Origin: Scleromatobacter humisilvae | GTDB lineage: Bacteria; Pseudomonadota; Gammaproteobacteria; Burkholderiales; Burkholderiaceae_C | Reading direction: 5' to 3' | Length of the DNA: 64,000 nucleotides | Assembly (NCBI RefSeq): GCF_023231945.1 | Contig: NZ_JAJLJH010000002.1 | Location: forward strand, 744,001-808,000 | Shown: one piece after another, positions 1 to 64,000 of the stretch | How the letters are laid out: the number at the start of each line of letters is the position of its first letter | Numbering within the stretch: the first letter of the stretch is position 1 | Notes under the pieces: generated by a model | The model's input: only the letters and a program-made list of their open reading frames with translations | What the model was told of the DNA's origin: nothing | The model's database searches: none | Position numbers and translations under genes: made by a program

Positions 1-208
1 CGCCGAATATCACCTTGTGCTCGAAGCGATAGAAGTCGGCCTCGGTGACGATGTCGGCCGCGCGATCCCAGGCGCCGTTGTCGAGCAGCAGGCCGCCCAG
101 CACGCTCTGTTCGGCCTCGATGGATTGCGGGGGCACGCGCAGCTTGGCGACCTCGTCGTCGCGGGATTCGCCGCGGCTGGGCAGTGCGGAGTCAAAGACG
201 GTGGTCAT
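1..208 (-). CDS. dnaB: Replicative DNA helicase DnaB, N-terminal fragment
   Basis: This is the first 69 codons of the replicative helicase that unwinds DNA ahead of the replisome; the gene continues past the left edge. The translated start reads MTTVFDSALPSRGES and runs into LRVPPQSIEAEQSVLGGLLL, the conserved opening of the DnaB N-terminal (primase-interacting) domain. The ATG lies at 208-206. The gene follows rplI on the same strand, the usual order in proteobacteria, and a terminator-like hairpin at about 308-338 separates them, so dnaB probably has its own promoter in 209-305. The ATPase domain is outside the window. Confidence 0.93.
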   Translation of the reverse strand, partial: MTTVFDSALPSRGESRDDEVAKLRVPPQSIEAEQSVLGGLLLDNGAWDRAADIVTEADFYRFEHKVIFG

Positions 209-243
209 GTGTCGTCGATCTTAAGGGCGCGCAGGAAATCGTC

Positions 244-264
244 TGTGGACAAGCTTGTGGACAG
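244..264 (+). promoter_or_regulatory. Two DnaA-box-like 9-mers upstream of dnaB
   Basis: The 9-mers TGTGGACAA (244-252) and TGTGGACAG (256-264) lie 12 nt apart in direct orientation. The first differs by one base, and the second by two, from the reverse complement of the DnaA box TTATCCACA. They sit just upstream of dnaB, where initiator control would make sense. Two imperfect boxes in GC-rich DNA could be chance, so confidence is low. Confidence 0.2.
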
Positions 265-307
265 CCTGGGGAGCTTGTGAGAACAAGTCGAAATATTGGC
301 GCGCCAA

Positions 308-338
308 TGAAAAAGGGCCGACGCGAGTCGACCCTTTC
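308..338 (-). terminator. Rho-independent terminator of the rpsF-rplI operon
   Basis: On the minus strand an 11-bp stem (right arm 327-337 pairs with left arm 312-322, one wobble) closes a TCGC loop and runs directly into a T-rich stretch (complement of 308-314). It lies 35 nt past the rplI stop codon and ahead of dnaB, so it should end the ribosomal operon transcript. Confidence 0.75.
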
Positions 339-372
339 GAGCTGCAGGCGGGCGACAAGCCCGCGCGAAACT

Positions 373-825
373 TCAGTCTTGCTCGGCAACCACCTGCACG
401 GTGACGTCGACGACGACGTCCGTGTGGGCGGCAACGGACACGGCGTGCTCGCCGACCGTCTTGAGCGGGCCGTTCGGCAGACGGATCTGCGACTTGGCCA
501 CTTCGAAGCCGTTCTTGGTCAGCGCTTCGGCGATGTCGGCGTTGGTGACCGAACCGAACAGGCGACCGTCGACGCCGGCCTTCTGCGAGATGCGGACGGT
601 CTTGCCGGCCAGCTTCTCGCCGAACGCTTGCGCGGTGGCCAGCTTCTCCGCGGCGGCCTTCTCGAGCTCGGCGCGCTTGTCTTCGAATTCCTTGATCGCG
701 GTCGCGGTGGCGCGGCGCGCCATGCGGCTCGGGATCAGGAAGTTGCGTGCGAAGCCGTCCTTGACCTTGACGACGTCGCCCAGGTTACCGAGGTTGGCGA
801 CCTTTTCCAGCAGGATGATTTGCAT
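373..825 (-). CDS. rplI: 50S ribosomal protein bL9
   Basis: Component of the large ribosomal subunit that binds 23S rRNA near the L1 stalk. The 150-residue product begins [19 protein letters not shown] and continues through GFARNFLIP, the hallmark N-terminal rRNA-binding domain of bL9. A long charged connecting helix ([17 protein letters not shown]) and a C-terminal domain follow, and the length is normal for the family. It is the last gene of rpsF-priB-rpsR-rplI, 13 nt after rpsR, with a terminator-like hairpin downstream. Confidence 0.98.
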
Positions 826-838
826 GGTGGGTGTCTCC

Positions 839-1123
839 TCAGACGCGGTGTTGATCGCTGTACGGCAGCAGGGCCAGGAAGCGGGCGCGCTTGATGGCGA
901 CCGTCAGCTGGCGCTGGTAGAACGCGCGGGTGCCGGTCAGGCGGGCCGGCGTGATCTTGCCGTTCTCACCGATGAAGTCGCGCAGGGTGTCGACATCCTT
1001 GTAATCGATGTGATCGACCTTGGCGACCGTGAAACGGCAGAAGCGCTTGCGGCGGAACAGCAGCGATTGCTGGTTGCGCTTCGGACGCTTGTCCTTGGAA
1101 AAACGAGACTTCGGCGGGGGCAT
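839..1123 (-). CDS. rpsR: 30S ribosomal protein bS18
   Basis: Small-subunit ribosomal protein that partners bS6 on the platform of the 30S subunit. The 94-residue product carries the conserved core [20 protein letters not shown] and [19 protein letters not shown], followed by the typical [14 protein letters not shown] ending. The N-terminus is basic ([18 protein letters not shown]). It sits between priB and rplI in the conserved operon. Family membership is unambiguous. Confidence 0.98.
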
Positions 1124-1175
1124 GGTGATGACCTCTGAAAATGGTTCCGATTGAATGGCGTGGGGGACGTATCCG

Positions 1176-1460
1176 TCAGGCGTCGACCTCGGTCACGTGG
1201 AAGACAAGCCCTTTCGCGTTGCGAGAGGGAGCGATGAAGCCGGCGTAGCTGGCGACCTGCCCGAGGGCCAGGGTCGCGATCTGTCGCGTGATTCCACCGA
1301 TCGCCACCGCACGGATCGTCATGACGACCTTGCGCGGCTGCTTGTCCTCGATCACCTCGGATTCGTGCTTCAGGCTCAGGTCGAGCGCGGGAAGTCCGGC
1401 CGGGGTGTACCGTGTCGCACCGCGTTCCACCAGCTCGGCAGAGAGAATCAGTCGATTCAT
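1176..1460 (-). CDS. priB: Primosomal replication protein PriB (single-strand binding fold)
   Basis: Small OB-fold protein that binds single-stranded DNA and helps PriA restart stalled replication forks. The 94-residue product starts [20 protein letters not shown] and contains the SSB-like strand [11 protein letters not shown] and the [21 protein letters not shown] segment. Its place between rpsF and rpsR is diagnostic for beta- and gammaproteobacterial priB. It is co-transcribed with the ribosomal genes, with gaps of 32 nt to rpsF and 52 nt to rpsR. Confidence 0.93.
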
Positions 1461-1492
1461 CGCTGCTGCTCAGCAGTTCGCGGCGGTTGCCT

Positions 1493-1861
1493 TCAGGCCG
1501 TCGCCTCCTGCGACGATGCCGACTTGCGGGCTTCTTCCTTCTCCACGGCCTTCATCATGACGGACGGGTTAGTGTCGGCCTTGTCGCGCAGCACCGTGAG
1601 GTGGCGCAGGACGGCATCGTTGAAGCGGAAGCCGGTTTCCAGCTCGGCCAGGGCTTCCTTGCCGCACTCGATGTTGAGGCAGATGTAGTGAGCCTTGGCA
1701 AGCTTCTGGATCGTGTAGGCCAGCTGGCGGCGGCCCCAGTCTTCCAGTCGGACCACCTTGCCACCGGAATTGGTGACGAGGGCCTTGTAGCGTTCCAGCA
1801 TGGCCGGAACCTGTTCGCTTTGATCCGGATGGATCAGCAGAACGATTTCATAGTGACGCAT
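1493..1861 (-). CDS. rpsF: 30S ribosomal protein bS6
   Basis: Small-subunit protein that forms a heterodimer with bS18. The true start is the ATG at 1861-1859: it gives [20 protein letters not shown], the invariant S6 N-terminus, and is preceded by AAGGAG at ideal spacing. The frame is open further upstream, but that extension has no homology-like character. The 122-residue product includes the conserved [17 protein letters not shown] segment and ends in a short polar tail. It is the first gene of the operon. Confidence 0.97.
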
Positions 1862-1977
1862 GAACACTCCTTGTGGATTTCCAGCGAGCTGGAAGGAAGC
1901 CGCCCCGAAAGCGTCAACTACGGCATTTCGCGTCCTGGGACACAAAACACCCACGGGTGCGGCAAGGAAAGCCTGCG

Positions 1978-1986
1978 ATCATAGCA
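1978..1986 (-). promoter_or_regulatory. Candidate extended -10 promoter of the rpsF operon
   Basis: On the minus strand the string TGCTATGAT matches an extended -10 element (TG-n-TATnAT), with TATGAT at 1983-1978. No good -35 box is visible, which is tolerated when an extended -10 is present. Transcription from here would give a leader of about 110 nt before rpsF; an S6:S18-binding leader is known in this operon in other bacteria, but I did not identify its structure here. Confidence 0.4.
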
Positions 1987-2114
1987 CAAGATGTTGGCCC
2001 CACGGGCGCCAGCGCTCCCTGCCCCCGAGGGGCCGGCCGCGAGCGGCCCGGCAGAGCCCGATCCGCCGCTCCCTCGAACTTCCAGTGGGCGCCCGAGCGG
2101 CAGCGCCGGAGCCA

Positions 2115-2144
2115 AACGAAAGCAGCCCGGCTGGCCGGGCTGCT
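2115..2144 (-). terminator. Hairpin after ppsA, probable terminator
   Basis: A perfect 10-bp stem (2121-2130 with 2135-2144, AGCAGCCCGG/CCGGGCTGCT) closes a 4-nt loop 16 nt after the ppsA stop. On the minus strand it is followed by TTCGTT, a weak U-tract. It probably ends the ppsA transcript. Confidence 0.55.
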
Positions 2145-2159
2145 GCGCTTCGGGTCGAG

Positions 2160-4559
<2,400 letters not shown>

Positions 4560-4623
4560 GGGAAAGCTCCTTGATGATGAAAAACCGGGCGCCCAAGCGT
4601 CGTTTCCCCGCGCAGCGGGAAAA

Positions 4624-4642
4624 ATGCGAGCTCTGCTCGCAT
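4624..4642. promoter_or_regulatory. Perfect inverted repeat in the ppsA-ppsR intergenic region
   Basis: ATGCGAGC and GCTCGCAT form a perfect 8-bp inverted repeat with a 3-nt centre, 65-83 nt upstream of ppsA and about 170 nt upstream of ppsR. Its place between divergent genes fits an operator, but a transcript hairpin is equally possible. No regulator is identified. Confidence 0.3.
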
Positions 4643-4810
4643 ATTCATGCCACGCGCCTCGACAGCGTGTTGTTCGTGTTGTTCGTCGAGGAGGGCCATG
4701 GAAACGGGACGTCAGGCAGATTTATGGTTCAGTTGGGCGGGATTCTACGGAGGATCTGCCTATCATCGGGTAGGACAGACGCCCTAACGCCAGCAAGGCG
4801 ACCCCACCAA

Positions 4811-5635
4811 ATGCCCAATCGCACCGTTTTCTTCATCTCCGACGGCACCGGGATCACCGCCGAAACCTTCGGCAGCTCGATCCTCGCCCAGTTCCCGGGC
4901 AAGCCGCGCAAGGTGCGCCGGCCCTTCATCGACACCATCGAGAAGGCCCGTGCCGTGGTCGAGGAGATCAACCACACCGCCAACGCCGAGGGCAAGAAGC
5001 CGATCGTCTTCATCACGATGGCCACCGAGGACGTGCGCGACATCATCGTCGACCCCGCCTGCGCCGGCGTCGTGATGGACATGTTCCGCACCTTCGTCGA
5101 GCCGCTGGAGCACGAGTTCGGCATGAAGTCGAACCACCGCGTCGGCCGCTTCTCGGATGCGGCCAAGAGCGAGGAATACAACGAGCGCATCGAGGCGATC
5201 AACTTCTCGCTGGCGCACGACGACGGCCAGTCGGCCAAGAACCTGGCCTCGGCCGACGTCATCCTGGTGGGCGTCAGCCGCTGCGGCAAGACGCCGACGA
5301 CGCTCTACCTGGCCATGCAGCACGGCATCAAGGCGGCCAACTACCCGCTGATCCCCGAGGACTTCGAGCGCGGCCAGTTCCCGTCGACGCTGTCGCCGTA
5401 CAAGGCCAAGTGCTTCGGCCTGACGATCGACCCCGAGCGCCTGACGCAGATCCGCAACGAGCGCCGCCCCAACAGCAAGTACGCGGCGCTCGAGAACTGC
5501 CGCTACGAGGTGCGCGAGGCGGAGTCGATGATGAAGCGCAACGGCATCGCGTGGCTGTCGTCGACGCACAAGTCGATCGAGGAGATCGCCGCGACCATCC
5601 TGCGCGACATCCGGCCGGACAAGCTGATCTACTGA
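4811..5635 (+). CDS. ppsR: PEP synthase regulatory protein (kinase and pyrophosphorylase)
   Basis: DUF299-family bifunctional enzyme: it inactivates PEP synthase by ADP-dependent phosphorylation of a threonine next to the catalytic histidine, and reactivates it by phosphate-dependent removal. The start at 4811 gives MPNRTVFFISDGTGITAETF, the conserved N-terminus; the frame is open upstream but that extension is not family-like. The P-loop GVSRCGKTPTTLYLA is intact at about residues 155-170. The 274-residue length is normal. It is transcribed away from its target ppsA, with 251 nt between the two starts. Confidence 0.96.
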   Translation: MPNRTVFFISDGTGITAETFGSSILAQFPGKPRKVRRPFIDTIEKARAVVEEINHTANAEGKKPIVFITMATEDVRDIIVDPACAGVVMDMFRTFVEPLEHEFGMKSNHRVGRFSDAAKSEEYNERIEAINFSLAHDDGQSAKNLASADVILVGVSRCGKTPTTLYLAMQHGIKAANYPLIPEDFERGQFPSTLSPYKAKCFGLTIDPERLTQIRNERRPNSKYAALENCRYEVREAESMMKRNGIAWLSSTHKSIEEIAATILRDIRPDKLIY

Positions 5636-5848
5636 GCCTGCCGAGTGCGCGGCCTCGACTGGCGCGCCTCCTTCATGGCCCACGCGGCATCGCGGCGCGC
5701 GTTCGCCAGCAGTCGTCGAAGCCCCCCATCGTGACGCCCAGGTAGCGGGCCAGCCGCTCGCGGGACTTCGGCGGCCAGAAGTGCATGCGAACGCAGGCGA
5801 GGGTCCTCTTTCGGCGCACCGTCAGGAAGAAGCCGCGACTGCAGCGCC

Positions 5849-6550
5849 TCAGCGGAACGCCAGGCCGTGCTCGCCGATCGCCGCGCGGTCGGCGTCCTGC
5901 CCGAGCAGCCGGTCGAGGTTGGTGCGGGCGTTGCGGCGCAGCGCCTCGCCGGCCTGCGGACCCGCCTGCCCGCGCCGCACGGCCTCGCGGCCGGTGGCCA
6001 GCAGCGTGCCGATGATCGCGAGCTCCTCGTACATCTCGCGCCGCTGCGCCGGCGAGGCCTGCGTGAAGCGCGGATTGTCCTGCAGCACCGCGCGCATCTG
6101 GCCGACCAGCGCGACGAAGTCGGCGTCGGGCAGGTCGACGTCGTGCACGACCATGTAGCTGCCCGCGATGCAGGCCGCCACCGGCCCGGCGACGTCGTCG
6201 GGCGGCAGTTGCAGCGCGGTCGAGATCTGCTGCCAGGCGGCCAGCACGCGGGTCAGCCGGGCTTCCAGGTCGGCCCGCTTGTCGGGCGCGGCCGCGGCCG
6301 CGAGCGCGTGCGGGCCGGACGGCGCGCCGCCGGCCCGCGCCAGCGTGCTCGCCCCGCCCTGCGCGTGCTTCCTGTTGACCTGGCGCAGCATCTCGCTGGC
6401 CTGGTTGCCCATCACCATCGGGGCGAGGTTGGCGGGCATCTCGACGTAGCCCTGGAAGGGCATGGACTGGGCGCGCGCGGCGCCGGCCACGGCGAGCGCG
6501 GCGACGAGAAGGACTGAGCGAAGGAACACGGCTTGCATGAGGTGGGTCAT
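5849..6550 (-). CDS. Secreted protein of unknown function
   Basis: I do not recognise the family. The N-terminus is a clear Sec signal peptide (MQAVFLRSVLLVAALAVAG followed by AARAQS with an AxA cleavage site), so the mature protein of about 200 residues should be periplasmic. It is rich in Ala, Arg and Leu, with predicted helices and two cysteine-free halves (LEARLTRVLAAWQQISTALQ; AQRREMYEELAIIGTLLATG). Two ATGs, at 6550 and 6538, could start it, and neither has a strong ribosome site; I give the outer one. It is convergent with ppsR across 213 nt that hold no convincing gene. Confidence 0.6.
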   Translation of the reverse strand: MTHLMQAVFLRSVLLVAALAVAGAARAQSMPFQGYVEMPANLAPMVMGNQASEMLRQVNRKHAQGGASTLARAGGAPSGPHALAAAAAPDKRADLEARLTRVLAAWQQISTALQLPPDDVAGPVAACIAGSYMVVHDVDLPDADFVALVGQMRAVLQDNPRFTQASPAQRREMYEELAIIGTLLATGREAVRRGQAGPQAGEALRRNARTNLDRLLGQDADRAAIGEHGLAFR

Positions 6551-6664
6551 CCGGCGTTGTCGCGCGGCCTCTCCCTGTGCCGCGTCGTGGCGGCGGATGC
6601 TAACGGCGTCCGGGCCGCCGCGGCGCGCGCCTGCCCAGTCAATCCCTCGATCGGCCCCAGCAAC

Positions 6665-6889
6665 ATGCCCCGCTACGGCAATCTCTCCGGCGACTCCGGC
6701 GTCGTCTCGTACGAAACGACCCGCGACTCGATCACGCTGACCTTCGTCAACGGCGACCGATACGTGTACACGCATGCCCGGCCCGGACGCGCGGCCGTCG
6801 ATCGGATGAAGGCGCTCGCGAAGGCAGGCCGTGGCCTGAGCACCTTCGTCTCGCAGCAGGTGCGCGAGAACTACGAACGCAAACTTTAG
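6665..6889 (+). CDS. Small KTSC-domain-like protein
   Basis: The 74-residue product has the layout of KTSC-domain proteins: a strand pair (VVSYETTRDSITLTFVNGDR), YVY, an Arg-Met-Lys helix (AVDRMKALAKAGRGLSTFV) and a terminal V-R-x-x-Y element (VRENYERKL). In larger proteins this domain accompanies lysyl-tRNA synthetase or nuclease domains, and its function alone is unknown. The chosen ATG at 6665 avoids overlap with the upstream divergent gene. The frame stays open further 5', but that part reads as antisense of the neighbour. Confidence 0.65.
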   Translation: MPRYGNLSGDSGVVSYETTRDSITLTFVNGDRYVYTHARPGRAAVDRMKALAKAGRGLSTFVSQQVRENYERKL

Positions 6890-6896
6890 GCGGGCG

Positions 6897-7337
6897 TCAG
6901 GCCGCGACGACCTCGAAGTCGACGGCGAAGACCTGCACGCCGTTGACCACCAGCTCCAGACGATGCCGCCCGAGCGGGTCGCCCTCGTCGAACCAGAAGT
7001 CGTCGGTGATCCGCGCCTGGTCCGACGACTGCGGCTTCGTGCGCAGCACCCGCGGCTCGGCGAGACTCATGTTGCCGGTGGCCGCCTTCGTCCCGGACGG
7101 CAGGCGCACGACCTCGTACCACTCGAGCGGCGCCCGATCCCAGTTCGTGAACTCGATGCCGAAGCGAAAGCCCGAGGCCTTGTAGCGGCGCGGGATGCGT
7201 GTCGTCTCGGTGGCGAGGCGCCAGTCCCCGTCGCCATCCTGGGCCAGGATGCCGAATCGGTAGCTCGGCCTGGACTTGCCCGACGCCAGGCCCGTCAATG
7301 CCAGCGCCGGGAGCGCGAGCAGCCGTCGTCGCTGCAT
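6897..7337 (-). CDS. Secreted DUF3859-like protein
   Basis: The 146-residue product starts MQRRRLLALPALALTGLASG, a short basic signal peptide, so the mature domain is exported. The core (FGIEFTNWDRAPLEWYEVVR, then FWFDEGDPLGRHRLELVVNG) resembles DUF3859, a beta-sandwich family of unknown role. The ATG at 7337 was chosen because the signal peptide follows it directly. It sits 8 nt downstream of the SpoU-type methyltransferase on the same strand, so co-transcription is likely. Confidence 0.6.
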   Translation of the reverse strand: MQRRRLLALPALALTGLASGKSRPSYRFGILAQDGDGDWRLATETTRIPRRYKASGFRFGIEFTNWDRAPLEWYEVVRLPSGTKAATGNMSLAEPRVLRTKPQSSDQARITDDFWFDEGDPLGRHRLELVVNGVQVFAVDFEVVAA

Positions 7338-7345
7338 GGAAGCTC

Positions 7346-8125
7346 CTAGGCCGGCCGCCGTTGCCGCGCTGACTCGTAAAGGCACATCGCCGCCGCCGCC
7401 GCGACGTTGAGCGACTCCTCGCCGCCCGGCTGCGCGATGCGCACGCGCAGCGTGCAGGCCGCGGTCACCGCGTCGCTCATGCCCTGCCCTTCATGGCCGA
7501 ACACCCAGGCCAGCGGCGTCGGCAGCGTCGTCTCGTGCAGCCACCGCGCGTCGCGCAGGTGCGTGCCGACGATGGGCAGGCCCAGCGCGGCGACGTCGCC
7601 GATCGCCGCGCCCTCGACCAGCGCCAGCGCGAAATGCGCGCCCATGCCGGCACGCAGCACCTTGGGCGACCACAGCGCGACGCTGCCCTTGAGCGCGATC
7701 ACCTGCGCGAAGCCCATCGCCGACGCCGTGCGCAGGATGCTGCCGACGTTGCCAGGATCCTGCAGGCGGTCGAGGACGATCGTGTCGCGGGCGGGCTGCG
7801 GCACGACGGCGGTGCCGGCGTCGATCAGGAAGCCGATGGGTGCCGGCGATTCCAGCCCGCTCAGCTCGCGCATCAATGCATCGGGCACGCAGACGACCTC
7901 CGGCGCGTTGCGCGCCAGCGCCTCGAGCGCGGGCACGGCCCAGCCGGACTCGGTGACGATCGCGCGCGCGGGCGTGCGTCCCCGCTCCAGCAGCGCGCGG
8001 CACAGGTGGTCGCCCTCCAGCCAGACCCGGCCCAGCTTGCGGTAGGCCGCCGGATCGGCCAGCAGCTTGCGCAGGTCCTTGAACAGGTCGTTGTGGCGCG
8101 ACGTGACCTGGCGGACGATCGTCAT
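7346..8125 (-). CDS. TrmH/SpoU-family RNA 2'-O-ribose methyltransferase
   Basis: Predicted SAM-dependent methylase of the knotted SPOUT superfamily acting on rRNA or tRNA. N-terminal substrate-binding part (residues 1-95) precedes the catalytic domain, whose signature motifs are visible: [19 protein letters not shown] (motif 1), [10 protein letters not shown] (motif 2) and [20 protein letters not shown] (motif 3). The ATG at 8125 overlaps the rnhB stop as ATGA, indicating translational coupling. This gene in place of dnaE at the end of the lpx-rnhB block is common in Burkholderiales. The exact target nucleotide cannot be told from sequence. Confidence 0.9.
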
Positions 8126-8763
8126 TCTTCGAGACAGGCTCGACGCAGCGCCGCCACCCGCACCGGCTCGAACGAACGGCGATGCCAGGCGCATGGCCCG
8201 TGCTCGTCGAGCGCGGCCAGGTGCGCCGCGGTGCCGTAGCCCTTGTGCGTGCCGAAGCCGTATTGGGGGTAGTGCAGCTCGTGCTCGACGCAGATGCGGT
8301 CGCGCGTGACCTTGGCCAGGATGGACGCCGCCGAGATCGACGCCACCGTCGCGTCGCCGCCGATGACGGCCTCCGCGCGGATGCGGATCTTGGGCAGGCG
8401 GTTGCCGTCCACCAGCACCTTGTGCGGCGGCAGGCGCAGGCCCTCGACGGCGCGCTTCATCGCCAGCATCGTGGCGTGCAGGATGTTGAGCTCGTCGATC
8501 TCGGCCACGCTCGCCTCGGCGACGCAGAACGCCAGTGCGTGCGCGCGGATCTCGTCGAACAGGCGCTCGCGCCGCAGCGCGGTCAGCTGCTTGGAGTCGT
8601 TGAGCCCCTTGATGCGCTTCATGTCGTCGAGGATGACCGCGGCGGCCACGACCGGCCCGGCCAGCGGGCCGCGGCCGGCCTCGTCGACCCCGGCGACGAG
8701 CCCCTCGTTGGCATCGAAGCGCAGCGAGATCTGCTCAGGCTTTGACAACTTGCGCGATGGCAT
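8122..8763 (-). CDS. rnhB: Ribonuclease HII
   Basis: Cleaves the RNA strand of RNA-DNA hybrids and removes ribonucleotides from DNA. The catalytic Asp-Glu pair lies in [19 protein letters not shown] (residues 22-40), a further acidic residue in GLNDSKQL, and the final motif in [11 protein letters not shown]. The 213-residue length is normal. Its start overlaps the end of lpxB by 29 nt, and its stop overlaps the next methyltransferase start, so it is embedded in a tightly coupled operon. Confidence 0.96.
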
Positions 8764-9910
8764 CGGCGGACTCCCGCACCGTGTCGCGGCGCAGCAGGTG
8801 GTGTAGTTCGTTGAAACGGACGCGCACGGTCTCGCGGCGCGCCTCGTCGTCCAGCCACTCGATTGTCGCTCGCGCGAGCGCGTCCGGGGTGGCGTCTTCC
8901 TGAATGAGTTCGGGAACGACGAATTCGCGGCACAGCACGTTGGGCAGGCCCGCCCAGGGCTGCAGGCGCAAGCGCTTCATGCGCAACGCGTTGAACCAGC
9001 CGACGACATAGGTGATGACCATCGGGCGCTTGTACAGCGCGGCCTCCAGCGTGGCAGTGCCGCTGGCGACGATGGTGACGTCGCAGGCCGCCAGCGCATC
9101 GTGCGAGCGCCCGTCCAGCAGGTCGATCGGCACGCCCGGCGCGTGACGCTCCAGCAGCGGCTCGACCAGCGCGCGCATGCCCGGGGCGACCGGCAGCACG
9201 AAGCGCAGGCCGGCGCGCTGTCGATGCAGGATCGCGGCCGCCGCCAGCACGCGCGGCGCGATCAGCTTGATCTCGGAGCGCCGGCTTCCCGGCAGCAACG
9301 CCACCACCTGGGCCGTCTCCGGCAAGTTCAGCGCGCCGCGCGCGGCCGCGCGATCCGGCTCCAGCGGGATCACCTGCGCCAGCGGATGGCCGACATACGT
9401 GGCCGGGATGCCGTGCGCATGCAGCAGCTCGGGTTCGAACGGAAACAGGCACAGCACGTGGTCGGCCGAGGCCTTGATCGTCTCGACGCGCTCCGGCCGC
9501 CAGGCCCAGATCGACGGACAGACGAAGTGCACGGTCTTGATGCCGGCCTGCTTCAGCCGCCTCTCGAGGCCGAAGTTGAAGTCGGGCGCATCGACGCCGA
9601 TGAAGACGTCAGGACGCCCGGCGATCAGGCGGTCGCCCAGCGCGTTGCGGATGCCCACCAGCTCGCGGTAGTTCATCAGCACGTCGACGTAGCCGAACAG
9701 CGACAGCTTCTCCGCCGGCCACCAGGCGTCGAAGCCGAGCGCGACCATCTTCGGGCCGCCGATGCCGCCGGCGGTCAGCGCGGGCCAGCGCGCCTTGAGG
9801 CCTTGCAGCAGCAGGCTGGCCAGCAGGTCGCCGGAGGTCTCGCCGGCGACCATGCCCAGGCGCAGGGCGTCGGGCTCGGGGGGATTCGTTCGCGCGGGCT
9901 CGGGGCTCAT
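8735..9910 (-). CDS. lpxB: Lipid-A-disaccharide synthase
   Basis: Inverting glycosyltransferase that joins UDP-2,3-diacylglucosamine and lipid X to give the lipid A disaccharide at the inner face of the inner membrane. Motifs of the family are present: [15 protein letters not shown] near the N-terminus, [27 protein letters not shown], and [10 protein letters not shown]. The ATG at 9910 gives a 391-residue protein, and the upstream open frame is not family-like. It follows lpxA by 10 nt and overlaps rnhB, the conserved order. Confidence 0.96.
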
Positions 9911-9920
9911 CGACACGTGT

Positions 9921-10709
9921 TCAGCGGACCAGGCCGCGCGTGCCGGACGCGATGAAGCCCAGCATCGCGTCGATGTCGCCGTTGACGCGGGCATCGTCGC
10001 CGCGCATCGCCTCGATCTCCGCCTTGGCCAGCTCCAGCGTCTGGCCCTTGCGGTACAGCGCCTTGTGCATGTCGCGGATCGCAGCGATCTGCGCGGGGGT
10101 GAAGTCGCGCCGCTTCAGGCCGGTGAGGTTGACCGCGCGCAGCGCCATCGGATTGCCCTCGGCGACCATGTAGGGCGGCACGTCCTGGCTCACGTGGGCC
10201 TGGAAGCCGATCATCGCGTGGGCGCCGATGTGGACGAACTGGTGCACGCCCGACAGCCCGCCGACGACGGCCCAGTCGCCGACGCGCACGTGCCCGGCCA
10301 GCGTCACGCCATTGGCCAGCACGGTGCGGTCGCCCAGGCGCACGTCGTGGGCGACGTGCACGTAGGCCATGATCCAGTTGTCCGAGCCGACGCGGGTGAT
10401 GCCCTCTTCCTTGTGCGTGCCGGTGTTGAGCGTGCAGAACTCGCGGATCGTGTTGCGGTCGCCGATGTGCAGCTCGGTCAGCTCGCCCTTGTGGCTCATG
10501 TCCTGCGGCATCGCGCCGATGGAGCCGAACTGGTAGAAGACGTTGTCGCGGCCGATCGTCGTGCGGCCCTCGATCACGCAGTGCGGACCGACCCTGGTGC
10601 CCGCGCCGATGCGCACGTGCGGGCCGATGACGGCGTACGGGCCGACGCTGACCGTCGCGTCGAGCACGGCGGCCGGATCGACGATCGCCGTCGGATGGAT
10701 GAGACTCAT
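9921..10709 (-). CDS. lpxA: UDP-N-acetylglucosamine O-acyltransferase
   Basis: Catalyses the first step of lipid A synthesis, transfer of 3-hydroxyacyl from acyl-ACP to UDP-GlcNAc. The 262-residue protein is a left-handed beta-helix of hexapeptide repeats starting SLIHPTAIVDPAAVL; the catalytic histidine lies in AYVHVAHDVRLGDRT, and a helical C-terminal domain follows (GLKRRDFTPAQIAAIR). It lies 13 nt after fabZ in the conserved lpxD-fabZ-lpxA-lpxB order. Confidence 0.97.
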   Translation of the reverse strand: MSLIHPTAIVDPAAVLDATVSVGPYAVIGPHVRIGAGTRVGPHCVIEGRTTIGRDNVFYQFGSIGAMPQDMSHKGELTELHIGDRNTIREFCTLNTGTHKEEGITRVGSDNWIMAYVHVAHDVRLGDRTVLANGVTLAGHVRVGDWAVVGGLSGVHQFVHIGAHAMIGFQAHVSQDVPPYMVAEGNPMALRAVNLTGLKRRDFTPAQIAAIRDMHKALYRKGQTLELAKAEIEAMRGDDARVNGDIDAMLGFIASGTRGLVR

Positions 10710-10722
10710 GCGCGGCTCCGAC

Positions 10723-11169
10723 TCAGGCGGCGACCGCCCGGACCGTGCACATCAGCTCGGCCTCGACGGCCAGCTCGCCGTCGACGGTCGCGCGCGTCGA
10801 GTACTTGTAGATGCCGGCCTTCTTGCGCGTGATCGTCGACTCGAGGACCAGCTGGTCGCCCGGCTCCACCACGCGCTTGAAGCGCGCGCCGTCGATTCCC
10901 GCGAAGTAGTAGAGCCGCGAGCCGTCCGACTCCTCGCCTTCCGACGAGAACGACAGCAGCGCCGAGGCCTGGGCCAGCGCCTCCAGCATCAGCACCCCGG
11001 GCATCACCGGGCGGTTCGGGAAGTGCCCGTTGAAGAACGGCTCGTTGATCGTGACGTTCTTCAGCGCCTTGATGCGCACATCCTTCTCGAACTCGATCAC
11101 GCGATCGACGAGCAGGAACGGATAGCGGTGCGGCAGCTTCTTGATGATCTGGTGGATGTCCATCAACAT
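10723..11169 (-). CDS. fabZ: 3-hydroxyacyl-ACP dehydratase FabZ
   Basis: Hotdog-fold enzyme that dehydrates 3-hydroxyacyl-ACP in fatty-acid elongation. It competes with LpxA and LpxD for the same substrate, which explains the clustering. The core [13 protein letters not shown] and the catalytic region [20 protein letters not shown] are intact. The start MLMDIHQII at 11169 has a GAGAC element 4 nt upstream; MDIH at 11163 is an alternative. The longer upstream frame would overlap lpxD and is not family-like. About 148 residues, normal. Confidence 0.95.
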
Positions 11170-11176
11170 GGCAGTC

Positions 11177-12211
11177 TCATTCTTTCTTTTGCGCCTTCTC
11201 GAGCGCACGCACGCGCTCGCGAAGGGCATACAGGTTGCGCAGCGTGACTGCGTTCTTTTCCCAGCTGGCGTGCTCGTCGACCGGGAAGATCGCCGTGTAG
11301 ACGCCCTTCTTGCGCAGCGAGTGCATCACCATCGTCGACGCCGACACGGTGACGCCGTCGACGATCTCGATGTGGCCCTGGATCATCGCGGCCCCGCCGA
11401 TCATCACGTTGCGGCCGACCTTCGTGGAGCCGGCGATGCCCACGCAGGCGGCCATCACCGTGTGCGCACCGATGTGGCAGTTGTGGCCGATCTGGATCTG
11501 GTTGTCCAGCTTGACGCCGTCTTCCAGCACGGTGTCCTCGAGCGCGCCGCGGTCGACGCAGGTGTTGGCGCCGATGTCGACGTCGTTGCCGATGCGCACG
11601 CCGCCCAGCTGCTCGATGCGCTCCCAGCGCCCTTGCGTCGGCGCGATGCCGAAGCCGTCGGCGCCGATGACCGCGCCGCTCTGGAACACGCAGCGTTCGC
11701 CGACGCTGCAGCCTGCCGCGATGGTCACGCGCGGATGCATGACGCTGTCCGCGCCCACGCGCGAGCCCGCGCCGACGACGCAATGAGCGCCCAGCTGCAC
11801 GCGCTCGCCGATGACGGCGCCGGACTCGACCACCGCCATCGGCCCGATGACGGCGCTCGCGGCGACCTGCGCGTCGGGAGCGACATACGCGGACGGATGC
11901 ACGCCGGCCGGCGGCACGGGCCGCAGCCGCTGCGCCCACCATTGCGTCAGGCGCGCGAAGTACAGATAGGGGTCGTCGGTGACGACGAGCGAGCGGTCGT
12001 TGGGCGCGGCGGCGACGAGCGAGGGCGCGACGACGATGGCTCCGGCCTGGCTGGCCTCGAGCAGCGTGCGCAGCTTCGCCTGCGCGACGAAGGTGATCGC
12101 ATCGCCGCCCGCCGTCTCCAGCGGGGCGATGCGTGCGATCGCCTGCGCGGGGTCTCCCCGCAGTTCTCCGCCCAGCGCCGCAACGATCTCACCCAGGCGA
12201 ACTGAGTTCAT
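11177..12211 (-). CDS. lpxD: UDP-3-O-acylglucosamine N-acyltransferase
   Basis: Third acylation step of lipid A synthesis, adding the amide-linked 3-hydroxyacyl chain. The 344-residue protein has the N-terminal uridine-binding domain ([20 protein letters not shown]), a hexapeptide beta-helix (for example [20 protein letters not shown]) containing the catalytic-type histidine segment [15 protein letters not shown], and a C-terminal helix ([19 protein letters not shown]). It is encoded between skp and fabZ as in most Gram-negatives. Confidence 0.97.
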
Positions 12212-12303
12212 GTCGCGACTTCAACTACGAGCCCGCACGGCCGCCCGAAGGGCGAGTGCCCCCGCCTGGCGGGGCGGCGCGAAGCGCCAGGGGTGCTGTC
12301 ATT

Positions 12304-12825
12304 TCACTTGCCGGCGTTCAGCGCGTCGATGACCTTCTTGGTCAGGTCGATGCGCGGGCTGACGTAGAACACCAGTTGATCCTGCACGATGAGGTCGAAG
12401 TGCTCGGCCTCGCCGATGGCCTTGATCGTGCGCTGGGCGCGTTCCGAGACGTTGTTGACTTCCTCGTTCTTGCGCTGCGTCAGGTCTTCCTGGTATTCGC
12501 GCTGCTTGCGCTGCAGGTCGCGGTCGAGCTCGATCAGCTCGCGCTGGCGGCGCGCCTTCTCGGCTTCGGACAGCGTGGGCGAGTCGCGATCGAGCTTGTC
12601 GGCCTGCGCGCGGAATGCGGCGCTCTGGTCGTTGAGTTCCTTCTGGCGCTTGCCGAACTCGGCCTCGAGCTTGGCCGCCGCGCGCTTGGCCGGCTCGGCC
12701 TCGCGCAGCACGCGCTCGCCGTTGACATAGCCGATCTTCAGTTCTTGAGCCTGGACCGACACCGCGATCGACGAAACGGAGGCCAGCAACAGGGCGGAAA
12801 TCAATTTCATGGAACGGGCTTTCAT
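12304..12825 (-). CDS. skp: Periplasmic chaperone Skp/OmpH
   Basis: Trimeric periplasmic holdase that carries unfolded outer-membrane proteins to the BAM complex. A signal peptide (MKLISALLLASVSSIAVSVQ, cleaved at AQA) precedes ELKIGYVNGERVL and a long coiled-coil stretch (AEKARRQRELIELDRDLQRK), the tentacle region. I give the ATG at 12825, which overlaps the bamA stop as TGATG; the ATG at 12810 that starts the signal peptide directly is an equally good alternative. The gene is directly downstream of bamA, its functional partner. Confidence 0.93.
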   Translation of the reverse strand: MKARSMKLISALLLASVSSIAVSVQAQELKIGYVNGERVLREAEPAKRAAAKLEAEFGKRQKELNDQSAAFRAQADKLDRDSPTLSEAEKARRQRELIELDRDLQRKQREYQEDLTQRKNEEVNNVSERAQRTIKAIGEAEHFDLIVQDQLVFYVSPRIDLTKKVIDALNAGK

Positions 12826-15131
12826 CAAAACGCGGTACCGACTTGGAACTGGAACCGTTGAATTCTATCGTTTGGCTCGGCGCGGATCGGCAGGCCGTAG
12901 CTCAGCTTGAACGGGCCCACCGGCGAGGTCCAGCTCAGGCCCAGGCCGGCCGAGGCGCGCAGCGTGCCCAGGTCCATGTGGTCGTGCTCGGTCCAGACGT
13001 TGCCGGCGTCGAGGAACGCGAACAGGCGCAGGCTCTTGTCCTTGTCGGCGCCCGGCACCGGGATGTAGAGCTCGTTGTTGATGTTCAGCTTCTTGGAGCC
13101 GCCGATGAAGGCGCCGGTGACGTCCACCGTGCCCTTGCCGAGAGAGCCCTGCTCGAAGACGCGCACCGAGCCCAGGCCGCCGCCGTAGAAGTTCTTGAAG
13201 ACCGGATATTCCTTGCCGTTCAGGCCGGTGCCGTAGCCGACTTCGGCGTTGACGCCCAGCGAGAAGTGGTTGCCGAGGTCGAAATACTGCGTGACCTGGC
13301 CGTTCATGCGCGCGTACTGCACGTCGCCCCACAGCGAGAAGTCGGTGTTGGCGCGGATGTAGCGGCCGGCCGTCGGCGAGATGCCCGAGTCGCGCTCGTC
13401 GCGCGACCAGCCCGCGGTGATCGGGTAGGAGTTGGCGTACGAGCCGAACTGGCCGACGAAGTCGAAGTAGCTGTTGGGCACGCCCTGCAGCGAGCCGATG
13501 TGGGTCTGCTCGGCGCCGATGCCCACGAACACCGTGTCGTACTCCGAGTACGGCAGGCCGAAGCGGACATCGAAGCCCGGCGTCGACACCGCGTAGGCGT
13601 CGCCCGAGCTGTTGAGCGGGCGCGACGTGCGGTAGTAGATGTCGAAGGTGCGCGAGATGCCGTCGTCCGTGAAGTACGGATTCGTTTCGCTGATCGACAG
13701 GTTCTTGTTCGTGTGGGCCGTGCTCACGTCGAGCGCGATGTAGTTGCCCGAGCCGAACACGTTTTCCTTCTTGATCGAGCCGGTCAGCGAGATCTTGTCG
13801 GCCTGCGAATAGCCGGCGGCCAGCGTCAGGTTGCCGGTGGGCTTCTCGACGACGTTGACGGTGAGGTCGACCTGGTCGGGGGCGCCCGGCACGTCGTTGG
13901 TGTCGACGTCCACGCTGCTGAAGAAGCCGAGGCGGTCGACGCGGTCGCGCGACAGCTTGATCTTGGAGCCGTCGTACCACGCCGATTCGAACTGGCGGAA
14001 CTCGCGGCGGATGACTTCGTCGCGCGTGATCGTGTTGCCCGACAGGTTGACACGACGCACGTAGGCGCGGCGACCCGGGTCGGCGACGAGCACGACCACG
14101 ACCTGGCCCGTCTTGCGGTCGACCTCGGTGCGCGGCTCGACGTGCGCGAACGCGTAGCCGTAGGTGCCGAACAGGTCGGTGAACGCGCGCGTGGTGGCGG
14201 TGACGTCGTCGCCGTGGTACGAGGCGCCAGGCTTGATCGTGATGAGGTTCTTGAACTGCGCGTCGCGCCCGAGGTAGTTGCCTTCCAGGCGCACCGCCGT
14301 GACGACGTAGGGCTGGCCTTCGGTGACGGCGATCGTCACGCTGATCGTCTGCTTGTCCGGCGAGATCGTGACCTGTGTCGACGTGATGTCGAACTCGAGG
14401 TAGCCCTTGTTGAGGTAGAACGCGCGCAGCTTCTCGAGGTCGGCGTTGAGCTTGGTGCGCGAGTAGCGGTCGGACTTCGTGTACCACGTGAGCCAGCCGC
14501 CCGTGGTCAGGTCCAGCTGGTCGATCAGCTTGGATTCGGAGAACGCCTTCGCGCCGATGATGCGGATGTCGCGGATGTGCGCGACGTCGCCTTCCGACAC
14601 CTTGAACGTGACGTTGACGCGGTTGCGCTCCAGCGGCGTGACCGTGGTGACGACCTCGGCCGCGTAGAGGCTGTGGCCCAGGTACTGGCGCTTGATTTCC
14701 TGCTCGGCGCGATCGACGATGGCCTTGTCGAACGGCAGGCCCTCGCCGATGCCGGCGTCCTTCAGGGCCTTGACCAGCGTGTCCTTGTCGAACTCCTTGG
14801 TGCCGAGGAAGTTCACCGACGCGATCGTGGCGCGCTCGTCGACGATCACCACCACCACGTCGCCTTCGACGTCGATGCGCACGTCCTTGAACAGGCCCGT
14901 TGCGAACAGCGCGCGCAGCGCGGCGGCGGCCTTCTCGTCGGAGTAGCTGTCGCCGACGCGGAACGGCATCACCGAGAACACGCTGCCGGGGTCGGTGCGC
15001 TGCAGGCCTTCGACGCGGATGTCGCGGATCTGGAAGGGTTCGATCGCCAGTGCGGCAAGGGGCAACGCGGCACCGGCGAGGATCACGCAGGCAGCGACAG
15101 GGCGCATCAGGCTCGGGAAGAGTGAAGACAT
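12825..15131 (-). CDS. bamA: Outer-membrane protein assembly factor BamA
   Basis: Core of the BAM machine that folds beta-barrel proteins into the outer membrane. A signal peptide (residues 1-29, ending LAALA) is followed by five POTRA domains (the first begins FQIRDIRVEGLQRTDPGSVF) and a C-terminal 16-strand barrel from about residue 425 onwards. The final strand ends FQFQVGTAF, with the terminal phenylalanine typical of BAM substrates. The 768-residue length is normal. It follows rseP by 10 nt and is coupled to skp. Confidence 0.98.
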   Translation of the reverse strand: MSSLFPSLMRPVAACVILAGAALPLAALAIEPFQIRDIRVEGLQRTDPGSVFSVMPFRVGDSYSDEKAAAALRALFATGLFKDVRIDVEGDVVVVIVDERATIASVNFLGTKEFDKDTLVKALKDAGIGEGLPFDKAIVDRAEQEIKRQYLGHSLYAAEVVTTVTPLERNRVNVTFKVSEGDVAHIRDIRIIGAKAFSESKLIDQLDLTTGGWLTWYTKSDRYSRTKLNADLEKLRAFYLNKGYLEFDITSTQVTISPDKQTISVTIAVTEGQPYVVTAVRLEGNYLGRDAQFKNLITIKPGASYHGDDVTATTRAFTDLFGTYGYAFAHVEPRTEVDRKTGQVVVVLVADPGRRAYVRRVNLSGNTITRDEVIRREFRQFESAWYDGSKIKLSRDRVDRLGFFSSVDVDTNDVPGAPDQVDLTVNVVEKPTGNLTLAAGYSQADKISLTGSIKKENVFGSGNYIALDVSTAHTNKNLSISETNPYFTDDGISRTFDIYYRTSRPLNSSGDAYAVSTPGFDVRFGLPYSEYDTVFVGIGAEQTHIGSLQGVPNSYFDFVGQFGSYANSYPITAGWSRDERDSGISPTAGRYIRANTDFSLWGDVQYARMNGQVTQYFDLGNHFSLGVNAEVGYGTGLNGKEYPVFKNFYGGGLGSVRVFEQGSLGKGTVDVTGAFIGGSKKLNINNELYIPVPGADKDKSLRLFAFLDAGNVWTEHDHMDLGTLRASAGLGLSWTSPVGPFKLSYGLPIRAEPNDRIQRFQFQVGTAF

Positions 15132-15141
15132 CAGGAGTTTT

Positions 15142-16530
15142 TTACCGGCCCAGGAAGCGGACCAAGTCGTTGGAAAGGGCGAGAGACATCAACAACAGGA
15201 TCGCGAAGACCCCGCCATACCGCAGCCACGTCTGCCACGGCGTCGAGACCGGACGACCGGTCGCACCCTCGAAGAGATAATACAGCAGCCGTCCCCCATC
15301 GAGCACCGGGATAGGCAGCAGGTTCAGCACGCCGATGCCCACGCTGACCTGCGCCAGGTAGGTCAGGAAATGCGACAGCCCCAGCTTGGCGGACTTGGCG
15401 GCCCCGTCGGCGATCGTGATCGGCCCGTTCAGGTTCTTCAGCGAGGCCTTGCCGGTGAGCATGCGGCCGAACATGCGCAGGCTCAGCACCGCATGGCGTC
15501 CCATCTGCTGCGCGCCGTAGACGACGGCGTCGACCGGCCCCAGGTGCACCAGCTCGGCCGGATAGGCGCCGAGGACGACGTCGGCCTTGGCTGCCGTGAC
15601 GCCGCCTTCGCTGACGATGCGCGGCGTCACCGCGAGGGTCAGCGGCGTGCCGGCGCGCAGCACGTGCCACTGCATCGTCCTGGGCTTGCCGCCCGCGGCC
15701 GCGGCGCGGATGCGCGTCTGCAGCCCGAAGGCGTCGGCGATCACATCGTCGTCGATGCGCTCGACCACGTCGCCCGCGCGCACGCCGGCCAGCGCCGCCG
15801 GGCCGGACGCGACGACGTCGGAGATCAGCGGCGGCGCGTACGGCCGCGTCAGGCCGATGCGCGTCGCGGCCTCCTCGTCGAGCTCGGTCTTGCCGAGCGT
15901 GTCCAGCGGCAGCGTGATGTCGCGCGTGCCCTGCTCGCCGCGATGCTGGATCTGCAGGCTCAGCGGCTTGCCGTCCATCAGCGCGACGATCGCGCCGACG
16001 AAGAAGTCGTCGAACGAATGCACGGGGCGCCAGTCGACGCCGCCGGGGGTGTCGAGATCGTCCTCGCTCGAGGCGACGATGCGGTCGCCGGAGCGCACGC
16101 CGGCCGCGGCCAGCATGCTGCCGGCCGGCGGCTGGCTCAGCGCCGGCACCACTTCCTTGATGCCGACGTATTGCGCGGCCGCGTAGAACACCGCGCCGAG
16201 GACCAGGTTGGCCAGCGGCCCTGCCAGGATCACGGCCGCGCGCTGCCACAGCGGGCGCCGGCCGAGCGCGCGGTCGACGTCCTCGGGCGGCGTGTCGGCG
16301 TCCGGCTTCTCGAGCATCAGCACGTAGCCGCCCAGCGGGATCGCGCTCAGCGTGAACTCGCAGCCCGGCTCGCCGAACGGCCGCCGCCACAGCACCGGCC
16401 CGAAGCCCAGCGAGAAGCGATAGATGCGGATGTTGCAGGCCACCGCCACCCGGTAGTGGCCGTATTCGTGGACGGTGATCAGGATGCCCAGCATCACCAG
16501 GTAGTACGGGAGGCCGAGCAGGAGATCCAT
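15142..16530 (-). CDS. rseP: Site-2 intramembrane zinc metalloprotease RseP
   Basis: Cleaves the anti-sigma factor RseA within the membrane during the envelope stress response and clears signal-peptide remnants. The start at 16530 gives MDLLLGLPYYLVMLGILITV and the zinc-binding HEYGH motif (HExxH) in the first membrane segment. Two PDZ domains follow in the middle (AAGVRSGDRIVASSEDDLD; LAGVRAGDVVERIDDDVI). The third zinc ligand lies in NLLPIPVLDGGRLLYYLFEG near the C-terminus. It is 462 residues long. Its start overlaps the dxr stop by one base (TGATG). Confidence 0.96.
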   Translation of the reverse strand: MDLLLGLPYYLVMLGILITVHEYGHYRVAVACNIRIYRFSLGFGPVLWRRPFGEPGCEFTLSAIPLGGYVLMLEKPDADTPPEDVDRALGRRPLWQRAAVILAGPLANLVLGAVFYAAAQYVGIKEVVPALSQPPAGSMLAAAGVRSGDRIVASSEDDLDTPGGVDWRPVHSFDDFFVGAIVALMDGKPLSLQIQHRGEQGTRDITLPLDTLGKTELDEEAATRIGLTRPYAPPLISDVVASGPAALAGVRAGDVVERIDDDVIADAFGLQTRIRAAAAGGKPRTMQWHVLRAGTPLTLAVTPRIVSEGGVTAAKADVVLGAYPAELVHLGPVDAVVYGAQQMGRHAVLSLRMFGRMLTGKASLKNLNGPITIADGAAKSAKLGLSHFLTYLAQVSVGIGVLNLLPIPVLDGGRLLYYLFEGATGRPVSTPWQTWLRYGGVFAILLLMSLALSNDLVRFLGR

Positions 16531-17735
16531 CAACGCTGCTCCGCCAAGCGGCCCACGTGCGCGCGCGCCGCGTCGCGCGCGCGGGCGTCGAGCGCGATGA
16601 GCGCCTCGACGGAGGACGCGTCGCCGCCCGCCGGCAGCACCTGCTCCAGCGCCTGCGCGTTCACGCGGTGGATGCCGTCGAAGCGCAGCCGGCCGGCGAG
16701 GAAGGCCTCGACGGCGATCTCGTTGGCGGCGTTGAGCACCGTGGTCGACCCCGGCTCGGCGCGCAGCGCGGCCCACGACAGGTGCAGGCCCGGGAAACGC
16801 ACCGCGTCGGCTTCCTCGAACGTGAGCGCCTTCATCTTCATGAAGTCGAGCGGCTCGCAGCCGGAGTCCATGCGCGCGGGCCACGACATGCCGAACGCGA
16901 TCGGGCCCTTCATGTCGGGCGTGCCGAGCTGCGCCAGCACCGCGCCGTCGCGCGCGACCACCATCGAGTGGATGATGCTCTGCGGATGGATCACGACCTG
17001 GATGCGCTCGGGCGGCAGGTCGAACAGCCAGCGCGCCTCGATGACCTCGAGCGCCTTGTTCATCATCGTGGCCGAGTCGACCGAGATCTTGCGGCCCATG
17101 ACCCAGTTCGGATGTGCGCACGCCTGGTCGGGCGTGACGTCGCCCAGCGTCGCGGGATCACGCGTGCGGAACGGGCCGCCCGAGGCGGTCAGGATGATGT
17201 GGTCGACGGTGTCGTTCCACGCCGCCGGATCGGTGGGCAGGCACTGGAAGATCGCCGAGTGCTCGCTGTCGATCGGGATCAGCGTCGCCCCGCCCTGCTT
17301 CACCGCGTCGACGAACAGCTGCCCGCCGACGACCAGCGCCTCCTTGTTGGCCAGCAGCAGCCGCTTGCCCGCGCGCGCAGCTGCGAGGCAGGACGGCAGG
17401 CCGGCGGCGCCGACGATGGCGGCCATCACCTGGTCGACGTCCGGATGCGACGCGAGTTCCTCGAGCGCCTTCGCGCCGGCGAGCACCTCCGTCGCGATGC
17501 CCGCGGCCTTCACCCGCGCGCCGAGCTCGTTGGCGGCGGCGGCGTCGGGCACGGCGGCGAAGCGCGGGCGCCAGCGCACGATCTGCGCGAACAGCTCGTC
17601 GACGCGGCGCTGGCCCGTGAGCGCGAAGACCTCGAAGGTGTCGGGATGCAGCGCGATGACGTCGAGCGTGCTGGTGCCGATCGAGCCCGTCGAGCCGAGG
17701 ATGCAGACGCGTTGGCGCCGGGCAGAGGAAGTCAT
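16530..17735 (-). CDS. dxr: 1-deoxy-D-xylulose 5-phosphate reductoisomerase
   Basis: Second and committed step of the MEP isoprenoid pathway, converting DXP to 2-C-methyl-D-erythritol 4-phosphate with NADPH. The N-terminal Rossmann motif is ILGSTGSIGTSTLDVIALHP; LLANKEALVVGG and LIPIDSEHSAIFQCL form the metal and substrate sites, and the serine-rich loop ILTASGGPFR is present. The ATG at 17735 gives 401 residues. It is placed between cdsA and rseP, feeding precursors to the undecaprenyl synthase two genes upstream. Confidence 0.97.
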   Translation of the reverse strand: MTSSARRQRVCILGSTGSIGTSTLDVIALHPDTFEVFALTGQRRVDELFAQIVRWRPRFAAVPDAAAANELGARVKAAGIATEVLAGAKALEELASHPDVDQVMAAIVGAAGLPSCLAAARAGKRLLLANKEALVVGGQLFVDAVKQGGATLIPIDSEHSAIFQCLPTDPAAWNDTVDHIILTASGGPFRTRDPATLGDVTPDQACAHPNWVMGRKISVDSATMMNKALEVIEARWLFDLPPERIQVVIHPQSIIHSMVVARDGAVLAQLGTPDMKGPIAFGMSWPARMDSGCEPLDFMKMKALTFEEADAVRFPGLHLSWAALRAEPGSTTVLNAANEIAVEAFLAGRLRFDGIHRVNAQALEQVLPAGGDASSVEALIALDARARDAARAHVGRLAEQR

Positions 17736-17743
17736 TGCGGCAC

Positions 17744-18580
17744 TCAGATCGTCACCAGCGCGAGCGCGGCGGGAAACACGGGCAGCAGCGCGTCGATGCG
17801 ATCGAGGACGCCGCCGTGGCCCGGCAGCAGCTGGCTCGAGTCCTTGATGCCGGCCGAGCGCTTGGCCAGCGATTCGACCAGGTCGCCCATGATCGCCATC
17901 GCGACGAGCGCAGCACACGCGCCGACCATGCCGGCGAAGCCCAGGCGCTCGCGCAGGAGCCAGAACAGGTTGCCGTGCGGGCGCGCCGTCACGATGACGA
18001 CGATGACCGCCAGCACGATGACCGCCAGCAGCCCGCTGATCGCGCCTTCCCAGCTCTTGCCGGGACTGATGGTCGGCGCGAGCTTGCGCTTGCCGAAGGC
18101 GCGGCCGCCGAAGTACGCGAAGATGTCCGCGGCCCAGACGAGCGCGCAGACCGTCGCCAGGTAGGCCAGGCCGCGCTCCCAGGACGCCATCAGCGCCGCC
18201 CAGGCCGCGCCGATCAGCACCCAGCCGACCACGAAACGCAGTCCGGCGCTGACCTGCCGGAAGCCGTCGGGGCCCGCCCGCAGCGACACCGCGCCGACCA
18301 GCACCCACAGCACCGTGACGCCGGCCCAGGCCTCGGCCGGGACGACGACGCCGCCGACGCCGCCGCCCAGCGGCGCGATCGTGACGCAGGCCAGGCCCAG
18401 CACGACACCGGAGGCGACCGCCGCGGCGCGCGGCAGGCCGCAGAGGCGGCCCCACTCCCAGCCGGCGGCCGCGATCAGGACGATGGTCAGGAGAGCGAAC
18501 GGAAGCGGCGACCTGGCCATCACGGCCGGGATGAGCAGCGCCAGCAGCACCAGCGCGGTGATCACGCGTTCACGCAGCAT
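17744..18580 (-). CDS. cdsA: Phosphatidate cytidylyltransferase
   Basis: Makes CDP-diacylglycerol from phosphatidic acid and CTP, the branch point of phospholipid synthesis. The 278-residue protein is almost entirely membrane-spanning, starting MLRERVITALVLLALLIPAV. It carries the family signature near the C-terminus, KRSAGIKDSSQLLPGHGGVL followed by DRIDAL. Its start overlaps the end of uppS by 11 nt, and dxr follows after 8 nt. Confidence 0.95.
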   Translation of the reverse strand: MLRERVITALVLLALLIPAVMARSPLPFALLTIVLIAAAGWEWGRLCGLPRAAAVASGVVLGLACVTIAPLGGGVGGVVVPAEAWAGVTVLWVLVGAVSLRAGPDGFRQVSAGLRFVVGWVLIGAAWAALMASWERGLAYLATVCALVWAADIFAYFGGRAFGKRKLAPTISPGKSWEGAISGLLAVIVLAVIVVIVTARPHGNLFWLLRERLGFAGMVGACAALVAMAIMGDLVESLAKRSAGIKDSSQLLPGHGGVLDRIDALLPVFPAALALVTI

Positions 18581-19340
18581 CGGAACTCCCGGCCAGCACG
18601 GCCGCTTCGGGTTTCACGCCGCCGAAACGGCGGTCGCGCGTGGCGTAGATCTTGAACGCGCGGTCCAGTTCCACCTCGTCGAAGTCCGGCCAGAGGCAGT
18701 CCGTGAAGTGCAGCTCGGAATAGGCGACCTGCCACAGCAGGAAGTTGCTGATGCGCACTTCGCCGCCGGTGCGGATGAACAGGTCGGGATCCGGCGCCTC
18801 GCGCTGCGCCATGTAGCGCGACAGCGTGTCCTCGGAGAGCTCCGTGGCGGGCACGCCGTCCGCGATCGCGCGCTGGCAGGCCTGGACGATGTCCCAGCGG
18901 CCGCCGTAGTTGAACGCCACCCACACGGTGATGCGCGTGTTGTGCGCGGTGGTGGCCTCGGCGCGCTCCCAGGCGTTGCGCACCGTCTGCGAGACCGCGC
19001 CGCGGTCGCCGATGATGCGCACGCGCACGCCGTCGCCGGCGATCTTGGTGAGGTAGCGCGTCATCGCGCTCAGCACCAGGCCCATCAGGCCCGACACCTC
19101 TTCCTCGGGCCGCTTCCAGTTCTCCGACGAGAACGCGAACACGGTGAGGTGCTCGACGCCGCGGTTGGCGCAGGCGTTGATGGTGTGGACCAGCGCGTCG
19201 ACGCCGTGCTTGTGCCCGAAGATGCGCGGCATGAAGCGCTTCTTGGCCCAGCGGCCGTTGCCGTCCATGACGATGGCCACGTGGCGCGGGACGTTCGGGT
19301 CGCGCGTCGAGGTCCCGAAGGTGGACACGGGCGGGTTCAC
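18570..19340 (-). CDS. uppS: Undecaprenyl diphosphate synthase
   Basis: cis-Prenyltransferase that builds the C55 lipid carrier for peptidoglycan and O-antigen. The diagnostic N-terminal motif HVAIVMDGNGRWAKKRF and the C-terminal RTGGEVRISNFLLWQVAYSE are intact. No ATG lies in a suitable place; the GTG at 19340-19338, 8 nt after the frr stop, gives a 256-residue protein of normal length, and the GTG four codons later is a second option. It sits between frr and cdsA as in most proteobacteria. Confidence 0.93.
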   Translation of the reverse strand: MNPPVSTFGTSTRDPNVPRHVAIVMDGNGRWAKKRFMPRIFGHKHGVDALVHTINACANRGVEHLTVFAFSSENWKRPEEEVSGLMGLVLSAMTRYLTKIAGDGVRVRIIGDRGAVSQTVRNAWERAEATTAHNTRITVWVAFNYGGRWDIVQACQRAIADGVPATELSEDTLSRYMAQREAPDPDLFIRTGGEVRISNFLLWQVAYSELHFTDCLWPDFDEVELDRAFKIYATRDRRFGGVKPEAAVLAGSSDAA

Positions 19341-19348
19341 GGCGCGCT

Positions 19349-19909
19349 TCAAACCGCGAGGATCTCGGTTTCCTTGGTCTGCACCAGCTTGTCGATCTCC
19401 GCGATGGTGCGATCGGTCAGCTTCTGGATGTCGTCGACCAGGCGGCGCTCCTCGTCCTCGGTGACTTCCTTGTCCTTGAGCAGCTTCTTGCCGTGCTCGT
19501 TGGCTTCGCGGCGAAGGTTGCGCACCGCGACCTTGGAATCCTCGCCCAGGCCCTTGACGACCTTGGTGAGGTCCTTGCGGCGCTCCTCGGTGAGCGCGGG
19601 CATCGGCACGCGGATGATCTCGCCGGTGGTCGACGGGTTCAGGCCCAGGTCCGACTCGCGGATGGCCTTCTCGACCTTCGAGATCATCGGCTTTTCCCAC
19701 GGCTGCACGCCGATGGTGCGGGCGTCGAGCAGCGACAGCTGCGCCACCTGGCTCAGCGGCACCGGCGAGCCGTAGTAGTCGACGTGGATCTGGTCCAGCA
19801 TGCCCGGGTGGGCGCGGCCGGTGCGGATCTTCTGCAGTTCGCCCTTGAACGACTCGATGGTGCGGCCCATCTTGGTCTCGGCGGTCTTCTTGATGTCGGC
19901 GGTACTCAT
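19349..19909 (-). CDS. frr: Ribosome recycling factor
   Basis: With EF-G it splits the post-termination ribosome. The 186-residue protein starts [20 protein letters not shown] and contains [17 protein letters not shown] and the C-terminal helix pair around [20 protein letters not shown], all characteristic. Length is exactly that of the family. It follows pyrH by 74 nt. Confidence 0.98.
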
Positions 19910-19983
19910 GATCTCTCGTCACTCCTCACTGACGCACGCGCCGCTGGCCGGCACCGTGCTTGGAACTTGCGTCCAGGCGCTGG

Positions 19984-20694
19984 TCAGACGTGCACCAGCG
20001 TGCCTTCGTCCTCGCCCTGCACGACGCGCTTGAGCGCGCCCGGCTTGAAGATGCTGAACACCTTGATGGGCAGATTCTGGTCGCGGCACAGCGCGAACGC
20101 GGTGGCGTCCATCACCTGCAGGTTCTTGCCGATCGCCTCGTCGAAGGTGATCGAGGTATAGCGAGTGGCGTCGGGCACCTTCTTCGGGTCGGCCGTGTAC
20201 ACGCCGTCCACCTTGGTCGCCTTCAGCACGATCTCGACGCCCATCTCGGCGCCGCGCAGCGCGGCCGCGGTATCGGTGGTGAAGAACGGGTTGCCGGTGC
20301 CGGCGGCGAAGACGACGACCTTGCCCTCTTCGAGGTACTGCAGCGCCTTGGGCCGCACGTAGGGCTCGACGACCTGCTCGATGGAGATCGCCGACATCAC
20401 GCGGGCGACCATGCCCTCCTGGCGCATCGTGTCGGCCAGCGCGAGGGAATTCATCACCGTCGCGAGCATGCCCATGTAGTCGGCCGTGGCGCGGTCCATG
20501 CCGACCGACCCTCCCGCGACGCCGCGGAAGATGTTGCCGCCACCGATCACCACCGCCACCTCGGTGCCCAGGCGCGTGACTTCCTGCACCTCCTGCACCA
20601 TGCGGACGATCGTGGCCCGGTTGATGCCGTAGGCGTCGTCGCCCATCAGCGCTTCGCCGGAAAGTTTCAGAAGGATGCGCTTGTACGCCGGCAT
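19984..20694 (-). CDS. pyrH: UMP kinase
   Basis: Phosphorylates UMP to UDP, the entry to all pyrimidine nucleotides and to UDP-sugars. The 236-residue amino-acid-kinase-fold protein begins [20 protein letters not shown] and contains [40 protein letters not shown] and the C-terminal [20 protein letters not shown]. It lies between tsf and frr in the standard order. Confidence 0.97.
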
Positions 20695-20748
20695 GGATGG
20701 GGGCTCCCGAAGGCGCTAGGGTTCGTTGTTCGGTCTCGCAGTGTAAGC

Positions 20749-20766
20749 CGGGGCCCGAAGGCCCCG
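20749..20766 (-). terminator. Hairpin after tsf
   Basis: A GC-rich 7-bp stem (20749-20755 with 20760-20766, CGGGGCC/GGCCCCG) lies between tsf and pyrH. It has no good U-tract on the minus strand, so it is more likely a pause or partial terminator or an RNA-processing stem than a full stop. Confidence 0.35.
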
Positions 20767-20794
20767 ACTCGTTCCTGCGGTCTGCTCTGCAGCC

Positions 20795-21670
20795 TTACTG
20801 GCCGCGGGCCGCGGCGACCTGCGCGGCGACTTCGTCGGCGAAGTTGTCGACCTTCTTCTCGATGCCCTCGCCCACGACGTAGAGCGTGAAGCCCTTGATC
20901 GTCGTGTTCGCGGCCTTGAGCATCTGCTCGACGGTCTGCTTGTCGTTCTTCACGAAAGTCTGGTTCAGCAGCGAGACTTCCTTCAGGTACTTCGTGACCG
21001 AGCCTTCGACCATCTTGGCGACGATGTCGGCCGGCTTGCCCGACTCGGCGGCCTTGGCGGTGGCGACCGAACGCTCGGTCTCGACCAGGTGCGCCGGCAC
21101 GTCGGCCTGCGACAGCGCCTTCGGCTTCATTGCGGCGACGTGCATCGCGACGTCCTTGGCAGCCGTGTCGTCGCCCTCGAACTGGACGACCACGCCGATG
21201 CGCGTGCCGTGCAGGTAGTGCGCCAGGCCGGCGTTCTCGACGCGCTGGAAGCGGCGGATCGACATGTTCTCGCCGATCTTGCCGACCAGCGCCAGGCGCA
21301 CGGCGTCGACCGTCGAGCCCTCGAACTCGAGCGCGGACAGCGCGGCGACGTCGGCCGGGTTCTTCTCGACGACCAGCTTGGCCATCTTGTTGGCGAAGGC
21401 GATGAAATCGTCGTTCTTGGTGACGAAGTCGGTCTCGCAGTTGACTTCGACCATCGCGCCGACGCCGTTGGCGACGTACGCGGCGACCACGCCTTCCGAC
21501 GTGACGCGCGTGCCGGCGCCGGCCGCCTTGGTGCCGAGCTTGACGCGCAGGATCTCCTCGGCCTTGACGGCGTCGCCGTCGGCTTCGGTCAGGGCCTTCT
21601 TGCACATCATCATCGGCGCGTCGGTCTTGGCGCGCAGGTCAGCAACCATGCTTGCGGTAATCGCGGGCAT
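20795..21670 (-). CDS. tsf: Elongation factor Ts
   Basis: Nucleotide exchange factor that regenerates EF-Tu-GTP. The ATG at 21670, with GGAG 7 nt upstream, gives [20 protein letters not shown]; a TTG two codons earlier is open but unnecessary. The signature [18 protein letters not shown] near residues 16-33 and the EF-Tu-contact motif [14 protein letters not shown] around residue 80 are present. It is 291 residues long and lies downstream of rpsB, with a hairpin between the two genes. Confidence 0.98.
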
Positions 21671-21738
21671 CTTCAAACTCCATCATCTGCGCCGGCCATT
21701 GTTGTGGCCGACAGTGAACAAATTGCTTCCGTCCTGTG

Positions 21739-21764
21739 AAAAGGGGGCCACGAAGCCCCCTTGA
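21739..21764 (-). terminator. Terminator-like hairpin between rpsB and tsf
   Basis: AAGGGGGC (21741-21748) pairs with GCCCCCTT (21755-21762), and on the minus strand the stem runs into TTTTC. It lies 33 nt past the rpsB stop and 69 nt before the tsf start. A partial terminator at this spot would give more S2 than EF-Ts message, as is known in E. coli. It is on the path of a larger operon, so readthrough must occur unless downstream promoters exist. Confidence 0.6.
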
Positions 21765-21796
21765 ACACAGCCCCGGCTCGTGCCGGGAGGGGGTGG

Positions 21797-22543
21797 TCAG
21801 CCTTCGGCGCCGACTTCGACGAATTCGTCGCCAGCGGCCGAGACCTGCTGCACGACTTCGCTCGTGGCGTTGGCCTTGCCTTCGAGCACGGCGTCAGCGA
21901 CGGCCTTGGCGTACAGCGCCACGGCCTTGGCCGAGTCGTCGTTGCCCGGGATGACGTAGTCGATGCCGATCGGCGAGTGGTTGGTGTCGACGACGCCGAT
22001 CACCGGGATGCCCAGCTTGTTGGCTTCCTGGATGGCGATCTTGTGGTAGCCGACGTCGATCACGAAGATCGCGTCCGGCAGCGCGGCCATGTCCTGGATG
22101 CCGCCGATGTCCTTCTCGAGCTTCATGCGCTCGCGCTCGAACATCAGGGCTTCCTTCTTGATCACGGCCAGCGTGCCGGAATCCTTGGCGGCCTGCATGT
22201 CCTTGAGCTTCTTCAGCGAACCCTTGACCGTCTTGAAGTTGGTCAGCATGCCGCCGAGCCAGCGCTGGTCGACGTAGGGCATGCCGCAACGCTGGGCTTC
22301 CATCGCGACGACTTCGCGCGCCTGGCGCTTGGTGCCGACCATCAGAACGGTGCCGCGCTTGGCGCTCAGCGTGCGGATGAACTTCAGCGCATTCTCGAAA
22401 GCCGGGAGGGTCTTCTCGAGATTGATGATGTGGATCTTGTTGCGATGGCCGTAGATGTACGGGGCCATCTTGGGGTTCCAGAAGCGGGTCTGGTGTCCGA
22501 AATGGACGCCGGCTTCCAGCATTTCGCGCATGGATACAGACAT
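21797..22543 (-). CDS. rpsB: 30S ribosomal protein uS2
   Basis: Small-subunit protein bridging head and body of the 30S subunit. The ATG at 22543, preceded by GGAG at 6 nt, gives [21 protein letters not shown]2 motifs [20 protein letters not shown] and [14 protein letters not shown] follow, and the distal part [19 protein letters not shown] is typical. It is 248 residues long and first in the large minus-strand operon, with a leader of about 230 nt. Confidence 0.98.
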
Positions 22544-22782
22544 GGAGTACTCCAAAGGTTGGGTCTAGAATCCCGGCATACATTGCATCGAGTGACACGG
22601 CTTACGGTTCTTAACCAGCCTTTCTACGTCGCCTCGACCACAACACCTTGATTGCCGGGTTCGCGGATTTGGGACTTCTCAGCCCCGTTCTTGCCGAGCA
22701 ACCGCGCACTTTCATGCTCACTTTCGTGTTCCGCGACTTGCGCCGCCGAATGGCCACCCAGAAAAACCCAAAGAGTATAGCA
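22544..22782 (-). promoter_or_regulatory. rpsB: rpsB promoter and long 5' leader
   Basis: On the minus strand TGCTATACT (22782-22774) forms an extended -10 element. Transcription from it would give a leader of about 225 nt before rpsB. Long leaders at rpsB bind S2 protein and autoregulate the operon in several bacterial groups. I did not resolve the secondary structure, so the autoregulatory role is inference from position. The rest of this region holds no gene that I can support. Confidence 0.45.
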
Positions 22783-22841
22783 GGACGTAAGCGCTTCTGC
22801 ACCATTTCCACCGTCGACTTCCACTTCGAGATGGAGGTCCG

Positions 22842-24119
22842 ATGAAGATCGCGGTGATCGGCGCCGGCATGGCCGGCGTCGCGGCCGCGCAGGCGCTCGC
22901 ATCCGACGGCCACGAGGTGACGGTGGTCGAGCGCCGCTCCAGCGTCGCCGAGGAAACCAGCTTCGCGCCCGCCGGCATCGCCGCCGCCGGCCTGGCCGCG
23001 CCGTGGCTCCCCGCGCCGAGCCGGCTGCAGGCGATGTCCGGCAGCGTCGACGAGGCGGGCCGGCTGCGCGGCATCGGCGCCGCGTTCGCCGCGCCGTCGC
23101 TGTTCGGCAAGGGCGACGGCCCCGAGGCGGCGCGGCGCGCCGAGCGCGCGCTCGCGCTGCACGGACTGCTCGCGCTGGGCGTCGAGCGCATCGACGAGCT
23201 GTCGCGCGCGCTGGGCCTGGACTTCGAACGCGGCGACGGCCTGCTGCTGACGCTGCCGGACGGCGCCTGTGCCACGCAGGCCGAGGCCGCCGTCGCCTGG
23301 CTGCGGGAACGCGGCGAGGCGGCCGAATGGGCCGACGCCGCGCGCCAGCGCCAGCTCGAGCCCGGCCGCGCGGTGGCCGACGACGCGCCGCGCGCCGTGC
23401 ACCTGCCGAACGCCCGCATCGGCAACACCCGCGAATGGACGCAGCTGCTGCGCGCCCACGCGCAGCACCTGGGCGTGCGTTTCCTGTTCCAGCACGAGGT
23501 CGCGGCGATCAGCGCCGGCCCCCGACCGACCGTGAGCTTCGCGGCCGCCGACGAACCGGCGCGCGCGGAGACCTTCGACGCCGTCGTCGTCTGCGCCGCG
23601 CTCGAGTCCTCGCGGCTGCTGGCGCCGCTGGGCGTGAAGCTGCCGTGGAAGCCGATCCGCGGCTACTCGGTGACGGTGGCGCAGCACGTGCGCGAGGCCG
23701 CGCCGGACTCGGGGCCGCGCGCGGCGCTGCTGGACGTGCGCAGCGGCATCTCCATCAGCCGGCTGGGCGCGCGCGTCCGCGTCGCCGGCGGCCACGAGTC
23801 GGTGCCGGCGACGGCCGCGGCGCCCGCCGCGCCGCCCACCCGCAAGGCGCTGCAGCCGCTGTACGACGCCGTCGACAACGGCTTCCCCGGCGCCGTCAAC
23901 TGGCAGCAGGCACAGGTCTGGCAGGCGGCGCGCGCCGCGCTGGCCGACGGGCTGCCGGCCGTCGGCGCGAGCGGCGTGCCGGGCGTCTGGCTCGACGTCG
24001 GCCATGCGCACCACGGCTGGGCGCTGAGCCAGGCCGCGGCCGGCTTGCTCTGCGCGATGATTGCCGGCGAGCCGGCGCCGCCGGAAGCGGCCGCCCTCGC
24101 CCCGCAACGACTGCGCTAG
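22842..24119 (+). CDS. FAD-dependent oxidoreductase, D-amino acid dehydrogenase-like
   Basis: A DAO-superfamily flavoprotein, probably oxidising an amino acid or other amine. The N-terminus MKIAVIGAGMAGVAAAQALA carries the dinucleotide-binding GxGxxG, followed by the acidic strand end VTVVERR. The substrate-domain segment KPIRGYSVTV and the C-terminal VWLDVGHAHHGWALSQAAAG, which resembles the DadA ending, are present. It has 425 residues, close to the usual 410-430. It is transcribed divergently from rpsB and followed after 10 nt by nnr. The substrate is not determined. Confidence 0.85.
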   Translation: MKIAVIGAGMAGVAAAQALASDGHEVTVVERRSSVAEETSFAPAGIAAAGLAAPWLPAPSRLQAMSGSVDEAGRLRGIGAAFAAPSLFGKGDGPEAARRAERALALHGLLALGVERIDELSRALGLDFERGDGLLLTLPDGACATQAEAAVAWLRERGEAAEWADAARQRQLEPGRAVADDAPRAVHLPNARIGNTREWTQLLRAHAQHLGVRFLFQHEVAAISAGPRPTVSFAAADEPARAETFDAVVVCAALESSRLLAPLGVKLPWKPIRGYSVTVAQHVREAAPDSGPRAALLDVRSGISISRLGARVRVAGGHESVPATAAAPAAPPTRKALQPLYDAVDNGFPGAVNWQQAQVWQAARAALADGLPAVGASGVPGVWLDVGHAHHGWALSQAAAGLLCAMIAGEPAPPEAAALAPQRLR

Positions 24120-24129
24120 CCTCCTGTCC

Positions 24130-25686
24130 ATGACGCCCCGCCGACTGCTCGCAAGTTCCCAGGACATCGCGCTGTTCGACGACGCGGCGACGCGGCGCAT
24201 CGAGCAGCGTGCCGCCGCGGGACGGCCCGAGCACGCGCTGATGGCGCGGGCCGGCGTCGGGCTGCTGCGTCTCGCGCGGGCGATCGCGCCGCACGCGCGC
24301 AGCGCCTGGATCGCCGCGGGCCCCGGCAACAACGGCGGCGACGGCCTGGTGCTCGCGACCTGGCTGCAGCGCGCCGGCATGGCAGTGGGCGTCACGCTCG
24401 TCGGCCACGCCGGCCGCACGCTGCCGCCCGACGCCGCCTGGGCGCTCGCCGAGGCGCGCGCCGCCGGCGTCACGCTGCGCGAGGACCTGCCCGACGCAGC
24501 CACGCGCGCCCGCATCGACCTCGGCATCGATGCACTGCTGGGATTCGGCCAGAAGCGCGCGCCCGAAGGCGCCCTCGCCGACGCCATCGCCGCGTTGAAC
24601 GGCCTGCGCGGGCCGGTGATGAGCGTCGACGCGCCCACCGGCCTGTCGACCGCCACCGGCGCGAAGCTTGGCGACGCCGTCGTCCGCGCCACGCACACGC
24701 TGGCGCTGCTGACCGCCAAGCCCGGCCTGTTCACCGGCGCCGGCCGCGAGGCCTGCGGCGAGATCTGGTTCGACGACCTCGACGTCCATCCGGCGGACGA
24801 CGAGCCGGCCAGCGCCTGGCTGACCGGCGCGGGCACCGCCGCCAAGCGCCTGCCGAGGCGCGGCCAGGTGGCCAACAAGGGCACGTTCGGCGATGTCCAC
24901 GTGGCCGGCGGCGCGGCGGGCATGGTCGGGGCGTCGCTGCTGGCGGCGCACGCGGCCTCGCTGGCCGGCGCGGGCCGCGTGCTGGTGCACGCGCATTCGA
25001 GCGACAAGGGCGGCGTGCTGCCGGTCGACGTGCGCCATCCGGAGCTGATGCTGCGGCCCGTCGCCGAGTTGCAGCAGGCGATCCGCGACAACCGCAAGGC
25101 GACCGTCGTCGCCGGCTGCGGAGGCGGCGACGACGTCGCCTCGGAGCTGCCCGGCGGCCTGTCCAACGCGCACCGCCTCGTGCTCGACGCCGACGCGCTC
25201 AATGCGATCGCGCGTGACGCGGGCTTGCGCGCGCAACTGCGTGCGCGAGGCGCGCGCGGGCTGCCGACGATCCTGACGCCGCATCCGCTCGAAGCCGCGC
25301 GGCTGCTCGCGTCGACCGCGGCCGAGGTCCAGGCCGACCGCCTCGCCGCCGCGCGCCGGCTTGCCGCCGACACCGGCGCCGTCGTCGTGCTCAAGGGTTC
25401 GGGCACGCTGGTGGCGACGCCGCACGGCCGCGTCGCGGTCAACCCGAGCGGCGACGCCCGCCTGGCCACGGCCGGCACCGGCGACGTGCTGGCCGGCTGG
25501 ATCGCCGGGTTGTGGTCGGCGCAGCCGGCCACCGACGCCGTCGTGGATCTCGCCTTCGATGTGGCCCGCGCCGCGGCATGGATCCACGGCCGCGCCTGCG
25601 ATTTCACGGCCGGCGCCCGCCTGCCGCTGGTGGCCGGCGAGCTGGCCGCGCACATGGCGCGCGCCGCGCACTCGCTCGCCGATTGA
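24130..25686 (+). CDS. nnr: Bifunctional NAD(P)H-hydrate epimerase / ADP-dependent dehydratase
   Basis: Repairs damaged NAD(P)H: the N-terminal YjeF domain epimerises R- to S-NAD(P)HX, and the C-terminal ribokinase-like domain dehydrates the S form using ADP. The epimerase motif AAGPGNNGGDGLVLATWL lies near residue 60. The dehydratase is marked by NKGTFGDVHVAGGAAGMVGA near residue 255, ILTPHPLEAARLL, and the terminal catalytic-loop motif TAGTGDVLAGWIAG near residue 445. The ATG at 24130 gives 518 residues. A plausible terminator follows at 25747. Confidence 0.94.
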   Translation: MTPRRLLASSQDIALFDDAATRRIEQRAAAGRPEHALMARAGVGLLRLARAIAPHARSAWIAAGPGNNGGDGLVLATWLQRAGMAVGVTLVGHAGRTLPPDAAWALAEARAAGVTLREDLPDAATRARIDLGIDALLGFGQKRAPEGALADAIAALNGLRGPVMSVDAPTGLSTATGAKLGDAVVRATHTLALLTAKPGLFTGAGREACGEIWFDDLDVHPADDEPASAWLTGAGTAAKRLPRRGQVANKGTFGDVHVAGGAAGMVGASLLAAHAASLAGAGRVLVHAHSSDKGGVLPVDVRHPELMLRPVAELQQAIRDNRKATVVAGCGGGDDVASELPGGLSNAHRLVLDADALNAIARDAGLRAQLRARGARGLPTILTPHPLEAARLLASTAAEVQADRLAAARRLAADTGAVVVLKGSGTLVATPHGRVAVNPSGDARLATAGTGDVLAGWIAGLWSAQPATDAVVDLAFDVARAAAWIHGRACDFTAGARLPLVAGELAAHMARAAHSLAD

Positions 25687-25746
25687 GCCGCGGCGGGAGC
25701 CGCGTCCGACTGCCTCACTGGCTGGTTAGCCGACCGTCCCGGGACT

Positions 25747-25779
25747 GTCACGGAACGCCCGTCCGGGCCCCGTGACTTT
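25747..25779 (+). terminator. nnr: Terminator of the oxidoreductase-nnr unit
   Basis: GTCACGG (25747-25753) pairs with CCGTGAC (25770-25776), enclosing an inner GCCCG/CGGGC stem, and TTTG follows. It lies 60 nt past nnr. It should insulate the giant-repeat genes from upstream transcription. Confidence 0.6.
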
Positions 25780-26117
25780 GTTCGCGCCCGTTCACATCTG
25801 CTGACGAGACGGCCGGTTTTGCCTTTCTTTTCGGGCCAAAGCCGAGGCCTTGTCCAGTCGATAGTCCGGGTGAAACCGGAAAAAGGTCGCAAGCGCTGCT
25901 TAAGCCTGTGCACTTTTTTGCCGACAAGCCCTGTTGGAACCGTCCCGCTTTTGCAACGCCCGATGACTCTCGCGACCCATGCCCTGCCCATTCCGACGCC
26001 CGCCGAACGCGGCGCGGCGGACAAGGCATGGGTCGCCGGAGCCCTTTTTCTTCTGACACGACAGGCGCGGCCGTCCGCTGCCGACCGTCGCCTTGAAATC
26101 AACGTTCAGGAATAACA
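25780..26117 (+). promoter_or_regulatory. Structured 5' region of the giant octad-repeat gene
   Basis: This 338-nt stretch has no gene I can support. It contains a perfect 12-bp inverted repeat, GCGACCCATGCC (25972-25983) and GGCATGGGTCGC (26025-26036), with an inner CGCCG/CGGCG hairpin (26001-26014). The tract TTTTTCTT follows at 26045-26052, 8 nt past the stem. It could act as an attenuator or as a stabilising leader structure. The start codon at 26118 has AGGAA 7 nt upstream. I found no convincing sigma-70 promoter. Confidence 0.45.
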
Positions 26118-29100
26118 ATGTCCCTCATCACCTCGCTGTCGACCTCGCAGATCGCCGCCCTCACCACGACGACGATCTCCGCACTCGGAACGGCTGACTG
26201 GGCCGCGTTCAACACGGCCCAGATCCAGGCGCTGTCGACGGCGCAGGTCAACGTGATCTCGAGCACCGCGCTGTCGGCGATCGGCACCGCGCAGATCGCG
26301 GCGATGACGACGGCCGACGTGGCCGCGCTGACGACGACCGGCCTGCATGGCCTGACGACGTCGCAGATCGCGGCGCTGGGCACCGACCAGGTCGCGGGCC
26401 TGACGACCACGCAGCTCACCTCGCTCGCGACCTCGCAGGTCGCCGCGCTGACCACCGACCAGGTCGCCGGCCTGACGACCGCCGAGATCGGCGCGCTGAC
26501 GACGACGCAGACGGCCGCGCTGACCACGACGCAGCTGTCCGCGCTGACCACCGGCGAGATCGCCGCGATCTCGACCACCGACCTGCGCGCGATCGGCACC
26601 TCGGCGTTCACGTCGCTGGGCTCCGACCAGCTCAACGCGCTGACCAGCAACCAGATCGTCGCGCTGACCTCCAGCGAGATCACGGCGCTGACGACGACGC
26701 AGGTCAGCAACCTCGGCACCACCGCGCTCGACTCGTTCGCGACCTCGCAGATCGCCGCGCTGACGACCAGCCAGATCGGCGCGCTGACCACGACGCAGAT
26801 CAGCAACCTCGGCACGCTGCAGCTCGCCGCGATGACCAGCTCGCAGATCGGCGTGCTGTCGACGACCCAGGTGTCGTCGCTGACCACCAACGAGATCCTC
26901 GCGCTGACGACGGCGCAGACGGTCGCGCTCAAGACCTCGCAGATCGGCGCGCTGACGACCGACCAGGTCGCCGCGCTGTCGACCAGCGACCTGCGCGCCT
27001 TCAACACCGTCGCGATCAACGCGTTCACAACCGACCAGCTCAACGCGCTGACGACCACGCAGGTCGGCGCGCTGACGACCGCGCAGGTCGCCGCGCTGAC
27101 GACCAGCCAGCTGTCCAGCCTCGCCACCGACAGCCTCAACGCGCTCGTGACCTCGCAGTTCGCGGCGCTGTCGACGACGCAGATCAACGCGCTGACGACC
27201 GCGCAGGTCGCGGCGCTAGAGTCGGCCGACCTGGCCTCGCTGAGCTCCAACCAGATCCGCGCGTTCAACACCGCCGACATCGTCGCGATGAGCACCGGCG
27301 AGATCGTCGCGCTGACCACGGCCCAGGCCGCCGCGCTGACCACCACGCAGGCCGCCGCGCTGACCACCGACCAGATCGCGATGCTGACGACCGCCGACGT
27401 GGCCGTCCTGAGCAGCGCGGTCGTCCACGCGCTGGGCACCGACCAGCTGAACGCGCTGGGCACGAGCCAGATCGCCGCGTTCACGACGGCCCAGGTCGTC
27501 GCGATGTCGACCACGCAGATCGCCAGCCTGTCGACCGCCAGCCTCGACGCCTTCGCCACCTCGCGCCTCGCCGCCCTGAGCACGGCGCAGGTCGCCGCGC
27601 TGACCACCGACCAGGTCGCCAACCTGACGACGTCCGACCTCGCCGCGCTGAGCACCACGCAGATCCGCGCGCTGGCCACCGCCGACATCGCCGCGCTGAC
27701 CACCGATGAAGTCGCCGCGCTGAGCACCTCGCAGCTCAACGCGCTGTCGACCACCCAGATCGCCGCGCTGACGACCGACCAGGTCGCCGCGCTGACCACC
27801 GCCGACCTGCACGCGCTGGCGACCGCCTCGCTCGACGCGTTCTCGTCGAACCAGCTGAACGCGCTGACGACCTCGCAGGTCGCCGCGCTGAGCACGGCGC
27901 AGGTCGCCTCGCTGACCACGGCGCAGGTCGCCAACCTCGCCACCGCGACGCTGGACGCGCTGAGCACACAGCAGTTCGCCGCGCTGACCACCGCGCAGAT
28001 CGGCTCGCTCACCACCGACCAGGTCGTCGCGCTGACGACCGACGAGATCCACGCGCTGACGACGGCGCAGGCCGCCGCGCTCAAGACGAGCGAGATCGCC
28101 GCCCTCACCACCGACCAGCTCGCCGCGCTGAGCACCAGCGACCTGCGGGCGCTCGGCACCGGCGCGATCGACGCGCTGACCACCGACCAGCTCAACGCGC
28201 TGTCGACGACCCAGATGGCCGCGCTGACCACGGCGCAGGTCGCGGGCATCACCACCACGCAGCTGTCGGCCCTGTCGACGACCAACCTCGACGCGCTGAG
28301 CACCTCGCAGCTCGCCGCGCTGACCACCACCCAGGTCGCCAACCTGACGACCGACCAGGTCGCCGCGCTGACGACGGCCGACCTGGCCGCGCTGAGCACC
28401 AATCAGATCCGCTCGCTGAACACGACCGAGATCCAGGCGCTGACGACCAGCGAGGTCGCGGGCCTGACGACCGCCGCGATCAACGCGCTGTCGACCACGC
28501 AGATCGCCGCGCTGACCACCGACCAGGTCGCCGCGCTGTCCACCAGCGACCTGCGCGCCCTCGGCACCACCGCCCTCGATTCGTTCTCGACCGCGCAGCT
28601 CGACGCGCTGTCGACCTCGCAGGTCGCCGCCCTCACCACCGCGCAGATCGCGGCGATGACGACGACGCAGGTCGCGTCCCTCAACACGACCAACCTCGAC
28701 GCGCTGACCTCGGCGCAGATCGCCGCGCTGACGACCGCGCAGGTCGCCAACCTGACGACCGACCAGGTCGCCGCGCTGACCACGGCCGATCTGGCCGCGA
28801 TGACGACGACGCAGATCCGCTCGCTCAACACGACCGAGATCCAGGCGATCACGACGTCCGACATCGCCGCGCTGACCACCACCGCCGCCAACGCGCTGAC
28901 GACGACGCAGATCGCCGCGCTGACCACCGACCAGGTGTCCTCGCTGTCGACCGCCGACCTGCGCGCGCTGGGCACGGCCGCCGTCGACGCGTTCACCTCG
29001 AACCAGTTGAATTCGCTGACGACCACGCAGGTCGCCGCGTTCTCCACCGCGCAGATCGCGTCGCTGACGACCAGCCAGGTCGCCAACCTCGCGACCGCCA

Positions 29101-32100
29101 CCCTCGACGCGCTGACCACGCAGCAGTTCGCCGCGCTGACCACGGCGCAGATCGGCGCGCTGACGACCGACCAGGTCGCCGCGCTGACCACCGACGAGAT
29201 CCACGCGCTGACCACGGCGCAGGCCGCCGCGCTCAAGACCGCCGAGGTCGCCGCCCTGACCACCGACGAGCTCGCGGCGCTCACCACCGCCGACCTGCGC
29301 GCCTTCGGCACCGCCGCCGTCCAGGCGCTGACGTCCGACCAGCTCAACGCGCTGTCGACCACGCAGATGGCTGCGCTGAGCACCACGCAGGTCGCCGCCC
29401 TCACGACCGCCGATCTCTCGGCGCTGTCGACGACCAACCTCGACGCGCTGTCGACCACGCAGTTCGCCGCCCTGACCACCACGCAGATCGCCTCGCTGAC
29501 GACCGACCAGGTGGCCAACCTGACGACGTCGGACCTGGCCGCGATGAGCTCCAACCAGGTGCACGCATTGAACACCTCCGATATCCAGGCCCTGACGACC
29601 ACGCAGGTCGCCGCGCTGACGACCGCGACGATGAATGCGCTGACGACCACGCAGATCGCCGCGTTCACGACCGACCAGATCGCCGCCATCACGACGGCCG
29701 ACCTGCGCGCGCTGAACACGACGGCGCTCGACGCGCTGTCGTCCGACCAGCTCAACGCGCTGACGACGACGCAGCTCGACTCGCTGTCGACGACCGAGAT
29801 CGCCGCGCTGACGACCAGCCAGGTCGCCAACCTGTCGACGACGCAGCTCGACGCGCTGACGACCGCGCAGGTCGCCGCGCTGACCAGCAACCAGCTGGCG
29901 CACCTGACGACCGACCAGGTCGCCGCGCTGACCACGACCGAAGTGGCCGCGCTGTCGACCGCGCAGATCCGCTCGTTCACGACCACCAACCTCGCGGCGC
30001 TGACGACCGACGAGGTCGCGGCGCTGACGACGGCGCAGGCCAACGCGCTGTCGACGACGCAGGTCGCCGCGCTGACGACCGACCAGGTCGCCGCGCTGAC
30101 CACGAACGACCTGCGTGCACTCGGCACCGCGGCGGTCGATGCGCTGACGTCCAACCAGCTCAACGCGCTGACCACGACGCAGATCGCCGCGATGAGCACG
30201 CAGCAGATCGCCGCGCTGACGACGGCGCAGCTGTCGCACATCGGCACGACCAACGTCGACGCGCTGACGACGGCGCAGTTCGCCGCGCTGTCGACGACGC
30301 AGATCGCCTCGCTGACCTCGACGCAGATCACCGCGCCGCTGACCACCGCCCAGATCGCCGCGATGACGACGACCCAGGCGGCCGCGCTGACGACCACGCA
30401 GATCAGCAACCTGACCACCGACCTGGTGCAGGCGCTGACGACCACCGACCTGCGCGCGATCGGCACGACCGCGCTGCAGTCGCTGGGCTCCGACCAGCTC
30501 AACGCGCTGACCACCTCGCAGATGGCCGCGTTGACGACGACGCAGGTCGCCAACCTGTCGACCGGCCAGATCGCCGTGCTGTCGACGACCAACCTCGACG
30601 CGCTGACGACGGCGCAGATCGCGGCGCTGACGACGAAGGAAATCGCGACGCTGACGACCGACCAGGTCGCCAACCTGACGACGGCCGACGTCGTCGCGCT
30701 GACGACCACGCAGATCCGCGCGATCACCACCGGCGACCTGCAGGCGCTGACGACGGCCGAGGTGGCCGCGCTGACGACCACGCAGGCCAACGCGCTGTCG
30801 ACCACGCAGATCGCCGCGCTGACGACCGACCAGGTCGTGGCCCTGACGACCGCCGACCTGCGCGCGCTGGGCACGGCGTCCGTCGATGCCCTGACCTCCA
30901 GCCAGCTCAACGCGTTCACCACCGACCAGGTCGCCGCCTTCACGACGGCCCAGATCGCCGCGCTGACCACGTCGCAGATCGCCAGCCTCGCCACCGCGAC
31001 GCTGGATGCCCTGACGACCGCGCAGTTCGCCGCGCTGACGACGGCGCAGATCGGCGCGTTCACGACCGACCAGGTGGTCGCGCTGACCACCGCCGAGATC
31101 GGCGCGCTGTCGACCACGCAGGCCGCCTCGCTCAAGACGACCGAGATCGCCGCGCTGACGACCGACCAGCTCGCCGCGCTGACGACGAGCGACCTGCGCG
31201 CGCTCGGCACGACGCAGGTCGGCGCGCTGACGTCCGACCAGCTCAACGCGCTGTCGACGACGCAGATGGCCGCGCTGACGACGACGCAGGTCGCCAACCT
31301 GACGACCTCGCAGGTCGCCGCGTTGACGACGACCAACCTCGACGCGCTGACGACCAGCCAGTTCGCCGCGCTGACGACCCGGGAGATCGCCGCGCTGACG
31401 ACCGACCAGGTCGCCGCGCTGACCACGGCCGACCTCGGCGCGATGAGCTCCAACCAGCTGCGCGCGCTGTCGACCGCCGACATCCAGGCGCTCACCACCA
31501 GCGAGATCGCGGGCCTGACGACGGCCGCGGTCAACGCGCTGTCGACGACGCAGATCGCCGCGATCACGACCGACCAGATCACGTCGCTGTCGACGGCCGA
31601 CCTGCGTGCGCTGAGCACCGTGTCGGTCGACGCGCTGACCTCGACCCAGCTGAACGCGCTGACGACGACGCAGGTCGCCGCCTTCTCGACCGCGCAGATC
31701 GCCGCGCTGACGACCTCGCAGATCGCCAACCTCGCGACCGCCACGCTCGATGCGCTGACGACCTCGCAGTTCGCCGCGCTGACGACGACGCAGATCGGCG
31801 CGCTGACGACCGACCAGGTTGCCGCGCTGACGACCTCGGAAGTCGCCGCGCTGACGACGGCCCAGGCCGCGTCGCTGAAGACCGCCGAGATCGCCGCGCT
31901 GACCACCGATGAACTGGCCGCCCTGACGACCGCCGACCTGCGCGCCCTCGGCACCACGCAGATCGATGCGCTGACGACCGACCAGCTCAACGCGCTGTCG
32001 ACCACGCAGATGGCCGCGCTGTCCACGACGCAGCTGTCCAACCTGACGACCTCGCAGGTCGCCGCGCTGTCGACCACCAACCTCGACGCGCTGAGCACCG

Positions 32101-35100
32101 CCCAGATCGCCTCGCTGAAGACGGGCGAGATCGCGGCGCTGACGACCGACCAGGTCGCCGCGCTGACGACGGCCGACCTCAACGCGCTGAGCTCGAGCCA
32201 GCTGCGCGCGCTGTCGACCGCCGACATCCAGGCCCTGACGACGACCGAGCTCGCCGCGCTGTCGACCGCCGCGGCCAACGCGCTGTCGACGGCCCAGATC
32301 GCCGCCATCACCACCGACCAGATCACGTCGCTGTCGACGGCCGACCTGCGCGCGCTGGGCACGGCCTCGATCGACGCCTTCGGCACCGACCAGCTCAACG
32401 CGCTGACGACCACGCAGATCGCGGCGCTGTCGACCGCCCAGGTCGCCTCGATGACGACCACGCAGATCGCCAACCTGAGCACGTCCAACCTCGACGCGCT
32501 GGGCACCGCCCAGATCGCCGCGCTGACGACGGCGCAGCTCAACGCGCTGACGACCGACCAGATCGCCAACCTGACGACGACGGACCTCGCCGCGCTGACC
32601 ACCAGCCAGATCCGCTCGCTCAATACCACCGACCTGCAGGCGCTGACGACGACCGAAGTCGCCGCGCTGACCACGGCCCAGGCCAACGCGCTGTCGACGA
32701 CGCAGATCGCCGCGCTCACCACCGACCAGGTGGCCGCGCTGTCGACGGCCGACCTCCGCGCCCTCGGCACGGTCTCGGTCGACGCCTTCACGTCCAACCA
32801 GCTGAACGCGCTGACCACGACGCAGGTCGCCGCCTTCTCGACCGCCCAGGTCGCGTCGCTGACGACCTCGCAGATCGCCAGCCTGGCGACCGCCACGCTC
32901 GACGCGCTGACGACCACGCAGTTCGCCGCCCTGACGACGACGCAGATCGGCGCGCTGACGACCGACCAGGTCGCCAACCTGGCGACCACCGAGATCGCGG
33001 CGCTGACGACGGCCCAGGCCGCCGCGCTGAAGACCACGGAGATCGCCGCGCTGACCACCGACGAACTGGCAGCGCTGACGACCGCCGACCTGCGCGCGCT
33101 CGGCACGACGCAGGTCGATGCGCTGACGTCCGACCAGCTCAACGCGCTGTCGACCACGCAGATGGCCGCGCTGACGACCACCCAGGTCGCCAACCTGACC
33201 ACCACGCAGCTGGCCGCGCTGTCGACGACCAACCTCGACGCGCTGACGACGCAGCAGGTCGCCGCGCTGACGACCACGCAGGTCGCCAACCTGACGACCG
33301 ACCAGGTCGCCAGCCTGACCACGTCCGACGTGGCCGCGCTGACGACCACGCAGATCCGCGCGCTCAACACGACGGAGCTGCAGGCACTGACGACCACCGA
33401 GATCGCCGCGCTGACGACGGCCCAGGCCAACGCGCTGTCGACGACCCAGGTGCATGCGCTGACGACCGACCAGGTCGCCGCGCTGACCACCACCGACCTG
33501 CACGCGCTGGGCACCGCCGCCATCAACGCGTTCTCGACGGCCCAGCTCGACGCCTTCACGACGACCGAGATCGCCGCGCTGTCGACGGCCCAGCTGGCCT
33601 CGATGTCGACGACGCAGATCGCCAGCCTGAGCAGTGCCAGCCTCGACGCGCTGACGACCCAGCAGATGGCCGCGCTGACGACCACGCAGGTCGCCTCGCT
33701 GACCACGGCGCAGGTGTCGACCCTGACGACGACGGATGTCGCCGCCATGACGACCAGCCAGATCCGCGCGATCAACACCACCGACCTGCAGGCGCTGACC
33801 ACGAGTGAAGTCGCCGCGCTGACCACGGCGCAGGCCAACGCGCTGACGACGACCCAGGTGCATTCGCTGACGACCGACCAGGTCGCCGCGCTGACCACCT
33901 CCGACCTGCACGCCCTGGGCACGGCCGCCATCGATGCGCTGACGTCCAACCAGCTCAACGCGCTGACCACGACCCAGGTCGCCGCGCTGACGACGGCGCA
34001 GCTCGCCTCGATGACGACGGCGCAGATCGCCGCGCTGGCCACGGCCTCGCCGCTGGACGCGCTGTCGACGGCCCAGTTCGTCGCGTTGACGACCTCGCAG
34101 ATCGGTGCGCTGACGACCGACCAGGTCGCCTCGCTGACGACGTCGGAGATCGCGGCGATGACGACGGCCCAGGCCGCCGCGCTGAAGACCGCCGAGATCG
34201 CCGCACTGACGACCGACCAGCTGGCCGCGCTGACGACGAACGACCTGCGTGCCCTCGGCACGGCGGCCGTCGACGCGTTCACGTCCGACCAGCTCAACGC
34301 GCTGTCGACCACGCAGATGGCCGCGCTGACGACGACGCAGGTCTCGAGCCTGACGACGTCGCAAGTGGCCGCGCTGTCGACGACCAACCTCGACGCGCTG
34401 ACCACGGCACAGATCGCCTCGCTGAAGACGACCGAGATCGCCGCGCTGACGACCGACCAGGTCGCCAGCCTGACGACGGCCGACGTCGCCGCGCTGACGA
34501 CCGCGCAGATCCGCGCGATCACGACGACGGACCTGCAGGCGCTGACGACGACGGAAGTCGCCGCGCTGACGACCGCCCAGGCCAACGCGCTGACGACCAG
34601 CCAGGTGTCCTCGCTGACGACCGACCAGGTCGCCGCGATGACCACGGCCGACCTGCGCGCGCTCGGCACGGTCGCGATCGACGCGTTCACCACGACGCAG
34701 CTGAACGCGCTGACGACCACGCAGATGGCCGCCCTCTCGACCACGCAGGTGGCCGCGATGACGACCTCGCAGGTCGCCAACCTGTCGACGACCAACCTCG
34801 ACGCGCTGACGACCGCCCAGGTCGCCGCGCTGACGACGGCGCAGGTCTCGAACCTGACGACCGACCAGGTCGCCAACCTGACCACCGCCGACGTCGCCGC
34901 GCTGACGACGACGCAGATCCGCTCGCTCAACACGACGGAGCTGCAGGCCCTGACGACGACGGAAGTCGCCGCGCTGACGACGGCCCAGGCCAACGCGCTG
35001 AGCACCGCCCAGCTGTCCTCGCTGACGACCGACCAGGTCGCCGCGATGACGACGAGCGACCTGCGCGCGCTGAGCACCGTCTCGATCGATGCGCTGACGT

Positions 35101-38100
35101 CCAACCAGCTCAACGCGCTGACGACCACGCAGGTGGCCGCGCTGTCGACCACGCAGGTGGCCGCCATGACGACGGCGCAGGTGTCCAACCTGTCGACGGC
35201 CAACCTCGACGCCCTGACGACGACGCAGTTCGCCGCCATGACGACGACGCAGATCGGTGCGCTGTCGACCACGCAGGTCGCCAACCTGACCACCGACGAG
35301 ATCCACGCGCTGACCACGGCCCAGGCCGCGGCGCTGAAGACCGCCGAGGTGGCTGCGCTGACGACCGACCAGCTCGCCGCGCTGACGACGAGCGACCTGC
35401 GCGCCTTCGGCTCCGCCGCCGTCGACGCGCTGACCTCGACGCAGCTGAACGCCCTGTCGACGACCCAGATGGCCGCCCTCACGACCACGCAAGTGGCCGC
35501 GATGACGACCTCGCAAGTCGCCAACCTCTCCACGACCAACCTTGACGCGCTGACCACGCAACAGATCGCCGCGCTGACGACGGCGCAGGTCGCCAACCTG
35601 ACGACAGATCAGGTCGCCAACCTGACGACGGCCGACCTGGCCGCGATGACGACGACGCAGATCCGCGCGCTCAACACGACCGAGATCCAGGCGCTGACGA
35701 CGACGGAAGTCGCCGCCCTGACCACGGCCGCCGCGAACGCGCTGACGACCACGCAGATCGCCGCGCTGACCACCGACCAGGTGTCGTCGCTGTCGACGAG
35801 CGACCTGCGCGCGCTCGGCACCGTGGCGGTCGACGCCTTCACGTCGACGCAGCTCAACGCGCTGACGACCACGCAGGTGGCCGCGCTGTCGACCTCGCAG
35901 GTCGCCGCGCTGACCACGAGCCAGGTCTCCAACCTGAGCACGGCCAACCTCGACGCGCTGACCACCAGCCAGTTCGTCGCGCTGACCACCGCCCAGGTGC
36001 ACGCGCTGACGACCGACCAGGTCGCCGCCCTGACGACGACGGAAGTCGCCGCCCTGACGACGGCCCAGGCCTTCGCGCTGTCGACCACGCAGATCGCGGC
36101 GCTGACGACCGACCAGGCCCACGCGCTGAGCACGGCCGACCTGCGTGCCCTGGGCACGGCGGCGGTCGATGCGCTGACGACGGCGCAGCTCAACGCGCTG
36201 GCGACGGATCACATCGCCGCCTTCTCGACCACGCAGGTGGCCGCGCTGACGACGACGCAGCTGTCGAACCTCGGCACGACCAGTCTCGACGCGCTGACGA
36301 CCAGCCAGTTCGCCGCCCTGACGACCACGCAGGTGGCCGCCCTGACGACGGATCAGGTCGCCAACCTGACGACGGCCGACGTCGCCGCCTTCACGACGAA
36401 CCAGATCCGCGCGCTGAGCACGGCCGAGATCGTCGCGCTGACGACGACCGACGTCGCCGCGCTGTCGACGACGCAGGTCAACGCGCTGTCGACGACGCAG
36501 ATCGCCGCGCTGACCACCGACCAGGTGGCCGCGCTGTCGACGAGCGACGTGCACGCGCTGAGCACCGCCTCGATCGAGGCGTTCACGACGAACCAGCTCA
36601 ACGCGCTGGCGACGGATCACATCGCCGCGTTCACGACCGCGCAGGTGGCGGCCCTGAGCACGGAGCAGATCTCCAGCCTGACGACGGCCAACCTCGACGC
36701 CTTCGGCACCGCGCAGTTCGCCGCGCTGACGACGGCCGAAGTGGCGGCGATGACGACCGACCAGGTCGCCGCGCTGCAGACCGCCGACCTGGCCGCGCTG
36801 TCGACGACGCAGTTCCATGCGTTCACGACCGACCAGATCGCCGCGCTGACGACGACGGAGGTCGCCTCTCTGACGACGGCCGACATCGCCAGCATGTCGA
36901 CGAGCCAGTTCCACGCGTTCACGACCGACCAGATCGCGGCGCTGACGACGGCGGAAGTCCATGCGATGTCGACGACGGCACTGCATGCGATGACCACCGA
37001 CCAGGTCGCGGCCTTCACCACGAGCGACATCCAGGCGCTGACGACCGCGCACGTCGCGGCCTTCACGACGGATCACATCGCCGCGCTGACGACCGCGGAG
37101 GCCGCGGCCTTCACGAGCGCCGAGTTCGCCGCCCTGAGCACGGCCCACATCGCCGCGTTCACGACCGACCAGCTCGCGCACCTGACGACGACGGAAATCG
37201 TGGCGTTCACGACCGCGCAGATGCACGCGCTGTCGACCGACCAGATCGCCGCCTTCGTGACGGACACGATCCAGTCGTTCACCACGACCGACCTGCACTC
37301 GCTGACCTCGACCCAGGCCAACGCGTTCAGCAGCGACATCCCGTCGATGACGGATGCGCAGGTGAACGCGCTGATCACGGCCGACCCGATCGTGCTCGAC
37401 CTGACCGGCGCCGGCATCCACACGACGACGGCGGCCGCGGGCGTCAACTTCGACGTCGCCAACACGGGCACCGCGCAGCAGACGGCGTGGACGACGGGTT
37501 CGACCGAGGGCTTCCTCGTCCTCGACAAGAACCACAACGGCCAGATCACCGGCAACGAGATGTTCGGCACCGGCATGCTGATGCCGGACGGCACCCGCGC
37601 GGCCAACGGCTACGCCGCCCTGTCGCAGTACGACACCAACCACGACGGCAGGATCGATTCGCACGACGCGATCTTCAAGCAGCTGCAGGTGTGGGTCGAC
37701 GCGAACGGCGACGGCAAGGTCGAGGCCGGCGAGATGAAGTCGCTGACGCAGCTGGGCATCACGTCGCTCGACCTGCACGCGACGGCGAGCCACGCGACCG
37801 AGAACGGCAACTCGATCGGCCTGACGTCCAGCTACACGACGGCTTCCGGCGCGACCCACGAGATGGCGGACGTCAACCTCACCAAGAGCGACACGTCCAC
37901 CACCTCGACGACCGCGACCACGGCCATCCCGCACCTGAGCGACCTGCTCGCCGCGCCCGCCACCGACCTGTTGCCGGGTCACGTGGAGAACGCAGCGGTC
38001 TCGACGACGCACGCGAGCACGAGCCACGCGGCCGGCCTGGTCGACCAGCGCCTGCTGGAAGAAGAGGAACGCCATCGCAACCACAACAGCAACCCGCTGA

Positions 38101-38105
38101 TCTGA
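26118..38105 (+). CDS. Giant octapeptide-repeat exoprotein with C-terminal EF-hand module (3,995 aa)
   Basis: The family is not one I can name. No Sec signal is present; octad repeats start at residue 6 and run to about residue 3,755 with consensus A-L-T/S-T-x-Q/D/E-V/I/L-x. The C-terminal 240 residues hold VLDLTGAGIHTT and three Dx[DN]xDG-type calcium loops (DKNHNGQITGNE at 3803, DTNHDGRIDSHD at 3839, DANGDGKVEAGE at 3861), a module common at the end of type I-secreted exoproteins. The chain ends in an acidic run (LLEEEERHRN) and a hydrophobic NPLI. I see no cysteine; aromatic residues are almost absent from the array except near its ends. Type I export is inferred from the absent signal peptide, C-terminal architecture and nearby transporter genes. 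Confidence 0.9.
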   Translation: MSLITSLSTSQIAALTTTTISALGTADWAAFNTAQIQALSTAQVNVISSTALSAIGTAQIAAMTTADVAALTTTGLHGLTTSQIAALGTDQVAGLTTTQLTSLATSQVAALTTDQVAGLTTAEIGALTTTQTAALTTTQLSALTTGEIAAISTTDLRAIGTSAFTSLGSDQLNALTSNQIVALTSSEITALTTTQVSNLGTTALDSFATSQIAALTTSQIGALTTTQISNLGTLQLAAMTSSQIGVLSTTQVSSLTTNEILALTTAQTVALKTSQIGALTTDQVAALSTSDLRAFNTVAINAFTTDQLNALTTTQVGALTTAQVAALTTSQLSSLATDSLNALVTSQFAALSTTQINALTTAQVAALESADLASLSSNQIRAFNTADIVAMSTGEIVALTTAQAAALTTTQAAALTTDQIAMLTTADVAVLSSAVVHALGTDQLNALGTSQIAAFTTAQVVAMSTTQIASLSTASLDAFATSRLAALSTAQVAALTTDQVANLTTSDLAALSTTQIRALATADIAALTTDEVAALSTSQLNALSTTQIAALTTDQVAALTTADLHALATASLDAFSSNQLNALTTSQVAALSTAQVASLTTAQVANLATATLDALSTQQFAALTTAQIGSLTTDQVVALTTDEIHALTTAQAAALKTSEIAALTTDQLAALSTSDLRALGTGAIDALTTDQLNALSTTQMAALTTAQVAGITTTQLSALSTTNLDALSTSQLAALTTTQVANLTTDQVAALTTADLAALSTNQIRSLNTTEIQALTTSEVAGLTTAAINALSTTQIAALTTDQVAALSTSDLRALGTTALDSFSTAQLDALSTSQVAALTTAQIAAMTTTQVASLNTTNLDALTSAQIAALTTAQVANLTTDQVAALTTADLAAMTTTQIRSLNTTEIQAITTSDIAALTTTAANALTTTQIAALTTDQVSSLSTADLRALGTAAVDAFTSNQLNSLTTTQVAAFSTAQIASLTTSQVANLATATLDALTTQQFAALTTAQIGALTTDQVAALTTDEIHALTTAQAAALKTAEVAALTTDELAALTTADLRAFGTAAVQALTSDQLNALSTTQMAALSTTQVAALTTADLSALSTTNLDALSTTQFAALTTTQIASLTTDQVANLTTSDLAAMSSNQVHALNTSDIQALTTTQVAALTTATMNALTTTQIAAFTTDQIAAITTADLRALNTTALDALSSDQLNALTTTQLDSLSTTEIAALTTSQVANLSTTQLDALTTAQVAALTSNQLAHLTTDQVAALTTTEVAALSTAQIRSFTTTNLAALTTDEVAALTTAQANALSTTQVAALTTDQVAALTTNDLRALGTAAVDALTSNQLNALTTTQIAAMSTQQIAALTTAQLSHIGTTNVDALTTAQFAALSTTQIASLTSTQITAPLTTAQIAAMTTTQAAALTTTQISNLTTDLVQALTTTDLRAIGTTALQSLGSDQLNALTTSQMAALTTTQVANLSTGQIAVLSTTNLDALTTAQIAALTTKEIATLTTDQVANLTTADVVALTTTQIRAITTGDLQALTTAEVAALTTTQANALSTTQIAALTTDQVVALTTADLRALGTASVDALTSSQLNAFTTDQVAAFTTAQIAALTTSQIASLATATLDALTTAQFAALTTAQIGAFTTDQVVALTTAEIGALSTTQAASLKTTEIAALTTDQLAALTTSDLRALGTTQVGALTSDQLNALSTTQMAALTTTQVANLTTSQVAALTTTNLDALTTSQFAALTTREIAALTTDQVAALTTADLGAMSSNQLRALSTADIQALTTSEIAGLTTAAVNALSTTQIAAITTDQITSLSTADLRALSTVSVDALTSTQLNALTTTQVAAFSTAQIAALTTSQIANLATATLDALTTSQFAALTTTQIGALTTDQVAALTTSEVAALTTAQAASLKTAEIAALTTDELAALTTADLRALGTTQIDALTTDQLNALSTTQMAALSTTQLSNLTTSQVAALSTTNLDALSTAQIASLKTGEIAALTTDQVAALTTADLNALSSSQLRALSTADIQALTTTELAALSTAAANALSTAQIAAITTDQITSLSTADLRALGTASIDAFGTDQLNALTTTQIAALSTAQVASMTTTQIANLSTSNLDALGTAQIAALTTAQLNALTTDQIANLTTTDLAALTTSQIRSLNTTDLQALTTTEVAALTTAQANALSTTQIAALTTDQVAALSTADLRALGTVSVDAFTSNQLNALTTTQVAAFSTAQVASLTTSQIASLATATLDALTTTQFAALTTTQIGALTTDQVANLATTEIAALTTAQAAALKTTEIAALTTDELAALTTADLRALGTTQVDALTSDQLNALSTTQMAALTTTQVANLTTTQLAALSTTNLDALTTQQVAALTTTQVANLTTDQVASLTTSDVAALTTTQIRALNTTELQALTTTEIAALTTAQANALSTTQVHALTTDQVAALTTTDLHALGTAAINAFSTAQLDAFTTTEIAALSTAQLASMSTTQIASLSSASLDALTTQQMAALTTTQVASLTTAQVSTLTTTDVAAMTTSQIRAINTTDLQALTTSEVAALTTAQANALTTTQVHSLTTDQVAALTTSDLHALGTAAIDALTSNQLNALTTTQVAALTTAQLASMTTAQIAALATASPLDALSTAQFVALTTSQIGALTTDQVASLTTSEIAAMTTAQAAALKTAEIAALTTDQLAALTTNDLRALGTAAVDAFTSDQLNALSTTQMAALTTTQVSSLTTSQVAALSTTNLDALTTAQIASLKTTEIAALTTDQVASLTTADVAALTTAQIRAITTTDLQALTTTEVAALTTAQANALTTSQVSSLTTDQVAAMTTADLRALGTVAIDAFTTTQLNALTTTQMAALSTTQVAAMTTSQVANLSTTNLDALTTAQVAALTTAQVSNLTTDQVANLTTADVAALTTTQIRSLNTTELQALTTTEVAALTTAQANALSTAQLSSLTTDQVAAMTTSDLRALSTVSIDALTSNQLNALTTTQVAALSTTQVAAMTTAQVSNLSTANLDALTTTQFAAMTTTQIGALSTTQVANLTTDEIHALTTAQAAALKTAEVAALTTDQLAALTTSDLRAFGSAAVDALTSTQLNALSTTQMAALTTTQVAAMTTSQVANLSTTNLDALTTQQIAALTTAQVANLTTDQVANLTTADLAAMTTTQIRALNTTEIQALTTTEVAALTTAAANALTTTQIAALTTDQVSSLSTSDLRALGTVAVDAFTSTQLNALTTTQVAALSTSQVAALTTSQVSNLSTANLDALTTSQFVALTTAQVHALTTDQVAALTTTEVAALTTAQAFALSTTQIAALTTDQAHALSTADLRALGTAAVDALTTAQLNALATDHIAAFSTTQVAALTTTQLSNLGTTSLDALTTSQFAALTTTQVAALTTDQVANLTTADVAAFTTNQIRALSTAEIVALTTTDVAALSTTQVNALSTTQIAALTTDQVAALSTSDVHALSTASIEAFTTNQLNALATDHIAAFTTAQVAALSTEQISSLTTANLDAFGTAQFAALTTAEVAAMTTDQVAALQTADLAALSTTQFHAFTTDQIAALTTTEVASLTTADIASMSTSQFHAFTTDQIAALTTAEVHAMSTTALHAMTTDQVAAFTTSDIQALTTAHVAAFTTDHIAALTTAEAAAFTSAEFAALSTAHIAAFTTDQLAHLTTTEIVAFTTAQMHALSTDQIAAFVTDTIQSFTTTDLHSLTSTQANAFSSDIPSMTDAQVNALITADPIVLDLTGAGIHTTTAAAGVNFDVANTGTAQQTAWTTGSTEGFLVLDKNHNGQITGNEMFGTGMLMPDGTRAANGYAALSQYDTNHDGRIDSHDAIFKQLQVWVDANGDGKVEAGEMKSLTQLGITSLDLHATASHATENGNSIGLTSSYTTASGATHEMADVNLTKSDTSTTSTTATTAIPHLSDLLAAPATDLLPGHVENAAVSTTHASTSHAAGLVDQRLLEEEERHRNHNSNPLI
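26133..37380 (+). repeat. 24-nt coding repeat array (about 468 octads) grouped in 408/336-nt modules
   Basis: In-frame 24-nt units run without spacers through the first giant gene. A marker octad pair coding D-L-R-A-L-G-T recurs at 26580, 26988, 27396 (diverged), 27804, 28140, 28548, 28956, 29292, 29700, 30108, 30447, 30855, 31191, 31599, 31935, 32343, 32751, 33087, 33495, 33903, 34242, 34650, 35058, 35394, 35802, 36138 and 36546. Intervals are 408 nt (17 times), 336 nt (7 times) or 339 nt (twice), so modules are 17 or 14 octads. The 339-nt cases carry a single extra CCG codon. Confidence 0.95.
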
Positions 38106-38160
38106 TCGACGGCGAGGCCGGCCCGAAGCAAGCGCGAGGGCCGGCCCAGCCGCCACCGAC

Positions 38161-41100
38161 ATGAGCTTCTTCTCGCGGCTGTTGCTGGGTCCCGTCATCG
38201 GTCGCGCGTTCGACCGCTGGACCCATCACGCCCATGCATCGACCGACACGACGGCCACCACCGTCACCGGCGCGCTGCATTCAATGGAGATCGCCGCGCT
38301 GACGTCGGCGGACGTGGCCGCGCTCACCGATGCGCAGCTGCGTTCGATCGCGGCGGCGGACATGGTGTTCTTCGACACGGCGGCGCTGATCGGGTTCTCC
38401 AGCGAGCAGCTGAACGTGCTCTCGACGAGCCAGTTCGTCCAGCTGCTGCCGGCCGAGATCGCGGCGCTGACGCCGCAGCAGATCGCCAGCGTGCGCACTG
38501 CGGACATCCACGCGATGCACACGGACCAGGCCGCCGCGCTGAGCAGCGACCAGGTGGCCGCGCTGACGACGGCGCAGGTCGTGGCGTTGACGACGGCCGA
38601 CGTCGTCGCGCTCACGACGACCGGCCTGCAGGGCCTGATGACGGCGCAGGTGCACGCGCTTTCCAGCAGCCAGCTCGCGGCGCTGACGACCGACCAGGTC
38701 GCCGCGCTGACCACCGACGACGTGGCGGCGCTCACCAGCGCGCAGGTCCAGCTGCTGTCGACGGCCGACCTGGCCGCGCTCACCAGCGACCAGTGGCAGG
38801 CGCTGGTGAGTGCCGAAATCGCCGCGCTGACGACGGCGCAGGTCGCGTCGCTCGCCACCGCGCAGATCGCGATCCTGACCACCGATGAGATCGCCGCGCT
38901 GACGACGACGCAGGTGCATGCGTTGAGCACCGTGCAGGTCGCGGCGCTGTCGGCCGACGACGTGATGGCGCTGACGACAGCGCAGGTCGGCGCGCTGACC
39001 ACGCGCCAGATCGCCTCGCTCACCACCGACCAGGTCGGCGCGCTGAGCACCACTGACTTCCACGCATTGAGCTCGCAGCAGGTGGCCGCGTTGACGACGA
39101 CGCAGGTCGCCGCGTTGAGCACCGAGCTGATCTCCAGCCTGGGCAGCAGCGGCGTCGCGGGGCTGTCGACGACCGACATCCACGCGCTGAGCACGCTGCA
39201 GGTTGCGTCCCTGACGACCGCCGAGCTGCAGGGCCTGCGCACCGCCCAGGTCGCGGCGCTGACCTCGACGCAGGCGCTGGCGCTGAGCGCCGACCAGCTG
39301 GACAGCCTCACGACCACGGACCTGCGCGCGCTGACCACCAGCGTGATCGCGGCGCTGCCGTCGCAGGAGCTGGACGGGCTGTCGGCAGTGTCGTTGGCGG
39401 CGTTGACGACGGCGCAGGTCGCGGCGCTGACGACCGCGCAGGTCGCCGCGCTGGCCGTGAACACGCTCGACGCGCTGTCGTCCTCGCAGATCCTGGCGCT
39501 GACCACGCGCCAGATCGGCGCGCTGACGACGGACCAGATCGGCGCGCTCGAGACCGACGTCGTGGGCGCGCTCTCCAGCACGCAGCTGCGCGCGCTGTCG
39601 ACGGCGCAGTTCGCGGCGCTGACCACCGACGAGCTCGCCGCGATCTCGACGGCCAGCATCCCGGCGCTGACCACGACGCAGGTGGCCGGGCTGTCGGTCG
39701 ACACGCTGGCCGCGTTGTCGACCAGCCAGTTCGCGGCGCTGACCTCGACGCAGGTCGCGGCGCTGACGACGACGCAGGCGATGAGCCTGTCCACGGACGA
39801 CATCGCCGCGCTGACCACCGCGCAGGCCGCGGCGCTGACGACGGCCGACGCCGGCGTGCTGAGCGCCGACCAGCTGGCCGCGCTGTCGACCGCCGATCTC
39901 GCCGCGCTGCGCACCGCCACGCTCGATGCGCTGGCGACCGACCAGTTCGCGGGACTGTCGACGACGCAGCTCGCCGCGTTGACGACGACGCAGGTCGCCG
40001 GGCTCGGCAGCGCGCAGGTCACGGTCCTGGGCAGCGACCAGATCGCGGCGCTGACGACCAGCCAGTTCGCGGCGCTGTCGACGACGGCGATCGCGTCGCT
40101 GAGCGCCGACCAGGTCGCCGCGCTGTCGACCGCCGACGTCGGCTCGATGACGACGGCGCAGCTGCGCGGCCTGACGACGACGCAGTTCGACGCGCTGACG
40201 ACCGACGCGCTGGCGGTGCTGTCGACCGCCGCCATCGCGTCGCTGTCGACGCTGCAGCTGTCCAACCTGCTGCCCGCGCAGCTCGACGCGCTGACGCCGA
40301 CGCAGTTCTCGGCGCTCACCACCACGCAGATCGGCGCGCTGACCTCGGCGCAGATCGCGAGCTTCTCGCTGGCGCAGATCGCGGCGCTGCCGCCCGCCGA
40401 CATCGCGGCGCTGTCGACCAGCGCGATCCTGGGTTTCGGCTCGGCGGGCATCCAGGTGTTGAGCACCGCCGACATCGCGGCCATGCGCTCGGTGCAGGTC
40501 GCGGCGCTGTCGACGGACGAGGTGGCCGCGCTGTCGAACGCGCAGCTCGCGGCGCTGAACACCAGCAGCGTGCGCGCGCTGGGCGTGGCCGCGCTCGACG
40601 CGCTGAGCGCCGGCCAGTTCATCGCGTTGTCGACGAGGCAGCTCGCCGCGATGACCACCGCGCAGGTGGCCGGCCTGACGACGGGCGAGCTTGCGGCGCT
40701 GTCGTCGACGCAGCTGAACGCGTTCACGACCGCGCAGATCGCGGCGCTGACGACGACCGAGGCCGTCGCGCTGACGCCCGCCCAGCTCGCCGGCCTGAGT
40801 TCGCTCGACCTGCGCGCGTTGAGCACCGCGGCGTTGCGCGCGCTGGACGTCGCCGGCGTCGAGGCGCTGACGTCGACCGAGATCGGCCAACTGACGACGA
40901 CGCAGTTCGCGGCGCTGACGGCCAGCCAGCTCGGGGCGTTGTCGACCGACCAGATCGCGATGCTGACGACCAGCGAGGTCGTCGCGCTGGGCACCGCGGG
41001 CGTGCAGGCGCTGGTCGCGGCGCAGCTCGACGCGCTGTCGATGGCACAGGTCGCGGCGCTGACGACCACCGAGATCCACGCGCTGACGTCGACGCAGGTG

Positions 41101-42537
41101 ACCGGCCTGGACGACGTGCACCTGGCCGCGTTCACCACGCGCCAGTTCGGCTCGCTCACCACCGACGTCATCGCCGCGCTGAGCACCGACCAGATCGTGG
41201 CGCTGTCGTCCGCGGACTTCGGCGTGCTGACCACCGCGCAGGTGGCCGCGCTGAGCCCCGACGCGATCGCGGCACTCACGGTCAACGAGGTCGCGGCGAT
41301 GACGACGACGCAGGTGTCGGCAATCAGCAGCAGCCAGGTCACGTCGCTGTCGGCCGACGACCTGATGGCGTTGAGCACCGCCGACCTGCACGCCTTCAAC
41401 ACGTCCGCGATTTCGGCGCTGAGCACCGACCAGGTGACCTGGTTGACGAGCTCGGAGTTCAGCGCGTTCGGCACGGCGCAGATCGCCGCCTTCACGACGA
41501 CGCAGATCGAGGCGTTCAGCAGCGACGTCCTCAACGGCCTGAACTCGGCCCAGTTCGCGGCGCTGACCTCGACCCAGTTCTCCGCGCTCACCGTCGACCA
41601 GTTCAGCCATCTCGGCACGGTCGACATCGCGGCGCTGACGACCGCGCAGGCGCACGCGCTGAGCACCGACAACATCGTGGCGATGTCGACCGAACAGGTG
41701 CAAGTGCTGACGACCACCGACATCAGCGCGATGAGCGCAGACCAGGCCGCCGCGTTCACGGGCGACCAGCTGGGCGCGATGTCGACCTCGCAGATCAACG
41801 CCCTGTTCGCCGCGACGCCGGTGGTGCTGGACCTCAACGGCGACGGCATCAGCACGACCTCGGCCGCGCACGGCACGGCGTTCGACATCGCGGCGACCGG
41901 CAGCAACGCGCAACATGGCTGGACGTCGACCACCGACGGCCTGCTCGCGATCGACCTCAACCACAACGGCAGGATCGATAACGGCAGCGAGCTGTTCGGC
42001 ATCGGCATGACCCTGCCGAACGGGCAGCGCGCGGCCAACGGCTATGCGGCGATGGCGGCCTACGACAGCAACGGCGACGGCGTGCTGGACGCCAAGGACG
42101 CGCACTTCAAGGATCTCGTCGTGTGGGTCGACGCGAACCACAATGGGGTGAGCGATCCGGGCGAGCTGAAGTCGCTCGCGCAACTGGGCATCGTATCGCT
42201 GGACCTGCACGGGCTGGCGGGCACGGCCACCAACAACGGCAACCTGCTGGGGCTGACGTCGTCGTACACGACGGCCGATGGCACGACGCATGCGATGGCG
42301 GACGTCTGGTTCGCCAAGGACACGTCGGCCGCGGCCACGGCCGCAAGCGCACCGCCGGCCTTGCACGACCTGCTGGCGGCGCCTGCGACCGAGCTGTTGC
42401 CTGGGAGCGAGACTGCGCACGTCTCGCCTGTGCACTCGACGGCTGACCATGCCTCGGTGGCGATGGCGCATCAAGCGTTGGCGCACGCTCGACTGCAGGA
42501 TGAGGACGAGGCTCGGCGGAACGCGCCGTTGCTCTGA
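38161..42537 (+). CDS. Second octapeptide-repeat exoprotein with C-terminal EF-hand module (1,458 aa)
   Basis: Paralogue of the preceding gene, 55 nt downstream and probably co-transcribed. A non-repeat N-terminus of about 45 residues (MSFFSRLLLGPVIGRAFDRW, then a Thr-rich linker) precedes about 146 octads of the same A-L-T-T-x-Q-V-A type, more diverged than in the first gene. The C-terminal module repeats VLDLNGDGISTTS with calcium loops DLNHNGRIDNGSE (residue 1265), DSNGDGVLDAKD (1302) and DANHNGVSDPGE (1324). It ends in DEDEARRNAPLL, matching the acidic-then-hydrophobic tail of its neighbour. No Sec signal peptide is evident and no strong ribosome site precedes the ATG. Surface or extracellular location is inferred. 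Confidence 0.9.
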   Translation: MSFFSRLLLGPVIGRAFDRWTHHAHASTDTTATTVTGALHSMEIAALTSADVAALTDAQLRSIAAADMVFFDTAALIGFSSEQLNVLSTSQFVQLLPAEIAALTPQQIASVRTADIHAMHTDQAAALSSDQVAALTTAQVVALTTADVVALTTTGLQGLMTAQVHALSSSQLAALTTDQVAALTTDDVAALTSAQVQLLSTADLAALTSDQWQALVSAEIAALTTAQVASLATAQIAILTTDEIAALTTTQVHALSTVQVAALSADDVMALTTAQVGALTTRQIASLTTDQVGALSTTDFHALSSQQVAALTTTQVAALSTELISSLGSSGVAGLSTTDIHALSTLQVASLTTAELQGLRTAQVAALTSTQALALSADQLDSLTTTDLRALTTSVIAALPSQELDGLSAVSLAALTTAQVAALTTAQVAALAVNTLDALSSSQILALTTRQIGALTTDQIGALETDVVGALSSTQLRALSTAQFAALTTDELAAISTASIPALTTTQVAGLSVDTLAALSTSQFAALTSTQVAALTTTQAMSLSTDDIAALTTAQAAALTTADAGVLSADQLAALSTADLAALRTATLDALATDQFAGLSTTQLAALTTTQVAGLGSAQVTVLGSDQIAALTTSQFAALSTTAIASLSADQVAALSTADVGSMTTAQLRGLTTTQFDALTTDALAVLSTAAIASLSTLQLSNLLPAQLDALTPTQFSALTTTQIGALTSAQIASFSLAQIAALPPADIAALSTSAILGFGSAGIQVLSTADIAAMRSVQVAALSTDEVAALSNAQLAALNTSSVRALGVAALDALSAGQFIALSTRQLAAMTTAQVAGLTTGELAALSSTQLNAFTTAQIAALTTTEAVALTPAQLAGLSSLDLRALSTAALRALDVAGVEALTSTEIGQLTTTQFAALTASQLGALSTDQIAMLTTSEVVALGTAGVQALVAAQLDALSMAQVAALTTTEIHALTSTQVTGLDDVHLAAFTTRQFGSLTTDVIAALSTDQIVALSSADFGVLTTAQVAALSPDAIAALTVNEVAAMTTTQVSAISSSQVTSLSADDLMALSTADLHAFNTSAISALSTDQVTWLTSSEFSAFGTAQIAAFTTTQIEAFSSDVLNGLNSAQFAALTSTQFSALTVDQFSHLGTVDIAALTTAQAHALSTDNIVAMSTEQVQVLTTTDISAMSADQAAAFTGDQLGAMSTSQINALFAATPVVLDLNGDGISTTSAAHGTAFDIAATGSNAQHGWTSTTDGLLAIDLNHNGRIDNGSELFGIGMTLPNGQRAANGYAAMAAYDSNGDGVLDAKDAHFKDLVVWVDANHNGVSDPGELKSLAQLGIVSLDLHGLAGTATNNGNLLGLTSSYTTADGTTHAMADVWFAKDTSAAATAASAPPALHDLLAAPATELLPGSETAHVSPVHSTADHASVAMAHQALAHARLQDEDEARRNAPLL
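38296..41810 (+). repeat. 24-nt coding repeat array (about 146 octads) of the second giant gene
   Basis: Contiguous octad-coding units in one frame. The copies differ more from each other than in the first gene (many replace T-T with S-S, S-A or L-P), and I did not find the strict 17/14-octad modules; an 11-octad spacing between two Leu-Arg-Ala octads near 39319 and 39583 still matches the internal spacing of the 17-octad module. The unit near residues 155-180 (TTTGLQGLMTAQ) mirrors TTTGLHGLTTSQ near the start of the first protein. Confidence 0.9.
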
Positions 42538-42629
42538 CCGGCGGACGACGTCATCCTGCGCGAAGCAAGGCGCAGTCGCCAGATCCACGTTGCGAGAGGC
42601 GCATCCCCGATTGGGGTCATTCCCTGCTT

Positions 42630-42683
42630 GGGGTCAGGTCTTGCCTTTTGCCCCCAGGCTGGGGTCAGGTCTTGCCTTTTGCC
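42630..42683 (-). repeat. REP-type element, two copies (left flank of RAYT)
   Basis: The 23-mer GGGGTCAGGTCTTGCCTTTT-GCC occurs at 42630-42652 and 42661-42683, and a partial copy (TTGGGGTCA) lies at 42611-42619. The copies are inverted relative to those on the right flank. The second copy overlaps the 3' end of the transposase gene and supplies its stop codon. Confidence 0.85.
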
Positions 42684-43603
42684 TGCTTGTTTCGCTGAGC
42701 CCGCAGGACAGGAATCGATCCGCAGCCGTCAGGAGCAGCCGCTACGCGCTCACCCCGCGCCATCAGGCGACTGACGCGTGACACGGACAGGCCGACCGCC
42801 TTTGCGATCTCCGTCATGGTCATCCCGTCCTTGACATAGGCGCGGCGGATCGACTCGTCGCGGGAATCGGTCGAGGCGGCCTGCCTGAGCGCGCGTTTCG
42901 GCGCGTGCCGCTGCGCAAAAGGGATCTCGCGTTCGCGCAACACGGCGGGACGCACCCGCGCCTGCACTGTTTCGACGAAGTCTTCATCGCCCAGATAGAC
43001 GACCTGACGCAGTTCGCGCTCCCACAGCGGCACGCCCCGTCCCTCGGAGACAAACCGAGCGTAGCGTCTTGCCGCGAGATGACGCTCGGTCCCCGACAAG
43101 GCATCGCGACCGAGCAACTGCGCGTGCAACGCACGGGTGTCCAGCCACGACGGCGACTGTTCGAGACCGCAGTGGGCCCGATGGCTCGACCAACGCCAGT
43201 CGGCCGCGCCGTCCACCATTTGCGCACGCACCGGATTGAGTTCCGTGTAGCGGCAGACTTCCAGCAGGTAGGCATCGCGATCGACATGGATCGACGTGAA
43301 GCGCCCTTGGAACAGGTGGCCGACCAGGCCGTGGCGTCGATTGAACGCCTGTGCGTAGACGCCGTTGACGTGGCGCATCAGCCTCGACAGGTTGCCCCGC
43401 CTTGTTTGCACCACGAGGTGGTAGTGATTGCCCATCAGGCAGTAGGCCAACACCGTCGCATCGAATCGCTCCAGAGCCTGCGCCAGCACGGCGATCAGGC
43501 GATCGCGGTCGCGGTCATCCCTGAAGATCGGCTCCTTGCGGTCGCCTCGTGACGTGACGTGATACACGCCACCCGGAAAATCAATGCGCAACGGTCTGGC
43601 CAT
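42665..43603 (-). CDS. REP-associated tyrosine transposase (RAYT, Y1_Tnp/IS200-like)
   Basis: Single-strand HUH-type nuclease related to IS200/IS605 transposases and usually domesticated to act on REP elements. The ATG at 43603 gives MARPLRIDFPGGVYHVTSRG; the HUH pair lies in LMGNHYHLVVQTRRGNLS, and the catalytic tyrosine is in VCRYTELNPVRAQMV. A C-terminal helix-turn-helix (MTEIAKAVGLSVSRVSRLMA) is present. It is 312 residues long; the last codons and stop fall inside a REP copy. It separates the giant-repeat genes from the glycosyltransferase operon and appears intact. Confidence 0.92.
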   Translation of the reverse strand: MARPLRIDFPGGVYHVTSRGDRKEPIFRDDRDRDRLIAVLAQALERFDATVLAYCLMGNHYHLVVQTRRGNLSRLMRHVNGVYAQAFNRRHGLVGHLFQGRFTSIHVDRDAYLLEVCRYTELNPVRAQMVDGAADWRWSSHRAHCGLEQSPSWLDTRALHAQLLGRDALSGTERHLAARRYARFVSEGRGVPLWERELRQVVYLGDEDFVETVQARVRPAVLREREIPFAQRHAPKRALRQAASTDSRDESIRRAYVKDGMTMTEIAKAVGLSVSRVSRLMARGERVAAAPDGCGSIPVLRAQRNKQAKGKT

Positions 43604-43672
43604 TGCACGAGCGTAGGGCCGCGCGTGCAGGCTCCTGGGAGCCAAATGGCGAGATATCCGCGCCAATCGTCA

Positions 43673-43792
43673 GGAGCAGCGATTTTTGGGGGCAAAAGGC
43701 AAGACCTGACCCCAACCCGGAGGCAAAAGGCAAGACCTGACCCCGCCCTTGGGAGCAGCGATTTTTGGGGGCAAAAGGCAAGACCTGACCCC
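43673..43792 (+). repeat. REP-type elements, three copies (right flank of RAYT)
   Basis: GGCAAAAGGCAAGACCTGAC-CCC occurs at 43691-43713, 43722-43744 and 43770-43792. The first and third are part of a longer perfect 41-bp direct repeat (43673-43713 and 43752-43792) that also includes GGAGCAGCGATTTTTGGG. These copies face those at 42630-42683, so the RAYT gene is bracketed by inverted REP clusters. Confidence 0.85.
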
Positions 43793-43871
43793 GCCCTTGT
43801 TGACCCCGCGCTTTGACCCCGCGCCTGTGCGAAGCAAGGCCCTCGAGCGCTGCAGGCAGGAGCCGCCGCGG

Positions 43872-45740
43872 TCAGCGCGTATGCAGATCGACAGCCGACG
43901 CCGCCGGTGCGGCATCACGCTCGCCGAACGCCAGCACGTCGTAGTAATAGAGCGTGCGCGACGCCTTGCGCTGGTTCTGCCGCAGCAACGAGTCGAGCAG
44001 CTGATCGAGCACGCGCGGCTGGGAAACCTCGCAGATCGGGTTGCCGAAGTTGTCGAACACCCAGAAGCCCGCATACCCGCAGGCCCACAGCGCGCGCAGC
44101 CGCTGGCGCCAGGAATCGGCAGCCTGAGCATCGCCGCCGAGCTGGCAACTGAAGTACAGCATCGGACGCGCCGACGCGCACAGCCCCGCAGCTCCTTCGA
44201 GCAACGACGGGCCACCCGCCCCCGCCGTCGACACGACAAGCCGCACGCGATCCATGCCTGGCCGCGAGGCGATCTCGCGCAGTGCCACGTCGACCCCCGG
44301 CAATGCGGAAGAGCCGAGTTCGGCATGCAGCAACTGGACGCTGCCATCGCGCAAGACGGCTGCGTTCGTGCGCAGGTAGGCGAAGCGCTTCGCGTCGCGC
44401 TCGATGCCCAGCAGGTTCAGGGCAGGCCGGGCGTCGGCGAGTTGCGCCAGCGTCGATCCGAAGCCCGCACCGGCGATCACCACGCCGTCGCCGTCGTCCA
44501 GCACCGCACCGAGCGCGGAAGGCAGGCGGCCGAACAGCGGATGCTCGCGTTGCAGCCCCGGCAGCGGATGGGTGGCCGGCAGGCGGCAGCGCAGCTTGCC
44601 GAGCGTCAGCAGTTGATCGTCGGCAGCGACTGCCGCCGCCGTCACGCGCGGCGCGGGCGCGGGACGCGCGTCGGCCGCGGCCTGCAGCGCCGAGGCGACG
44701 CCGTCGGCCATCGTCTGCCAGCTGAACTTGCGCGCCTGCACGCGGCCGCGCTCGATCAGGCTCGCGCGGACCTCGGGGCGCTGCACCTGCTGCAGCAGCT
44801 CGAAGGTCTGCGCTTCCTCGTTCGCGCCGAGTTCGATGTAGAGCACCGCGTCGCCGCCGACTTCGGGCAGCGAGGACGCGTTGGAGGTGATGGCGGGGCA
44901 CTCGCACGCCATCGCCTCGAGCACGGGCAGGCCGAAGCCCTCATACCGGGACGGGTACACCAGCGCCAGCGCGCCGGCGTAGGCGCAGCGCAGGTCGTGG
45001 TCGTCGAAGATCGCGAGGTGCACGCTGGCCTCGCCCGCGGCCGCCTGGCTCGCAGGGTCGAGCTGGCCGCCGCCGGTGCAGACGATCGCATAGTCCTTGC
45101 GCGCGTCGCCGAAGCGGGCGAAGGCCGAGAAGAACAGCGCGGCGTTCTTGTAGTCGGCGCGGCTGCCCGAGGTCATGAAATACGGACGCACGATGCCGTG
45201 GCGCCTGCGGAAGTCGGCCACTTCCTCGGCACTGACGGGCGCGAAGTCGCTGCCGGTGTAGTCGACGCGCACGTCGACCGCCTTGCCCGCGAAGCGCGCC
45301 AGGTCGCGCGCGGTGCTGTGCGAGATTGCCGTGTAGCTGGACGCATAGGCCAGCGCCTCGCGCTTCTGGCGCCACATCGGCGTGCCGAGGTCGTAGCCCA
45401 TCACCTCGGGGATCATGTCGTAGACCATCGCCATCGACGGCGTGGACTTGGGGTAGCTGTAGTACGTCGACATGAACAGCGCCGCGCCGACCTCGTCGCA
45501 GACGTCCTGCACGACGCGGCGGTCGCCTTCGAGGTCGTTGTAGTTGAGGCCGGGCGCGTCGTGGAAGCGGATGCCCGCCACGCGCGGCGCGGTGCGCGCG
45601 CGATCCATCACGACGAGGCGATCGCCGAATGGCGTGCCGGCCCACAGCCCGAGCAGCGACTGCCACACGCGCGCGATGCCGGAGCGGCCGATCTGGAAGA
45701 AGACGCCGTCGATGACGATGGGAGAAGCGTTCGGGGTCAT
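43872..45740 (-). CDS. GT4-family glycosyltransferase fused to an FkbM-like C-terminal domain
   Basis: Residues 1-345 form a GT-B retaining glycosyltransferase of the GT4 type: the donor-site motif YPSRYEGFGLPVLEAMACEC with the E-x7-E pattern, preceded by YFMTSGSRADYKNAALFF, is clear. Residues from about 400 look like an FkbM-type methyltransferase fold (VVIAGAGFGSTLAQLADARP, LLGIERDAKRFAYLRTNAAV, and GFWVFDNFGNPICEV near the end), although the SAM loop GAGFG is only an approximate match. It is the last gene of a three-gene glycosyltransferase operon, 10 nt after the fucosyltransferase-like gene. The probable role is sugar addition on a glycan or glycoprotein in the cytoplasm. Confidence 0.8.
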   Translation of the reverse strand: MTPNASPIVIDGVFFQIGRSGIARVWQSLLGLWAGTPFGDRLVVMDRARTAPRVAGIRFHDAPGLNYNDLEGDRRVVQDVCDEVGAALFMSTYYSYPKSTPSMAMVYDMIPEVMGYDLGTPMWRQKREALAYASSYTAISHSTARDLARFAGKAVDVRVDYTGSDFAPVSAEEVADFRRRHGIVRPYFMTSGSRADYKNAALFFSAFARFGDARKDYAIVCTGGGQLDPASQAAAGEASVHLAIFDDHDLRCAYAGALALVYPSRYEGFGLPVLEAMACECPAITSNASSLPEVGGDAVLYIELGANEEAQTFELLQQVQRPEVRASLIERGRVQARKFSWQTMADGVASALQAAADARPAPAPRVTAAAVAADDQLLTLGKLRCRLPATHPLPGLQREHPLFGRLPSALGAVLDDGDGVVIAGAGFGSTLAQLADARPALNLLGIERDAKRFAYLRTNAAVLRDGSVQLLHAELGSSALPGVDVALREIASRPGMDRVRLVVSTAGAGGPSLLEGAAGLCASARPMLYFSCQLGGDAQAADSWRQRLRALWACGYAGFWVFDNFGNPICEVSQPRVLDQLLDSLLRQNQRKASRTLYYYDVLAFGERDAAPAASAVDLHTR

Positions 45741-45750
45741 GCGCGCTCCC

Positions 45751-47025
45751 TCACCAGCGGTGCAGCATCAGGTTGGGCATCGTCAGGAAGTCGTTGCCGA
45801 TCAGCTCGTAGGAGCCCGGCGCCCAGTCCTTCAGATGGCGGATCGCCGTCGACACGTTGGACGCGCCGTTGCCGAGGAAGGCGTCGCAGCGCGCGGCGAG
45901 GTGGGCGTCCATGACGACCTCCTCGCCCAGCTTGCGGCCTTCGTGGCCGGCGTAGTGCACGCCGGTGGCGTCGGAGCTGCGCGCGACGTCGGCGGCCAGC
46001 ACGCGCTCGCCATACTTCTGGCGGTATTCGCGCGCGAAGTGCTCGCTGTCGGTCAGCAGGAAGATGCCCATGGCCGGATCGGCCTGCAGCATGCGGTCGA
46101 TGCGGTGCTGGTATTGCGCGTTGACCAGCTCGAGGTCGCGCAGCTCGGTGATCTTGTCGCTGCCGCGCACGTGCACGGCGACCCAGCGGCGGCCGGCCAT
46201 GCGCTCGTTGGCGAATGCGTCGACGCGCGCCTGCAGCGCGGGCTGCAGCTGGACGTACTTGGCGTAGAGGCGGCGGTAGATCGTCGGATAGTCGAGGCCG
46301 TGCCAGGGGCTGTCGGGCTCGATCCAGCCGATCAGGTCGACGACCTTGCCGTGGAAGTCGCTGACGACCACGTCCTCGTCGCGCGCCAGCAGGTGCAGCG
46401 CGGAGGTGCGCGAGCCCGGGCCCTGGAACTTGTTGACGTTCTCGTCGCGCAGCGTCGCGGCCGTCCACTTGGCCGGGAAGAACGACTGGCCCCAGGCGGC
46501 GAGGCCGTCCTGCGTCGCGCCGGAGACCGGGCGGAAGAACAGCTCGAACGCGTTGGCGACACCCTCGGCGCCGAACAGCGTGTTGGCGCCCCAGTGCACG
46601 ACGGGCGTGCGCCCGGTGAGTTCGGCGAGCAGCAGCTGGCCGACGACGTGGTCCATGTCCGACCAGAAGCCGTAGCCCCAGGCCTTGATCAGCAGGTACC
46701 TGGGACGCGCGAGCGCCTTGGGCGCGGTCGACGCGGCGAGCGCGCGGGCGGCCTGCGCCATCTCGCGTGCGCGGTCGCGCCAGGCGCCGATCTCGCCCGA
46801 GTCCGGACGCAGCGACAGCGCGCGCGTGAACCACGCGTCGGCCAGCTGGTAGCGGCGCAGGCCCGAGGCCATGTGGCCCAGCAGGCTCATCGCGAGGGCG
46901 TCCTGCGGGTTCTCGCGCAAGGCTTCGCGGCAGAGATAGTCGGCCAGCTGCAGGTTGCCGCGCGCGAGCGCGTCGTTGGCGGCGACGGCGGGCGAGACAG
47001 CGGGAGCGTCGACCACCGCGTTCAC
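45751..47025 (-). CDS. TPR-containing fucosyltransferase-like glycosyltransferase (GT23/O-FucT fold)
   Basis: Residues 15-80 form about two TPR units (NLQLADYLCREALRENPQDA; YQLADAWFTRALSLRPDSGE). The remaining part starts RYLLIKAWGYGFWSDMDHVV and contains WVAVHVRGSDKITELRDLE near residue 280, the H-x-R-x-x-D-K GDP-fucose-binding signature of NodZ/FUT8-type fucosyltransferases. A distal segment, AFLGNGASNVSTAIRHL, resembles the conserved end of that fold. The GTG at 47025 overlaps the stop of the GT41 gene (GTGA), so the two are translationally coupled. The donor and acceptor are inferred from fold only. Confidence 0.75.
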   Translation of the reverse strand: MNAVVDAPAVSPAVAANDALARGNLQLADYLCREALRENPQDALAMSLLGHMASGLRRYQLADAWFTRALSLRPDSGEIGAWRDRAREMAQAARALAASTAPKALARPRYLLIKAWGYGFWSDMDHVVGQLLLAELTGRTPVVHWGANTLFGAEGVANAFELFFRPVSGATQDGLAAWGQSFFPAKWTAATLRDENVNKFQGPGSRTSALHLLARDEDVVVSDFHGKVVDLIGWIEPDSPWHGLDYPTIYRRLYAKYVQLQPALQARVDAFANERMAGRRWVAVHVRGSDKITELRDLELVNAQYQHRIDRMLQADPAMGIFLLTDSEHFAREYRQKYGERVLAADVARSSDATGVHYAGHEGRKLGEEVVMDAHLAARCDAFLGNGASNVSTAIRHLKDWAPGSYELIGNDFLTMPNLMLHRW

Positions 47026-49037
47026 AGCGCGGCCCCGCTCAGCGCGTCGGTCGCGCCGCCCAGCTGCGTCTTGCGCCACATCGCGGTGTAGATCGCCTCG
47101 AGGTTGCGCGTGAACGCGTCGGCATCGCACAGCGCGCTGGTCGACTGCGTGGCGCGCAGGTGCGCCTTCAGGCCGGCCAGGCGTTGCGGATCGCGCGCCA
47201 GCGCCAGCGCGAGCGCCTCGTAGTCGGCCAGCGAGCCGGTGACCAGCTCGGGGATGCCGGCCGCGTGGAGCAGGCTGCCCGCGACGCGCGACGGGAACGC
47301 GCCGCCCATGCAGGTGACGACCGGCAGGCCCGCCATCAGCGCGTCGGCGCAGGTGGTGTGGGCGTTGTACGGATGGGTGTCGAGGAACAGGTCGGCCTGG
47401 CGATAGCGCGCGAGGTGATCCTCCACGCGCGGCACACGCTGGGCGAACACGAGGCGGTTCGGATCGACGCCGCGCGCGGCAGCCTCCTTGCGCAGGTTCT
47501 CCTGCGACAGCGGGCTGCGCGACATCAGCCACAGCACCGACCCGGGCACCTCGCGCAGCAGGTTCATCCACACGTTGAACACGTGCGGGGCGATCTTGTA
47601 GTCGTGGTTGAACGAGCAGAACACGACGCCCTCTTCCGGCAGGCCGCACTCGGCGCGCGAGGGCGTGTGATCCGAGATCTTCAGGCCGGAGGCCGCGGGC
47701 AGGTAGGCGTCCGGCAGGTAGACGACCTTCTCGTTGTAGTGCCGCGCGTGCTCGGGCGGGATCACGTGGCGGTCGGCCACGATGTAGTCCATGTACTGCG
47801 TGCCCATGGTGCCGGGATAGCCGAGGTAGTTGACCTGCACGGGCGCCGGGCGCATGCCGAACACTTCACTCCGCGAATCCGCCGTGAATCCGGCGAGGTC
47901 GATCGCCACGTCCACTTCCATGTCGCGCATGAGCTTCGCGATCTTGGCGCTCTCCATGAGACGCGCGTCGATGAAGTGGTCGAAGGTATCGACCATGCGC
48001 TGGCGCAGGCGGCTCGAGTCGTTGGCGCCGATCGAGATCGCGATGGTCTCGAAGCGCGTGCGGTCGTGGCGCTCGAAGATGCCGGCCATCAGGTGGCCCA
48101 CCGGGTGCTCGCGCAGGTCGGGCGAGACGTAGGCGATGCGGATGCGGTCGTGCTTGTAGCGCTGGCCCGTCCACAGCGGCGCCGTGCGCGGCGCGTAGCG
48201 GTGCTGCGCGAAGATCTCGGCGCACTTGTGGTGGACGGCGGCGTCGTCGGTGATGGACATCACGCCCAGCGACTTGGCGATCGGCTTGCCGGCCTCGATG
48301 CCGTCGAGGATCTTGGCGACGTCGGAGTCGAAGTGCGACCAGTCGCACTGGTGCATGCGCTCGTAGCAGATCGAGCCGACGCCGTAGTCGAAGTCGGGCT
48401 TGAGCTGCAGCAGGCGCTCGAACATCGCCACGGCTTCCTGCGGGCGCTTGAACTCGGTCAGCATGATCGCGAGGTTGGACATCGCGTTCAGGTGATCGGG
48501 CTTGAGCGCCAGCGCGCGGTTGAAGCGGTCGATCGCCGCGTGGTGGTTCAGCTGCTCGCGGTGGAGCGTGCCGCTGTTGATCAGCGCCTCGACGTAGTCG
48601 GGCTTGAGCTCCAGCGCCTTGTCGTAGCTGGCGATGGCCGCCTCGCGCAGGCCCAGGCGTTGCTGGACGGCGCCGGCGGCGTACCAGATCGGGGCGAAGG
48701 TCGACGCGACCTGGACCCCGCGCTCGACGACCGGCAGCGCGCGCTCGGCGCCGAAGCGTTCCATCAGCACGACGGCCAGCGAATACAGCGCGACGCCTTC
48801 GTTGGGGATGTGGGTCAGGAACAGCTCGAAGACGGCCTGCGCCTGCTCCAGCTTGCCTTCGTTCTGCAGCGCGATGCCCTGCAGCAGCAGGTTGCGGTCG
48901 ATGACGATGCGCTCGGCGCCGGGGGCCGCGACGGCCGCGAGCGCGGCGCTGGCCGGGTCGGCGGGCATCGCGCCGGCAGCCATCCCGGGGGCGCGCTGCG
49001 CTGCGACGTGGGGGGCGACCTGGCTGGACTGCTGCAT
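47022..49037 (-). CDS. TPR-GT41 glycosyltransferase (O-GlcNAc transferase/SPINDLY-like)
   Basis: Residues 45-225 hold TPR units (for example PIWYAAGAVQQRLGLREAAI; YVEALINSGTLHREQLNHHA). The catalytic part follows: RIRIAYVSPDLREHPVGHLM near residue 310 matches the OGT segment bearing the active-site histidine, then VNYLGYPGTMGTQYMDYIVA, FCSFNHDYKIAPHVFNVW near 475, and HTTCADALMAGLPVVTCMG. This family transfers GlcNAc or fucose to Ser/Thr of proteins in the cytoplasm. GGAG lies 7 nt before the ATG. It is first in the operon with the fucosyltransferase-like and GT4 genes. The nearby giant Thr-rich proteins are attractive substrates. Confidence 0.9.
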   Translation of the reverse strand: MQQSSQVAPHVAAQRAPGMAAGAMPADPASAALAAVAAPGAERIVIDRNLLLQGIALQNEGKLEQAQAVFELFLTHIPNEGVALYSLAVVLMERFGAERALPVVERGVQVASTFAPIWYAAGAVQQRLGLREAAIASYDKALELKPDYVEALINSGTLHREQLNHHAAIDRFNRALALKPDHLNAMSNLAIMLTEFKRPQEAVAMFERLLQLKPDFDYGVGSICYERMHQCDWSHFDSDVAKILDGIEAGKPIAKSLGVMSITDDAAVHHKCAEIFAQHRYAPRTAPLWTGQRYKHDRIRIAYVSPDLREHPVGHLMAGIFERHDRTRFETIAISIGANDSSRLRQRMVDTFDHFIDARLMESAKIAKLMRDMEVDVAIDLAGFTADSRSEVFGMRPAPVQVNYLGYPGTMGTQYMDYIVADRHVIPPEHARHYNEKVVYLPDAYLPAASGLKISDHTPSRAECGLPEEGVVFCSFNHDYKIAPHVFNVWMNLLREVPGSVLWLMSRSPLSQENLRKEAAARGVDPNRLVFAQRVPRVEDHLARYRQADLFLDTHPYNAHTTCADALMAGLPVVTCMGGAFPSRVAGSLLHAAGIPELVTGSLADYEALALALARDPQRLAGLKAHLRATQSTSALCDADAFTRNLEAIYTAMWRKTQLGGATDALSGAAL

Positions 49038-49151
49038 TCGGCGACTCCAAGGAAAACTTTATGGGAATGATCCGAATGGTCGCGCGCCGGGGCCCATTCC
49101 AATCGGGCGAAAAGGCCGGATGCGGGGCCGCATATCGGCGCCGGAAGCGCG

Positions 49152-49193
49152 AAAGCGGCGCCCACGGCGCCGCCAGGACGCCTCCCGGCGTCC
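49152..49193 (-). terminator. Paired hairpins after the TolC-like gene
   Basis: On the minus strand, past the 49215 stop, GGACGCC/GGCGTCC (49176-49193) is followed by GCGGCGCC/GGCGCCGC (49155-49173, 3-nt loop) and then TTTC. Together they look like a terminator separating the uxs-tolC unit from the glycosyltransferase operon that begins at 49037. Confidence 0.5.
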
Positions 49194-49214
49194 GCCAGAC
49201 GGGTGCGCCCGCCG

Positions 49215-50663
49215 CTACTCCAGGTGCACCGCCAGGCCCAGGCCCAGCGACCACAGCAGCGCGTTGGACTGCTGCGTGTCGTACAGCGCGTCGACGTACT
49301 GCACCCGCATGTTGTAGTGGTCGCCCTCGGCGGCCATGACGTCGAACAGCGAGCGCCGGCCGAGCTGCTGCCACTGCTGCAGCGTGAAGTTGCGCACCAG
49401 CTCGCTGTTGTGCAGGATCTCGATGACGCTGCGCGCCCGCTCCATCGCGTGCTCGGCCTGCTCGTGCACCTCGGCCATGCGGTACTTGCGCGACTCGAGC
49501 GCGTCCTCGCGCGTCAGGCGCGCGGCCGCGGCGCGCTTGCGGGCGGACTCGGTCGTGTAGTTGTTGGACGCGTTGAAGATCTGCCAGTTGAAGGTCAGCC
49601 CGCCCGACACCGAGCGCGACGTGCCCGCCCCGGCCGACTTCGTCGCGGCCACCAGCACGCCCAGCTGCGGCTTCTGGCCGTCGAGCACCGAGCGCACGTA
49701 GGCGTCGAGCGCGTCGGCCTGCGAGTCGAGCGCGCGGATCTCGGACGCCCGCGACGCGATCGTCAGCAGGTCGTCGAGCGCCGGCGTGTCCAGCATCACC
49801 GACGTGATGCCCTCGGTGGGCGGCAGGTCGTCGCCGACGAAGCGCTTCAGGCGGATCTCGGTGAGCCGCTTCTGCGACAGCGTCTGGTCGCGCGACAGCT
49901 CGGCCTGCTGCTGCGTCTTCCTCGCCTGCACGAGTTCGCTGGTGCGGCCGCGGTCTGCCGCGACGATCTGCTGCAGCGCGTCGACCAGGCAGCCCATCTT
50001 GCGGGCGTACTGGTCGTAGACCTGCGCCTCGACGGTGTAGCGGCTGCGGTCCAGCGCCAGCGACACCGTCTGCAGCGCGACCTGCTCCTGCGCCCCGATC
50101 TCGCCGAACTTGGCGACCTCGGCGAGGTGCGAGCGATAGGCGGTGAGATCGCGGATGTGGCCGCCGTCGTACAGCGGCGCGGAGACGTTCAGGCCGCCCT
50201 GGAACTGCGAGCCGTGCACGGCCGCGGTGTTGGGCGCGCCGGCGTCGATGCCGCCGATCTGGCCGGAGATGCCGACCTGCGGATAGAGCTGGGCGTGCGC
50301 CTCGTCGATGTCGATCGCGGCGGCCTCGGCCAGCAGCTTGGCCGCGCCGACCGCGTTGCTGCGGCGGATGGCGGACTGCACCATCGCCAGCAGGTTCATG
50401 CGCGGCGCGACGCTGTCGGCCCCGGCCGACCGCGCACCGGCCGTGGCGGGCACCGTGCGGAACGTGGGGGTCGCCTTCGGGTCGGCGCCCTCGTCGCTGA
50501 TGCAGCGGCCATTGGCAGCCGGCACGGGCGCGGGCGCGCTCGCCTGGGCGACGGTCACGCGGCGCGCCGTGACGGCGGAAGCCGGCGCCGAGACGGCGGC
50601 GCCCAGCGCGACGGCGAGCATCGCGCAGGCGGTCCAGGTCGATTTGGAAGTCGTGGATCCCAT
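49215..50663 (-). CDS. TolC-family outer-membrane channel of a type I secretion system (AggA/LapE-like)
   Basis: Outer-membrane trimeric channel. A signal peptide (ACAMLAVALGAAVSAPASA) precedes a non-conserved linker, and the TolC fold starts around NLLAMVQSAIRRSNAVGAAK. It contains two long coiled-coil hairpins and the AggA-type C-terminal motif RRSLFDVMAAEGDHYNMRVQ, then a terminal beta strand (LGLGLAVHLE). It is 482 residues long. The gene follows the UDP-glucuronate decarboxylase by 48 nt on the same strand. Its expected partners are the HlyD-like and ABC genes at 55-59 kb. Confidence 0.9.
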   Translation of the reverse strand: MGSTTSKSTWTACAMLAVALGAAVSAPASAVTARRVTVAQASAPAPVPAANGRCISDEGADPKATPTFRTVPATAGARSAGADSVAPRMNLLAMVQSAIRRSNAVGAAKLLAEAAAIDIDEAHAQLYPQVGISGQIGGIDAGAPNTAAVHGSQFQGGLNVSAPLYDGGHIRDLTAYRSHLAEVAKFGEIGAQEQVALQTVSLALDRSRYTVEAQVYDQYARKMGCLVDALQQIVAADRGRTSELVQARKTQQQAELSRDQTLSQKRLTEIRLKRFVGDDLPPTEGITSVMLDTPALDDLLTIASRASEIRALDSQADALDAYVRSVLDGQKPQLGVLVAATKSAGAGTSRSVSGGLTFNWQIFNASNNYTTESARKRAAAARLTREDALESRKYRMAEVHEQAEHAMERARSVIEILHNSELVRNFTLQQWQQLGRRSLFDVMAAEGDHYNMRVQYVDALYDTQQSNALLWSLGLGLAVHLE

Positions 50664-50711
50664 GGCGGGGTCAGAGTTTCGGCAGGGACGTCCGTCCCTT
50701 GATTCGGGAGA

Positions 50712-51725
<1,014 letters not shown>

Positions 51726-51972
51726 TCGAGGTGCTCCAACATGGATCGATGGAACGGATGATGGGCGTTCTGAAGGGCTGCTGTTCAGCCGAAAAGCGGG
51801 ACGAAACCGCGGCAATCCCGACCCGGCGGCCGAGGTGTCGACCGCGTGCGGCCCCTGCCGGAAATGGCGGGCGAACGCGGCGCAGTTCCGCTCGTGGGCG
51901 CGACGTCGCGCTGGCAACATCGGCGGCAACACGTCGAAGGTCCGCGCGCGACCGCATCGAAAGGCACGCCCC

Positions 51973-52956
51973 GTGAAAGTCTTCATCTACCACCAGTTCA
52001 TCGCCAACCCGGCCATCGCGGAGCACAACGAGCGCCTGGCGGCGGCGAACCGCCTGGGCCAGCACCTGCAATACCTGCAGGACGTCTACGCGTGGTTCCG
52101 CGGCTTCGAGACCACCAACCCGGACGAGGCCGACTTCTTCTTCGTCCCGCTGTTCCTCGCCGGCTGGCAGTTCGCCAACCACGATCCGTCGGACTTCATC
52201 GGCATGTGCGCGCACGCCGGCCGCGGCCGCCACGTGCTGCTGTCCTCCGGCGACGTCGGCCAGCGCGCCGAGTCGCGCCACGAGCTCAGGCACGCCGGCC
52301 GCGCCTACGAGAAGAAGTACGCCTGGCTGGACGACCGCTTCATCCTGCTGGCGCTCGAATCGACGCCGCTGCTGCACAAGCAGGACATCGCCTTCCTGCC
52401 CTACGCGATCCGCGACATCGCCCCGCTGCACCTGCCACGCGACCTGTTCGCGTCCTTCATGGGCGCGATGAGCTACTCGCTGCTGCCGCGCGAACACATT
52501 CGCGGGCACGTCATGCTGAACCTGAAGGCGCGCCACGAAGGCGATGCGCGGGTGTTGCTGGGCACGCCCGAGCAGGTCACCGCCGACCTGGGCCGCAAGC
52601 CGAGCTACGACGAGATCATGGCGCGCTCCGTCTTCACGCTATGCCCCGCCGGGTATGGCCGCTGGAGCTTCCGCTTCATCGAGGCGCTGCTGCACGGCTC
52701 GATTCCCGTGCTGCTGTGCGACGACTACGTGATGCCCTTCGCCGACCAGATCCGCTGGGACGACTACTGCATCGTCGTGCCCGAGAAGGACGCGCTGTCC
52801 ACCATCGACCTGCTGCGCTGCCTCCCCGTCGACGACGTGACGCGCCTGCAGGCCAACATCCTGCGCGACCGCGAACGCTTCCTGCGGCCTGCGGTGCTGG
52901 CGGCGATCGGCCACCAGCTGGAGCGCCAGGCCGTGCGCGAGGTGGTCGCGGCCTGA
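51973..52956 (+). CDS. Exostosin-like glycosyltransferase (GT47)
   Basis: The 327-residue product begins with a GTG at 51973 ([15 protein letters not shown]) after a GAAAGG element. The exostosin core is clear: [17 protein letters not shown] in the N-terminal half and the donor-binding region [20 protein letters not shown], followed by [22 protein letters not shown]47 enzymes add glucuronic acid, xylose, arabinose or galactose. With a UDP-xylose synthase gene directly divergent to it, xylosyl transfer is a reasonable guess but not shown by the sequence. No signal peptide or membrane segment is seen, so it should be cytoplasmic. Confidence 0.85.
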
Positions 52957-53068
52957 GGCCGCAAGCCCGTTCGCGGACCGCCGCAAGCGGGTGAAGCACC
53001 GGATGTCGGCGCGCGCCGGCCTTGGATACGCTACGGCATCGCCCCAGCGCTTGCCTCCGGAGAGTCCC

Positions 53069-53779
53069 ATGCGAACCAAGACCGCCCTGCGTTCCGCCAT
53101 CCTCCTGTCGACGACGCTGGCCCTCGCCACCGCCGCATCGGCGGCCACCGAGCCCTATCCCGCCATGGCGCCGCTGGCGCAGTACCTGATGCCGCAGGAC
53201 GACGAGGTCGCGCTCGCGCGCAGCGCCGCGCCCAAGGCCGTGTCGGACGACGCCGAGGTGATGGTGCTCACGAAACAGGGCTACGTCACGGTCGCCAAGG
53301 GCGGCAACGGCTTCCTTTGCCTCGTCGAACGCGGCTGGGCCGGCGACTCGAGCTTCGCCGACTTCTGGAACCCGAGGCAGCGTGCGCCGATCTGCTTCAA
53401 CGCCGCCGCCGCCCGCAGCTACACGCCGATCTTCCTGATGAAGACCCGGCTGGCGCTCGAGGGCCGGTCGAAAAGGGAGATCGTCGACGCGACCTCGGCG
53501 GCGCTCGACAGCAAGCAGTTGCCGGAGCTCGCGCCCGGGGCGATGTGCTACATGATGTCGAAGCAGCAGTACCTCAACGACGAGGACAAGGCCTGGCGCC
53601 CGCACCTGATGTTCTTCGTGCCCGGCAGTGCCGCGAAGACCTGGGGCGCCAATGTGCCGGGCTCGCCGCTGATCGCGGCCGACGTGCCCGAAGAGCGCGT
53701 GACCATCATGATGATGGTGGCCGCGAAATGGTCCGACGGGACGCCGGCGACGGCGCCCGCGATGTCGATGAATCATTGA
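53069..53779 (+). CDS. Secreted protein of unknown function
   Basis: The ATG at 53069 has GGAG upstream and starts a clean signal peptide (MRTKTALRSAILLSTTLALA, cleaved near AASAA). The mature part of about 205 residues contains VMVLTKQGYVTVAKGGNGFL and CLVERGWAGDSSFADFW, then PHLMFFVPGSAAKTWGANVP. It has three cysteines and several Met-rich stretches. I do not recognise a named domain. It lies 112 nt downstream of the GT47 gene on the same strand and could be part of the same transcript. Confidence 0.7.
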   Translation: MRTKTALRSAILLSTTLALATAASAATEPYPAMAPLAQYLMPQDDEVALARSAAPKAVSDDAEVMVLTKQGYVTVAKGGNGFLCLVERGWAGDSSFADFWNPRQRAPICFNAAAARSYTPIFLMKTRLALEGRSKREIVDATSAALDSKQLPELAPGAMCYMMSKQQYLNDEDKAWRPHLMFFVPGSAAKTWGANVPGSPLIAADVPEERVTIMMMVAAKWSDGTPATAPAMSMNH

Positions 53780-53915
53780 TGACCCCCTGACTCGCCGAAG
53801 GGCCGAGCCCGGAGGCGTTGAACCGCCCCGCACTCCCCGGGGCATCCACGCAGCGCACGGCGCCGAGCGCCGACACGCCGGGCGTGCGACATCCAACCAC
53901 CTTCGGGAGTCAGAC

Positions 53916-54357
53916 ATGGGCACCGGTTCCAGGTCGCAGCGCAAGGCCTTCGGCCTCGCGTCGGTCGCGATCGCATGGGCCGGCGCCGACCAACATCGCC
54001 GACCCGAGCGGCTGGAGCGCGAAGACCACGCATGACGGCGCGGGCGACGGCTTCGCGATCCAGTGGAAGGCCGGCGCCGGCGCCCTGCTCGCGCCGGGCC
54101 AGTCGCTGGCCGGCTTCATGTTCGACAGCGACACACCTCGCCGGCCGAGATGATGGGCGACGGCGTCTTCTTTCCCGGCACGCCGGTGACGACCACCTTC
54201 GTCTACTCCGGCGCGCCGTTCTCCGACGCGGGCGTCGAGTTGCTGCTTGAGCCGTCGTTGCTGGCGCTGATGGGCCTGGGCGCGCTGGCGTTCGCGGCCA
54301 GGGCACGCGAGGCGGCGGACGCCGCGGGCCGTCTGAGCGGCCGCGCGACCTCCAATG
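53916..54357 (+). pseudogene. Degraded PEP-CTERM protein gene with compensating frameshifts
   Basis: An ATG at 53916 with a good ribosome site (GGGAG, 7 nt upstream) starts MGTGSRSQRKAFGLASVAIA. The protein-like sequence then moves to a second frame (NIADPSGWSAKTTHDGAG, then GFAIQWKAGAGALLAPGQS) and returns to the first frame near 54135 (SPAEMMGDGVFFPGTPVT). It ends in a PEP-CTERM-like anchor (LLEPSLLALMGLGALAFAAR). The second shift sits in CGACACACCTCG, as if AC had been duplicated. The N-terminus is short for an exported protein. The alternative is sequencing error in an intact gene. Confidence 0.55.
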
Positions 54358-54358
54358 A

Positions 54359-54383
54359 AAAAGGCGCCACGACGGCGCCTTTT
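54359..54383. terminator. Bidirectional terminator between convergent PEP-CTERM genes
   Basis: AAAAGGCGCC (54359-54368) and GGCGCCTTTT (54374-54383) form a perfect 10-bp stem with T-tracts on both strands. It serves the plus-strand remnant and the minus-strand PEP-CTERM gene that ends at 54404. Confidence 0.8.
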
Positions 54384-54403
54384 CTGCATCGCGGCGAATC
54401 GCT

Positions 54404-54967
54404 TCAGCCGCGCTTCTGCTTGCGGCGCGCAGCGGCGAGCGCGACCAGGGCGATGCCGACGCCCGCGAGCGTGCCCGGTTCCGCCACGGTCGACACCGTC
54501 AGCTTGGCGCCACCGATGCCGGCGGGCAGGTGCGCCTGGCCTTCGTCCACGACGCCCGTGTAGTTGCCCGTCAGCAGGACGCCGCCCGTGCCGTAGATCT
54601 GCGGGCCGTAGAAGTCGAGCAGGGTCGTGGAGCCGGCGCCGGTGATCGTCACGTCGAACAGGCCGTCCTCGGACGTCGGATAGAAGGTGACGCCCGTGAC
54701 GTTGCCGACCTTGACGCCGTTCAGCGTGAACAGGGCGTCGATCACCGACTGGATGCCGGCGCCTTGCGCGGTCGTCGGGCTCTGCACTTCGAACGACAAC
54801 GCGTAGGCCTCGTTGGCCTTGCTGAGGCCCGTGGTCGGCGCGGAGGACGAATACGTGCCGTTCGCGGTGATCATGACCAGGGAAGCCGATGCGCTGCCCG
54901 CGAGGACGGACAGTGCGACGGGCAGGACCAGGCGGGTCAGCATCGTCTTGGTGGAAATGTTGAACAA
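54404..54967 (-). CDS. PEP-CTERM sorting-domain protein
   Basis: Exported protein destined for exosortase processing. A signal peptide (LTRLVLPVALSVLAGSASAS) is followed by a beta-rich domain of about 130 residues of unknown function. The C-terminal sorting signal reads VAEPGTLAGVGIALVALAAA followed by RRKQKRG: the PEP-like motif (AEP here), a hydrophobic span and a basic tail. The likely start is a TTG at 54967, because GGAG lies 5 nt upstream; the ATG at 54943 is the alternative. A CRP-like site lies about 180 nt upstream. PEP-CTERM proteins are usually linked to exopolysaccharide in this order. Confidence 0.8.
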   Translation of the reverse strand: MFNISTKTMLTRLVLPVALSVLAGSASASLVMITANGTYSSSAPTTGLSKANEAYALSFEVQSPTTAQGAGIQSVIDALFTLNGVKVGNVTGVTFYPTSEDGLFDVTITGAGSTTLLDFYGPQIYGTGGVLLTGNYTGVVDEGQAHLPAGIGGAKLTVSTVAEPGTLAGVGIALVALAAARRKQKRG

Positions 54968-55145
54968 GGGAGCTCCAATGAATTTGGGATTGGCTGAACA
55001 GGCGATCCGTGATTGGACGCCCGATAGCTAAAGCACGAACCGGGCCGGATTCCGATTGCCCTTTTGGATCAACAACTTAGGGGGATAACCGCCAAATCGC
55101 TGTGTCCAAGTGTAAAAAAAGCTGACAACTGCCGAGACTCTTGAC

Positions 55146-55161
55146 TGTGATTTATGTCACA
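55146..55161. promoter_or_regulatory. Perfect CRP/FNR-family half-site palindrome
   Basis: TGTGATTTATGTCACA matches the CRP core TGTGA-N6-TCACA exactly. It lies in the 251-nt gap upstream of the PEP-CTERM gene. A TACACT -10-like hexamer at 55114-55109 would put the site near -51 relative to transcription of that gene. The other flank is the 3' end of the HlyD-like gene, so the PEP-CTERM gene is the plausible target. Confidence 0.55.
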
Positions 55162-55218
55162 GACCGCGGATGGCGCCGAAATGCGACCGCCTCCCGGCGA
55201 CCGCCCCGATCCGCGCCC

Positions 55219-56502
55219 TCAACGCTCACGGAACGCTTCCTTGGACTTCAGCATTGGCCGCAGCAGGAAGTTCAGCACCGAGCGCTCGCCGATGCGCACT
55301 TCCACGCTGCCGGTCATGCCGGGCAGCAGCGGCAGCGTCTTGCCCTTCTCGTGCAGCGTGTTGGCGTCCACGCGCAGCATCACGCGGTAGTAGGTCGGGT
55401 CGGCACTGCCGACGGGGCGGTCGGGGTCGCCGAGGGCGTCGGGGCTGATCGACTCGATGCGGCCGTCGATCGCGCCATACAGCGCGAAGTCATAGGCCGA
55501 GAGCTTGACCTTGGCGACCTGGCCCACCTGCAGGAAGCCGATCTCGCCCGGCTTGACGTGCGCCTCGATCAGCGTGAGCTTGCCGATCGGCACGATCTCC
55601 ATGATGGGCGCGCCGCCGCCGATCACGCCGCCGAGCGTGTTGATGCGGATGTTCTTGACGATGCCGCGCACCGGCGACTTGATCTTCGTGCGCTCGAGCA
55701 CGTCCTGGCGGCCGGCCTGCTGCTCCTGGAGCGCGGCGAGCTCTGTCTTCAACTTGGCGAGCTCGCTGCTGGCGTCCTGGCGGAACCGGTTCATGCGGTC
55801 TTCCGTCTGCAGCGACATCTCGTTGATCTGGCGCCGCAGGTGCAGCACTTCCACCTCGGACAGCAGGCCCTTGGCCGACATCGCCTCCGACATCTGCAGC
55901 TCGCGGCGCAGCATGTCGATGCCGCGGGCGTTGGAGCCGGCGGCGTCGTCGTTGGCGCGCTTGCGGGCGAGGTAGGACTCGCGCTCGCTCTCCGCGACGT
56001 CGGGCGCGGCCTCGACCTCGGCCGGGAACGCCAGCGGGCGACCCATGGCCTCGGCCGTCAGCCGCGCGATCTGAGCCTTCAGCGCGATCATCTTGGTCTC
56101 GCCTTCGGCCTGCTGCGCCTGGAAGCGGGTCGGGTCGAGCTCGGCGAGATCCTGGCCCTCCTCCACCTGCTCGCCTTCCTTGACGAACAGCTCGCGCAGG
56201 ATGCCGCCTTCGAGGCTGGCGATGACCTGCTCGCGGCCCTCGGGCACGACGCGGGCATCGGCCTTGGTGACCTCGTCGACTCGCGCCACCGACGCCCACG
56301 TCAGCGCGGAGGCCAGCGTCGCGGCCATCAGGTAGAGCACCCACGAGACATGCGGCGCCGCCTCGACGACCTGCGCCGCGCGCACGCCGCTCATGAAGGC
56401 GGCGTCGCCGCGGCGCGCGCGGCCACCCATCTGGGGCACGGCCAGCGCGGGCTCGGGCGCCTTCAGGAACGGCAGCTTGAACGGGAGGCTGAAGCGGGGC
56501 AT
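55219..56502 (-). CDS. HlyD-family periplasmic adaptor of a type I secretion system
   Basis: Membrane fusion protein joining the ABC exporter to the TolC-like channel. A cytoplasmic N-terminus precedes one membrane span (WVLYLMAATLASALTWASVA, residues 54-73). The lipoyl half-motif VIASLEGGILRELFVKEGEQ, a long coiled coil from about residue 120 to 275, and the second lipoyl and barrel part (VRGIVKNIRINTLGGVIGGG; PGEIGFLQVGQVAKVKLSAY) follow. It is 427 residues long. It lies 21 nt downstream of the ABC gene and is surely co-transcribed with it. Confidence 0.95.
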   Translation of the reverse strand: MPRFSLPFKLPFLKAPEPALAVPQMGGRARRGDAAFMSGVRAAQVVEAAPHVSWVLYLMAATLASALTWASVARVDEVTKADARVVPEGREQVIASLEGGILRELFVKEGEQVEEGQDLAELDPTRFQAQQAEGETKMIALKAQIARLTAEAMGRPLAFPAEVEAAPDVAESERESYLARKRANDDAAGSNARGIDMLRRELQMSEAMSAKGLLSEVEVLHLRRQINEMSLQTEDRMNRFRQDASSELAKLKTELAALQEQQAGRQDVLERTKIKSPVRGIVKNIRINTLGGVIGGGAPIMEIVPIGKLTLIEAHVKPGEIGFLQVGQVAKVKLSAYDFALYGAIDGRIESISPDALGDPDRPVGSADPTYYRVMLRVDANTLHEKGKTLPLLPGMTGSVEVRIGERSVLNFLLRPMLKSKEAFRER

Positions 56503-56523
56503 CGTGGTCGACCCACAGGCGCG

Positions 56524-58893
56524 TCAGGCGGCCTGCGCCCTTTCCATGGCCGGCGGCGCGGGCTGGCGCTGCACAGGCTGTTCGGCGGACGGGCGCTGCT
56601 GCGGCAGCTGCTGCTGGCCGGGCGGCTTGATGCCGGACAGCGCGGCCAGCACCGCGGCCTTCGGGCCGTCGAGCACCACCTTGCCGCCGTCGACCACCAT
56701 CACGCGGTCGACCAGCTCCAGCACCGCGGGACGGTGCGTGACCATGATCAGCGTGCGCGTGCCCGCAGCTTCCTTGAGCTGGCGCAGGAACATGACTTCG
56801 GACTGCGCGTCCATCGAGCTGGTGGGCTCGTCCATCAACAGGATCTGCGGCTTGGTGATCAGGCAGCGCGCGAGCGCGACGAGCTGGCGCTGGCCGCCGG
56901 ACAGCAGGCCGCCCATCTCGCCCACCGACAGCTCCCAGCCCTGCGGATGCCCGGCCACGACGCGATCGAGACCCGTGACCTTGGCCACCTCGGCGAGCTT
57001 GGCGGCGTCGAGCTGCGGGCGGCCCATCATCACGTTGTCGCGCAGCGTCCCCTTGAACAGGCGCGGCTCCTGCGAGACGAAACCCACGCGCATGCGGTAG
57101 TCGGCCGGGTCGATCTGGCGCAGGTCGAGGCCGTCGACGTCGACGAAGCCCTCGCTCGGCTGATAGAGGCCCGCCATCAGGCGCAGGATGGTGGACTTGC
57201 CGCTGCCGATGCGCCCGAGGATCGCGATGCGCTCGCCCGCGTTGACCTTGACGGTCACGTTCTTCAACACGCGCGGCGCGGCAGCGTCGGTCGTCTGCGG
57301 GTAGGCGAAGCTCAGGTCGTTGAGGCCGATCTGGCCGGTGACGCGATGGCCGGTCACGTAGGCGCGGCCGTTCTCGCGCTCGCTCGGCTCGGCCATCATC
57401 TTGTCGAGCGACACCATCGCCGCACGCGCGCCCTGGTAGCGCGAGGCCAGGCTGACGACGCTGTTGACCGGCATCACCGCGCGGCCCGCGTACATCACGG
57501 CGCCGATCAGCGCGCCGCCGGTCACGACGCCGTCGTGGATCAGGTACACGCCCCACACCAGCATCACCAGCGTGATCAGCTGCTGCGAGACGCTGGAGAT
57601 GTTGTTGGTCCAGCCCATCATCCAGCGCGACATCAGGCCGGCCTCGGCGGCGGCGGCGTTGGCGTTCTCGAAGCGGTGCAGGAAGCGGCCTTGCGCGCCC
57701 ACGGCCTTGAGGTCCTCGAGGCCTTCGACGGCCTCGACGATCACGCCCTGCAGGTCGGCCTGGTGCGCCAGGCTCGCGCGCATCGCGCGGCGCAGGCGGC
57801 TCTGCACCGTCAACGCCAGCGTGATCAGCATCGGGATCGCCATCACCAGCACCCAGCCGAGCGGGCCGCCGATGACGAAGGTCATGGCCACGTACATCGC
57901 GATGAACGGCACGTCGCTGACCGCCGACAGCGTCGCGCCGGCGAAGAACTCGCGCACGATCTCGATCTGCGCGATGTGGTGCGCGTAGTTGCCGGCGGAC
58001 TCCGGGCGGTGCTCCATGCGCACGCCCAGCGTCTGGCGGAACAGCAGCGAGCCGATGATGAGGTCGGCCTTCTTGCCGGCAGTGTCGATCAGGTGGCTGC
58101 GCAGCTGGCGCGAGACCAGGTCGAAGATCAGCGCGATCAGCGAGCCGGCGGCCAGCGCCCACAGCGTCACGAAGCCCTGGTGCGGGATGACCTTGTCGTA
58201 GATCACCGACGTGACGAGGCCGGTGACCAGCATCAGCACGTTGCTCAGGAGCGCGGCGATCATCGCCGAGCGGTAGTAGGGGATGAAGCGGCGCAGCGTG
58301 CCCCACAGCCAGTGGCCGTTCGGGTTCAGCAGCGCCTGCTCGCGGCCGGCCTGGCCGTGCGCCAGTTCGGGCAGCGGCGTGGCCACCAGCGCGAAGCCGA
58401 GGTACTCCTGCTCCAGCTCGGCCTCGGTCGCCTGGCAGGTGTGGAATTCCTGCCCGGGCATCACGATCTCGCACACCGGCGACTGGCCGCGCGGGGTGTC
58501 GAGGCGGCGCGCCAGCACGCAGGCGTCGCCGTTCTTCAGCAGCAGGATGGCGGGCAGCAGCAGCGCGTGGATGTCGCCGATGTCGCGTTGCATCAGGCCC
58601 GCGTTGTAGCCGGCCGCCCGCATCACGCGCACGGCCTGGTCGGGATTGAGCAGGCCATCGATGGGCATGCCGTCGAGCAGCGAATCGGCCGACCGCTCCT
58701 TGCCGTGGTGCCGGGTCAGGTAGACCATCGAGTGCAGCAAGGCGTCGTGGTCGACGCCGATCGCGTCGAGCTCGGGGATCGCGTCGACGGCGCCCTCTTC
58801 CTGCAGATTCGGGCGCGCGCCCGCCGGCACGCCGCCGCCTTCGCGGGGAGAGCCGGATTCGAAATCCAGGAAGGGATCCTGACGGTCGCTCAT
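56524..58893 (-). CDS. Type I secretion ABC transporter with degenerate C39-like domain (LapB/HlyB-type)
   Basis: Inner-membrane ATPase that recognises and exports the substrate. Residues 35-165 form a C39-peptidase-like domain whose catalytic cysteine position is not Cys (HDALLHSMVYLTRHHG), so it should bind rather than cleave. Six membrane spans follow (about 190-470). The nucleotide-binding domain has GRIGSGKST (Walker A, about 560), LSGGQRQLVALARCL (signature), ILLMDEPTSSMD (Walker B and D-loop) and MVTHR (H-loop). The C-terminus adds a Gln/Pro-rich tail. It is 789 residues long and first gene of the unit with the HlyD-like adaptor. The best candidate substrates in this window are the two giant octad proteins. 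Confidence 0.95.
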   Translation of the reverse strand: MSDRQDPFLDFESGSPREGGGVPAGARPNLQEEGAVDAIPELDAIGVDHDALLHSMVYLTRHHGKERSADSLLDGMPIDGLLNPDQAVRVMRAAGYNAGLMQRDIGDIHALLLPAILLLKNGDACVLARRLDTPRGQSPVCEIVMPGQEFHTCQATEAELEQEYLGFALVATPLPELAHGQAGREQALLNPNGHWLWGTLRRFIPYYRSAMIAALLSNVLMLVTGLVTSVIYDKVIPHQGFVTLWALAAGSLIALIFDLVSRQLRSHLIDTAGKKADLIIGSLLFRQTLGVRMEHRPESAGNYAHHIAQIEIVREFFAGATLSAVSDVPFIAMYVAMTFVIGGPLGWVLVMAIPMLITLALTVQSRLRRAMRASLAHQADLQGVIVEAVEGLEDLKAVGAQGRFLHRFENANAAAAEAGLMSRWMMGWTNNISSVSQQLITLVMLVWGVYLIHDGVVTGGALIGAVMYAGRAVMPVNSVVSLASRYQGARAAMVSLDKMMAEPSERENGRAYVTGHRVTGQIGLNDLSFAYPQTTDAAAPRVLKNVTVKVNAGERIAILGRIGSGKSTILRLMAGLYQPSEGFVDVDGLDLRQIDPADYRMRVGFVSQEPRLFKGTLRDNVMMGRPQLDAAKLAEVAKVTGLDRVVAGHPQGWELSVGEMGGLLSGGQRQLVALARCLITKPQILLMDEPTSSMDAQSEVMFLRQLKEAAGTRTLIMVTHRPAVLELVDRVMVVDGGKVVLDGPKAAVLAALSGIKPPGQQQLPQQRPSAEQPVQRQPAPPAMERAQAA

Positions 58894-59048
58894 GGGGACG
58901 TCAGGCGTCGAGCAACCGGCAGGTCGGGGAGGCGTTCATCGCGGACTTCTCGATTGGGAGATTCGGTTGCATCGATTCTGCGATGCCGTCCAGCTTCCCA
59001 TTGACCGCATCAGCCGGGTCAACCCCGCCCTATTCATCCCTCCAAAAT

Positions 59049-59075
59049 GCAAAAGGCCCCGCCGGGCGGGGCCTT
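59049..59075 (-). terminator. rnr: Rho-independent terminator of rnr
   Basis: AAGGCCCCGC (59053-59062) pairs perfectly with GCGGGGCCTT (59066-59075) around a 3-nt loop. On the minus strand it is followed by TTGCATTTT, and it lies 23 nt past the rnr stop codon. The remaining DNA up to the ABC-transporter start at 58893 must contain that gene's promoter, which I could not place. Confidence 0.8.
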
Positions 59076-59097
59076 GCTGCCGAGCTGCCGAAGCGCG

Positions 59098-61335
59098 TCA
59101 GCGCTTGGATCGCTTGGACGCCGGCTTGGCGCCGCGCGACGCCGTCTTGGTGATCGCCGGCCGATGCGCGACGCCGGGGGCGCCGCCCGTCTTGGGCTTG
59201 CGGCCGGCACGCTTGACCTGGCGATCCTGCGCCTCCACCGACGCCAGTTGCTCGGCGGCAGTCGGCGCCGAGCCGCGCTGCGCCGGCTCGGTCTTGCGGC
59301 CGCGGCCCAGCAGGCGCTCGCCCTCGGCCTCGCGCACGATGCGGAAGTCGATCTTGCGGCCGTCGAGGTCGACCCGGCTGACCTGCACCCGCACCCGCGC
59401 GCCGATCGCATAGCGGATGCCCGTGCGCTCGCCGCGCAGCTCCTGGCGCACCTCGTCGAACTTGAAGTACTCGCCGCCGAGCTCGGTGATGTGCACCAGG
59501 CCCTCGACGTAGAGCGTGTCGAGCGTGACGAACAGCCCGAAGGTCGTGGCCGCGCTGACGGTGCCGGAGAACTCCTCGCCCAGGCGCTCGCGCATGAAGC
59601 GGCACTTGAGCCAGGCCTCGACATCGCGCGAGGCCTCGTCGGCGCGGCGCTCGTTGGCGCTGCAGTGCTCGCCGGCCGAGACCCAGTGCGCCATCTCGGA
59701 CTCGCCCGTCTTGCCCGCCGCACGCGAGCTCTTGCGCGCGCCCGCGCTCGCCGAGGTCTCGACCTCCGGCGCATGCAGGTGATAGCGCCTGCCCTGGAGC
59801 AGCGCCTTGATCACGCGGTGCACCAGCAGGTCGGGGTAGCGGCGGATCGGGCTCGTGAAGTGCGCGTAGGCCTCGTAGGCGAGGCCGAAGTGGCCGCTGT
59901 TCTTGGGCGTGTAGATCGCCTGCTGCATCGAGCGCAGAAGCATCGAGTGGATCTGCTGCGCGTCGACGCGATCCTTGGTGGCCTGCGCCAGCGCCTGGTA
60001 TTCGGCCGGCTTCGGGTCGTCGCTGATCGACAGCCCCAGGCCCAGCGCCTTCAGGTAGTTCTGCAGCGTGATCTTCTTCTCGGGCGTCGGGCCCTCGTGC
60101 ACGCGGAACAGCGCCGGGTGCTCATGCAGCGCGATGAAGTCGGCGGCGCAGACGTTGGCCGCCAGCATCGCCTCCTCGATCAGCTTGTGCGCGTCGTTGC
60201 GCGTGCGCGGCACGATGCGCTCGATGCGGCCGTTGTCGTCGCAGATGATCTGCGTCTCGGTGGTCTCGAAGTCGATCGCGCCGCGGCGCGTGCGCGCCTT
60301 CAGCAGCGCGCGGTAGACGTCGTGCAGGTTGAGCAGGTGCGGCACCAGCTCGGCGCGCTCGGCGGCCTCGGGGCCGCGCGTGTTGCCCAGCACGGCGGCG
60401 ACCTCGGTGTACGTGAGGCGCGCGTGCGAGTTGATGACGGCCGGATAGAACTGGTACGCGCCCTGCTCGCCGTCTTCGCCGATCAGCATGTCGCACACCA
60501 TCGAGAGGCGGTTTTCCTCCGGGTTGAGCGAGCACAGGCCGTTCGAGAGCTTCTCGGGCAGCATCGGGATCACGCGGCGCGGGAAGTAGACCGAGGTCGC
60601 GCGCTCGTAGGCGTCGTTGTCCAACGCCTCGCCCGGCTTGACGTAGTGGCTGACGTCGGCGATCGCGACGATCAGGCGCCAGCCGCTGAACGCGTTCTTG
60701 CCGCGGCCCGACTTGTGGGGCTCGCAGTAGACGGCGTCGTCGAAGTCGCGCGCGTCCTCGCCGTCGATGGTGACGAGCGGGACGTCGGTCAGGTTGATGC
60801 GGCCCTTCATGTCGACCGCGCGCACGTGGTCGGGCAGCTTGGCCGTCTGGGCCAGCGTCTCGGCCGAGAAGCGATACGGCACCTCGTATTTGCGGACGGC
60901 GATCTCGATCTCCATCCCGGGATCGTCGATCTCGCCCAGCACCTCGGTGATGCGGCCCACCGGCTGCGAATACATCGACGGCGGCTCGGTGAGTTCCACC
61001 GCCACCACCTGGCCGGCGACCGCGGAGGCCGTGGCGTTCTTCGGGATCAGGATGTCCTGGCCGTAGCGCCTGTCTTCCGGAGCGACCAGCCAGGCGCCGC
61101 CTTCGTTGAGCAGGCGGCCGATGATCGGAGCCTTGCGGCGTTCGACGATCTCCAGGATGCGCCCCTCGGGCCGCCCCTTGCGGTCGAATCGCACGAGCCG
61201 CACCTTGACGCGGTCGCGGTGCAGCACGGAACGCATCTCCTGCTGCGAGATGTAGACGTCGGGCTCGCCGTCGTCGCGCTTGACGAACCCGTGTCCGTCG
61301 CGGTGGCCGAACACCACACCCTCGGCTTCACCCAT
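59098..61335 (-). CDS. rnr: Ribonuclease R
   Basis: Processive 3'-5' exoribonuclease that degrades structured RNA. Cold-shock domains (GVVFGHRDGHGFVKRDDGEP at the start), the RNB catalytic domain with TIDGEDARDFDDAVYCEP and YAHFTSPIRRYPDLLVHR, an S1 domain (FGLFVTLDTLYVEGLVHITE) and a basic Lys/Arg-rich tail are all present. The ATG at 61335 gives 745 residues. The N-terminal helix-turn-helix region of about 60-80 residues found in most RNase R proteins is missing, and the DNA upstream does not encode it in this frame. Confidence 0.95.
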   Translation of the reverse strand: MGEAEGVVFGHRDGHGFVKRDDGEPDVYISQQEMRSVLHRDRVKVRLVRFDRKGRPEGRILEIVERRKAPIIGRLLNEGGAWLVAPEDRRYGQDILIPKNATASAVAGQVVAVELTEPPSMYSQPVGRITEVLGEIDDPGMEIEIAVRKYEVPYRFSAETLAQTAKLPDHVRAVDMKGRINLTDVPLVTIDGEDARDFDDAVYCEPHKSGRGKNAFSGWRLIVAIADVSHYVKPGEALDNDAYERATSVYFPRRVIPMLPEKLSNGLCSLNPEENRLSMVCDMLIGEDGEQGAYQFYPAVINSHARLTYTEVAAVLGNTRGPEAAERAELVPHLLNLHDVYRALLKARTRRGAIDFETTETQIICDDNGRIERIVPRTRNDAHKLIEEAMLAANVCAADFIALHEHPALFRVHEGPTPEKKITLQNYLKALGLGLSISDDPKPAEYQALAQATKDRVDAQQIHSMLLRSMQQAIYTPKNSGHFGLAYEAYAHFTSPIRRYPDLLVHRVIKALLQGRRYHLHAPEVETSASAGARKSSRAAGKTGESEMAHWVSAGEHCSANERRADEASRDVEAWLKCRFMRERLGEEFSGTVSAATTFGLFVTLDTLYVEGLVHITELGGEYFKFDEVRQELRGERTGIRYAIGARVRVQVSRVDLDGRKIDFRIVREAEGERLLGRGRKTEPAQRGSAPTAAEQLASVEAQDRQVKRAGRKPKTGGAPGVAHRPAITKTASRGAKPASKRSKR

Positions 61336-61361
61336 CAAGGCGCCATTTAGCGCGGGGGGGC

Positions 61362-61391
61362 TTGCAACTGTTTTATTCTTGATGATATGAT
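61362..61391 (+). promoter_or_regulatory. Sigma-70 promoter of tRNA-Leu
   Basis: TTGCAA (61362-61367) and TATGAT (61386-61391) are separated by 18 nt, in an AT-rich island unusual for this genome. They lie about 85 nt upstream of the tRNA gene on the same strand. They are divergent to rnr. Confidence 0.6.
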
Positions 61392-61476
61392 CTCTTTCTT
61401 CGCTGATTACTGCTTCGTAGCGATCGCCGACGTCAGTCGGAGCTCCTCGAAACAGTCGATTCGTGAAATGTACCTT

Positions 61477-61561
<85 letters not shown>

Positions 61562-61571
61562 ATTCGAGAAG

Positions 61572-61602
61572 GCCTCGCAGACATTGTCTGCGAGGCTTTT
61601 TT
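61572..61602 (+). terminator. Rho-independent terminator of tRNA-Leu
   Basis: GCCTCGCAGAC (61572-61582) pairs perfectly with GTCTGCGAGGC (61586-61596), followed by six T residues (61597-61602). It starts 11 nt past the tRNA 3' end. Confidence 0.92.
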
Positions 61603-61646
61603 CATTGCGCGGCCTGTTTCGCCGCAACGCGCCGCGGTCGTCGGCG

Positions 61647-62273
61647 TCAATACAACGTCGCGCGCTGGCGCTGCGGCAGCTCGCGGTCGTACGCCGCGCC
61701 GTCGATCGACGCCTGCGTCAGCGCTTCGAGGATCGCGCCCGGCGTGGGCACGGGACGCGGCGCGTCGGGCGACACCGCCTGCCACAGGTTCGAGCGCACG
61801 ATCGCCCGCGCGCACTGGAACAGCGCCGTCTCGACGGCGATCACCAGCACGCACTTCGGCAACTGCCCATTCATCGCGAAGCGCTCGAGCAACGCGGGCT
61901 CGACGCTGATCGTCGCGCGCCCGTTGACACGCAGCGTCTCGCCGACGCCGGGGATGAGGAACAGCAGCGCGACACGCGGGTCGGCGACGATGTTGCGCAG
62001 GCTGTCGATGCGGTTGTTGCCGCGGCGCTCAGGCAGCAACAGCGTGCGTTCGTCCTGCACCTCGACGAAGCCGGGCGGGTCGCCGCGCGGCGAGACATCG
62101 AGGCCGCCGGGGCCGACCGTGCCCAGCACCGCGAACGGCGAGGCCTCGATCAGCGCCTGGTAGTGCGGGTGCAGCGTCGGCACTTCCTTGCGGATCGACG
62201 CCTCGCCCACCGGACCGCACAGCGCCTCGAGTTCGGCCAACGTGGAGATGACATGGGGACGGCTGGCGGACAT
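61647..62273 (-). CDS. Pyridoxamine 5'-phosphate oxidase-fold FMN-binding protein
   Basis: The 208-residue product has the split-barrel flavin fold: ASPFAVLGTVGPGGLDVSPR with the PRG element, then LLLPERRGNNRIDSLRNIVA and VALLFLIPGVGETLRVNGRA, the pattern of PPOX-class subfamilies related to MSMEG_1061-type proteins. A conserved helical C-terminus follows (CARAIVRSNLWQAV). Such proteins bind FMN or F420, and their substrates are usually unknown. It stands alone, convergent with the tRNA, and carries no signal peptide. Confidence 0.8.
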   Translation of the reverse strand: MSASRPHVISTLAELEALCGPVGEASIRKEVPTLHPHYQALIEASPFAVLGTVGPGGLDVSPRGDPPGFVEVQDERTLLLPERRGNNRIDSLRNIVADPRVALLFLIPGVGETLRVNGRATISVEPALLERFAMNGQLPKCVLVIAVETALFQCARAIVRSNLWQAVSPDAPRPVPTPGAILEALTQASIDGAAYDRELPQRQRATLY

Positions 62274-62340
62274 GACAAGGTTCCTGAGAAGCGACTCGGC
62301 GATCCCGCCATTGTCGCCGCGCCTTGCACCGCGGGCCCGC

Positions 62341-62667
62341 TCAGGCCGCGCCCAGGTACTTGTCGTTCTTCGCGCCGGGCGTCTTCACGACGACGTTGAC
62401 CGCATCGGTCAGGGCGACGAAATCGGTGGCCTCGCCGGGCGAGAGGACGATGATGTCGCCCTCGCCCCATTCCCTGCCGCACATGCGCACGCGGCCCGAC
62501 AGGATCAGCGTCACCTCGGTGGCGACCTTGTGATGGTGCAGTTCCTCGCTGTCGCCGGCCTTGTACGACTTGACGGCCACTTCGCAGGCGTCGGTCTGCA
62601 GCAGCGACGGGTCGAAGTCGCCGACGAACCAGCCCTTGAACATGTCCTGCAGCCTGCCGGTGTTCAC
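62341..62667 (-). CDS. Small cupin-domain protein
   Basis: The 108-residue single-domain cupin contains LHHHKVATEVTLILSGRVRM and WGEGDIIVLSPGEATDFVAL, the two cupin motifs with a His triad for metal binding. Translation probably starts at the GTG 62667, whose GTGA overlaps the stop of the upstream nucleotidyltransferase gene; the ATG at 62643 (MFKGWFVGDF) is an alternative. The tight overlap ties it to sugar metabolism, perhaps as an epimerase-like or regulatory cupin. Confidence 0.8.
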   Translation of the reverse strand: MNTGRLQDMFKGWFVGDFDPSLLQTDACEVAVKSYKAGDSEELHHHKVATEVTLILSGRVRMCGREWGEGDIIVLSPGEATDFVALTDAVNVVVKTPGAKNDKYLGAA

Positions 62668-63407
62668 GCCGCGCGTCCCATCAGCTGCATCTGTTCGAAC
62701 GCGGCCAGTTGCTGCTCGGTCTTCAGCGGCTGGTAGCGCGACGGCTCGATCGGCGTGGCGCCGATGCGCGCGTGCTTGAGCAGCATCTCGTTGAACGCCG
62801 GCGCGGGATAGAACGCGTTGTTCACGCTCGCGTCCTTGCGGATCATCGACTTGACCGCGTCGACGAAGCCACCGACCGCGCGGAACCAGAAGACGCCGGC
62901 GGTCGCGTTGCGGCTGATCGGATTCTGCTGCGCGGCCTCGATCACCTCGCCGTCGGCATCGAGCCGCACGTACGAATAGCGCGGATGGATCGACGAGAAG
63001 GTCAGCGTGCCGGCGTCGAGGCTGCGCGCGCGGAAGTCGCGCACGACGGCGGCCATGTCCATGTCGACGATCTCGTTGGCGCTGACGATCAGCAGCTCGT
63101 CGCCGGCAGGCATCGTGGACGCCGCGAGCAGCGCGGAGCAGCCCGAGCCCTGCGTGCCGCGCAGCACGCTGACGATGCGCGCGTGCGGCGTCAGCAGCTC
63201 GACGATGTTGTCCAGGTGGTACTTGCGCACCTCGGTCTCGAGGAAGGCGAAGGTGAACTTGGCGTCGGGGATGCCGGCGCAGTTGTCGACGATGCGCTCG
63301 AGCAACGACACGCCGCCGCTCTCGGTCAGGCACAGCGGATAGTCGCCGGGCGCCTCGCCGCTGGTCGGACCGGCGGCGAGCACGAGGATGTTGATGGGAT
63401 TGCTCAT
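62664..63407 (-). CDS. Sugar nucleotidyltransferase-like protein
   Basis: The 247-residue GT-A-fold protein starts MSNPINILVLAAGPTSGEAP, a nucleotidyltransferase-type opening, although the usual GxGxR motif is replaced. It continues with LLERIVDNCAGIPDAKF, VLRGTQGSGCSALLAAS and LIVSANEIVDMDMAAVVRDF, where the metal-binding position (DMD) is present. It resembles capsule or LPS-associated NTP-sugar transferases. It is coupled to the cupin and follows the HAD gene by 14 nt. The exact sugar is unknown. Confidence 0.75.
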   Translation of the reverse strand: MSNPINILVLAAGPTSGEAPGDYPLCLTESGGVSLLERIVDNCAGIPDAKFTFAFLETEVRKYHLDNIVELLTPHARIVSVLRGTQGSGCSALLAASTMPAGDELLIVSANEIVDMDMAAVVRDFRARSLDAGTLTFSSIHPRYSYVRLDADGEVIEAAQQNPISRNATAGVFWFRAVGGFVDAVKSMIRKDASVNNAFYPAPAFNEMLLKHARIGATPIEPSRYQPLKTEQQLAAFEQMQLMGRAA

Positions 63408-63421
63408 GGAGTCGCCTCGCC

Positions 63422-64000
63422 TCATGCCGCCGAACGGTTGTAGAAGGCGTCGATCTCGCGGATGCGCCCGAGGATGTTGTCGATCGAGGTCTGGCTCACA
63501 TCCTGCACCACGAGCAGGTGCGCACCTGAGGCCTTGGCGGCCTTGATGCCGTTCTCGTTGTCCTCGACGACCAGGCACTCGTCCGGGCTCAGGCCGAAAT
63601 GCGCCATGGCCTTGCAGTACATCTCCGGATCGGGCTTCGGCCTGGAGACATCCTCGTTGGACACCATCAGGTCGAGGTACTGCGACAGGTTGGCCTTGTC
63701 CATCATCAACTGGACCGTCGAACGGATCGAGTTGGAGCACACCGACATCCTGTAGCCCATCGCCTTGAGCGTCGACAGCGCGCGCTCCTGCGCGAAGCGC
63801 GGCTTGCACAGCGTGTGCACCATCTCCGTCGTGTAGCGCTGCTTCATCTCGTTGAGGAAGCCGTGCAGCTCGCGCGGCAGGCCGCGCTCGATCGACAGGA
63901 TCTCGAGCTTGCGGCTGGTCGGAATGCCGTCGAATGTGGTCTCGTGGTCGTAGCGCGAGATCGCCATGCCGAACAGGTCCAGCGCCCGGTTGAGCGCCTC
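63422..64000 (-). CDS. HAD-superfamily phosphatase/phosphomutase-like protein, 5' end cut by the window
   Basis: The visible 192 residues begin inside the protein at EALNRALDLFGMAISRYD and include TFDGIPTSRKLEIL, the helical cap. SVCSNSIRSTVQLMMDKA carries motif II, PKPDPEMYCKAMAHFG carries the motif III lysine, and CLVVEDNENGIKAAKASGA is motif IV. The nucleophile motif I (DxDG/V) lies beyond the right edge. The pattern fits beta-phosphoglucomutase-like or gph-like HAD enzymes. It is likely first or second of the HAD-nucleotidyltransferase-cupin operon, acting on a sugar phosphate. Confidence 0.85.
   Translation of the reverse strand, partial: EALNRALDLFGMAISRYDHETTFDGIPTSRKLEILSIERGLPRELHGFLNEMKQRYTTEMVHTLCKPRFAQERALSTLKAMGYRMSVCSNSIRSTVQLMMDKANLSQYLDLMVSNEDVSRPKPDPEMYCKAMAHFGLSPDECLVVEDNENGIKAAKASGAHLLVVQDVSQTSIDNILGRIREIDAFYNRSAA

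Follow-up and report, generated by a model that had tools for sequence, protein, structure and literature searches.

Giant octapeptide-repeat proteins beside a type I exporter and an O-GlcNAc-transferase-like enzyme: a candidate glycosylation-and-secretion locus

The octad repeat and its described relatives

HMW1C is a GT41 enzyme that acts in the cytoplasm. It is devoted to HMW1, a large exported adhesin; the glycosylation of this adhesin is the subject of PMC3012730. Another point of reference is the self-processing module of FrpC (PDB 6sjw, 6sjx), for which we used the residue roles given in PMC7078468. For the octad itself, the closest entries are the Pfam family PF20080 (ALTTAQ_rpt) and HeliScrew4 (PDB 9zem), a solved octad protein of 120 residues. 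In the literature searched we found no paper naming the ALTTAQ repeat or HeliScrew; a search for octapeptide-repeat adhesins likewise found no paper, and among helical-repeat design papers none was on octads by title. As the repeat is named in Pfam and an octad protein has been solved, but neither is named in that literature, the ALTTAQ repeat counts as established yet, within the scope of these searches, uncharacterised.

An earlier note on the window analysed here, a 64,000-nucleotide stretch of the Scleromatobacter humisilvae genome, had not recognised the octad as a described adhesin or RTX repeat. The octad cannot be treated as unnamed, as a profile search places both giant proteins far over the curated PF20080 cut-off of 26.4 (2745 bits for P0001 and 742.5 bits for P0002, with 138 and 44 matching stretches, respectively), and 9zem shows that an octad protein has been solved. 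The octads align with HeliScrew4 over 112 residues (E 4e-18); of the 12 octads of 9zem, 10 have Pro at position 4 and none has Ser or Thr there. Octads occur in 39 of 150 genomes of the bacterial family, whereas a sample of the class beyond that family gave 4 of 273, and are thus mostly confined to one family and rare outside it.

Two giant proteins and their C-terminal modules

P0001 (3,995 residues; 26118..38105, plus strand) consists of octads at residues 6–3750, followed by an SPM-like module and a tail. Its octad array (26133..37367, plus strand) contains about 467 copies of A-L-T-T-x-Q-V/L/I-A, as traced by a period-8 chain. The adjacent P0002 (1,458 residues; 38161..42537, plus strand) contains about 147 octads, and the description of two neighbouring giant octad proteins in the earlier note was accurate, including the ends of their open reading frames. 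The chain counts 468 octads in P0001, 467 of them in the array and one spurious in the tail, and 152 in P0002, part of them spurious within the C-terminal module; 462 and 147, respectively, are strictly chained. The P0001 array is nearly unbroken, its only breaks being two slips of 1 residue and a single gap of 7 residues. It has a higher-order period of 48 octads (17 + 31), with several lysines of the repeats returning at a 384-residue spacing. A core regular expression matches 366 times in P0001 and 85 times in P0002, versus at most 18 and 7 times in shuffled repeat regions (200 letter shuffles each).

Several lines of evidence favour coding, which the earlier note had left as a point that could overturn its reading. 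GC content by codon position in the octad frame is 0.58/0.55/0.98, codon pairs of repeat copies that differ by a single base lean toward synonymous change (omega-like value 0.41–0.46, with GC3 bias uncorrected), and octad frames in relatives are open for up to 6,123 codons. The octad frame thus looks translated on these sequence signatures, and we rejected an untranslated or antisense-coded frame. Both proteins lack Cys, and a sequence scan of their N-termini saw no long hydrophobic stretch. As the earlier note had observed, RTX nonapeptides are absent: the GGxGxD motif occurs 0 times in P0001 and P0002, and no haemolysin calcium-binding family is in the Pfam match list, and we rejected an RTX assignment. 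Pfam matches to CAAP1, DUF4351, sigma-70 region 4 and LRR_EndoS, as well as SAM_3 in P0002, pass the whole-protein cut-off with no single stretch passing; together with LRR-type PDB matches, we read them as chance hits of a Leu-periodic repeat.

The C-terminal modules of P0001 (residues 3757–3923; 37386..37886, plus strand) and P0002 (residues 1220–1388; 41818..42324, plus strand) are similar to FrpC 6sjw over the whole module (E 9.4e-27 and 2.1e-36, respectively) and match each other too. The suggestion of matching calcium-binding modules is upheld, with calcium loops 2–4 kept; by sequence the modules are related to the self-processing module of FrpC and not to RTX nonapeptides. The D579 equivalent is kept in both proteins and D478 is replaced in both (Thr, Ile); P0001 has lost two calcium site 1 residues and keeps three of four calcium loops. 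The residue preceding the module is Asp3756 in P0001, where Asp-Pro is kept, and Thr1219 in P0002, giving Thr-Pro. The site could be read in 69 distinct modules that carry octads; there the residue before Pro is Thr in 43, Ser in 25 and Asp only in P0001, while Asp is found in 3 of 5 readable modules from octad-free loci (82 rows, from which 6 duplicates and 2 with an unreadable site were dropped). Both modules of a genome from the same genus, G139, have Ser-Pro. The C-terminal tail of P0001 (37887..38105, plus strand), which contains LSDLLAAPATDLLPG and ends in NPLI, is presumed to be a type I secretion signal, and similar tails are found in most octad relatives.

Exporter and GT41 enzyme in the window and across genomes

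The neighbouring genes include those of a type I secretion system. An LssB-type ABC exporter (56524..58893, minus strand) scores 752.1 bits against TIGR03375 (cut-off 693.1), and a HlyD-family adaptor (55219..56502, minus strand) scores 324.7 against TIGR01843 (cut-off 208.65). A TolC-like outer membrane efflux protein (49215..50663, minus strand) matches PF02321 at 75.4 versus a cut-off of 22, yet reaches only 55.7 against TIGR01844, whose cut-off is 225.15. Because this type I system adjoins the octad genes, secretion of the octad proteins is well supported, while the surface location that the earlier note proposed is putative. Adjacent to TolC lies a TPR-GT41 enzyme of O-GlcNAc transferase (OGT) type (47022..49037, minus strand), which matches PF13844 (289.9 bits, cut-off 25) plus TPR families and belongs to clade A of the octad-linked GT41s. 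Its best solved matches are the OGT 110 kDa subunit (7yeh, E 5.7e-108) and XcOGT (E 1e-90), and it is OGT-like across the TPRs and both transferase parts, with the HPxxH and FNxxYKI stretches aligning. The HMW1C-type N-glucosyltransferase model NF049992 gives just 24.3 versus a cut-off of 1000, and NxS/T sequons number 35 in P0001 and only 3 in P0002; on these grounds we rejected N-glycosylation. With exporter and GT41 both beside the octad genes, the earlier proposal of a dedicated system gains support.

The remaining neighbours include further glycosyltransferases. A GT4-type glycosyltransferase (PF00534; 43872..45740, minus strand) has homologues next to the octad genes of L037 and L121. 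For a TPR protein with weak NodZ likeness (45751..47021, minus strand), homologues adjoin GT41 and octads at three loci, L037, L103 and L121. The latter frame is listed to 47649, with its first part overlapping GT41, and its true start is probably at about 47020; where it matches GT41 genes themselves, in G139 and G067, the match comes from this out-of-frame overlapping part and was left uncounted. An NAD-dependent sugar-nucleotide epimerase/dehydratase (50712..51986, minus strand) and an exostosin-type GT47 glycosyltransferase (51628..52956, plus strand) both probably start downstream of their listed starts, and their membership of the system is uncertain; no GT47 homologue was seen in the fetched relatives.

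Across genomes, an orthologue of the LssB-type ABC gene (at least 55% identity) is present in 28 of 39 octad genomes versus 1 of 39 octad-free genomes (Fisher p 6e-11, kinship ignored); G024 and G026, whose ABC matches reach 39–40%, were not credited with an orthologue. Three of the 11 octad genomes without the orthologue are marginal octad matches that give no octad chain. The octad-free exception, G043, has HlyD beside ABC; it also carries a GT41 of clade A, on a different contig of an assembly that is 80% complete and in 700 contigs. In all 28 genomes the ABC gene has a GT41 match no more than 10 kb away, and in 23 of them no more than 1 kb away (the match in G101 is a fragment at a contig end). 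In L046, from Sphaerotilus natans, one strand carries the octad gene, GT41, ABC, HlyD and the TolC-like gene together. Taking one octad locus per genome, the octads share a contig with that GT41 within 35 kb in 19 of the 28, are farther away on the same contig in 2, and are on another contig in 7. An exporter was found beside none of the 19 control GT41 loci (11 in 9 genomes that lack octads, 7 other loci of octad genomes and 1 in G058), although 2 of the 19 hold a weak partial ABC match (27–30%); seven more other-clade GT41 loci, some on short contigs, gave no exporter match either. In a GT41 tree of 43 rows, from which L048 was omitted as a near-copy of L046, the octad- or exporter-linked enzymes form two exclusive clades of 7 and 17, with one linked row among 18 controls as the exception.

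Position 4, the proposed pathway and its alternatives

Ser or Thr occupies octad position 4 in 100% (rounded) of the 462 strictly chained octads of P0001, which provides up to about 460 potential acceptors, and in a fraction of 0.80 in P0002. The median fraction is 0.97 in 28 genomes with linked-clade GT41s or the cassette versus 0.53 in 6 without (p 0.008). Several of the genomes contributed few octads, with n from 8 to 100 in the low group and n = 9 for G101. This comparison left out the window (0.95) and G067 (1.00), while G060, G087 and G106 gave no octad chain. Position 3 shows no like increase in Ser/Thr (p 0.08, in the opposite direction). There are exceptions: G052 has the cassette and a clade B GT41 with just 0.58 at position 4, and G084 reaches 1.00 where only another kind of GT41 was seen. 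Additionally, in G055 a third kind of GT41 directly adjoins an octad gene, and the sampled octads of that genome have Ser/Thr at position 3 and Pro/Ala at position 4 (10% Ser/Thr there); the substrate of this enzyme may be position 3, or it may be something other than octads.

We propose that the locus is dedicated to glycosylation and secretion and that the products of the two octad genes are its cargo. We consider it probable that the giants are O-glycosylated in the cytoplasm, likely on position 4, before a type I pump of their own exports them. The TPR-GT41 enzyme would add sugar to octad hydroxyls, most likely Ser/Thr at position 4, and the other glycosyltransferases of the locus may lengthen the attached sugar. 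The C-terminal tail would then direct the unfolded chain to the LssB–HlyD–TolC exporter; outside the cell, calcium would fold the FrpC-like module and the octads could form a long, stiff rod with a coat of sugars, which may serve as matrix, coat or adhesive. A fuller version, in which the OGT-like enzyme sugars hundreds of position-4 residues per chain before export, and repeat sequence and GT41 clade co-evolved in a dedicated, previously unreported pathway, is one that we put forward tentatively.

The strongest competing explanation is that the giants are unglycosylated matrix or adhesin proteins exported by type I, while the glycosyltransferases act on polysaccharide or another protein and are merely neighbours in a surface-structure island. 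It would fit the sugar-nucleotide and GT47 genes in the locus and the 4 of 39 octad genomes without a GT41 match (G024, G060, G087, G106, three of them marginal octad matches), which imply that octads can exist without GT41. We nevertheless hold it unlikely, given the close spacing of GT41 and exporter, the private clades of the linked enzymes, the way position 4 follows GT41 despite exceptions, and the placement of GT41 downstream of the octad gene on the same strand in L061, L067, L077, L046, L048 and G138. Position-4 Ser/Thr might instead serve packing in the natural fold and be kept for the fold alone, with shared ancestry of the whole locus behind the GT41-clade association. Shared descent could indeed underlie both the exporter linkage and the position 4 pattern, and the concentration of octads in one family points that way; however, Pro at position 4 in 9zem indicates that Ser/Thr there is unneeded for an octad protein to be solved, and the Pro/Ala of G055 adds to this, making the fold-only account improbable. 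Least probable of all is active clip-and-link, in which calcium would cut P0001 at Asp3756-Pro3757 and join the rod to lysines of its neighbours in a cross-linked coat. The retained Asp-Pro, D579 and calcium loops of P0001 and its regularly spaced lysines are what this would predict, but Thr or Ser replaces Asp in 68 of 69 octad-bearing sites, including both of G139, and the D478 and site 1 losses also speak against it; we rejected it as a family trait.

If the favoured reading of cytoplasmic glycosylation followed by export is true, it would join OGT-type protein glycosylation to type I secretion, a pairing not found in the literature searched, where a query for Sphaerotilus with type I secretion also gave nothing related by title. 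It would further point to what an uncharacterised Pfam repeat does and provide a bacterial OGT substrate that occurs in nature and has hundreds of evenly spaced sites, and the family-wide contrast at position 4 (Ser/Thr versus Pro/Ala) would make the acceptor site directly testable.

The locus resembles several known systems in part. The octad is that of PF20080, whose Pfam entry gives the repeat name only; no paper in the literature searched connects it with GT41 and a type I exporter. HeliScrew4, compared by sequence and name, shares aligned octads but differs from P0001 in its mostly Pro position 4. With FrpC it shares the full module alignment and calcium loops 2–4, and differs in the cleavage Asp at all octad-bearing sites but that of P0001, the lost D478 and the lack of nonapeptides. 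As in LssB-type systems of giant proteins, ABC, HlyD and TolC-like genes accompany a giant repeat protein that has no Sec-like start, but here the cargo is made of octads and the cassette includes GT41. Finally, HMW1/HMW1C offers the parallel of a glycosyltransferase devoted to one large exported protein; HMW1 is N-glycosylated and uses two-partner secretion, whereas the window pairs an OGT-like enzyme with a type I exporter.

The octad array and its repeat family

The host genome of the window is GC-rich and 6.27 Mb long, and two giant genes lie in tandem within it, encoding P0001 (3,995 aa; 26118–38105, + strand) and P0002 (1,458 aa). The array of octads (eight-residue repeats of the A-L-T-T-x-Q-V/L/I-A type) that an earlier note had described in these tandem proteins proved to be real, almost uninterrupted and far above chance expectation. 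The same note had placed the octad in no named family, which must be corrected, as the Pfam family PF20080 (ALTTAQ_rpt) covers both proteins. Over 462 chained octads of P0001, position 2 is Leu, Phe, Met or Ile, and Ser or Thr occupies position 3 in 84% and position 4 in 100% (rounded); position 6 is mostly Gln, Asp or Glu and position 7 Val, Leu or Ile. Copies are most similar to one another at spacings of 48, 31 and 17 octads. Several Lys residues of the P0001 octads (26118–38105) recur every 384 residues (48 octads), and Lys is absent from the P0002 octads.

HeliScrew4 (9zem), compared by name and sequence alone, is a solved 120-residue chain whose similar octads carry Pro in position 4. 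From its TPEQ pattern, together with general knowledge of helix capping, we infer that each octad starts a short helix, N-capped by position 3.

ARAGORN calls a tRNA-Ala within the octad frame on the opposite strand (34832–34913, − strand), which is probably a chance match in repeat DNA, and an open reading frame of 3,660 codons that runs antisense to the P0001 gene (27216–38198, − strand) is best explained by codon composition. An octad frame in one relative (G011:C22:4384-20313, part of it in locus L158) reaches 6,123 codons, exceeding that of the window.

Linkage of octads, exporter and GT41

On the 5′ side, the giant genes are preceded by two enzyme genes and by genes that Pfam marks as housekeeping (ribosomal protein S2, EF-Ts, a nucleotide-type kinase, ribosome recycling factor, a CTP transferase, Omp85 and LpxB); an RNase R-type gene follows the region. 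Downstream lie genes for a transposase, a GT4 enzyme, a TPR/NodZ-like protein, a TPR-bearing GT41 enzyme (alignable with the OGT 110 kDa subunit and XcOGT) and a TolC-like channel, as well as an epimerase, a GT47 enzyme, an HlyD adaptor and an LssB-type ABC exporter. The transposase, immediately 3′ of the second giant gene (42665–43666, − strand), is of the IS200-like Y1 type and shows weak helix-turn-helix matches, and a 187-aa protein with weak PEP-CTERM matches is encoded just downstream of the adaptor gene (54404–54967, − strand). In a genome of the same genus (G139) the order is compact, namely ABC, HlyD, OEP and GT41, followed on the opposite strand by a pair of octad genes; the epimerase, GT47 and GT4 genes of the window therefore need not belong to the core. 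Judged by the P0002 C-terminal module, the closest named relatives belong to the Burkholderiales and include Rhizobacter, Ideonella, Roseateles, Aquabacterium and Sphaerotilus.

PF20080 was detected at E 0.001 in 39 of the 150 genomes of the family sample (36 above the family cut-off). These 39, the window's own genome included, were searched alongside 39 of the remaining family genomes, and an ABC orthologue (identity of at least 55%, which excludes the weaker matches of 39–40% in G024 and G026) was present in 28/39 octad genomes versus 1/39 others. A GT41 match lies within 10 kb of the orthologue in all 28 octad genomes and within 1 kb in 23. With one octad locus taken per genome, the octads share a contig with that GT41 at up to 35 kb in 19, share it at greater distance in 2, and are on another contig in 7; one of these seven, G005, would gain a near octad gene if the named contig L031 and its own contig are one and the same. 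In the single octad-free genome with the orthologue (G043), HlyD adjoins the ABC gene, and another contig carries a GT41 of clade A; this assembly comprises 700 contigs at 80% completeness, so a repeat gene may be missing from it.

GT41 genes are common in general, being present in 35/39 octad genomes and 19/39 others, so control GT41 loci matter. The exporter was beside none of 19 such loci (11 from octad-free genomes, 7 from octad genomes and 1 from G058), a selection from the matches listed, of which more exist; two showed a weak partial ABC match. It was likewise found at 0/7 further other-clade loci, some of them on short contigs. In a tree of 43 GT41 proteins, 24 of the 25 octad- or exporter-linked entries fall in two clades, A and B, that contain no control. 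The 25th, locus L102 of G005, groups with controls, and that genome additionally has a clade B GT41 beside its exporter.

Position 4 as candidate acceptor

Further GT41s were assigned to a clade by best match, and octad positions were compared genome by genome. In the 28 genomes that have the exporter cassette or a GT41 of clade A or B (26 with the cassette plus G012 and G138; the G101 GT41 is a contig-end fragment only), the median Ser/Thr fraction at position 4 is 0.97, versus 0.53 in the six genomes with neither (G024, G048, G051, G055, G058 and G084; p 0.008). Exceptions are G052, which is low (0.58), and G084, which is high (1.00). Position 3 runs in the opposite direction, if any (p 0.08).

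The evidence from G055 points both ways. There a GT41 of a third kind directly adjoins one of the octad genes (locus L172), and the genome's octads favour Pro or Ala at position 4: in sampled octads this position is Ser/Thr in 10% and Pro in 37%, with Ser/Thr at position 3 in 87%. These octads, and the Pro of 9zem, indicate that octads can do without Ser/Thr at position 4, which is mostly retained in the presence of a GT41 from clade A or B.

The C-terminal module and proposed assembly

By sequence comparison, the C-terminal module of both giants is a relative of the FrpC self-processing module. FrpC, according to its published account (PMC7078468), binds calcium and is then cleaved at Asp414-Pro415. 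The pair at the module start is Asp-Pro in P0001 and Thr-Pro in P0002. Whereas FrpC has Asp at its cleavage site, in 68 of the 69 distinct octad-bearing sites the first Pro of the module follows Thr (43) or Ser (25), the one Asp being that of P0001; both G139 modules have Ser. At loci without octads, Asp precedes this Pro in 3 of 5 readable sites. The predominance of Thr and Ser, also in the same genus, argues for taking the module to be a C-terminal domain folded by calcium, in which the P0001 Asp is probably incidental; cleavage of P0001 at Asp-Pro is a possible alternative.

Building on the observed parts list, linkage, GT41 clades and position pattern, we propose that the octad chain, read as ending in this calcium-folded domain, would be synthesized and then glycosylated on position 4 by the GT41 in the cytoplasm, with optional extension of the glycan. 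A C-terminal signal would direct type I export, after which calcium would drive folding of the C-terminal module and the octads would fold into a glycan-bearing rod, a candidate matrix, coat or adhesin. The literature searched holds no report of octads combined with a GT41 and a type I exporter, a weak absence given that most subscription journals and bioRxiv fell outside its coverage. All of the components are themselves members of known families.
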